Below, one piece after another: positions 1-33,485 of a stretch of 33,485 nucleotides of DNA. Numbering within the stretch: position 1 is the stretch's first letter; the number at the start of each line of letters is the position of its first letter. The stretch comes from Nitrospirota bacterium (lineage in GTDB: Bacteria > Nitrospirota > Thermodesulfovibrionia > UBA6902): contig JACRMS010000041.1 of the NCBI GenBank assembly GCA_016214845.1, forward strand, positions 1-33,485. The letters run 5' to 3'. Under the pieces are notes generated by a model. It had not been told where the DNA came from. It saw only the letters and a program-made list of their open reading frames with translations, and ran no database searches. The translations under genes were made by a program, and so were the position numbers.

Positions 1-248
1 AAGTCCAGCCTGCCGTCACAGTTGTTGTCTTTGCCGTCGCATATCTTCGGCGCTCCGGGATAGACTTTGTTGTCGTTGTCGTTACAGTCTGTTAACTTTC
101 CCTTCGGACATGAAATGTCTCCGGGGCTGCCGTAACCGTCTCCGTCCACATCAGTACATGCCGCGTAAGCCGATGCGGAAAACAGTACAAAAAGAATTAA
201 CATAATAAGCGGGAATAGCTTTTTGGGAAGTAATGGATGTTTGCCCAT
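1..248 (-). CDS. Secreted MopE-like metal-binding-motif protein (partial)
   Basis: The 5' end of a gene that runs off the left edge; 82 codons are visible. It opens with a signal peptide (basic start, a long Leu/Ile/Phe core, then SAYA-A), followed by ACTDVDGDGYG, an acidic DCNDNDN stretch and ICDGKDNNCDG. This aspartate/asparagine-rich pattern with paired cysteines matches the putative metal-binding motif (MopE/calcium-loop-like) found in many secreted proteins of myxobacteria, deltaproteobacteria and Nitrospirota. It is probably exported and binds divalent metal; the ligand and the rest of the protein are unseen. The ATG start is supported by AAGGAG seven bases upstream. A sigma-54-type promoter at 331-345 and paired dyads at 429-465 lie upstream, an arrangement shared with the next surface-protein gene at 756-2282, so the two are probably co-regulated although separate. 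Confidence 0.72.
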   Translation of the reverse strand, partial: MGKHPLLPKKLFPLIMLILFVLFSASAYAACTDVDGDGYGSPGDISCPKGKLTDCNDNDNKVYPGAPKICDGKDNNCDGRLD

Positions 249-330
249 GACGCGCTCCTTTGGTTTTTTGCCGTCAGCAAAGTTATTAGTTAGCAATAAA
301 ATTCAAATACAACCTACCTTCAGAAGCTAC

Positions 331-345
331 GCAATGAGTATGCCA
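331..345 (-). promoter_or_regulatory. Sigma-54 (RpoN) -24/-12 promoter of the MopE-like gene
   Basis: Read on the minus strand this is TGGCATACTCATTGC: the -24 element TGGCA(T), five bases, then the -12 element TTGC, with the invariant GG and GC at the right spacing. It lies 83 bp upstream of the ATG at 248. Sigma-54 promoters need an upstream enhancer-binding protein, and a paired dyad begins 84 bp further upstream. Confidence 0.7.
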
Positions 346-419
346 ACGAAGTCCGGTCTAATAACACATTGAAAAATGGCTGATTACAAAGTATTTCGGA
401 CGGCTTATTTAAATAATGA

Positions 420-545
420 GAACAATATCTGGTGACTTTACCAGTTATATCTGGTGGTTTGACCGTGATCGTGAAGGCGGAGAAAAGCCCTGGGGGTGCT
501 GCTGAGTGCATGGGCTGCCACACCGTTGTGCATATCCTATTATAA
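420..545 (+). pseudogene. Relic of an OmcS-like cytochrome 5' end
   Basis: A 41-codon open stretch with no proper start ends in TAA at 543-545. It contains PGGAAECMGCHTVVH, closely matching SGGVAECMGCHNIH at the mature N-terminus of the intact OmcS-like cytochrome at 11088. The DNA around the heme motif is nearly identical (GAGTGCATGGGCTGCCACA in both). The match stops just past the first heme motif. A decayed or partly duplicated copy is the simplest reading. It overlaps the regulatory dyads, so the region may have been copied with them. Confidence 0.55.
429..465 (-). promoter_or_regulatory. Paired TGGT-N6-ACC dyads (predicted enhancer sites)
   Basis: Two dyads 22 bp apart: CTGGTGACTTTACCAG at 429-444 (perfect CTGGT/ACCAG arms around six bases) and CTGGTGGTTTGACCG at 451-465. 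The nearer edge is 84 bp from the -24 element of the sigma-54 promoter at 331-345, a normal enhancer distance. The same pair recurs at 2527-2563 and 9704-9741. The binding protein is unknown. Confidence 0.65.
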
Positions 546-712
546 ATAGGCTCAGGCGGACCCCCAGAGCATTCTTAAAGATATTATCGGCTCTTTAAAT
601 ATTTTCCTGAAAAATACTCAACTGATATTCATAATATTACAACAAAGCGATTGCTCTTGCTATAAAAAAATTTGGAGGGAAGGTCCTGATCTCAGCGGTT
701 TCAGGGGAGAGG

Positions 713-744
713 AAAGGCGGCGTGTTGATTGACACGCCGCCTTT
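713..744 (-). terminator. Intrinsic terminator of the collagen-like gene
   Basis: A perfect 12-bp stem, AAAGGCGGCGTG (713-724) pairing with CACGCCGCCTTT (733-744), with an 8-nt loop. It lies 12 bp past the stop codon of the minus-strand gene. On the minus strand the stem is followed by a pyrimidine stretch rather than a pure T tract, so termination may be incomplete. Confidence 0.75.
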
Positions 745-755
745 GTAAGCAGATT

Positions 756-2282
756 CTACAAGAGATGTCCCGTGCAGGTATTATTATGGTTGTTGCTGTT
801 GGTGCCGTCAGGGCAGGTAGTGTTCCACCAGATCACATGATCTAAAAGAGCGCCTGACAGGTTAGCGCCCGTAAGATTTGCGTTGGTAAAATCAGCATAG
901 CCCAGGTCGGCGCTGCTGAGGTCAGCCTGACCCAGGTCGGCCCGGACAAACACTGCACCGTACAAGTTTGCGCCAACCAGAATAGCGCCGCGCAGACAGG
1001 CGTTGCTCATGTCCACGACGTATAAGTCTGCGCCGGTCAAGTCACACTGATAAAGGTCAGCATACGGCTCTACGTAATTCGGACATGAGGCGCCCACACC
1101 GGAACAGACGTAAGGGCCTGCTCCTGCGCCGCCATGAATACATATGCTGGGCTGACCGGAGCAAGTCCAATCTGCTTCTACAGCGCACGTTGAACTGCAT
1201 CCATCGCCTGACGCTGTATTGTGGTCATCGCATCCTTCAGCGCCATTCATTATGCCGTCTCCGCAGGTGCTGATGCGGTTACACAAACTGGGCTGCCCTG
1301 AGCAGTTCCAGCCTGCTTCTACATGGCATGAGGAATTACATCCGTCTCCGGAGATCGTATTGCTGTCATCGCAACCTTCTGCTCCGGAAATCAAGCCATC
1401 TCCGCACATGCCGCCGCTGCCTGTAACGATCTGAGCTGCGGTGCAAATTATGTCCCCGTTTGCGTTAAAGCCCGTGACAAAATAACCGGCCGGACAAGTC
1501 TGGCCGGCTGCCGCACAAATCCCCGGCACACCCTGCGAACCGGCAGGACCCATCGGGCCCTGAATACCTTGCGGTCCCTGGTCGCCTTTTAATCCCTGAA
1601 GACCTTGATCACCTTTAAGGCCTTGCGGGCCTTCCGGTCCTTGAAGCCCCGTAGTCCCTTGAATACCTTGCGGTCCCTGTGGCCCAACTGCGCCGTCCGC
1701 GCCTGCTAAACCTTGCGGCCCGGCAGGACCCATCGGCCCTTGAATACCTTGCGGGCCGGGTACCGGGTCAGTCTGCTCCAGATCTATTATGCGCTGCAAC
1801 AGAAGCATTTCAGATGAATCAGCATATACAACCATCTGCGCCGCAGCAGGAGCAGATGCAATTACAACATTGTTATTTAAATATTCAACCTTAACTCCTC
1901 CGATATTGGAACATGCTGACCCGGCCCCATCGTGGTCGTCATCATCATCCTTGGACGTTGTTCTAAGCGAGACCGAACCCTTTAGAAGATTGCCGCGCTT
2001 CTTTTCATAAATTTTGCACCCGGTATCAGCCCTTACCAGTCGTATTAGGTCGTTTTTTGAAAGTGTTCCATTTGGGTCGGTAATGGAAAATTCCACTTCG
2101 ATATCAGTTCCCTCTACCACAGCAATCTCACCGGTTGAGTTTGCCGTGTTCAGGATTGACAGTGTCACTGAGTAATCCTGGGCCTGTGCAGCGGACATGC
2201 CTGTCATTAAAAAAACCAGACAAGCCAATACAGAATAAAAGCTGATAATGCGGATTGAAAACATCCCTCGTTTTCGCTTCAT
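756..2282 (-). CDS. Exported collagen-like, cysteine-rich, pentapeptide-repeat mosaic protein
   Basis: A 508-residue exported protein. A signal peptide spans about 1-35 (cleavage near AQAQ-D). Residues 36-155 form an unrecognised, probably beta-rich domain with a KDDDDDHDG acidic stretch. A short helix (155-170) precedes 26 uninterrupted Gly-X-Y triplets (176-253, rich in GPQ, GIQ, GLK), which predict a collagen-like trimeric stalk. Two cysteine-rich CGDG...GCDD.N..SGDGC units (293-335 and 340-382) match the Myxococcus-type cysteine-rich repeat (DUF4215). A pentapeptide-repeat section, A(D/N)LxxA, follows at about 408-480, then a short cysteine-containing tail. A surface fibre or adhesin is likely; no enzymatic motif is visible. 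Its promoter resembles that of the left-edge gene (sigma-54-like site and paired dyads upstream), linking it to the electron-transfer regulon. The Gly-X-Y DNA is internally repetitive and may vary in copy number between strains. Confidence 0.82.
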
Positions 2283-2426
2283 AACAACCCCCTTTAATAA
2301 AAAATAATATTCGATGGAATTAATTCCACCTTCTCCTTATGGAGCAATCTTTATAAAAGAACCGGAGCATTTCAACCACTCCCCTCAAAGAGGGTCCCTG
2401 TAGAGAATCAGATTCTTGAAGATTAA

Positions 2427-2441
2427 GCAAAGTGTATGCTA
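2427..2441 (-). promoter_or_regulatory. Sigma-54-like promoter of the collagen-like gene
   Basis: The minus strand reads TAGCATACACTTTGC, 12 of 15 positions identical to the cleaner site at 331-345. The -12 TTGC and spacing are right, but the first G of the -24 GG is an A, so the site may be weak. It is 145 bp upstream of the ATG. The dyad pair starts 86 bp further upstream, almost the same distance as at the other surface gene (84 bp), and this context is the main support. Confidence 0.5.
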
Positions 2442-2526
2442 AGGCAAAATAAAAAAATTATAATTATCAAGAATCAAATTTTTTCATTGTTTAGAAGTGA
2501 AATGCGGGCGGTACGTCAAAAAAGAA

Positions 2527-2563
2527 CTGGTGATATTACCAAGCACATATGGTCATTTGGCTG
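2527..2563 (-). promoter_or_regulatory. Paired TGGT-N6-ACC dyads (predicted enhancer sites)
   Basis: CTGGTGATATTACCAA at 2527-2542 is followed 22 bp later by ATGGTCATTTGGCTG at 2549-2563, whose second half-site is degraded. About 24 of 37 positions match the pair at 429-465, in the same order and phase relative to the promoter, although the surrounding sequence is not conserved. Confidence 0.6.
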
Positions 2564-2590
2564 AATGGCTGCCGAAATTAAAGGCTGCGG

Positions 2591-2659
2591 ACAGTAGCTG
2601 GCAGTTAGTAGCCAGTAGATAGGGGCCCCAAACTACTGGCTGCTATCTACTGACTACCC
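2591..2659. repeat. Inverted-arm short repeat (TAGTAGCCAGTAG type)
   Basis: The left arm (2591-2625) and right arm (2626-2659) are imperfect reverse complements meeting at GGGGCCCC. Each arm is built of short degenerate units such as AGTAG and CCAGTAG. The layout is the same as in the other intergenic repeats of this window, although the unit sequence differs. It lies downstream of the NHL gene and could also act as a transcript-end hairpin. Confidence 0.6.
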
Positions 2660-2731
2660 TTTCAGGTGTCGTATAGAAATTCTGGAGCAGGCTTTCATCT
2701 CAGGAGGAAAATCTTAAACTGAGAATGGACA

Positions 2732-3643
2732 CTATTTTAATATCGTAAATATCTGGACCCTGTTGTTGTCCGTGTCCGCTATAAAAAAATCCCCCTGATC
2801 GTTGATGCATATCTGGGACGGGTAATTCAGGAGGCCCTCTTTCCAGCCTCTCTCGGAAAGCTGCCCGAGGTAAGAGCCGTCCTGCCCGACAGCTATGATG
2901 CGGCTTCCATTTCTGTCTGTCAGATAAATACGCCCCCTGTTATCAGTGGCCATGCTGGTGGGAAATCTTATAAATTGTTTCAGGCTTTCAGTCAGAGGAG
3001 AAAAGACCGTGGCATTTTTTGCAGCGGTAAATATCCTGGCATTAACGCCGTCGAGCAATAAGACATTGTCTTTAAAATCAACCGATACGTCCGAGAAGAA
3101 ACCGTAACTTCCGGGGAAAGGGATGAGTTTCTGGAATGTTCCCTCAGGGTTTAACACAAGCACCCGCCTGGAAAATATGTCCAGAATATATATATTGTCG
3201 TTCCTGTCTATGTCAAAACTTCTCGGTACAAATGATTCAGGCGAAGGCAGGCCTGACGGTTCGAGGTAACCTATAAATTTTCCTTCATTGCTCAGGCGCG
3301 CAATGCGGCGGGACCTGCTGTCAAGGGCAAAAACATCTCCCTTGGAATTCAGCCTGACCACTATGGGGTATGACAACTCAGGCACTTTGATTTCAGAGTC
3401 CTGTTTTACGGACTGGTCCTTGTAGGTATACCGCAGCAGTCTCCCGTTTTCCGAGTCGGCAACGATTACCAGCGCCTCTTCGTTGCACGTAACGCCCTCC
3501 GGGTGCCTAAGCCCGGCGCCTTTGCTGTCGGAATAGATCGACTGGACATGCATGATCTTTACTGCCCCCGCGCTGAAAGAATCAGCCGGCAGTAACATGA
3601 TTGCCGCCATTACCATCATTATTTTGATTAAAGCCCCTCTCAT
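2732..3643 (-). CDS. Exported NHL-repeat beta-propeller protein
   Basis: A 303-residue protein with a signal peptide (about 1-23, MRGALIKIMMVMAAIMLLPA...) and repeated blades of about 45 residues with the NHL/6-bladed-propeller signatures HPEGV, NSKGDVFALDSRSRRI, NDNIYILDIFSRRV, NRGRIYLTDRNGSRI and QGDFFIADTDNNRVQI. Such propellers are usually periplasmic or extracellular binding or scaffold modules; no catalytic motif is visible. The chosen ATG is one base past the TAA of the 16-heme gene, with GAGAGGAGA across the junction, so translation is probably coupled. An upstream in-frame extension to 3853 lies inside the cytochrome gene and lacks a signal peptide. It is the last gene of the leftward electron-transfer block. 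A second, distant NHL protein (9889) precedes the OmcS-like cytochrome, so propellers accompany cytochromes on both sides. Confidence 0.85.
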   Translation of the reverse strand: MRGALIKIMMVMAAIMLLPADSFSAGAVKIMHVQSIYSDSKGAGLRHPEGVTCNEEALVIVADSENGRLLRYTYKDQSVKQDSEIKVPELSYPIVVRLNSKGDVFALDSRSRRIARLSNEGKFIGYLEPSGLPSPESFVPRSFDIDRNDNIYILDIFSRRVLVLNPEGTFQKLIPFPGSYGFFSDVSVDFKDNVLLLDGVNARIFTAAKNATVFSPLTESLKQFIRFPTSMATDNRGRIYLTDRNGSRIIAVGQDGSYLGQLSERGWKEGLLNYPSQICINDQGDFFIADTDNNRVQIFTILK

Positions 3644-3644
3644 C

Positions 3645-4964
3645 TTATCTCCTCTCAAGCTCCTTATGGCATTGGATGCAGGTCTCTGTAACGGTCTCAA
3701 ATTGTGACATCGCGGGCTTGTTTCCTGTCCCGCAGGCCCTGTGACAGCTGATGCAATCCACGGACAGGTTTTTGTTCCTCGGGTCAATAATCTTTTCTCC
3801 CACCGGGTGCGTCGAATGGGTCTTCCAGTCGTGGCACTTATTGCATATGTCAAAGCTCATGGACGGTTTTGCGGTAAGTAAAACGTAATCGGAAGAATGC
3901 GGTGAATGACAGCTTACGCAATCCCCCTCTTTTACAGGCTTGCACAATTTCGTGTTCTTTGGATTGTCCTTTGATAAATGCTGAAGCTCCACAGTGTCCG
4001 CATGACACTTGCCGCAGACATCAATGACGGGGCCCGTCAGTAATTTTTTCTGTTTGGCGGCATGAGCATTATGACAGTGCAGGCACGAGTCCCTGTCGAG
4101 GAGGGGCCAGTGCACGCGGTTCTTACTGAATGTCTCGTTGACCATATCGTTGTGACAGTCCCTGCACATTTCGACCCCCTGCTTCTTTGTGGCAAGCGGG
4201 GATTGAGAGCCGGGTTCATTATGGCATTGCGCGCATTTTTTCTCAGCTACCGGCGCGTGCACTTCATCAAACATTATTACCGCCCTGTTCGAGCCGTGTG
4301 AGTCGTGGCAGGAATTGCACCGTGAGCTTGCCACCGGGTAATTCATGTGCTGGCGCGTAAAGGCCGGGTTGTCGGTCTTGTGGCATGTTATGCAGAGTGC
4401 GGGTATCTCGCTTTTCAGAAGTGAAACGAATTGAGCAGAGGCATGAGCGCTGTGGCATGAGAGGCAGTCCTCATCCACTGGCCTGTGCTTAAATCTGACG
4501 CTCTTGATCTTGTCGCTTATATCTTTGTGACAGTCAAAACAAAGCGCGTTGCCCGCCTTAAGGAGCACAGCCTTGTTATTTGAAGAATGAGGGTCATGGC
4601 ACTTTACACAGTTGCCCTCAACAGCCAGCTTGTGTGCGCTGCGTGGGTTGTCCGGAATTACCTTCTTATGGCATTTGTAACAGATCTTGTTGCTGACCGT
4701 ATCTAACAGTTTGCCCTGCTTGGAGGTGTGCGGGTTATGGCATCCCGAGCACTCTCCGATCTTTACAGGTGTATGCACAAAGCGGTCTTTGAGCTTTTCC
4801 TGGAAGTTCTTGTGACAGTTCAGGCAAACAGCTCCCTCTGCGCCCGGTTTGAGCTTGAATCTGTTTTCCGCCGGGTAAACAGATGAAGCAGCGGTGAGAG
4901 TAAATGTTACCAGCACTAAAAGATAGATTTTATATTTCATAAATTTCATAGAGTAAAATTTCAT
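3645..4964 (-). CDS. 16-heme c-type cytochrome, paired-CXXCH family
   Basis: A 439-residue exported cytochrome with 16 CXXCH heme-attachment motifs by direct count, spread from residue 47 to near the C-terminus. Most follow the doubled-CXXCH pattern in which CxxCHNPH or CxxCHDPHSS alternates with LCxxCH, giving many His residues for bis-His ligation. The N-terminus (MKYKIYLLVLVTFTLTAASS...) is a Sec signal with no lipobox, so the protein should be periplasmic or secreted. The start overlaps the stop of the 26-heme gene by ATGA, which favours coupling; in-frame ATGs at 4949 and 4940 are alternatives. Established for the family: such proteins conduct electrons along closely packed hemes. Inferred: with the 26-heme lipoprotein it forms a relay through or at the outer membrane. 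It matches no cytochrome I can name precisely. Confidence 0.93.
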   Translation of the reverse strand: MKFYSMKFMKYKIYLLVLVTFTLTAASSVYPAENRFKLKPGAEGAVCLNCHKNFQEKLKDRFVHTPVKIGECSGCHNPHTSKQGKLLDTVSNKICYKCHKKVIPDNPRSAHKLAVEGNCVKCHDPHSSNNKAVLLKAGNALCFDCHKDISDKIKSVRFKHRPVDEDCLSCHSAHASAQFVSLLKSEIPALCITCHKTDNPAFTRQHMNYPVASSRCNSCHDSHGSNRAVIMFDEVHAPVAEKKCAQCHNEPGSQSPLATKKQGVEMCRDCHNDMVNETFSKNRVHWPLLDRDSCLHCHNAHAAKQKKLLTGPVIDVCGKCHADTVELQHLSKDNPKNTKLCKPVKEGDCVSCHSPHSSDYVLLTAKPSMSFDICNKCHDWKTHSTHPVGEKIIDPRNKNLSVDCISCHRACGTGNKPAMSQFETVTETCIQCHKELERR

Positions 4965-7042
4965 TTTTCAGTTATATGGCAATCCTTGCACGTTCCGGCC
5001 TTAAAAGGGTCATGCACGTCGTCCATGAAAAACTTCGGGCTTTTTGATGTATGCGAGTCATGGCATTTGTTGCAATCCATAATAACGGCGTCAATGCCGA
5101 TGTGGGCCTTGTTAAAAGAATCCGCCTTATAATCATGGCATTCCCCGCAGAGAGACTGAACGGGTTTAACGGCCAGCGCGGGCTCCTCAGACAGATGGGG
5201 TTTGTGGCAACGCTGACAGGTCTGAAGGGTTGACAGGGAGTGAACATAGATCTTCTCGTCACACCACTTGGGTACAACAGCGGTTTCGCCCTCTGTCGCG
5301 GCTGCGGCCTTGGCCTTCTCGCACTCCTCTTTTCTGTTCATCCGCTCTTTAAGGTCCTTATGGCATGTCAGGCATAAGTCAGGAGTGGCTGACAGCAGGA
5401 GGCCTTTTAATTTTGCCTTGTGAGGGTTATGGCATTTTGAGCATTCCCCTGAGGAAAAGGTCGGATGTTCGCTTTTAATTTCCTTTATATCTTTCCTGAG
5501 GCCCGCTTCGTGGCATGAAAAACAGAGCGGCCCCTGGTTTTTTACGATCATCCCGGCAATATTGCTTCCATGAGGGTCATGACATGTAAGGCATTTCCCG
5601 GCTTTAAATACCGGGTGGGTCGAACCGTCCTTGACCTCTTTCATCAATTCGCCGTGGCATGTGACGCACATCTTAGGATCGTCCGGCTCTGTTAATAGGA
5701 GGGCGTTTTTGTCCGAACCGTGTGAAGCGTGGCACGAGGAACAAAAGCCGTCGAGCACAGGTTTATGGGTATTGGTCTTGATAAATTTCACTTCACTGTC
5801 CGGATGACATGTGTAGCAGACCTTGTCCATCCTCTCCCTGAAAATGCCCTTATAATTGGACCCGTGTGGATCATGGCACGTGCTGCACTTTTCTTTTGTA
5901 AATGCCGTATGGCTGACTTTTGCTTTCAGCTCATCCCTGGTTTTCGTATGGCATGAAAAACATAATTCCCTCTCGTCCCCGATAAGGAGTTTCTGGTACT
6001 TTGCGGCATGCTTTGCATGGCACGACAGGCATCCCTTCCCGCTTGCACCGGTTTTATGGGGGAATGAAACCTTTACGGCTTTTTCAGCATGACATGCAAA
6101 ACAGAGGGTGTCACCTTCCCCTGCAAGCAGCGCGGGGTTCTCCGACGAATGTGTATTGTGACAGGGTGCGCACTTTCCTTCCTTAAACGGCGCGTGTTCA
6201 ATATTGCCTCCCTCTTTAAGGTCAGAAGCCTTATGGCATTTGTAGCAGAGGCTGCTGCCTTGCCGGGTTGCCTCAAAGGGCTTTTGTGATGCGGGAGGGT
6301 TGTGGCATTCTTCGCACTTACCCTGAACAACAACGGGATGCGCGCTTGTCCTGAGGAGGGCGGGCTGTAGAGATGAATGAGGATTATGACAGCCTGCGCA
6401 TGAGGAGGTTTCTACGGGATATCCTCCATGGGCCTTCTTAAATACCGGCTTGTCTTTTTCATGACATGAAAGACAGAGTGTCTTCTCCTCTTTGACAAGG
6501 AGGTTCGAATTATCAGAGCTGTGTGAAAAATGGCAGCTCCCGCACCCCTGGTCTTTCAGTATCTTATGAACAACCTTTTTCTCGAAGTTCTCTCTTTTAT
6601 GACACTTATAGCACACCTCGCTGCCTTCAGCGCTCAAAAGGCTGCTGCCCTGTGACGCGTGAGGATTATGGCAGTCAGTGCACTTGCCGTGAGTAAGGGC
6701 CGTGTGGACCTTTGCCTTGTTCATACCTATCTTCTCCTGAGAATGGCATGAATAACAGAGTTCGTTGCCCTGTTTCTTTAAAAGGGTCTTTGGCACTAAG
6801 CCATGCCTGAGGTGGCAATCCTCACACTTTCCCGTTTTGACAACGGTGTGGATATTTTTCATCGTGAGGTACTTGTCCGCAAATTTGGTGTGACAGTCCA
6901 GACATTCTTTACGGCCGGTAGTCCTGCGTTCCGCGGGCGGGGCGCATGAGGACAAATAAATAATGCTTACGCACAAAAAGAGAAGCGCCGAGAGGACGGC
7001 GTATATATGTTTTTTCCGCATTGGCCTTTTTGTTAATGTCAT
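4961..7042 (-). CDS. 26-heme c-type cytochrome lipoprotein
   Basis: A very large multiheme cytochrome: 26 CXXCH motifs by direct count in about 690 residues. A lipoprotein signal peptide (RKKHIYAVLSALLFLCVSII) ends in the lipobox LSSC, so the mature protein should be lipid-anchored, probably at the outer membrane. The body is a tandem array of paired-CXXCH units (CxxCHNPHAS, LCYxCH and similar). A low-complexity EKAKAAAATEGE insert lies near the C-terminal third, before the last four hemes. The longest frame opens with TTG at 7063; ATG at 7042 is used here, and ATG at 7021 would still keep the full signal peptide. It sits between the foldase gene (10-30 bp gap) and the 16-heme gene (ATGA overlap). 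Inferred role: an electron conduit protein comparable to outer-membrane cytochrome lipoproteins of Geobacter, although with more hemes than usual. Confidence 0.93.
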   Translation of the reverse strand: MTLTKRPMRKKHIYAVLSALLFLCVSIIYLSSCAPPAERRTTGRKECLDCHTKFADKYLTMKNIHTVVKTGKCEDCHLRHGLVPKTLLKKQGNELCYSCHSQEKIGMNKAKVHTALTHGKCTDCHNPHASQGSSLLSAEGSEVCYKCHKRENFEKKVVHKILKDQGCGSCHFSHSSDNSNLLVKEEKTLCLSCHEKDKPVFKKAHGGYPVETSSCAGCHNPHSSLQPALLRTSAHPVVVQGKCEECHNPPASQKPFEATRQGSSLCYKCHKASDLKEGGNIEHAPFKEGKCAPCHNTHSSENPALLAGEGDTLCFACHAEKAVKVSFPHKTGASGKGCLSCHAKHAAKYQKLLIGDERELCFSCHTKTRDELKAKVSHTAFTKEKCSTCHDPHGSNYKGIFRERMDKVCYTCHPDSEVKFIKTNTHKPVLDGFCSSCHASHGSDKNALLLTEPDDPKMCVTCHGELMKEVKDGSTHPVFKAGKCLTCHDPHGSNIAGMIVKNQGPLCFSCHEAGLRKDIKEIKSEHPTFSSGECSKCHNPHKAKLKGLLLSATPDLCLTCHKDLKERMNRKEECEKAKAAAATEGETAVVPKWCDEKIYVHSLSTLQTCQRCHKPHLSEEPALAVKPVQSLCGECHDYKADSFNKAHIGIDAVIMDCNKCHDSHTSKSPKFFMDDVHDPFKAGTCKDCHITEK

Positions 7043-7072
7043 ATGTGAGTTTACCGGTTTCAATTTAGTAAG

Positions 7073-8737
7073 TTAGTATTCTTTAGTGTATACCTTTACT
7101 TCATAGACCTCGCGGAGTTTGGCTGCCCAGTCCTCAATGGATTTATTCACCTTGTCCTTGAAAATCTCTTTCGATATAAATTGCCTCGTTTCCTCAAAGG
7201 GCTCCGGTTTTGGAGGAAAGACATCCTGTATATACAAAACATAATAGTACTTCTCCGGGCTGGTGTAAAGCCTTACATCCCCGGACTTGACGCCGGACAA
7301 TGTCTTAAGCACGTCCCCGGTCAGGTCCTTTGTTATTATCACAGTGCCCTCAAACTCCAGCAGCCCCTTGGCGTCCTTGTCCACCTGCCTCTCTGTGTTG
7401 GCGCTGAGCCATTTAAAGTCAGCCCCTTTCTTCAGTGCGTCCAGGGAGTTCTCAGCGTCTTCCTTTTTCAGGAAGACCATGCTGCTGATCCTCATCATTT
7501 CAGGAGAAGAATACTGGTCGATATTTTTTTCATAATATTTTCTCTCTTCAGCTTCGCCCACTTTGATGTCAGGCACAATGACCTTCTTCAAAAAAGAATC
7601 AAAGAGCAGGGAGCTCTCGTATTCCTTGACCATGCTTTTGTAAACGGGAGATTTGTCTATCCCCTGTCTTAACGCTTCCTTAAGCAGCAGCCTTTTCTGC
7701 AGTAACTCGTCGTAGAGCATCAGCCTTTTCTTGTCATTCAGTTTTTTCTTTTTAAGGGCCTTCTCTACCCCGTGGAAATACTTATTCTGCAGGGCTTCCG
7801 TCAGTTCAGCAACTGTGATGGGGGCCTCTCCCTCTATTTCAGCGACCACGCGCGTATCTTTAAGCAGTTTTTCAAATTCCTCTACAGAGGTTTCATAATC
7901 AAGGCCTTCGAGGACCTTCGCGTCTATCTTCGCGTATTTTTTTATCAAAGAGTCTTTCAGCTCTTCAAACGCCTTCTTCCTCTTGTACTCAAGGGCCTGC
8001 TTCCGGGCCTCCTCTTTGGCCGCGAGGTTTTCAGGCACGCGGACATCTTCAAGTTTAAAAATTATAAACCCGTAACTAAGATCGATGGCGGGGCTTATAG
8101 AGCCGATCTCCATCCGGGAGACCTCTTCCATTATCTTCGGCACGAGCTCCTGGCCTTTTATATATTCTCCCTCCCCTCTTCCTTTTGCGGTATTGTCAGC
8201 TATGGTCCTTTTCACTATTTCATCGAAATTACCATTTGCCTTTATCTCTTCCTCTGCCTTTTTTGCCGCGTCTGCTTTATCAAACAGGATGGATTTCAAT
8301 TTAAATTCCCTGACAGCCTCTTTATAGAGCCTGTCGACCTCTTCATCATCAGCGGTCATCCCCCTGATATACAGTCCCTTCACAAGCCCGGTGAGAGTCT
8401 GCCGGGAGTTCTGCTCCATCATTTCTTTTACATCCGGCAGTTCGTTAAGCCCGATATTTGTTGCCTCCTGCCCTATGAGCCTCATGGTGATCATCCGGTC
8501 CAGTATTCCTTTATAATCTATCCTGCTTACCTGTGTTCCTTCCTTCGCTTCTGATTGCCCGGAATGAATGGAGGAAAGCATTTTATCGAATTCCCTGACG
8601 GTGATAGGATCATTATTGACCGTCGCCATTACTTCTTCCCCGTCAATTACAGGCAGTTTCTGATCGGCAGGAAATCCAGAAGACGCGGACAGGAACAGCA
8701 TTGAAATAACAAATAATAGAGAAAGAGATTTATTCAT
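7073..8737 (-). CDS. Periplasmic SurA/parvulin-type peptidyl-prolyl isomerase
   Basis: A 554-residue exported foldase. After a signal peptide (1-24) come a SurA-N-like helical region (about 34-140, starting VMATVNNDPITVREFDKML), a parvulin-like domain (about 145-235, with FKLKSILFDKADAAKKAEE and SPAIDLSYGFIIFKLED), a second helical region containing another APITVAELTEAL segment, and a second parvulin-like domain (about 412-520). The family folds outer-membrane and exported proteins. Whether both isomerase domains keep catalytic residues cannot be settled by eye. It directly precedes the 26-heme cytochrome, which suggests a dedicated chaperone for apocytochrome or barrel folding. The ATG is preceded by GGAG five bases upstream. 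A 135-bp gap without a clear terminator separates it from the PilZ regulator gene upstream, so read-through from that promoter is likely. Confidence 0.85.
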   Translation of the reverse strand: MNKSLSLLFVISMLFLSASSGFPADQKLPVIDGEEVMATVNNDPITVREFDKMLSSIHSGQSEAKEGTQVSRIDYKGILDRMITMRLIGQEATNIGLNELPDVKEMMEQNSRQTLTGLVKGLYIRGMTADDEEVDRLYKEAVREFKLKSILFDKADAAKKAEEEIKANGNFDEIVKRTIADNTAKGRGEGEYIKGQELVPKIMEEVSRMEIGSISPAIDLSYGFIIFKLEDVRVPENLAAKEEARKQALEYKRKKAFEELKDSLIKKYAKIDAKVLEGLDYETSVEEFEKLLKDTRVVAEIEGEAPITVAELTEALQNKYFHGVEKALKKKKLNDKKRLMLYDELLQKRLLLKEALRQGIDKSPVYKSMVKEYESSLLFDSFLKKVIVPDIKVGEAEERKYYEKNIDQYSSPEMMRISSMVFLKKEDAENSLDALKKGADFKWLSANTERQVDKDAKGLLEFEGTVIITKDLTGDVLKTLSGVKSGDVRLYTSPEKYYYVLYIQDVFPPKPEPFEETRQFISKEIFKDKVNKSIEDWAAKLREVYEVKVYTKEY

Positions 8738-8872
8738 TTTGCTCCGCTATAAACGACTTTTAAAAATATTTTCGGACCGGACTGAAGGCTTATCGTGCCG
8801 GGGTCAGCGACTTCACAAAAAAGATATTGAAGCATGTTCGGAATGACATTGCCGGCGGGACATTTTTTGTAC

Positions 8873-9550
8873 TTAAATGAATTGGACCCCCGCCCTGTAA
8901 TCACCATTTTCCTTAACGCTCCATTTAACAATGCCTGATTTGCTCCCCAATACGTCATCGAACCTGAGAAGGTCCCCGAAGAATACGGGACTGCCGGTCC
9001 TTAAGCCGGCGCCTCCCAGACTGATGTCTATGATATCACCCTGTAGCGTAGTTTTCAAATCCGAATCGTAAGAGACATAAATGGAATAATGGACGGTCCT
9101 TCTATACTGGGACCTTGGAAATTTTCTTTTCTCATTATTAAAATCGGTCCCGTCATTTTCTTCAGCATGGTGGAAATCTTCATCCGACAGTTCGTGATTA
9201 ACAAACGCCTTGACTATGTCGAGCTCAATCGGTTTTGGAATAAAAAGAGACGCGTTGCCCGCGATTTTCTTCATCACATCATCATCTAAATATTCCGCGG
9301 TCATGACCACGACCTTTGTCTTGGGAGATGTCATGCGTATCCTCTCCATGATTTCCATCCCGCTTATGTCCGGCAGGTTCAGGTCGAGAAAGCAGATGTC
9401 ATATTGATTTGAATTTATAGAATCGATTGCCTTCTTGCCGGTTTCGGCGATTGTTATCTCTCCTTTAAAAGCGCAGCTTACATTAAGGGCCTTTGACATC
9501 CCGTAGAGAATTGCAGACTGGTCATCAACTATCAGGATTTTTTTAACCAT
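8873..9550 (-). CDS. Response regulator with receiver and PilZ (c-di-GMP binding) domains
   Basis: 225 residues. Residues 1-120 are a receiver: the acidic pair in VDDQ, phospho-acceptor Asp in CFLDLNLPD, the conserved Thr in VVMTAE and the Lys in FIPKPIE are all present. Residues 137-225 resemble PilZ: an arginine-rich start (RKFPRSQYRR), then DISLGGAGL, which fits the D/NxSxxG part of the c-di-GMP site. It should link phosphorelay input to c-di-GMP binding with no DNA-binding domain. A sigma-54-like promoter (9591-9605) lies just upstream, facing away from the OmcS-side promoter. It is the first gene of the leftward block of foldase, two cytochromes and NHL protein. A GEMM-type riboswitch on the other arm gives a second c-di-GMP link. 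The cognate kinase is not adjacent. Confidence 0.88.
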   Translation of the reverse strand: MVKKILIVDDQSAILYGMSKALNVSCAFKGEITIAETGKKAIDSINSNQYDICFLDLNLPDISGMEIMERIRMTSPKTKVVVMTAEYLDDDVMKKIAGNASLFIPKPIELDIVKAFVNHELSDEDFHHAEENDGTDFNNEKRKFPRSQYRRTVHYSIYVSYDSDLKTTLQGDIIDISLGGAGLRTGSPVFFGDLLRFDDVLGSKSGIVKWSVKENGDYRAGVQFI

Positions 9551-9590
9551 TTTTCTCTTTCAACAAAAAAACTTTCATGGACCCAATAAA

Positions 9591-9605
9591 GCAAATATTG
9601 TACCA
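9591..9605 (-). promoter_or_regulatory. Sigma-54-like promoter, leftward (PilZ-regulator/cytochrome block)
   Basis: The minus strand reads TGGTACAATATTTGC: -24 TGG(T)AC, five bases, -12 TTGC. One consensus base differs (T for C after GG). It is 41 bp before the ATG at 9550. The dyad pair begins 99 bp upstream. Confidence 0.55.
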
Positions 9606-9703
9606 AAAGGCGCAAGGCTAATTCGTCTCCTTTGAAATCGTTGTTTTAAGAATGGCAGACGACGTGCTGTTGATAAATGAGATAAAGCAACCAAAGCCTG
9701 AAT

Positions 9704-9741
9704 CTGGTCAAAAGACCATACCGGCATGGTGGTAAGACCGG
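9704..9741. promoter_or_regulatory. Paired TGGT-N6-ACC dyads between divergent promoters
   Basis: CTGGTCAAAAGACCAT (9704-9719) and ATGGTGGTAAGACCGG (9726-9741) repeat the motif found at 429-465 and 2527-2563, with the same 6-bp centre and 22-bp spacing. The second unit is especially close to CTGGTGGTTTGACCG at 451-465. The central position suggests that one bound activator serves both promoters. Confidence 0.68.
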
Positions 9742-9840
9742 ACAGTTGATGACAGCCAAAACAGGAAATCAATCCTGCTTCTTAATATAACCTCCAGTTT
9801 TTTAAATGGTTCTTCCATGACAGTTATGATGAATTTTTTC

Positions 9841-9856
9841 TGGCACAAGCCTTGCT
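9841..9856 (+). promoter_or_regulatory. Sigma-54 promoter, rightward (NHL/OmcS-like block)
   Basis: TGGCACAAGCCTTGCT is a full consensus -24/-12 element (TGGCAC, five bases, TTGCT). Transcription should begin near 9867-9868, about 20 bases before the ATG at 9889. This also shows that the longer reading frame opening at 9817 is not the true start. Confidence 0.82.
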
Positions 9857-9888
9857 CTTATCATTACAGAATGAGAGGAAATGAGACC

Positions 9889-10860
9889 ATGAAAGGTAAC
9901 GCGATACAAAGCAGACACAGGTTCTCAGTTGCTCTCTTATTAGCGGCCTTTGTCCTTCTGATGAGCGCCGAGTATGCGGCAGCAAAGGTCAACGGGGCAA
10001 TTTATATGTATAACCTCTCGGATTTTACCGGCGTCATCCCTTATAACTGGTCTGCTCTGTCAGTTGATAAAGAGAGAAATGAGATATATGTCATCTACAA
10101 AAACGAAGTTGAGGTCTTTAATGAAAAGGGAATGAAGATCTACAGTTTCGGAGATGACGAAAATCTCAGGGGAGTTATAGCTGATGTTACAGTCGGCAGG
10201 GACGGGACGATCTTTCTGCTTCTGTCTGAAGGAGACATCTATTCCGTTGTGCGCTGCAATTACAGGGGAGAACCCGTGGCCCCAATAGATTTCAGGAATT
10301 TCCCCGGCCAGTTCTCAAAGTTCCTTCCCGGACGCATCATTTACAGGAACGGGGACCTTTACCTGGCAGACCTCGTGTTCTCAAAGAAGGTTGTCATCAC
10401 TGATTCAGACGGCGTTTATAAGGACGGCTATGAACTGGATTCCATCCTTGCCCTCAAAGACATTGAAGGGAAGCCCGGCCAGGAAAAAGAGATTGCCGGT
10501 TTCAGCCTTGACAGAGACGGGAACATGCTTTTTACGGTCCCCACAATTTTCAAGGCATTCAAGGTGTCCTCTGACCGCAAGGTGCAAATGTTCGGCGAAG
10601 CCGGGAACATCCCCGGCAAGTTCTCCGTTGTTGCAGGCATCACGTCGGATGATGCGGGGAACTACTATGTTACAGACACATTAAAGAGTGTGGTCATGGT
10701 TTATGACAGGGACTTTAATTTTATTTTTGAATTCGGCTACCGCGGCGATCAGCCGGGTAATTTGATTGCCCCGAGAAATATGGTTGTTAATGACGGCTAC
10801 TTATACGTTTCTCAATCAAGGAAAAGGGGAGTCAGTGTTTACAGAATTCTTCAGGATTGA
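9889..10860 (+). CDS. Exported NHL-type beta-propeller protein
   Basis: 323 residues from the ATG at 9889. This start has AGAGG ten bases upstream and lies just after the sigma-54 promoter. The signal peptide is MKGNAIQSRHRFSVALLLAAF...YAAA-K. The rest shows propeller blades with recurring phrases: GRDGTIFLLLSEGDIYSVVR, YRNGDLYLADLVFSKKVV, DRDGNMLFTVPTIFKAFKV, DDAGNYYVTDTLKSVVMVYD and NDGYLYVSQSRKRGVSVYRI. No heme motif or enzyme signature is visible. It is followed 227 bp later by the riboswitch-controlled OmcS-like gene. Association with the nanowire cytochrome, as scaffold, assembly or secretion factor, is inferred from position and from the second NHL gene in the opposite cytochrome block. 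The two NHL proteins are only distantly alike. Confidence 0.83.
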   Translation: MKGNAIQSRHRFSVALLLAAFVLLMSAEYAAAKVNGAIYMYNLSDFTGVIPYNWSALSVDKERNEIYVIYKNEVEVFNEKGMKIYSFGDDENLRGVIADVTVGRDGTIFLLLSEGDIYSVVRCNYRGEPVAPIDFRNFPGQFSKFLPGRIIYRNGDLYLADLVFSKKVVITDSDGVYKDGYELDSILALKDIEGKPGQEKEIAGFSLDRDGNMLFTVPTIFKAFKVSSDRKVQMFGEAGNIPGKFSVVAGITSDDAGNYYVTDTLKSVVMVYDRDFNFIFEFGYRGDQPGNLIAPRNMVVNDGYLYVSQSRKRGVSVYRILQD

Positions 10861-10978
10861 GGCGGAGCTTGACACGAGACGGTGCAATTCCGCTTCAGAT
10901 CAAAAAGGAGGTGATGACAGGGGGGCAGTAAAAAAAAGCATATGAAGTGAAGTTTGCCGGCTTTTGCCGGCAGGAAAC

Positions 10979-11081
10979 ATCCTCCGCAACAAGGTAAACC
11001 CATCGCAAGGTGGGGACACAAAGCTGACAGGTCCCGGACAGGGACGGCTGGGCTGCCGGAGAAAAAAAACAATTGGAGGAT
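10979..11081 (+). promoter_or_regulatory. GEMM-I cyclic-dinucleotide riboswitch before the OmcS-like gene
   Basis: The leader contains AACAAGGTAAACCCATCGC, a GNRA-type GCAA loop closed by CCATC/GGTGG, then GGGGACACAAAGCTGACAGG and finally GACGGCTGGGCTGCCGG. Order and conserved blocks match the GEMM-I aptamer (AGGGCAAACC, P2 with GNRA loop, GGGACGCAAAGCC, GGTAGCCGGGTTGCC). Aligned without gaps to the Vibrio Vc2 aptamer, the base at position 20 is G, as in c-di-GMP binders, and the intercalating A47 is present. CTCCG (10982-10986) can pair with CGGAG (11057-11061) to close the aptamer. The overlapping ATCCTCC (10979-10985) is fully complementary to GGAGGAT (11075-11081), the ribosome-binding site. 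Ligand binding would therefore be expected to free the ribosome site (ON switch). A GCCGGC-TTTT-GCCGGC hairpin (10956-10971) precedes it. Confidence 0.8.
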
Positions 11082-11087
11082 AAAAAG

Positions 11088-12335
11088 ATGAAAGGATTAA
11101 AAATAGTTTTCGTTGTACTGGCTGCCGCCTTAATAGCTTTAGGCGCTGCAACCGCATATGCCTTCCACTCAGGCGGTGTTGCCGAGTGCATGGGCTGCCA
11201 CAACATTCATGACGCAAAAAGCACAAGCGCACTTTTGGCAGGAACTGACATTAGTTCGACCTGTGTAAATTGCCACGGCGCATCAGGCGCAAGCAGCTAT
11301 CACATAGTTACCCCTGACGCGGACATGCCGGCAGGCACACCTCCCGGAAACAGGACCCCTGGCGGAGACTTCGGATGGCTGAAAAAAACTTACACATACA
11401 GCCCGAGGGCCGGAAGCAACGTTGTTGATGCAGGCGACAGGCACGGGCACAACATCGTAGCAATAGACTTTACTTATAATGCTGACGCGACCAACCTGAC
11501 AGCGCCGGGTGGAGACATGGACGCTACACAGCTTTCCTGTAACAGCTGCCATGACAACCACGGCAAATTAAGAAGGCTTTCCGACGGGACCCTTGCTACA
11601 ACAGGCGCCCCGATCATCGGATCAGGCTCTTATGACACCAGCGTTGTTCCGCTTGCGGGACAGGCAGTAGGCGCTTACCGCCTTCTTCGCGGACCCGGTT
11701 CTACTGCCGGATCAGGCGGCAAGACTTTCACCGCAGTTTTTAACGCGGTAGTTCCAAGCACATATAACAGATCAGAAGCGGTTACCCCTACCCGTGTAGC
11801 CTATGGCGCGGGAATATCCGACTGGTGCGCAACATGCCATCCGGACATGCATTCAGGGACAAGTTCACTGATGACCCACCCGGTAAATCAGCCGATCGGC
11901 GTAGACGTTGCAGCCAACTATAACGCATATGTAGGCAGCGGTAACATGACAGGAAACTCAAACACATCATTCGACTCAATCGTTCCATTCCAGATGGACA
12001 ACACAACTGATTTTGCAACACTCAAAGCAAAAGCAGTCAATAACGGCAGTGTAGCTACAGGACCTGCGTCGAGTGACAGAGTTATGTGTCTCAGCTGCCA
12101 CAGAGCTCATGCAACAGGATGGGAATACATGACCAGATGGAACGCCACTGGAAACGAGTTCATCGCGGTTGAAGGCGTATGGCCGGGGACCGATTCACCT
12201 GTTGTTGCGGCCCAGGCGGCAAAATATTCACAGGGCCGTACAGTAGCAGAGACAACAAAGGCATACAATGACACAGCGATGCATTACGGCAGTTACCAGA
12301 GATCGCTCTGCAATAAATGCCACGCACAAGACTAA
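11088..12335 (+). CDS. omcS: OmcS-like hexaheme nanowire cytochrome
   Basis: 415 residues with six CXXCH motifs at 34-38, 59-63, 151-155, 247-251, 334-338 and 408-412. After the signal peptide (cleavage at TAYA-F25) the mature protein starts FHSGGVAECMGCH, very close to Geobacter OmcS (FHSGGVAECEGCH). Further shared stretches, recalled from OmcS, include SSYHI, ADMPAGT, TPGGDFGW, KKTYT, GHNIVA, STYNR(S/T)EA, TRVAYG, CLSCHRAHA and the C-terminus LCNKCHA-D. OmcS polymerises into extracellular heme filaments that carry electrons to minerals or partner cells; the close match over the full length supports the same role. ATG 11088 has GGAGGA seven bases upstream; the TTG at 11073 lies inside that site and is rejected. 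The gene is headed by the riboswitch and closed by a terminator at 12376. Its outward path probably uses the large cytochromes and barrel encoded nearby. Confidence 0.93.
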   Translation: MKGLKIVFVVLAAALIALGAATAYAFHSGGVAECMGCHNIHDAKSTSALLAGTDISSTCVNCHGASGASSYHIVTPDADMPAGTPPGNRTPGGDFGWLKKTYTYSPRAGSNVVDAGDRHGHNIVAIDFTYNADATNLTAPGGDMDATQLSCNSCHDNHGKLRRLSDGTLATTGAPIIGSGSYDTSVVPLAGQAVGAYRLLRGPGSTAGSGGKTFTAVFNAVVPSTYNRSEAVTPTRVAYGAGISDWCATCHPDMHSGTSSLMTHPVNQPIGVDVAANYNAYVGSGNMTGNSNTSFDSIVPFQMDNTTDFATLKAKAVNNGSVATGPASSDRVMCLSCHRAHATGWEYMTRWNATGNEFIAVEGVWPGTDSPVVAAQAAKYSQGRTVAETTKAYNDTAMHYGSYQRSLCNKCHAQD

Positions 12336-12375
12336 ACTGTTCAGTGGAGGTTTGACCGCCTCTGCTCAATATTTA

Positions 12376-12404
12376 AAGGGCCGGCAGAAGCCGGCCCTTT
12401 TTTT
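12376..12404 (+). terminator. Intrinsic terminator after the OmcS-like gene
   Basis: AAGGGCCGGC (12376-12385), a four-base AGAA loop and GCCGGCCCTT (12390-12399), running into a seven-T tract. It closes the NHL/OmcS-like unit and separates it from the propeller lipoprotein gene. Confidence 0.92.
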
Positions 12405-12405
12405 C

Positions 12406-12434
12406 TTGCATTTTGGGTGTTATTACTCTACTAT
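12406..12434 (+). promoter_or_regulatory. Predicted sigma-70-type promoter
   Basis: TTGCAT (12406-12411), 17 bp, TACTAT (12429-12434), directly after the terminator and 26 bp before the ATG at 12460. It would allow expression of the lipoprotein/barrel genes independent of the sigma-54 promoter. Confidence 0.4.
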
Positions 12435-12459
12435 TTAATTTAAGAATTTCTTGGGAATT

Positions 12460-13974
12460 ATGGTCCGGGACATAAGAATATTTTCTTCATTGCCTGTAAA
12501 TGGGCAACTAAAGCCGCCCGATACCTTGGCCCCCGCGTTTTCCTGCCATTCAGGCAGATACCATTTGCAGGGGCTGATGATCGTTCTCGTCTTTTCATTA
12601 TTTCTTTCAGGCTGCCAGTTCAAGTCTGGCCTTTTAAAAACTGCTGACGAAGACAGAAAGGAAAGAGGCGAAGTCCTTCTTTACACGCAGCCATTTCCGC
12701 AGGAGTCAGACAGGCTCAGGTTCAACATCGAAGAGATCTCAGCCGTGAGAGATGACGCCATGGTATTCCCCCTGTCTCCGGTGTTAAGCGAAATAAAATG
12801 CCGTGATATGAAAAGCCAGAGACTGTTGGCCACAGGCTGGCTGCCCCCCGGCCACTATACGGAGGTTTTATTCAAGGTAAAAAATGCATCCCTGGAAGTT
12901 GAGGACGGGGAGGCAAACCTCCTGGTGCCTGCCGGACCGGTAACAGCACCGTTTATGTTTGATGTCGGGAGAGAGATGTCATATGTCTTTTCCCTTGTAT
13001 TCAACTATACACAATCCATCAAGGGGATGTTGAGCTTCAGCCCTTCGTTCTCTGTGTTCTTTCCTGAGAGACCGGTCGTCAACCTGTTAGGGTACGTATC
13101 AAATTCTGAATCAGACACTATCACGGTAATTGATAAAAAGGCGATGCAGGTAATAAATGTTATAGCAACCGGGAAAGGCCCACGAGGGATAGCCATAGAT
13201 CAAGTCCGTAAAAGGGCGTATGTGGCGCTTTCGGGTGACGACTCCATTGACGTCATTGATATCACAGCAGGCAGGAAAATTAACACCATCCGCCTTAACC
13301 CCGGGGACAAACCACAGGAGTCCGCTCTAACGCCGGCCGGGACCCTGCTGATAACGGCAAACACAGGTTCGGACAGTATAAGTTTGATAGACCCGCTGGC
13401 CTTTATCGAATTAGACAGGATCGCTGTCGGCAACAGCCCCCATTCAATCGCAATTGACCCGGCGGGAAGGAGGGCGTATGTCTTTAATTCGCTTTCCAGC
13501 ACGATATCCGTCATAGACCTTGCGAGCAGCTCCGTTGCGGCCACGATATCAACTGAACCGGGGCCGCTGCGGGGACAGTTTAACAGGGAAGGGAACAAAC
13601 TCTATGTCATCCATGAGTGGTCGTCATACATGACAGTGATAGACCCGTTCACTCTTTCAGCGCTTGGCAGGGTCCGCATCGGGATGGGAGCGAACGCGCT
13701 TAAGCTTGATACAAGGACAAACTTAATATACGTGGCCAGGAAAAACGATATAATGGTTGAAGTTTATGATCCTTTTTCCGCTATTCCCATTGATTACATA
13801 AAAGCGGAGGGAAGCGCATCATACATCACCATTGACAGCGAGGAAAACAACCTGTATCTGATCGTGCCGGAGATGAAAACCGTGCTTGTTGTCGATATCG
13901 TCAGTAAAAAGATCGTCTCTAAAATAGATATCGGCAAAAGCCCCGCCTGGGTAACCATGATGGGGGAAAGGTAA
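12460..13974 (+). CDS. YVTN/YncE-type beta-propeller lipoprotein
   Basis: 504 residues from ATG 12460. A hydrophobic stretch ends in a lipobox, MIVLVFSLFLSGC, so a lipid anchor is predicted. The segment before it is about 38 residues, unusually long, and the true start may be nearer 12577. Residues after the Cys to about 205 form an N-terminal domain resembling DUF4382 (LRFNIEEISAVRDDAMVFPL, LATGWLPPGHYTEVLFKV). A propeller follows with YVTN-type repeats: VSNSESDTITVIDKKAMQVI, VALSGDDSIDVIDITAGRKI, ITANTGSDSISLIDPLAFIE and AYVFNSLSSTISVIDLASSS. It should be anchored in an outer or inner membrane leaflet, facing the periplasm or the outside. It sits between the OmcS-like gene and the barrel gene. 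The function is unknown; a scaffold role for electron-transfer parts is a guess. Confidence 0.82.
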   Translation: MVRDIRIFSSLPVNGQLKPPDTLAPAFSCHSGRYHLQGLMIVLVFSLFLSGCQFKSGLLKTADEDRKERGEVLLYTQPFPQESDRLRFNIEEISAVRDDAMVFPLSPVLSEIKCRDMKSQRLLATGWLPPGHYTEVLFKVKNASLEVEDGEANLLVPAGPVTAPFMFDVGREMSYVFSLVFNYTQSIKGMLSFSPSFSVFFPERPVVNLLGYVSNSESDTITVIDKKAMQVINVIATGKGPRGIAIDQVRKRAYVALSGDDSIDVIDITAGRKINTIRLNPGDKPQESALTPAGTLLITANTGSDSISLIDPLAFIELDRIAVGNSPHSIAIDPAGRRAYVFNSLSSTISVIDLASSSVAATISTEPGPLRGQFNREGNKLYVIHEWSSYMTVIDPFTLSALGRVRIGMGANALKLDTRTNLIYVARKNDIMVEVYDPFSAIPIDYIKAEGSASYITIDSEENNLYLIVPEMKTVLVVDIVSKKIVSKIDIGKSPAWVTMMGER

Positions 13975-13975
13975 T

Positions 13976-14006
13976 CAGAAGCAAGAAGTAAGAAGTAAGA
14001 AGTTAA
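13976..14006. repeat. Degenerate AGAAGTA tandem repeat
   Basis: AGAAGCAAGAAGTAAGAAGT followed by AAGAAGTT: a short array of heptamer-like AGAAGTA units. The sequence type matches the arms of the inverted repeat at 29582-29693, but only one arm is clear here. Confidence 0.55.
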
Positions 14007-14088
14007 AAAATGAAGAATTATTAGGGCGAGACGTTGCCTCGACTGTTTGAATGCAAGAAATAAAATGACCTGGAAATTTACAGTTTAA

Positions 14089-16326
14089 ATGAATAACAGC
14101 GGAAAACATCAGTCATTGTTGTCTCTCAAGCGCTCCAGAGGCATTATTTTTTTTTTACTGTCCCTTCTCTCATTGAATCATTTGTTGCTGCCCCGGGCTG
14201 CGTCTGCCGAGGGGTTGGGCGGTTACCTTGAGTTCAATTACAGTGACTCCGCTACAAAGACAGAGGACCAGACAGGAGAGACCACGAAAATAAAATCCGG
14301 CACGTTCAATCAGATCTACAACCTTTCCTTTCAGAAGACAATCTATCCGAACATCTTTCTGAACACAGGCGGCATCTTCAGCCAGGACACAACGCGTTCA
14401 GATACGGACGGGGACATTACAACGTCTTCGATCACTAACATGAGGCCCTTTGTTGACCTTACACTGAGAAACCAGACATTCCTCATCGGCGGGAGGTACA
14501 ACATAAGAGAGGAAAAAACAACAGGCACTGACCTGCGCGCGATAACAAACGTTAATGAAAATTATGATGCGATCTTCGGCTGGGACCCTGAGGGACTGCC
14601 ATCCATTGATTTACGTTATGAAAGGTCAAACCTCTATGACAGGGACCGGCTCAGCAGGGACACCGTAACCGACTTTGTCTCCATGACTGCCAGGTATATG
14701 CCGGAATACGGCCCACTTCAGGGACTCGACATACAATACCAGCCCTCATACAGGAAGTTACAGGACAAACTGGATGACATTGTTACCACAACCCTGTCAC
14801 AAAACGGGAGGGTGACTTATTCCGATACTTTTTTTAACAGAAGGGTCTCCTTATTTACAAGCTATAACGTTGCCCATACCGAAACAGAGGTCACCACTTC
14901 GACCCAGACAGGTGAAGTAAGCACCCAGTTGTTTCCTTTCTCAGGGCTTTCCGCAATTGACGACACTCCCTCCTCAGATGCCCTGTCGCTGAATTCGGCC
15001 CTCATAGACGGCAACCTGACACAAAACGCGGGCATTAATATCGGGGTCCCCCCTTTCAGCGGCAATACTGATCAAAGAAATATCGGCCTTGACTTCGCTG
15101 CCGCTACAGAGGTCAACAACATTTTCATATGGGTTGACAGGGAGCTGCCCGCCGCGATCGCCAATGCTTTCAAATGGGACGTTTATACAAGCCCGGACAA
15201 CCGGACCTGGACCTTTCTCGCAACCATTCCCGCTGCGTCTTTCGGGCCTTTTCAAAACCGCTTTGACATTAACTTTTCAAATGTCACGACGAGATACATA
15301 AAAGTTGTTACTATTCCCCTGACGACTGCCGATACAATCGGCGTGACTGGAGATTTTTCCGATATTTTAGTCACCGAGATACAGGCGTTTCTCAAAACGC
15401 CTGCCGGGACATCAGGAAAGCACGTGAAAGATTCAAGGACAAACAGCATCTATAACCTTGACGTAAGGACGAGGATCCTGGATGTGCCGATTCTTTATTA
15501 TGAATTCTCGTACTTTTTTACAAAGGCCGCTTCAGTCCCCTCTGATTTCACGCTTTCCAACGGCTTTTCCCTGACTCACAGTTTCAGCAGTGTCATTTCA
15601 ACTCAGGCGAGGGTCGCAAGAGAAGATGTTGTTCAGAATAAAGAGAACGGGGTAAATTATTTGTACAACGCATCGGTGACTGCCCGCCCCTTAAAGACAC
15701 TTACCCACACGCTGAACTACAGCGGAATAAGCGAAGAGCTGGGAGGGGAAAAGAGCACTACAAATTCCGTTTTCCTCAATAACATCGCGGAACTTTATAA
15801 GGGTTTAAACGTTAACCTCAACGGCGGGGCAAGCCTTGAAACAAAAGACACCGGGGAGAAGACAACCAACACTATTTACAGTGTCGGCTCCGGTATTGTC
15901 CCGCACAGAAGAGTTACCATCGACCTTTATTACTCAAGCGCGGACACGAAACAGACAGGCGCCGGCCAGGAGGATTCCACTGATGTTACCAAAAGAGGAA
16001 CGTTCAGCGTCTCCTATAAACCTTTTGATACCGTATATCTCTTTGTCTCATTCGAAACGATCAAAACCTCAGACAAGACGAGTGATCTGCAGAACTACGG
16101 GGTCAACTGGGCCCCGTTCCCTGACGGCTCTCTCCAGTGCGCGTTCTCTTATAACGAAAGCCTTACGTCCGACGGAGACAAGATCAGGCTGATAAACCCG
16201 AACATAAGATGGAACATAAGCAGTAAAACCTTTCTGGACCTCTCGACACAGTTTCTTAAAAGTGAAGCTGTGACCCAAAAATCCGACAGCGTTGTATCAA
16301 GCGCCACGTTCAGGACGGTGTTCTGA
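14089..16326 (+). CDS. Outer-membrane beta-barrel protein with discoidin-like insert
   Basis: 745 residues with an N-terminal signal (hydrophobic run, then PRAASA-E). Most of the body is alternating polar/aromatic beta strands typical of an outer-membrane barrel (GGYLEFNYSDSATK, FVDLTLRNQTFLIGGRYNIR, RVSLFTSYNVAHTETEV, FSVSYKPFDTVYLFVSFET), and the chain ends in Phe (FRTVF), the usual barrel C-terminal signal. About residues 290-435 interrupt the barrel with a galactose-binding/F5-8C-like fold (FIWVDRELP, FKWDVYTSPDNRTWTFLA, ITTRYIKV-type strand, TEIQAFL). It is not recognisably MtrB/PioB and has no heme motif. Inferred role: the porin part of a porin-cytochrome conduit, or a surface-binding barrel, based on its cytochrome neighbours. 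The start has only a weak ribosome site, and a repeat and unremarkable sequence fill the 114-bp gap before it. Confidence 0.8.
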   Translation: MNNSGKHQSLLSLKRSRGIIFFLLSLLSLNHLLLPRAASAEGLGGYLEFNYSDSATKTEDQTGETTKIKSGTFNQIYNLSFQKTIYPNIFLNTGGIFSQDTTRSDTDGDITTSSITNMRPFVDLTLRNQTFLIGGRYNIREEKTTGTDLRAITNVNENYDAIFGWDPEGLPSIDLRYERSNLYDRDRLSRDTVTDFVSMTARYMPEYGPLQGLDIQYQPSYRKLQDKLDDIVTTTLSQNGRVTYSDTFFNRRVSLFTSYNVAHTETEVTTSTQTGEVSTQLFPFSGLSAIDDTPSSDALSLNSALIDGNLTQNAGINIGVPPFSGNTDQRNIGLDFAAATEVNNIFIWVDRELPAAIANAFKWDVYTSPDNRTWTFLATIPAASFGPFQNRFDINFSNVTTRYIKVVTIPLTTADTIGVTGDFSDILVTEIQAFLKTPAGTSGKHVKDSRTNSIYNLDVRTRILDVPILYYEFSYFFTKAASVPSDFTLSNGFSLTHSFSSVISTQARVAREDVVQNKENGVNYLYNASVTARPLKTLTHTLNYSGISEELGGEKSTTNSVFLNNIAELYKGLNVNLNGGASLETKDTGEKTTNTIYSVGSGIVPHRRVTIDLYYSSADTKQTGAGQEDSTDVTKRGTFSVSYKPFDTVYLFVSFETIKTSDKTSDLQNYGVNWAPFPDGSLQCAFSYNESLTSDGDKIRLINPNIRWNISSKTFLDLSTQFLKSEAVTQKSDSVVSSATFRTVF

Positions 16327-16383
16327 TAATGGCGCGGAAGTGTATGATAGAATAAATTTGAATATCACAGGAGGAAACCGTTT

Positions 16384-16974
16384 ATGAAAATGAGGAGCAT
16401 CATCGCAGTTCGAGGGAAGATTCTGATGATTTTAATGGCCGCATTTCTGGTCTCATGCGCCTCCGCCAAACCGGCTGATATTTACTTTGATCAGAACATG
16501 GATATAAGTGCGATAAAGACCGCTGCGATCATGCCTTTTGAAAACCTCACAAGAGATCAAATGGCAGCGGACAGGGTAAAAGACGTCTTCACCAACATGC
16601 TCTTGTCCACCGGTGAAATTTATGTGGTACCGCCCGGGGAGGTCAAACGCGGCGCCGTATTGATAGGCATTGCCAATCCAACGACCCCGTCCAAAGAGGA
16701 GATCGTAAAACTGGCCTCCCTCATAAAAGTAGACGTGGTAATTACCGGGGTGGTGAGGGAGTACGGGGAGGTGCGGTCAGGGACAACCTCAGCCAATATT
16801 GTTTCCATAAGCCTGCAAATGATAGAGGGACAGTCCGGCAAGATCGTATGGACGGCAACCTCTACAAAGGGCGGCATAAGCATGAAAGACCGGCTTTTGG
16901 GCGGCGGCGGCAGGCCGATGAACGACGTAACGGAAGAGGCTGTAAATGATATCCTTAATAAATTTTTCCGGTAG
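16384..16974 (+). CDS. GNA1162/CsgG-like outer-membrane lipoprotein
   Basis: 196 residues. The lipobox is FLVSC (Cys near residue 25), following MKMRSIIAVRGKILMILMAA. The body has the pattern of CsgG/TolB-N-related small lipoproteins (GNA1162/DUF799 or LpoB-like): IKTAAIMPFENLTRDQMAADRV, EIYVVPPGEV, VDVVITGVVREYGEV and SGKIVWTATSTKGG. The family includes outer-membrane secretion or assembly partners and cell-wall synthase activators; the exact member is uncertain. AGGAGG eight bases before the ATG gives a strong start. It follows the barrel gene by 57 bp and precedes a large protein whose C-terminus repeats this fold twice, so the two probably work together. A role in secretion or assembly of surface polymers is inference. 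Confidence 0.75.
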   Translation: MKMRSIIAVRGKILMILMAAFLVSCASAKPADIYFDQNMDISAIKTAAIMPFENLTRDQMAADRVKDVFTNMLLSTGEIYVVPPGEVKRGAVLIGIANPTTPSKEEIVKLASLIKVDVVITGVVREYGEVRSGTTSANIVSISLQMIEGQSGKIVWTATSTKGGISMKDRLLGGGGRPMNDVTEEAVNDILNKFFR

Positions 16975-16983
16975 AGCAGCAGT

Positions 16984-17042
16984 TGCGTAATGCGTAATAG
17001 GTGAAAAGAGCCTCTCATAACGCATAACGCATTACTCATAAC
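16984..17042. repeat. Inverted-arm short repeat (GCGTAATGCGTAAT type)
   Basis: The left arm TGCGTAATGCGTAATAGGTG and the right arm CATAACGCATAACGCATTAC are imperfect reverse complements built from GCGTAAT/GCGTTAT units. It fills most of the 82-bp gap between the lipoprotein gene and the Ig-repeat gene and could fold into a hairpin in their shared transcript. Confidence 0.6.
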
Positions 17043-17056
17043 GGCTTTAACAAGTT

Positions 17057-19870
17057 ATGGCAATATTAAAGACAACCTTCTCTAAAGTAATTATAGTTAT
17101 TGCGGGTTTTTTCCTGCTGTCAGGTTTTGAGTCTCCTAAAAAACCTGCGCTTACTATTGTCCCCCCTCTCACGATTGACTCTTTGACATCTGATAAAATC
17201 GCGCCGCAGACAGTAAGGACCGCGATCAGGTGGACAGTCCAGGCAGCAGGAGGCACAGGCCCCCGCACATACGAGTTCCACACGCTAAAAGATAAAGTGG
17301 ACAAGTTAGTGCGGGCAGGAGAGTCACCCTCCTGGGAATGGAAGCCGGGCAAAGATGGCCTGTACAAGGTGAAGGTTGTGGTCAGGGACTCCGCAGGCAA
17401 TACAACGGACAGCGGGTGGTCTGATGAATATGAAATAGCTCCTGAGCTTCTGATTAAAGAAACGATCTTTGACAAGCCGCCTCCGCAGGCAGCAAAGACG
17501 ACCGTTGTCCGGTGGACCGTTAAGGCGGCCGGCGGCGCAGGAGACCGCACATACGAGTTTCACACGTTTAAAGATAAAGTGGACAAAGTAGCGCAGACAG
17601 GCGCCTCATACACCTGGGACTGGAAGCCGGGCAAAGACGGACTTTACAAGGTGAAGGTTGTGGTCAGGGACTCTGCCGGCAATACAGCGGACAGCGGGTG
17701 GTCTGATGAATATGAGATAGCGCCTGAGCTTCAAATTAAAGAAACAGTCTTTGACAAAGGGCCGCCGCAGGCAGCAATGGCGGCTACTATTCGCTGGACC
17801 GTTAAGGCAGCGGGCGGCGTAGGCGATCATTCATACGAGTTTCACACACTTAAAGACACCGAAGACAAAGTAGTCCAGACGGGCGCGTCATCTTTCTGGG
17901 ACTGGAAGCCGGACAAAGAGGGACATTACAAGGTGAAGGCTGTGGTCAGGGACGCGCTTGGCAACACAGTGGACAGCGGCTGGTCTGAAGAGTATGAGAT
18001 AGCGCCTGAATATAGAGTGAATGAGCTGGCCCCTGACAAGCGGTCTCCCCAGGCAGCGATGACTGCCATCAAGTGGTCAATTCTGGCAACGGGCGGCGCG
18101 GGCCCCCGTATATACGAGTTTCACATACTTGAAGATAACGATGACAAAGTTGTGCAGACAGGGGCGTCATCCTCCTGGGACTGGAAACCGGAGAAAGCGG
18201 GGCATTACAAAGTTAAGGTCATAGTCAGGGACATCTTTGGTAATACCATGGACAGCGGCTGGTCTGCTGAATATGAGGTGGCGCCTGAGCTTCTTGTTCA
18301 GGGAACGATTTTCAACAAGCCTCCTCCGCAGGCAGCAATGACAACCACTATCCAGTGGACTGTCAGGGCAACGGGCGGTGTTGGTGCCCATACATACGAG
18401 TTCCACACGCTTAAAGATAACGATGACAAAATAGTCCAGACGGGCGCATCCTCTGTCTGGGAATGGAAGCCGGACAAAGAGGGGCATTATGTGGTGAAGG
18501 TTGTTGTCAGGGACGCGCTTGGCAATACGGCTGACAGCGGCTGGTCCGCTGATTATGAAATAAAGCCTGAGCTTCTAATAAAAGAAACAGTCTTTGACAA
18601 GCCTCCTCCGCAAACGGTTGAGATGACCACCATCCAGTGGACTGTTAAGGCAACGGGCGGTGTTGGCGCCCATACATACGAGTTCCACATGCTTAAAGAT
18701 AACGATGACAAAATAGTCCAGACGGGCGCATCCTCTGTCTGGGAATGGAAGCCGGAGAAGGCGGGGCATTACAAGGTGAAGGTCATGGCAAGGGACGCTC
18801 TTGGCAATACGGCAGACAGCGGCTGGTCTGCCGGCTATGAGATAAGAGAGCTTATTTATGCTATGCTCGCTGCGCTTCCAATTGAAAACCTCAGCGGAAC
18901 AAAAGCGCCGGTCAGAAAGATCGGGCAAACATATAAAGACATTCTTAAGAATAAGGGATTGAATATCCTTGATGATGAGGCCCTCGAGGGATTCATGACT
19001 AAGCACCGCGTGCGCTATATAGGGGCGTTAGACATAGAAACAGCCGGGAATTTCAAAAAAGAACTTGGCATTGACGCTGTCCTGGTCACCTCCCTTGAGC
19101 TCTATGATGAAAGTTATCCGCCCAAGCTTGCCATAATATCGAGGCTCGTCTCGACCGGGACCATACCGGAAATAATGTGGATGGACAGCGCGGTATTGTC
19201 AGGCGATGATTCCCCTGGAATTCTCGGTCTTGGTTTGATTGAAGACCCGCGGACACTTCTTGAAAAGACCCTTCAAAAGCTTTCACTTTCTCTTACAGCA
19301 TACCTGTCAGGCCCGGGAAAAAGGGTTGACGACCGGGAGATAAAAACAAGTTTGCTTCCGAAGATATTTTACCGCTCCCCTCTTCTGTCTTCCGACATGA
19401 AATACAAAATAGTGGTTATGCCGTTCATTAACAAGAGCGAGAGAAAGAGCGCCGGAGACATCATGGCACTGCATTTTGCCGAGCAGCTTGGAAGAGTTGA
19501 AACCTTCGATGTAGTAGAGCCGGGACTGATCAGGCAAAATCTCCTCTCACTAAGAATTATAATGAATGAAGGGCTGTCATTTGAGAACGCGGGGCTTATC
19601 TTCAGCACCCTCGATGTTGACGCCGACCTTATTGTAACCGGGACCGTCCTTGACTACCAGGACTATCAGGGCACCGAAGGCGCGCCCAAAGTGGATTTCT
19701 CCATCGTAGTTATCGAGAAGAAAAGCCGCGAAGTGGTGTGTACGTCAAAGAGCTACGCAAGGGGAGATGACGGGGTCTTCTTTTTCGATAAAGGCAAGAT
19801 CAATGCAGCCCACGCAATGGCGTCAGGGATGACCAAAGCCGTCGCGGAGATGATGCTGAGGGAGCAGTAA
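17057..19870 (+). CDS. Exported protein with six Ig-like repeats and two CsgG/TolB-like domains
   Basis: 937 residues. The N-terminal hydrophobic signal (ILKTTFSKVIIVIAGFFLLSGF) resembles a lipoprotein signal, but the expected Cys of LSGC is Phe. Residues about 35-595 are six tandem copies of a roughly 94-residue beta-sandwich-like unit, each with (I/R)xWTVxAxGGxG, YEFH, DKxVQTGAS, WxWKP, YKVKVVVRD and GNTxDSGWSxxYEI. The unit resembles Ig-like or Y_Y_Y-type modules. Residues about 598-750 (AMLAALPIENLSGT..., AVLVTSLELYDE) and 781-937 (YKIVVMPFINKSERKSAGDI..., ADLIVTGTVLDYQDYQG) are two domains like the GNA1162/CsgG/TolB-N fold of the preceding gene. I know no named family with this order. 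Location should be periplasmic or outer-membrane associated. The repeat DNA is very similar between copies, so unit number may vary by recombination. Confidence 0.78.
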   Translation: MAILKTTFSKVIIVIAGFFLLSGFESPKKPALTIVPPLTIDSLTSDKIAPQTVRTAIRWTVQAAGGTGPRTYEFHTLKDKVDKLVRAGESPSWEWKPGKDGLYKVKVVVRDSAGNTTDSGWSDEYEIAPELLIKETIFDKPPPQAAKTTVVRWTVKAAGGAGDRTYEFHTFKDKVDKVAQTGASYTWDWKPGKDGLYKVKVVVRDSAGNTADSGWSDEYEIAPELQIKETVFDKGPPQAAMAATIRWTVKAAGGVGDHSYEFHTLKDTEDKVVQTGASSFWDWKPDKEGHYKVKAVVRDALGNTVDSGWSEEYEIAPEYRVNELAPDKRSPQAAMTAIKWSILATGGAGPRIYEFHILEDNDDKVVQTGASSSWDWKPEKAGHYKVKVIVRDIFGNTMDSGWSAEYEVAPELLVQGTIFNKPPPQAAMTTTIQWTVRATGGVGAHTYEFHTLKDNDDKIVQTGASSVWEWKPDKEGHYVVKVVVRDALGNTADSGWSADYEIKPELLIKETVFDKPPPQTVEMTTIQWTVKATGGVGAHTYEFHMLKDNDDKIVQTGASSVWEWKPEKAGHYKVKVMARDALGNTADSGWSAGYEIRELIYAMLAALPIENLSGTKAPVRKIGQTYKDILKNKGLNILDDEALEGFMTKHRVRYIGALDIETAGNFKKELGIDAVLVTSLELYDESYPPKLAIISRLVSTGTIPEIMWMDSAVLSGDDSPGILGLGLIEDPRTLLEKTLQKLSLSLTAYLSGPGKRVDDREIKTSLLPKIFYRSPLLSSDMKYKIVVMPFINKSERKSAGDIMALHFAEQLGRVETFDVVEPGLIRQNLLSLRIIMNEGLSFENAGLIFSTLDVDADLIVTGTVLDYQDYQGTEGAPKVDFSIVVIEKKSREVVCTSKSYARGDDGVFFFDKGKINAAHAMASGMTKAVAEMMLREQ
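17226..18849 (+). repeat. Six in-frame repeats of about 281 bp
   Basis: Copies begin near 17226, 17508, 17789, 18068, 18350 and 18632, at the RWTV/QWTV codons. Copies 5 and 6 share a nearly identical stretch of more than 100 bp running through the YEFH, DNDDK and WEWKP codons, which points to recent duplication or conversion. Confidence 0.88.
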
Positions 19871-19882
19871 CCATTTCATCGT

Positions 19883-19970
19883 TAGCCGCTGATTTGCACA
19901 GATTGACACCGATTTTCAAAAAGCACAAGAAGGCATGAAATAACAATAAGTTTTTTCCTATCAGCGGCTA
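19883..19970. repeat. Inverted-arm short repeat (CAGATT/GCGGCTA type)
   Basis: TAGCCGCTGAT (19883-19893) pairs perfectly with ATCAGCGGCTA (19960-19970). The outer sequence carries TTGCACAGATTGACACCGATT and TATCTGCGGCTAA, the same word family as at 31251-31391. It lies between convergent genes and may end transcription from both sides. Confidence 0.65.
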
Positions 19971-19994
19971 TCTGCGGCTAAATGATTTTTGTAT

Positions 19995-21383
19995 TTACGC
20001 TATGCCGTATTTCTTTAAATGCGACCTGAAGGCGTCGTAGGTCATATTCAGGAGTTTTGCTGCCTGCGCTTTATTATTGCCTGACTTTTCGAGAGCCTGC
20101 ATGATGAGGTCTTTCTCAAGATCGTCAATGGACAACCCCGATTCGGGGAGAGTAAATTTCCCGCCGGCGGGCTGTTCCTGAAACTTTGCCGGACCGGTTA
20201 TCCAGTGCGGCAGATGTTCGGGCAATATCAGGTCAATATTTTCCAGCACCACAAAACGTTCAAAGAGGTTCTTCAGCTCCCTCACATTTCCCGTCCAGCT
20301 GTAAGAAAGAAGCAGCTTCTCAGCTTCGGGTGAGATCTCTATGGTTTTCTTCTTATTATATTTCCTTGCAAAGAGCGACAGGAAATGTCTGGCAAGCAGC
20401 GGTATGTCTTCCCGTCTCTCCCTTAGCGGCACGATATGCACATAGAAGGTGCTGAGCCTGAAGAACAGGTCTTTCCTGAATTCGCCTTTCTCAACCGCCT
20501 CCTGCAGGTTCTTGTTGGTTGTGGCCAGGACGGTCACATCAATGGGGATGTCCCTGTCTCCGCCGATGCGCCTTATCATCCTCTCCTCAAGCACCCTCAG
20601 CAGTTTGCTCTGGAGTTCAAATTTCATGTCTCCTATTTCATCAAGCAGGATAGAGCCTCCTTTTGCCATCTCAAACAGTCCCTTCCTGTCGGCCTTCGCG
20701 TCCGTAAAGGCGCCTTTTTCATAGCCGAAGAGCTCGCTCTCAAGAATGGATTCCGGAAGGGCGGCGCAATTGATCCAGATAAACGGCGCATGTTTTGAGT
20801 CGGTGTCCCTGTACATCAAATGATGGATGTTCCTTGCGACGATCTCCTTGCCGGTCCCGCTCTCCCCGGTGATGAGGATCGTGGAAACGCGCGCCTGCGC
20901 CATCTTTTCCATTTTTGAATATAATGTTTTTATCGCAGAGGATTCCCCGATGAAGTCCCTCTCGAAGGTCTCGGAATAGACCTTCCTCAGGTAAGCCACT
21001 TCCTGCTTAAGGTTTTCCTTTTCAAGGGTGTTGCTAATAACGATCTTGACTTCGTCTATATCAAAAGGCTTTGTAAGATAATCCACCGCCCCGAGCTTCA
21101 TGGCCTTTACGGCTGTTTCCGCTGTATCGTCCGCGGTGAGCATTATGACCTCTGTGACCAGCCCCTCTTTCTTGATGTCCTGAAGTATCTCGATGCCGCT
21201 TCTTTCAGGAAGCCTGATATCCAGGAGCACGACGTCGGGGGCCCACGACCTTATCTTTTTGATTATGTCTTCGGTCCTGTTTTCAGTGCGCACTTCGTAG
21301 CCTTCCTTCTTCAGCACCTTGTTAAGCATCGAGAGAATAAGCTCATCGTCGTCCAGAATAAATACCTTTCCTTTAGCGCTCAT
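19995..21383 (-). CDS. NtrC-family sigma-54-dependent response regulator
   Basis: 462 residues in the classic order: receiver 1-120 (DDD at 11-13, phospho-acceptor Asp55 in LLDIRLPE, Lys in TKPFD), AAA+ domain about 143-370 with Walker A GESGTGKE (173-180) and the sigma-54 contact loop GAFTDA (224-229), and a Fis-type helix-turn-helix at the C-terminus (NNKAQAAKLLNMTYDAFRSHL). The loop has D where the consensus GAFTGA has the second G. The protein should bind upstream DNA and activate sigma-54 promoters when phosphorylated. Its start overlaps the kinase gene by 11 bp, marking the kinase as partner. Its own targets are unknown; the paired dyads near sigma-54 promoters elsewhere in this window are candidates, although the activator could equally be encoded elsewhere. 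Confidence 0.95.
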   Translation of the reverse strand: MSAKGKVFILDDDELILSMLNKVLKKEGYEVRTENRTEDIIKKIRSWAPDVVLLDIRLPERSGIEILQDIKKEGLVTEVIMLTADDTAETAVKAMKLGAVDYLTKPFDIDEVKIVISNTLEKENLKQEVAYLRKVYSETFERDFIGESSAIKTLYSKMEKMAQARVSTILITGESGTGKEIVARNIHHLMYRDTDSKHAPFIWINCAALPESILESELFGYEKGAFTDAKADRKGLFEMAKGGSILLDEIGDMKFELQSKLLRVLEERMIRRIGGDRDIPIDVTVLATTNKNLQEAVEKGEFRKDLFFRLSTFYVHIVPLRERREDIPLLARHFLSLFARKYNKKKTIEISPEAEKLLLSYSWTGNVRELKNLFERFVVLENIDLILPEHLPHWITGPAKFQEQPAGGKFTLPESGLSIDDLEKDLIMQALEKSGNNKAQAAKLLNMTYDAFRSHLKKYGIA

Positions 21384-23592
21384 GCTGACGTTCCCCTTCC
21401 ATTTTTTTAACGGGCAGGCTTATGCGGAATGCGGCCCCTCCAGCCGGTGTGTTACCCGCGGAAATTTCGCCTCCGTGCTGCTCAATGATCCGTCTGGCAA
21501 TAGTTAAGCCCAGTCCGGGGCCTTTAGACTTTGTGGTAAAGAACGGCTCAAATATCTTGCTCAAGATATTCTCGTCGATTCCCGCTCCGGTATCGGACAT
21601 CTCGATTATTACGGCGTCCCCTCCTGCATCATAGGAGGTTTTGACTGTAATGGTCCCTCCTCCCTTCAGGGCGTCGCCTGAATTGAGCAATATGTTCATG
21701 AACGCCTGCTGAAGCTGCAGCGGGTCGGCCATTGTGTGAGGAATATTTTCGCCGAAATCCCTCACGATATCTATTATCGCTGTGACATTCGATGAAAAGA
21801 CAGGCTGCTTCAAAGAAAAGTCGATGGTCTTGTTGATGAGCTCATTTACATCCATGTTCTGCAGGCGCAGCCTGGGAGGCTTGGCAAAACCTAACAGGCT
21901 CTTCAGCAAGAAGTCAATGCGTTTTATCTCATCAATTGCCCTCAATACCGTGACCCTGTCCTCCTCCGAGGCGTGCAGCTCTTCCATCAAAACTTCCACG
22001 GATATTTTTATGCCCGCAAGGGAGTTTTTAATTTCATGCGCCAGTCCCGCGGCCCATTCCCCGACCAGCCTCATCTGCTCCGCCTTTTTCAGGGCCCCAT
22101 CAATCTTTCTGCGTTCGGTAATGTCCGTGGCGATCTCCATCCTGACAAGCCTGCCGTCTATCCACTCGATCGCGTTGTCGCGGATGTCATACCACCTGCC
22201 GTTGATGGTGTTCTGGAATTCCCAGTGACAGACGCCGGCGGGATAGCCTTCGGGGGTAAGCAGTTTATCGCTCGTACAAAAACTGCACGGCGCGGATTGG
22301 CCTCTCTGAAAAGCCTGCCAGCATATATCGCCTTCCACATCGCCGAAGATCTTTCTCGCGTAATTGTTCATATATAAAATCTCATACGTCTTCATATCGC
22401 TGACATATATTATCGCATCAATGCTGTCCAATACCGTAGTGAACATTATATGGGACCTTATAATGGCGTCCTCTGTCTCCTTGCGCGCCGAGATGTCCCT
22501 GTCAAAGGCCATGATATATTTGTGTCCCATATACTCGAACAGTCCTGCGCTTATCTCCACGGGAAACAGGGTGCCGTCTTTTTTCCGGTGAAAGATTTCA
22601 GCCTTTACCCACTCCCCGTTTAATAGCCGTCTTATGCGCTCCGGGGCATCTTTTGCGGCATCATGAGCGTCAAGGTCTTTTACAACGCTGAGCTTCAACA
22701 ACTCCCCGGAGGTATACCCGTGCATTTCCGCTGCGGCATGATTGGCGGAAACTATCCGGCCCATATTTTCCCCCTCGGCCTCCATTATAAAGATGGCGTC
22801 CCCCGCGCTTTCAAAAAGCGTTTGATACCGCTTCTCGGTTTCCCGGATCTTCAGCATGTATTCCTTCAGCGAATTGGACATCTCATTGAAGGAAGACGCC
22901 ACTTCTCCAAACTCATCTGTCAGCCCCTCTACCTTATAACCAAGGTCCCCGGCTTTAAGCCTTCTCGTTGCTTTCAGAAGCGCATTGACAGGCCTGGTAA
23001 AAGCCCTTAAAAAGATAAAGCCTGCCACTCCCGCCCAAAAAGGCATTACGGTCACAAGGATGTAGAGTGTGGTTTTTGTGCGGGATATTTCCTTCAGGGA
23101 GGCTTGCGTCTTGCTCTCAAGGCGGGAGCTTGCCATCACGATCATATCATTGACTTTTCCAACAAGCTGCTCCCCTTTCCTGTAGGTCTTGTCTTCTTCT
23201 TCATTCAGCCTACGGGCATCCGACCTGAGTGTGAAAAGCCTGCTTATATCGTGCTTATAACCTTCCACATCACTCCTCAAGTCTTTGAGTTTGAGCTCCA
23301 CTTCCGGGGTATGATGGCAGTCAAAGCAGGTGTCCGCCATATGTTCCATGTTTCTTACATTTGTAATGACGTCATCCATGCTTTTTGCATATCTGGTGTT
23401 TTTAAGGTTGATGTCGGACTGCACCTTTTTTATCTGCAGCAGCAAATGCTCTCTCAGTATCTCCACCTGGTGGAGCGTTATCAGGTTGTCCAGCGTAGCA
23501 GTCGACGATTCGATTGAAGCTATTATGGATACACCTGCAACCAGCAATATGAGGGAAAAAATACTTAAACCTATGATGATCTTTTTCTTCAT
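21373..23592 (-). CDS. Membrane sensor histidine kinase with heme-c motif and two PAS domains
   Basis: 739 residues: transmembrane 1 (about 5-27), a periplasmic helical region (28-174) containing CFDCH at 89-93, transmembrane 2 (about 175-197), HAMP (198-250), PAS 1 (about 255-373), PAS 2 (about 383-497), HisKA with AHEIKNSLAG (phospho-His519) and an HATPase with N-box FMNILLNSGDAL, DTGAGID and GPGLGL. PAS 2 carries a cysteine cluster (CWQAFQRGQSAPCSFC) that could bind metal or sense redox. The periplasmic CXXCH is a covalent heme-attachment site, so the kinase may sense redox state, gas or electron flow directly. Its start codon overlaps the stop of the PhnD-like gene by one base (TAATG), and its end overlaps the regulator gene, making a three-gene operon. 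A minority of known kinases carry heme c in this position. Confidence 0.93.
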   Translation of the reverse strand: MKKKIIIGLSIFSLILLVAGVSIIASIESSTATLDNLITLHQVEILREHLLLQIKKVQSDINLKNTRYAKSMDDVITNVRNMEHMADTCFDCHHTPEVELKLKDLRSDVEGYKHDISRLFTLRSDARRLNEEEDKTYRKGEQLVGKVNDMIVMASSRLESKTQASLKEISRTKTTLYILVTVMPFWAGVAGFIFLRAFTRPVNALLKATRRLKAGDLGYKVEGLTDEFGEVASSFNEMSNSLKEYMLKIRETEKRYQTLFESAGDAIFIMEAEGENMGRIVSANHAAAEMHGYTSGELLKLSVVKDLDAHDAAKDAPERIRRLLNGEWVKAEIFHRKKDGTLFPVEISAGLFEYMGHKYIMAFDRDISARKETEDAIIRSHIMFTTVLDSIDAIIYVSDMKTYEILYMNNYARKIFGDVEGDICWQAFQRGQSAPCSFCTSDKLLTPEGYPAGVCHWEFQNTINGRWYDIRDNAIEWIDGRLVRMEIATDITERRKIDGALKKAEQMRLVGEWAAGLAHEIKNSLAGIKISVEVLMEELHASEEDRVTVLRAIDEIKRIDFLLKSLLGFAKPPRLRLQNMDVNELINKTIDFSLKQPVFSSNVTAIIDIVRDFGENIPHTMADPLQLQQAFMNILLNSGDALKGGGTITVKTSYDAGGDAVIIEMSDTGAGIDENILSKIFEPFFTTKSKGPGLGLTIARRIIEQHGGEISAGNTPAGGAAFRISLPVKKMEGERQHER

Positions 23593-24506
23593 TAATCGTC
23601 CAGATAATTATTAGTCGAAGGGGCCGGATTTATTTCTTTCATGTATTCGTATACGCCTTTGTAATCGGTATCCTTTGTCTCGACGAAACTTGATGCGCCG
23701 AACTTTTTCAGCACAACCATTGCGTCTTTATCGTCGTGCATGTTCAGCAGGGCCTCTTTCAGTTTACTTTTGATCGAGCTGTCGAGGTCTTTTCTCACGG
23801 CCAGTCCGTTTTGAGGCACATGGTTGGACTTTGTAAGAACAACCAGCTCGTCCGCTATCCTCTTGTCTGAATCCGCAAGCTGGTAGAATACGGTATTCTT
23901 AGTGGCCCCGATGTCCGCCCTTTTATTCAAAACGTCATAAACCGCATCTTCATGAGTGCCGGTGAAATAGGCCTCTTTAAAATAAGCCTTGTAATCCTTG
24001 ATCCCGTTCTCTTTAAAGAACACTAGAGGCAGAAGATACCCGGCAGTTGTAGATTTGTCGACAAACGCAAATGTTTTGCCCTTCATGTCTTTTGCGGTCT
24101 TGATGCCGCTGTCTCTCCTCACAAAGATCAAGCCGCAATAAGTTGAATCGCCGTTAAAATCTTCAGGCCTGGCAACGGGCTCGACCCCAAGTCTTGCATG
24201 TGCAAGCACATAGGTGAAACTGCCGAAGAATGCGCCGTCAAGATGCATGGAGGTAAAGTTATCGACAATGTCCCCGTACCGGGTGAGGACCTGAAACTCT
24301 ATCTTAACGCCGGTCTTTTTGGAGAGATAATCCGCAAGAGGTTCATACCGGCTCATCTGATCAAATATGTCGCGCTCGGGAACAAGGCCTATTAATAATT
24401 TTTTTCCTTCAGAGCTTTTGGTGTCAACCCGGGAGGACTTCTCTGTCCTGGAGCAGCCGGCAATGACAGTCAGGCAGAGGCACAATACAATGAGCGGCTT
24501 TCTCAT
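23592..24506 (-). CDS. PhnD-like periplasmic binding lipoprotein (probable kinase accessory sensor)
   Basis: 304 residues. The lipobox VIAGC follows MRKPLIVLCLCLT, so it is a lipoprotein. The rest matches the PhnD/TAXI-like substrate-binding fold: LLIGLVPERDIFDQMSRYEPLADYLSKKTG, DGAFFGSFTYVLAHARLG, GLIFVRRDSGIKTAKDMKGK and ADIGATKNTVFYQL. Family members bind phosphonate or oxyanions, and several act as the sensing partner of a histidine kinase (TtrS-type tetrathionate sensing is the named analogue). No transporter permease or ATPase genes are adjacent. One-base overlap with the kinase gene points to sensing rather than uptake. The ligand is unknown. A 7-bp hairpin (24546-24566) lies 40 bp upstream in the leader. 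Confidence 0.88.
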   Translation of the reverse strand: MRKPLIVLCLCLTVIAGCSRTEKSSRVDTKSSEGKKLLIGLVPERDIFDQMSRYEPLADYLSKKTGVKIEFQVLTRYGDIVDNFTSMHLDGAFFGSFTYVLAHARLGVEPVARPEDFNGDSTYCGLIFVRRDSGIKTAKDMKGKTFAFVDKSTTAGYLLPLVFFKENGIKDYKAYFKEAYFTGTHEDAVYDVLNKRADIGATKNTVFYQLADSDKRIADELVVLTKSNHVPQNGLAVRKDLDSSIKSKLKEALLNMHDDKDAMVVLKKFGASSFVETKDTDYKGVYEYMKEINPAPSTNNYLDD

Positions 24507-24545
24507 GCGGATAAATTTTCCAGTGTTATGGATGATAAACTTTTT

Positions 24546-24566
24546 CAGCGCTATCCCTAAGCGCTG
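24546..24566 (-). other. Hairpin in the leader of the PhnD-like gene
   Basis: CAGCGCT (24546-24552) and AGCGCTG (24560-24566) form a perfect 7-bp stem with a 7-nt loop. On the plus strand it is followed by TTTT, so it could also be a weak terminator for rightward transcripts. Its role is uncertain. Confidence 0.4.
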
Positions 24567-24614
24567 TTTTAATGTATCAGATTCTTAATTATTAAATCCA
24601 TCTTACTTCATAAA

Positions 24615-24643
24615 TTGTCTTGCGGTCAGTGGTTTGTTATACT
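24615..24643 (+). promoter_or_regulatory. Predicted sigma-70-type promoter of the HAF-repeat gene
   Basis: TTGTCT (24615-24620), 17 bp, TATACT (24638-24643). The expected start of transcription is near 24650, 14 bases before the ATG at 24664. The TTG start at 24634 would lie inside the promoter and is therefore unlikely. Confidence 0.6.
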
Positions 24644-24663
24644 GTTATTATGGGAAATTGCAA

Positions 24664-25989
24664 ATGATCGCAAGAGTAAACAGAAGGCCGGCTGTTGCTT
24701 TATTCAAGTCCGATTCCCTCACATCCCTGATTCTTGCCGTCACTATAATATCCATTATCACTTTGCCGCGCTTGTCATGGTCTTCTTATATTTATTCTGA
24801 AATTCTCCCCCCCGGCTGGGCAGAGGCAGAGGCACATGACATAAACAATGATGGGATAGTTGCGGGGTCCGGCAAAGACAGCTCCCGCACTTCAAAGGGC
24901 TTTATATACAGGAGCGGGACCTACAAGACAATAATCCCCCCTGGATGGGAGGAGTCGTATGCACACGGCATAAATGACAGCGGGACGGTTGTAGGGCACG
25001 GCCTTGACCATGACTATAAAGGCTTTATATATGATGACGGCACATATACCGAAATCCTTCCTCCAGAATGGCGCGAGGCGTATGCTTACTCTATTAACAA
25101 CAGCGGCGCAGTTGCGGGATACGGGCGTAAAACAAAATTTTACAACGGTTTTCTATACCGCGGCGGTAAGTATACGGAGATCCTGCCGCCGGGCTGGCGT
25201 GAAGCGTATGCTTACTCTATTAACAACAGCGGTGAAGTTGCCGGATACGGTCACGATGAAAACAACAAAGTCAGGGGATTTATTTATAGTAACGGGAAAT
25301 ACACAACTGTGCTGCCTCCGGGCTGGGTTGAGGCAAGGGCACTTGATATAAATGACAGCGGCGCGGTTGCGGGGTTCGGAATCGACTCCGGCAATAATTC
25401 AAAAAGCTTCATTTACAAAAAAGGCGGCTACACAGAGATACTGCCTCCGGGCTGGCAATCCGCGGAGGCCTACGGCATCAATAACAGGGGGGTCGTAACC
25501 GGAAGGGGAAGCTACAAAGGCGGCGGCATGATCGGCTTCATATATGACGGTGTTTCCACTTCCATACTGCTGTCTTCCGGCTGGCAGTGGGCGCAGGCAT
25601 ACGCCGTCAACGACCTCGGCGAGGTAATAGGGTTCGGCTCTTACGGCTCCGATAATAGGGGTTTTATTGCAAAAGGAATTCCGAAAATAACCGTTAATCC
25701 ACTGGTCATTTTCTTTAGCGGAAAGCTGGAAGACCAGTCCGTAACAGTAAAGAACGAGGGAAGCGGTGAACTCGTTATTGGGAAGATCACGCCACCTCCT
25801 TCCCCCTTCAGCATAAAAATTGAAAATTGCTCAGGACGAACATTGGCCCCGTTGGAAACCTGCACAATTAAGTACGGGGTGACCCTTGGACCGGAAAAGA
25901 TCGCCCCTTCCACATCCGATGTCCCGTCCAATGATCCAATACAAAGTATTGTGACTGTGACCCTTGGCGTGTTCATTGAGTCAAAGTGA
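24664..25989 (+). CDS. Exported HAF-repeat protein with C-terminal ASPM/Hydin-like domain
   Basis: 441 residues from ATG 24664. A hydrophobic N-terminal segment (LTSLILAVTIISIITLP) acts as signal peptide or anchor. Seven repeats of about 45 residues follow, each with EILPPGWxEAxAxxINxSGxVAGxG...GFIYxxGxY, which is the HAF-type extracellular repeat pattern. The repeated PPGW and INNSG cores are almost identical in copies 3 and 4. The last 95 residues (VNPLVIFFSGKLEDQSVTVKNEGSGELVIGKI) look like an ASPM/SPD-2/Hydin or DUF1573-type Ig domain. It is probably surface exposed; no enzymatic motif is seen. The octaheme cytochrome gene begins 4 bp after its stop, so the two are co-transcribed. The direct partner role is unknown. 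Confidence 0.8.
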   Translation: MIARVNRRPAVALFKSDSLTSLILAVTIISIITLPRLSWSSYIYSEILPPGWAEAEAHDINNDGIVAGSGKDSSRTSKGFIYRSGTYKTIIPPGWEESYAHGINDSGTVVGHGLDHDYKGFIYDDGTYTEILPPEWREAYAYSINNSGAVAGYGRKTKFYNGFLYRGGKYTEILPPGWREAYAYSINNSGEVAGYGHDENNKVRGFIYSNGKYTTVLPPGWVEARALDINDSGAVAGFGIDSGNNSKSFIYKKGGYTEILPPGWQSAEAYGINNRGVVTGRGSYKGGGMIGFIYDGVSTSILLSSGWQWAQAYAVNDLGEVIGFGSYGSDNRGFIAKGIPKITVNPLVIFFSGKLEDQSVTVKNEGSGELVIGKITPPPSPFSIKIENCSGRTLAPLETCTIKYGVTLGPEKIAPSTSDVPSNDPIQSIVTVTLGVFIESK

Positions 25990-25993
25990 GGCA

Positions 25994-27016
25994 ATGACGA
26001 TAAGCAGGACCTGTTTCATCATTGTATTTTTCCTGGCTCTCTCTTTGAGCGCTTACGGTAATCAGAACAGCATCACAGTGAATTACCCGCCTGACAAAAC
26101 TATTATGGAATTCGGGCCCGTGGCCATTTCCCTGACCGTCCCAAAGGGCTCCGCAAATTTAATTAAAGTAGCTGTAAATGATGACGAGAAACTAAAGATC
26201 ATTCCTGAAAGAGAGTTTGTATGTTTTTCAGCGCCATTAACACCGGGCATAAACCGGATAAACATCACAGCGGTCAAAGACAATATCACTGTAGACAACA
26301 TTACATTCGAAGTGTTCCGCAGCTCAGAGCTTCAGAGCGTATTTAAAGAGCCGCCGGCCGGTTTTCAGAAGGATTATTTTCATATGAAAGACCACGAGCA
26401 ATGTAAGGCGTGTCATAAACTTGAGCCTGGGGATGCCGACAGGAAGCCGGTAAATATCTCCGGCTTTCGCGCGAAGATTTTTAAAGACAACAGCATGTTT
26501 GCGGGGTCCACATGCTACTCCTGCCACAAAGGGCTGACATCATCTCCGTTCGTTCACGGCCCTGCCGCTGTCTGGAGCTGCCTTAGCTGCCACGATGCTG
26601 AATCCAAACAGGTGTATTCCGTAAAGAAACCTGATACCAAGATATGTTTCGGCTGCCATGTAGAGCAAAAGGAAGACTGGTACAGCAAAAAGTATTTTCA
26701 CGGGCCGTTCAGCGTGGGGAAGTGCGCAATATGCCATAACCCTCATTCAGATGAAAACCCGTTCAATCTTATCAAACCGGCATGGGAGCTATGTTTAAGC
26801 TGTCACCCTGATAAAGGCGGCGGCGAACATATAATTGCGGGATATTTTTTTAATATAACTTATCACCCGACACATGGAAAACCCGACCCGTTAAGAAAAG
26901 GTCAGGAGCTTTCATGCTCGAGCTGCCATAACCCGCATGCTTCCGACTCGCCGAAACTCTGGAGACTGAATGTCGGAAGCGGCTTTGAGCTTTGCAGGAA
27001 ATGCCATACCGATTAA
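25994..27016 (+). CDS. Octaheme c-type cytochrome with N-terminal Ig-like domain
   Basis: 340 residues from ATG 25994, preceded by GTGAGG and lying 4 bp after the HAF gene stop. The longer frame opening at TTG 25964 overlaps the upstream gene. A signal peptide (TCFIIVFFLALSLSAYG-N) is followed by an Ig-like beta domain (about 23-110, ITVNYPPDKTIMEFGPVAISL... NITFEVFR) and then eight CXXCH motifs (CKACH, CYSCH, CLSCH, CFGCH, CAICH, CLSCH, CSSCH, CRKCH) of the paired-CXXCH type with CHNPH companions. It is exported without a lipobox. Fusion of a carbohydrate/protein-binding-like domain to an electron carrier suggests docking to a surface or partner; this is inference. A bidirectional terminator closes the operon. 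Confidence 0.9.
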   Translation: MTISRTCFIIVFFLALSLSAYGNQNSITVNYPPDKTIMEFGPVAISLTVPKGSANLIKVAVNDDEKLKIIPEREFVCFSAPLTPGINRINITAVKDNITVDNITFEVFRSSELQSVFKEPPAGFQKDYFHMKDHEQCKACHKLEPGDADRKPVNISGFRAKIFKDNSMFAGSTCYSCHKGLTSSPFVHGPAAVWSCLSCHDAESKQVYSVKKPDTKICFGCHVEQKEDWYSKKYFHGPFSVGKCAICHNPHSDENPFNLIKPAWELCLSCHPDKGGGEHIIAGYFFNITYHPTHGKPDPLRKGQELSCSSCHNPHASDSPKLWRLNVGSGFELCRKCHTD

Positions 27017-27067
27017 GCCTTCTTCATCACTTTTTCTGATAATTATTGTAAGAGGATTTCACATAAT

Positions 27068-27100
27068 AAAAAAAGCCCCGTTATCAACGGGGCTTTTTTT
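27068..27100. terminator. Bidirectional intrinsic terminator
   Basis: AAAAAAAGCCCCGTT, ATC, AACGGGGCTTTTTTTT: a GC-rich stem with a 3-nt loop, flanked by A tract on one side and T tract on the other. It lies between the convergent octaheme and ctpA genes and can serve both. Confidence 0.93.
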
Positions 27101-27123
27101 TATTTATGAATGTATGGGACCCG

Positions 27124-28449
27124 TTAGCCAGCCTTGGGCAGTTCTTTAAATACCTTCCATGACTTCAACAGATCCAGCGCGCGCTGAAGCTGGATATCAT
27201 CCTTTTCAGAAACCTCGGCGGGTATCTCAGCCGCCTCAGTATCTTTTATTTCCTCGGTCTCGGTATCTTTGTCCTTTGCAACATCATTTTTAAGATGCTG
27301 TTTGAGGTCTTTTTCTCTGATGACGGGATGGGTTTTGGTCTCTTCCTTTATCTCTGGTTTGACGACGATATCTGGCGTAATGCCGGTCGTCTGTATGGAT
27401 CTGCCCTTAGGAGTATAGTATCTTGCAGTTGTCAGGCGCAGGGCAGAGCCGTCGCTTAAAGGAATGACGGTTTGGACCGAACCCTTTCCGAATGTCTGCG
27501 TTCCAAGCACTACGGAGCGTCCCCAGTCCTGCAGGGCCCCGGCCACGATCTCAGAGGCGCTGGCGCTCCCTTCATTTACAAGCACGATCATGGGGAAGTC
27601 ATAGTGTTTGCTGTTGTTGACGGTATGGAATTCCTGTTTGTCGCCGGTCCTGCCTTTGATGTAAACCACGAGTTTCCCCTCAGGCATGAACTGGCTTGAA
27701 ACTTCCACCGCGCTGTTTAGGAGGCCGCCCGGATTGTTCCTGAGATCAAGCACCAGCGCGTTCAAATTGTCCTTTTTAAACTTGTCCAGTGCATCAGCAA
27801 GGTCTGACGCGGTCTTCTGCTGAAACTGCGTTAGTTTTACATAGCCGTATTTTTCATCAATGATCCTGGATTTTACGCTCTTGAGCTGGATGACGTCCCT
27901 GACAATGGTGAAGTCCTTTGCCTTGTCCAACCCTTCCCTTAATATCGTGATTGTAACGGATGTGCCTTTGGGGCCTCTCAATTTTGTCACCGCGTCCTGA
28001 AGGGTAATGTCCTGCGTGGATTCATTGTCTATTTTAATGATCTTGTCTCCTGACTTGACCCCGGCTTTATAAGCTGGCGTGTCTTCGATGGGGGCGATGA
28101 CGGTCAGCATTTTATCTTTTATGCCGATCTGGATGCCGAGCCCCGAGAACTCTCCTTTTGTGTCGATCTGCATTTCCTTAAAGGCCTCGGGAGGAAGAAA
28201 CGAGGAATGCGGATCAAGAGAATTGAGCATGCCTTTGATTGCTCCGTAAACAAGCTCCTTGTCATCCACCTCTTCAACATAATTCTGCTTTACTATCGAA
28301 AGTGTTTCGGCAAAGGTCTTCAGCCGCGCATAATGCACGTCTTCCCCGGCGTCTACTTTCTCTAAGAGCATTCCCTTACCGAGCAGAAACCCGGCAAAGG
28401 CGATTACAATGACTGACATCCAGACAAACGTCTTTTTACTTCTGAACAT
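27124..28449 (-). CDS. ctpA: S41 carboxyl-terminal processing protease
   Basis: 441 residues from ATG 28449, which has AGGAGG a few bases upstream. A longer frame to 28521 would overlap envC and is rejected. The protein has an N-terminal membrane anchor (FVWMSVIVIAFAGFLLGKG), a PDZ domain (GEFSGLGIQIGIKDKMLTV... PAYKAGVKSGDKIIKID) and an S41 protease core with LRNNPGG and the serine-lysine dyad in NEGSASASEI (Ser297) and TFGKGSVQ (Lys322), 25 residues apart as in known CtpA/CtpB. The C-terminal tail is acidic and low in complexity (DKDTETEEIKDTEAAEI). CtpA processes periplasmic proteins and often cell-wall hydrolases. It is the last gene of the ftsE-ftsX-envC-ctpA cluster, a common order. Confidence 0.95.
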   Translation of the reverse strand: MFRSKKTFVWMSVIVIAFAGFLLGKGMLLEKVDAGEDVHYARLKTFAETLSIVKQNYVEEVDDKELVYGAIKGMLNSLDPHSSFLPPEAFKEMQIDTKGEFSGLGIQIGIKDKMLTVIAPIEDTPAYKAGVKSGDKIIKIDNESTQDITLQDAVTKLRGPKGTSVTITILREGLDKAKDFTIVRDVIQLKSVKSRIIDEKYGYVKLTQFQQKTASDLADALDKFKKDNLNALVLDLRNNPGGLLNSAVEVSSQFMPEGKLVVYIKGRTGDKQEFHTVNNSKHYDFPMIVLVNEGSASASEIVAGALQDWGRSVVLGTQTFGKGSVQTVIPLSDGSALRLTTARYYTPKGRSIQTTGITPDIVVKPEIKEETKTHPVIREKDLKQHLKNDVAKDKDTETEEIKDTEAAEIPAEVSEKDDIQLQRALDLLKSWKVFKELPKAG

Positions 28450-28496
28450 TCTTCCTCCTATATCTTTAACTCGCAGTAATATCTTCATGCAAAATA

Positions 28497-29672
28497 CTAT
28501 CTGCCCTTTTTCTTTAACCATTGCAGGGGGTCAACAGGTTTTCCTTTATGCCGTATCTCAAAATAAAGGGTAGGGACATTCGACAATCCTGATTCACCTA
28601 TCTTCCCGACCGCAACGCCTTTTTTAATTATATCACCAGTGTTATGAAAAATCTCCGACATGTGGCCGTATAAGCTATGATACCCGCTGCCGTGATTTAT
28701 TATCAACAGCAGGCCGTATCCCTTGAACCAGTCGGCATAGACGACTTTGCCGTCAGCCACTGCCTTGGGTTCGCTCCCTTTATCAGTCTTTATCTCTATC
28801 CCGTTTTTAAAAACCGCGATGTTGTACTGCGGGTCATTGTATTTACCGAACGGTACAATAACTTCACCTGTGATAGGCCAGGGGAGACGCCCCTTCAGCG
28901 CACCGAATCCGTTTCCAACTGCCGCTTCCTCAGGTTTTTCCCTGTCAAGGCTCTCTATCATCTCGCGGAGCTTCTCGGATGATTCTTCAAGCTCTTTAAT
29001 CATTTTTTCATAAGAGCTTCGCTTGCTTCTGACTGATGCAAGAAGTTTGTCCCTCTTTTCCCGCTCTGTTTCCAGTTCCTTTGTCTTCTTTTCAAGATTG
29101 TCCTTGCTTGCCTGTAGGTCTTTCTCCATGGCCTCCAGATCGCGCTTTTTCAGGTTGACCTCATTCAGCCCGCTGCTGAAGGTCTTCATAAGCCTGTTGT
29201 CCTGATATGCGACAAGACTTACGTATTTGGCCCTTCTGATCAGGTCCTGGTAATCTTTTGCGGTGACAAGAAGAAGGGCCTTACTGCTGTATTGCTGTTT
29301 ATAGAGCGCCTTCAGCCGTTCTTTTAAATGCTGTTTCTTCTGCTCCAGCTTTCCGGTCAGGGTCATGATCTCGTTCTCGAGGCCTTTTATATTCAACTGT
29401 GTTTGTAATATGCGCTCATCGTAATGCTTCATCTCATTCTGTTTCTTTTTGACATTTTTATTTATCCCCTCAATCTCCGACAGGACGGACTTCTCTTTTT
29501 CTATCACTTCCTTTACTTCCTGCTTTTTCTTTTTCAACTGTTCTTCAACTTCTGAGAGCTGTTTCTTGGCGTTGGCGGCATGAAGAAGTGAGAAGTGAGA
29601 AGTAAGAAATGAGAAGACAAGAAAGCAGGAAATAAAAAGTAAGATTTCAATCTTCCACTTCCTACTTCCCAT
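28497..29672 (-). CDS. envC: EnvC-like murein hydrolase activator (coiled coil plus degenerate LytM domain)
   Basis: 391 residues. The signal peptide is followed by long coiled coil (about 36-245, for example QLSEVEEQLKKKKQEVKEVIEK) and a C-terminal M23/LytM domain (about 265-391, with LPWPITGEVIVPFG, YGLLLIINHGSGYHSLYGHM and SGLSNVPTLYFEIRHKG). Usual zinc ligands appear lost: the first His is Asn in FKNGIEI, and the final HxH reads YFE. As in E. coli EnvC, it should be inactive itself and activate amidases under FtsEX control. Position next to ftsX supports this. The signal-peptide codons lie within an inverted-arm repeat (29582-29693), and no in-frame ATG lies between there and the coiled coil, so the repeat appears to have supplied the export signal. 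Confidence 0.93.
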   Translation of the reverse strand: MGSRKWKIEILLFISCFLVFSFLTSHFSLLHAANAKKQLSEVEEQLKKKKQEVKEVIEKEKSVLSEIEGINKNVKKKQNEMKHYDERILQTQLNIKGLENEIMTLTGKLEQKKQHLKERLKALYKQQYSSKALLLVTAKDYQDLIRRAKYVSLVAYQDNRLMKTFSSGLNEVNLKKRDLEAMEKDLQASKDNLEKKTKELETEREKRDKLLASVRSKRSSYEKMIKELEESSEKLREMIESLDREKPEEAAVGNGFGALKGRLPWPITGEVIVPFGKYNDPQYNIAVFKNGIEIKTDKGSEPKAVADGKVVYADWFKGYGLLLIINHGSGYHSLYGHMSEIFHNTGDIIKKGVAVGKIGESGLSNVPTLYFEIRHKGKPVDPLQWLKKKGR

Positions 29673-29693
29673 TTCCTACTTCCCACTTTCCAT
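29582..29693. repeat. Inverted-arm repeat (AGAAGTA type) encoding the EnvC signal peptide
   Basis: The left arm (29582-29615, GAAGAAGTGAGAAGTGAGAA...) and the right arm (29652-29693, CTTCCACTTCCTACTTCCCA...) are imperfect reverse complements with about 20 of 24 matching bases in the core. They would fold as a hairpin in RNA. The arms cover most of the region from the FtsX stop into EnvC residue about 34. Confidence 0.78.
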
Positions 29694-29694
29694 T

Positions 29695-30579
29695 TTAGTA
29701 TCTTATCTTCCCGACGGCGATGAAGCTTCCTATGAAACCCGTTACCGCTCCTGCAAGCGGCGCGGGCACATAGACCTTCAGGGGGAGATATAGCATGATC
29801 GCGCTGACTGACGGCAGATAATCAGGGGCCTTATGAATTACAAAAGCGTATAAGCCGTAAAGCACAAGGGAACTGGCTGCGCCGCCGAGGACCCCGATAA
29901 GAAGCCCTTCAAGTAAAAACGGCAGTCTTATAAAACTCCTTGTCGCCCCCAATAATTTCAGCGTTTCAATTTCATCTTTCCTTCTGTAGAAGAATATCTT
30001 GATGGTGCTGTAGGTGACAAACACAATGGCGATAAATACCGCGCTGCCCAGGAAAAGCGAGCCGATCTTCAAAACGCCGGAAAGGGTATTGAGGGATGAC
30101 AGCCATTTTTCGCCGTACTCCACATCTTCCACGCCGTTCATCTGTTTTATCTGCTCGGCCTTCCGTTCTACAAGCTCCGGCTTCAGCGCCTCCCTTTTCA
30201 GCGACAGTTCGAATGAAGAGGGAAGGGGGTTGTTTTCAAAGCCTTCAAGGATTGAACTGTTTGGGCCAAGCGCCAGGCGGAGCTCCTGCAGGGCCTGCTC
30301 TTTAGGTATGTATTTTATTGCCTCGACGTCAGGGTCTTTCTCAAAAATATTTTTTAACGCGTCCTCTGATTCTTTGCTCAAGCCGTCTTTCATATATACA
30401 ACCAGTCCAAAATCCCTGGACCAGCGTTTTAGCACGAAATCAATATTTAAGGTAATTGTCATAAACGCGCTCAGTATCAATAAGCCGATGCTGATGGACA
30501 GGACGGTCAGCAGGTTTATCCATTTCTCATGCCAGAGACTCCTCAGCGCGGTCTGGAGCGCAAAAATAAAAATTCTCAC
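29695..30579 (-). CDS. ftsX: Cell division protein FtsX (membrane subunit)
   Basis: 294 residues with the FtsX plan: N-terminal cytoplasmic start, transmembrane 1 (about 21-46, INLLTVLSISIGLLILSAFM), a periplasmic domain (about 47-170) and three more transmembrane helices (SLFLGSAVFIAIVFVTY, FLLEGLLIGVLGGAASSLVLYGL, APLAGAVTGFIGSFIAVG). The start codon is GTG and overlaps the FtsE stop (GTGA), so translation is coupled. FtsX relays FtsE ATP hydrolysis to the periplasmic EnvC, which controls cell-wall amidases at division. The gene order confirms this. The end of the gene abuts the repeat that carries the EnvC start. Confidence 0.96.
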   Translation of the reverse strand: MRIFIFALQTALRSLWHEKWINLLTVLSISIGLLILSAFMTITLNIDFVLKRWSRDFGLVVYMKDGLSKESEDALKNIFEKDPDVEAIKYIPKEQALQELRLALGPNSSILEGFENNPLPSSFELSLKREALKPELVERKAEQIKQMNGVEDVEYGEKWLSSLNTLSGVLKIGSLFLGSAVFIAIVFVTYSTIKIFFYRRKDEIETLKLLGATRSFIRLPFLLEGLLIGVLGGAASSLVLYGLYAFVIHKAPDYLPSVSAIMLYLPLKVYVPAPLAGAVTGFIGSFIAVGKIRY

Positions 30580-31238
30580 TCGATGGTCTCCTTTTCAATA
30601 TGGGTATCTCTTAAATGAAACACCCTCCTGCCCGTGCCGTGGAAAAGGGCATCGTTATGAGTCGCAATAAGAACAGTGGTCCCCCTCGCGTTTATTTCCT
30701 TGAACAGGTCCGTGATCGTCTTTGATGTCTCGGCGTCAAGGTTTCCTGTAGGCTCGTCCGCAAGAAGAACAGTGGGCTTTGACACCATGGCCCGCGCAAT
30801 TACAACCCTCTGCTGCTCTCCGCCTGAAAGATGAGGGGGAAAAGTGTTCGCCTTGTGCGATATTTTTACTTCTTTAAGCACGGCACTTACTATTTCCTTT
30901 ATCTCCTTAGGCGGCATGTCGTGTATCCTCAATGCAAGGGCCACGTTATCGAAGACCGTTTTATTTGAAAGCAGCCTGAAATCCTGGAACACTATGCCGA
31001 CGTTGCGCCTTAAATACGGGATGGTGCCCTGCTTTAATTTCCCGACGTCCCAGCTTGCAACAACTATCTGCCCCTGGTCGGGACGCTCCGCGCAGTAGAT
31101 TAGTTTGAGCAGGGTTGTCTTTCCCGCGCCGCTCGGGCCGGTTATGTAGGCGAGTTCACCTTTCTCAATGGTGAATGAAATATCTTTAAGAACAACATCT
31201 TCATCGTAAAATTTCGAGACGTTTGTAAACTGAATCAT
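30576..31238 (-). CDS. ftsE: Cell division ATP-binding protein FtsE
   Basis: 220 residues of a complete ABC ATPase: Walker A GPSGAGKTT (34-42), Q-loop in VFQDFRLL, signature LSGGEQQR (137-144), Walker B VLLADEP (157-163) followed by TGNLD, and the H-loop in ATHND. The overall sequence and the overlapping downstream ftsX identify it as FtsE, the cytoplasmic ATPase of the FtsEX complex. It is the first gene of the four-gene unit. The upstream 157-bp gap contains a CAGATTACACAGATTA-type repeat and no clear promoter by eye. Confidence 0.97.
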   Translation of the reverse strand: MIQFTNVSKFYDEDVVLKDISFTIEKGELAYITGPSGAGKTTLLKLIYCAERPDQGQIVVASWDVGKLKQGTIPYLRRNVGIVFQDFRLLSNKTVFDNVALALRIHDMPPKEIKEIVSAVLKEVKISHKANTFPPHLSGGEQQRVVIARAMVSKPTVLLADEPTGNLDAETSKTITDLFKEINARGTTVLIATHNDALFHGTGRRVFHLRDTHIEKETIE

Positions 31239-31250
31239 ATTTTCATATTC

Positions 31251-31391
31251 GCCGCAGATTACGCAGGGTTTATGTTACATAATCATCCACAGATTACACA
31301 GATTAACGCAGATGTTATTAAAGATCATTGGTTCTCAGCTATTTTCCATCTGTGAAATCTGTGGACAGTCTGTTTTCATTCTCTGTGTCTT
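31251..31391. repeat. CAGATTACACAGATTA-type intergenic repeat
   Basis: Contains CGCAGATTACGCAGG, CACAGATTACACAGATTAAC and, in opposite sense, CATCTGTGAAATCTGTGG and CTCTGTGTC. Degenerate CAGATTA units in inverted arms fill nearly the whole gap between ftsE and the transketolase gene. The same word family occurs at 19883-19970. Confidence 0.68.
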
Positions 31392-31395
31392 CAGG

Positions 31396-32370
31396 TTAAA
31401 TTGCATTTTTAACCGTCTTCACTATGTCCTCGGCGGTCAGGCCGTGGATTTTTAAGAGTTCATCCGGGCTGCCTGAACAGCCGAAGGTGTCGTTAATGCC
31501 GATACGCTTTACCGGGACAGGATGGTTCTCTGCTAAAAACTCACACACTGCGCCGCCAAGCCCGCCGATTATGGAATGCTCTTCCGCTGTTACAATGAGC
31601 TTTGAATTTCTGGCAGCCTTCAACAGTGTTTCCCCGTCAAGGGGTTTTATGGTAGACATATTTATAACACCTGTATCAATGCCGTCTTTTGATAAAATAT
31701 CTGCCGCCTTCTTCGCAATTGCCACCATTATCCCGGCGGCGATTATGTTGACGTCTTTTCCAATTTTAAATGCGAAGGCCTTGCCGATCTTGAATTTGTA
31801 ATCATCCGGCATGACGTACGGGACCTTCGCCCTGCCGAGCCGCACATACACCGGGCCTTTGAAATCCGCAACAGCGTTGATTACTGAAGCTGTTTCAGCG
31901 GCGTCCGCGGGCACTATCACCGTCATGTTTGGAAGCGCCCTCATTAAAGCTATGTCTTCAAGCGCCTGATGCGAGGCCCCGTCTTCGCCTACTGTTATGC
32001 CGCTGTGGGTCGCAACGAGTTTGACATTCGTATTTGAATAGCAGACAGTCAACCTTATCTGGTCCCAGGCCCTGCCTGTTTCAAACACTGCGAAGGTTGA
32101 CGCGAAAGGCACCTTTCCCGTCAATGAAAATCCCGCGGCAGTGCCGACCATGTCCTGCTCCGCAATGCCCATGTTGAAGAACCTGCCGGGGAATGCCTTT
32201 GCGAACTTGGCTGTCTTGGTTGACCCCGAGAGGTCGGCGTCAAGCACTACAATGTCTGAACGTTTCTTACCAAGCTCAAGCAGTGTATCTCCGTATTCAT
32301 CGCGAGTGGCCTTCGCTTTTTTCTCTGAGCTCTCTGCCCTCTGCTCTTTGCTCTCTGCTCTTTCACCCAT
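31396..32370 (-). CDS. Transketolase, C-terminal (pyrimidine-binding) subunit
   Basis: 324 residues of a split transketolase. The core starts at about residue 22 (ATRDEYGDTLLELGKKRSDIVVLDADL) and includes GRFFNMGIAEQDMVGTAAGF, whose Glu is the catalytic acid for the thiamine pyrimidine ring, then the transketolase C domain ending GLTAEDIVKTVK. It pairs with the upstream N-subunit to transfer two-carbon units between sugar phosphates. The first 20 residues (GERAESKEQRAESSEKKAKA) are not part of the family fold: they are encoded by a GAGCAGAG-type repeat arm. The start overlaps the upstream gene by 8 bp. Confidence 0.94.
   Translation of the reverse strand: MGERAESKEQRAESSEKKAKATRDEYGDTLLELGKKRSDIVVLDADLSGSTKTAKFAKAFPGRFFNMGIAEQDMVGTAAGFSLTGKVPFASTFAVFETGRAWDQIRLTVCYSNTNVKLVATHSGITVGEDGASHQALEDIALMRALPNMTVIVPADAAETASVINAVADFKGPVYVRLGRAKVPYVMPDDYKFKIGKAFAFKIGKDVNIIAAGIMVAIAKKAADILSKDGIDTGVINMSTIKPLDGETLLKAARNSKLIVTAEEHSIIGGLGGAVCEFLAENHPVPVKRIGINDTFGCSGSPDELLKIHGLTAEDIVKTVKNAI
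32321..32364. repeat. GAGCAGAG-type repeat arm inside the transketolase C-subunit gene
   Basis: The minus strand reads AAAGAGCAGAGAGCAAAGAG and on through CAGAGGGCAGAGAGCTCAGA, a run of degenerate GAGCAGA units. It encodes the extra N-terminal residues of the C-subunit and overlaps the end of the N-subunit gene. Only one arm is present. Confidence 0.65.
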
Positions 32371-33205
32371 TGTGGATCTCCTTTACCGCTCTTTCGTATT
32401 CCTCAGGCGTAGGTGTAATTCCGTGATATTCTACTTTATCTTCAAAGAAAGATACACCCTTTCCTTTAGTCGTATTCGCGATTATAACAGTGGGCTTGCC
32501 CTTGACGCTTTCCGCCTCATTAAGAGCGTTCAGGATCTTCTCCATGTTGTGTCCGTCAATACCGATCACGTGCCAGCCGAACGCGGCCCATTTGTCATGT
32601 ATCGGGGCAATGCCCATCACCTTCTGGACCGGCCCGTCTATCTGCAACCCGTTGTTATCAACCACCGCGCAGAGGTTGTCGATCTTATAATGGGCCGCGG
32701 TCATTGCGGCCTCCCATATCTGTCCTTCCTGTATCTCTCCGTCGCCCATGACGCAGAAGACACGGGCAGGATTATTATCGAGACGCAGGCCCAGGGCTAT
32801 TCCGTTTGCAACTGAAAGCCCCTGGCCCAGGGAACCTGTTGAGACCTCCACCCCGGGGAGACTTGTGCAGCACGGATGGCCCTGAAGGGGGGACTCGACC
32901 TTTCTCAGGTTGTCGATAACATCCATCGGGAAATAGCCTGCCTCCGCCATGATCGCGTAGAGCAGGGGTGCCGCGTGTCCTTTTGAAAGGATGAACCTGT
33001 CCCTGTTTTTCCATGAGGGGTCCTTGGGATTGAAGTTCATCTTTGAAAAATATATTGCCACTGCTACATCAACTGCCGACAGCGAACCGCCGGTATGCCC
33101 GGAGCCTGACTTTGTCAGCATATGCAGGATATGAAGACGTATTTTCTTTGCAATGTGCTTGAGTTCCTTAACATCGGTGACTTTCCCTTTTGTCATTACG
33201 CTCAT
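32363..33205 (-). CDS. Transketolase, N-terminal (thiamine-diphosphate-binding) subunit
   Basis: 280 residues: SGHTGGSLSAVDVAVAIYF, RDRFILSKGHAAPLLYAIM and the thiamine-diphosphate/Mg motif GDGEIQEGQIWEAAM...DNNGLQ. It is a half-length transketolase as in archaea and many bacteria with split genes. It acts with the C-subunit encoded immediately downstream in the non-oxidative pentose phosphate path, making pentoses without a full oxidative branch. The ATG at 33205 has GGAGAAG five bases upstream. The in-frame ATG at 33196 is a less favoured alternative. The gap upstream contains the end of a mobile element. Confidence 0.95.
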   Translation of the reverse strand: MSVMTKGKVTDVKELKHIAKKIRLHILHMLTKSGSGHTGGSLSAVDVAVAIYFSKMNFNPKDPSWKNRDRFILSKGHAAPLLYAIMAEAGYFPMDVIDNLRKVESPLQGHPCCTSLPGVEVSTGSLGQGLSVANGIALGLRLDNNPARVFCVMGDGEIQEGQIWEAAMTAAHYKIDNLCAVVDNNGLQIDGPVQKVMGIAPIHDKWAAFGWHVIGIDGHNMEKILNALNEAESVKGKPTVIIANTTKGKGVSFFEDKVEYHGITPTPEEYERAVKEIHNG

Positions 33206-33360
33206 AAATCTTCTCCTTGTCTTTTATAGTGGATCATGTCTGAAAGCAATGTCTCGTCATAAGGTTTGGCTGGAAACTAATCTAATCAGGAATCAATAAC
33301 CGGATAATTATAAAATTTAAGGGTAAGCAGAAGCAAGGATTGCCCTGTTAGCTAAAGTTC

Positions 33361-33397
33361 AAAAGTGCACACTTTAAGAATTAAAAGTGCACACCTT
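33361..33397. repeat. Two 14-15 bp direct repeats at a probable insertion-element end
   Basis: AAAAGTGCACACTT (33361-33374) and AAAAGTGCACACCTT (33383-33397), 22 bp apart. Multiple internal repeats near an element end are characteristic of IS21-type and related DDE transposons. The second copy overlaps the stop of the transposase frame. Confidence 0.55.
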
Positions 33398-33485
33398 CAA
33401 GGTCCTTGTTTTTGACGTTCTGAACGTCGAGCAAATTTCCGTTGCACCAGAATCTGACCTCAGACAATGTATTATTCAGTGGATA
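33381..33485 (-). CDS. Transposase C-terminal end (partial)
   Basis: The last 34 codons of a gene entering from the right edge, reading YPLNNTLSEVRFWCNGNLLD and ending in LEGVHF-stop. The phrasing (NNTLSEVRFW...VQNVKNKDLEGVHF) is typical of the C-terminal beta domain of DDE-type transposases (Mu/IS21-like integrase relatives), recognised from memory and not searched. A near-palindrome, GACGTTCTGAACGTC (33414-33428), lies inside it. The gene faces the transketolase gene in the same direction. The short frame, the terminal repeats and the position at the edge support a mobile-element end, but the family is uncertain. Confidence 0.55.
   Translation of the reverse strand, partial: YPLNNTLSEVRFWCNGNLLDVQNVKNKDLEGVHF

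Follow-up and report, generated by a model that had tools for sequence, protein, structure and literature searches.

Divergent sigma-54 promoters around a conserved pair of dyads at a split OmcS cluster in Nitrospirota, and a candidate activator for both operons

The window analysed here, a 33,485-nucleotide stretch that is one whole contig of a 3.45 Mb Nitrospirota genome in 41 contigs, contains an OmcS-type nanowire gene cluster split into two divergent operons. Each operon has its own sigma-54 promoter, and between the two promoters lies a pair of tandem dyads that is conserved in relatives together with the promoters. An NtrC-family response regulator (EBP) encoded in the same window at 19995-21383 is linked to such dyads in other genomes and co-occurs with them.

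We propose that 9551-9888 is a divergent sigma-54 control region in which the two tandem dyads form one enhancer. A linked kinase would phosphorylate the EBP, which would then bind the dyads, oligomerise and, by DNA looping, contact sigma-54 RNA polymerase at both flanking promoters. The left operon (REC-PilZ/foldase/26-heme/16-heme/NHL) and the right NHL/OmcS operon would both be brought up and together make the OmcS-type nanowire machinery, with the barrel and lipoprotein genes further right reached by read-through or from later promoters. The EBP would also bind at a second and a third paired-dyad site, each preceding a surface-protein gene, making a small local regulon. The input would be the ligand of a PhnD-like protein, the redox state of a kinase heme c, or both. 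Taken as a whole, the proposal of an EBP-bound shared enhancer driving both operons and a small regulon is in our judgement very probable. A preliminary description had arrived at its central part, one activator switching on both gene sets; the present comparisons support that reading, strengthen it through conservation and extend it to a putative regulon with a candidate regulator.

The divergent promoters and the central dyads

The control region lies between the REC-PilZ gene (minus strand) and an NHL-like gene (plus strand), and contains four elements.

9590-9605, minus: sigma-54 promoter TGGTACAATATTTGCT of the REC-PilZ/foldase/cytochrome operon, exact TGGYACN5TTGCW
9705-9718: dyad 1, TGGTCAAAAGACCA, perfect 5-bp palindrome arms, TGGT/ACC columns conserved
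9727-9740: dyad 2, TGGTGGTAAGACCG, imperfect, 22 bp after dyad 1
9841-9856, plus: sigma-54 promoter TGGCACAAGCCTTGCT of the NHL/OmcS operon, exact TGGYACN5TTGCW

The promoters face apart, as first described, and are exact consensus matches at 9841-9856 (plus) and 9605-9590 (minus). Both are TGGCACN5TTGCW-like, with GG at -24, GC at -12 and the 10-bp spacing, and they are the only TGGYAC-N5-TTGCW sites in the window, even when one mismatch is allowed. The looser pattern TGGYAYN5TTGCW returned 37 sites genome-wide versus 4 for the reversed-pattern control, so most of these sites are not due to chance. The genome encodes rpoN (Sigma54_DBD, E=8.9e-61, contig 39). The right-hand gene most likely starts at 9889, downstream of the promoter and behind the RBS-like GAGAGGAAATGAG; the mechanical ORF start at 9817 would place the promoter within the gene. 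The predicted transcription starts imply leaders of about 22 nt on the right and about 29 nt on the left.

The dyads, of the type TGGT-N6-ACCA, had been placed at 9704-9741; they are real, and the range was too wide by one base on each side (9705-9740). The gaps given for them, 99 bp to the left and 100 bp to the right, hold when measured to the promoter 16-mers, and from the centre of the pair, 9722.5, it is approximately 119-120 bp to the -24 GG in either central promoter. Equal 99/100-bp spacing was rejected as a functional rule because distances in the relatives differ; it is peculiar to the window species. Also rejected, as too common, was the single dyad as a signal. It is the paired form, not the lone dyad, that is specific: perfect matches to CTGGT-N6-ACCA-N8-TGGT occur three times in the 3.45-Mb genome, all on this contig (429, 2527 and 9704) and within 10 kb. 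The 22-bp register is common to the pairs at 430/452 and 2528/2550 and to those of relatives.

The closest named relatives are genomes of Nitrospirota/Thermodesulfovibrionia that derive from groundwater and deep mines (SURF_23, SURF_66, DeMMO3_26 and others), and REC-PilZ orthologues were located in 61 relatives. Among 17 REC-PilZ intergenic regions, which share descent and are not independent trials, a left-facing sigma-54 site was found in 15, a right-facing one in 15 and a dyad pair (up to 3/16 mismatches, 21-24-bp register) in 15, with site thresholds partly set after the first loci had been seen; dinucleotide-shuffle expectations were 0.10, 0.09 and 0.09, respectively. Both promoters and the dyad pair stand in the right order in 13/17, window included. 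The expectation for all three was 0.0, and the full architecture appeared in none of 300 shuffles per region. One or more elements are missing in four loci (G003, G007, G008 and G018). The preliminary description had proposed to check whether relatives with the divergent genes also retain the dyads, and the dyads are conserved in them. In a five-species alignment, invariant columns cluster on the -12/-24 of the left promoter, the two dyads and the -24/-12 of the right promoter; the GCAA..T....TACCA columns on the left are invariant, and the right promoter is conserved. The window has a partial IHF motif, AATCAA, at about 9768, and no conserved IHF column block was seen in this alignment.

When 230 genomes of the class were scanned for a perfect dyad 62-92 bp from a sigma-54 site, 11 matches were returned, and none with the reversed pattern. 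Nine belong to this locus family (G002, G004, G005, G009, G026, G036, G044, G050 and G204) and lie in loci carrying this EBP or on contigs of genomes that carry it; in G204 the EBP, REC-PilZ, NHL and OmcS genes are all together. The match in G012 adjoins an unrelated gene, and that in G079 looks like chance. The window was not matched because its spacing is 100 bp. In G036, OmcS is duplicated in tandem (L127, 6613-9262).

These data bear on two other readings. The first, that the sigma-54-like and dyad sequences are functionless products of chance, could draw on the fact that single TGGT-N6-ACC is only mildly enriched in the window (8 versus 3.4 expected); conservation and the controls effectively refute it, and we give it next to no weight. 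The second makes the dyads the operator of a repressor or other non-EBP regulator, with the sigma-54 sites activated from elsewhere. Short palindromes are typical of repressors too, but a position 60-125 bp upstream of -24 is typical for EBP sites and unusual for a repressor, and tandem dyads with a linked EBP fit activation. We regard this second reading as very improbable.

The split OmcS cluster and further paired dyads

The genes on either side of the control region are as follows.

8873-9550, minus: REC-PilZ protein, left operon gene 1 (Pfam Response_reg and PilZ)
7073-8737, minus: PpiC/SurA-type peptidyl-prolyl isomerase, probable OscH-like foldase (Pfam)
4961-7063, minus: 26-heme cytochrome (26 CXXCH motifs; Paired_CXXCH)
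3645-4964, minus: 16-heme cytochrome (16 CXXCH motifs; Paired_CXXCH)
2732-3739, minus: NHL-repeat protein, left operon end, start codon approximate (Pfam NHL)
9889-10860, plus: NHL-like beta-propeller, right operon gene 1 (weak NCBIfam ScyF NHL match)
11073-12335, plus: OmcS-family six-heme nanowire cytochrome (PDB 6ef8 OmcS, E=5.3e-101, residues 31-420)
12375-12400, plus: terminator-like hairpin after OmcS, perfect 11-bp stem and T run (sequence)
12451-13974, plus: YncE/YVTN beta-propeller protein (domain search)
14089-16326, plus: probable outer-membrane beta-barrel, inferred; syntenic in OmcS clusters across phyla
16384-16974, plus: LpoB/GNA1162-like lipoprotein (domain search)
17057-19870, plus: Y_Y_Y / Ig-like repeat protein (domain search)

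By its gene content this set is an OmcS/osc nanowire cluster, and filament formation is predicted. The OmcS protein has six CXXCH motifs, is 73-81% identical to its relatives and probably starts at 11088. Synteny in other phyla gives it companion genes, namely prolyl isomerase, porin, propellers and multiheme cytochromes; the foldase is retained in OmcS clusters there, and the NHL-like propeller adjoins OmcS there too. The companions correspond to the osc (omcS-companion) genes of the 2025 osc paper, as cited in PMC13194489. The right-hand set had been given as NHL/OmcS; both genes belong to it, and it extends further, past the strong hairpin, to the propeller, porin-like, lipoprotein and Y_Y_Y genes. 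The hairpin suggests partial termination, and the barrel and later genes may therefore be expressed at a lower level or use other promoters. The Y_Y_Y/Ig-like protein consists of repeats of approximately 93 aa, and the DNA motif TGGTCTGATGAATA recurs every 279-282 bp. The REC-PilZ protein has a c-di-GMP-binding motif, RxxxR...DxSxxG, retained in most orthologues, which may tie the switch to c-di-GMP.

Homologues of the right-hand NHL gene were collected from 35 loci in several phyla, and 18 have a sigma-54 site at the expected upstream place (0.14 expected from mononucleotide shuffling); the site is present in 10 of the 11 loci with an EBP orthologue in reach. It is also seen in OmcS clusters of other Nitrospirota, Desulfocapsa and other lineages (L168, L171, L174, L175, L176, L179 and L184), several of which are adjoined by an orthologous EBP and a heme-type kinase and have more degenerate dyads.

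In other phyla the companion genes are colinear behind a single NHL-side promoter. In the window lineage the OmcS set is split into two divergent operons, and a shared central enhancer would therefore hold the halves together. There could, however, be one enhancer without simultaneous switching, serving one promoter at a time or mainly the OmcS side, with the REC-PilZ promoter dependent on other conditions or sites. The colinear osc arrangement of other phyla is in keeping with this, as are the distances in relatives: that from the dyads to the NHL/cytochrome-side promoter changes little (64-101 bp), whereas that to the REC-PilZ promoter varies widely, up to several hundred bp (G042). Against it, the surroundings of the REC-PilZ promoter yielded no further dyad pair; this promoter, like any sigma-54 promoter, needs an activator to initiate, and enhancer distances vary. 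We consider such non-simultaneous switching unlikely, though it is the most serious of the alternatives, and joint activation of both operons from the central dyads remains the preferred reading.

Regulation may reach beyond the two operons, as the remaining two paired-dyad matches in the genome also lie upstream of genes in the window.

430-465: second paired-dyad site, upstream of the MopE-motif gene, conserved in G001
330-345, minus: probable sigma-54 promoter TGGCATACTCATTGCG of the MopE-motif gene (GCAATGAGTATGCCA identical in G001)
3-248, minus: MopE-motif gene, cut by the contig end
2528-2563: third paired-dyad site, second dyad degenerate, upstream of 756-2282, conserved in G001
2426-2441, minus: weak sigma-54-like element TAGCATACACTTTGCT (G001 has TAGCATGCGCTTTGCT at the equivalent place)
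756-2282, minus: secreted collagen-like/DUF4215/pentapeptide protein (domain search)

At both sites a sigma-54-like element lies about 104 bp from the pair centre. That at 330-345 is good; that at 2426-2441 is weak, its -24 GG reading AG in the window and G001 alike. The preliminary description had confined the regulated set to the two central operons; these stand, and at least two paired-dyad sites (430-465 and 2528-2563) have to be added. The product of 3-248 is secreted, with a MopE-type Cu-binding motif, and is apparently under the same dyad control as the nanowire operons.

The candidate activator and its sensor partners

A regulator operon at 19995-24506 encodes a binding protein, a kinase and a sigma-54 regulator, in an order kept in relatives.

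19995-21383, minus: NtrC-family response regulator, predicted dyad-binding activator (PF00072, PF00158, PF02954)
21373-23592, minus: sensor histidine kinase with helical periplasmic domain and CxxCHH (motif invariant in orthologues)
23592-24506, minus: PhnD-like periplasmic binding protein, regulator operon gene 1 (Pfam Phosphonate-bd)

The EBP has REC, sigma-54-interacting AAA+ and Fis-type HTH domains. Its sigma-54 contact loop, canonically GAFTGA, reads GAFTDA, as in nearly all orthologues, with no variation at G, F, T or the final A and a fifth residue that departs from the canonical G. Orthologues are present in 18 of the 61 genomes, with 57-83% identity, clearly apart from paralogues at 49% or less, and many share contigs with dyads. 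Dyad pairs with at most one mismatch occur in 13 genomes, 11 of which have an EBP orthologue, versus 18/61 overall (Fisher p=4.5e-6).

A second group of relatives (G002, G004, G005, G009 and probably G042) has the EBP, kinase, REC-PilZ gene and dyads next to a different operon, in which the gene for a 4-heme cytochrome is joined by that for a large protein. In the loci tested, this large protein resembles ArrA and is a molybdopterin oxidoreductase, with a score under the ArrA equivalog cut-off. In L131, L136 and L142 (G002, G004 and G009), the ArrA-like operon stands in place of the OmcS cluster. As the EBP and dyads adjoin either an OmcS or an ArrA-like operon, regulator and sites stay together while targets change. 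Between the two groups the dyads diverge chiefly at position 5, with TGGTC accompanying an RSHLKK recognition helix versus TGGTG with RYQIKK. This covariation is suggestive only; it was set aside as proof, since it possibly reflects a single ancestral event and since G001 was pooled with class A despite having the other helix type.

The dyads could be an enhancer for both promoters to which another EBP binds, the linked one regulating something else. In favour of this, the genome encodes about 21 full EBPs, a dyad was not detected at the operon that encodes the linked EBP, and G012 and G031 have dyad pairs and no detected orthologue, both genomes being incomplete. This has to be set against a distinct subfamily linked to the dyads in many genomes and target contexts, the co-occurrence given above and the difference in dyad bases between recognition-helix types, though that may be a single ancestral split. 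We therefore think another EBP improbable, and the linked EBP at 19995-21383 the likely activator of the dyads.

The kinase residues C89, C92, H93 and H94 are invariant in 18 orthologues, from which heme c binding is predicted and hence a possible redox input, making 21373-23592 a candidate c-heme sensor kinase. The model of its periplasmic part is a helical bundle, the distal turn of which carries CxxCHH. No Pfam sensor family matched this domain above cut-off, and the fold search returned no match below E 0.001; the closest folds are four-helix-bundle sensors (4k0d, NarQ), the best being 4k0d with a TM score of 0.83 by target length.

The PDB relatives of the PhnD-like protein are PtxB, ArrX and AioX, with PtxB/phosphonate binders nearest. 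An AioX/ArrX identity was rejected because the arsenic Cys is absent by indirect alignment: FGSFTY aligns with FGPLSY of PDB 5jvb, AioX Cys106 has been equated with PhnD Gly65 (PMC5908839), and none of 13 PhnD-like orthologues has a Cys at that place.

Comparison with known systems

The pairing of divergent sigma-54 operons with EBP palindromes has precedents. In Escherichia coli, the divergent sigma-54 operons hyc and hyp share an intergenic enhancer through which FhlA activates them; activator class, ligand and targets differ from those proposed here. In Desulfovibrio vulgaris, the divergent sigma-54 operons orp1 and orp2 are activated by the EBP DVU2106, with palindromes between the promoters (PMC3897727). 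The window likewise has two divergent sigma-54 operons, a candidate EBP encoded in the cluster and palindromes between the promoters. However, the orp palindromes are reported at separate positions for each promoter whereas here there is one central block in a fixed 22-bp register, orp needs IHF sites in the reporter host whereas no conserved IHF site was seen here, and the targets here are a cytochrome-nanowire cluster.

The regulator operon resembles AioXSR and ArrXSR (PMC6011840, PMC5908839), in which a sigma-54 response regulator and a histidine kinase likewise accompany a periplasmic binding protein of the PhnD family. AioR reportedly acts upstream of the RpoN promoter that serves an operon for a respiratory enzyme (PMC6011840, PMC5908839), and class-B relatives of the window system flank an ArrA-like enzyme. 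Unlike those systems, the kinase here has an invariant periplasmic CxxCHH and the predicted target is a nanowire cluster; the binding protein, unlike AioX, has its closest relatives among PtxB-type phosphite/phosphonate binders, with Gly placed at Cys106 by alignment.

It is possible, though we would not quite call it probable, that a portable switch of PhnD-like protein, heme c kinase and sigma-54 activator, with its own dyad code, controls extracellular-respiration modules of Nitrospirota (OmcS or ArrA-like), nanowires tracking periplasm redox. If so, its targets would differ between lineages, some placing a split divergent OmcS cluster under it and others an operon for an ArrA-like molybdoenzyme. 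The dyad code also predicts further respiratory operons under the same switch. The decision to build nanowires is poorly understood, even in Geobacter. For a deep-subsurface lineage this locus offers a testable answer, consisting of a DNA motif, two promoters, a regulator-kinase pair and a probable heme sensor, and the same promoter logic can be traced in OmcS operons of other phyla.

Literature searches of partial coverage yielded no account of OmcS clusters under sigma-54 control in Nitrospirota, and omcS goes unmentioned in the main text of the paper on the Geobacter RpoN regulon. The Geobacter sulfurreducens OmcS/osc operon is adjoined by GSU2506 (sigma-54 regulator) and GSU2507 (kinase) (PMC13194489, PMC10599522). 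The window shares with it OmcS, foldase, porin, propeller and multiheme companions and the adjoining sigma-54 regulator and kinase. A strong sigma-54 site upstream of the NHL gene was not found in the Geobacter-type loci examined. GSU2507 is annotated Cache_1/HAMP whereas the window kinase has a CxxCHH domain, and gene order in Geobacter is colinear whereas here there are two divergent operons, one headed by REC-PilZ. Three features of this locus appear to be new: a divergent arrangement that serves a nanowire cluster split in two, the code of paired dyads, and an X-S-R system in a heme-kinase version.
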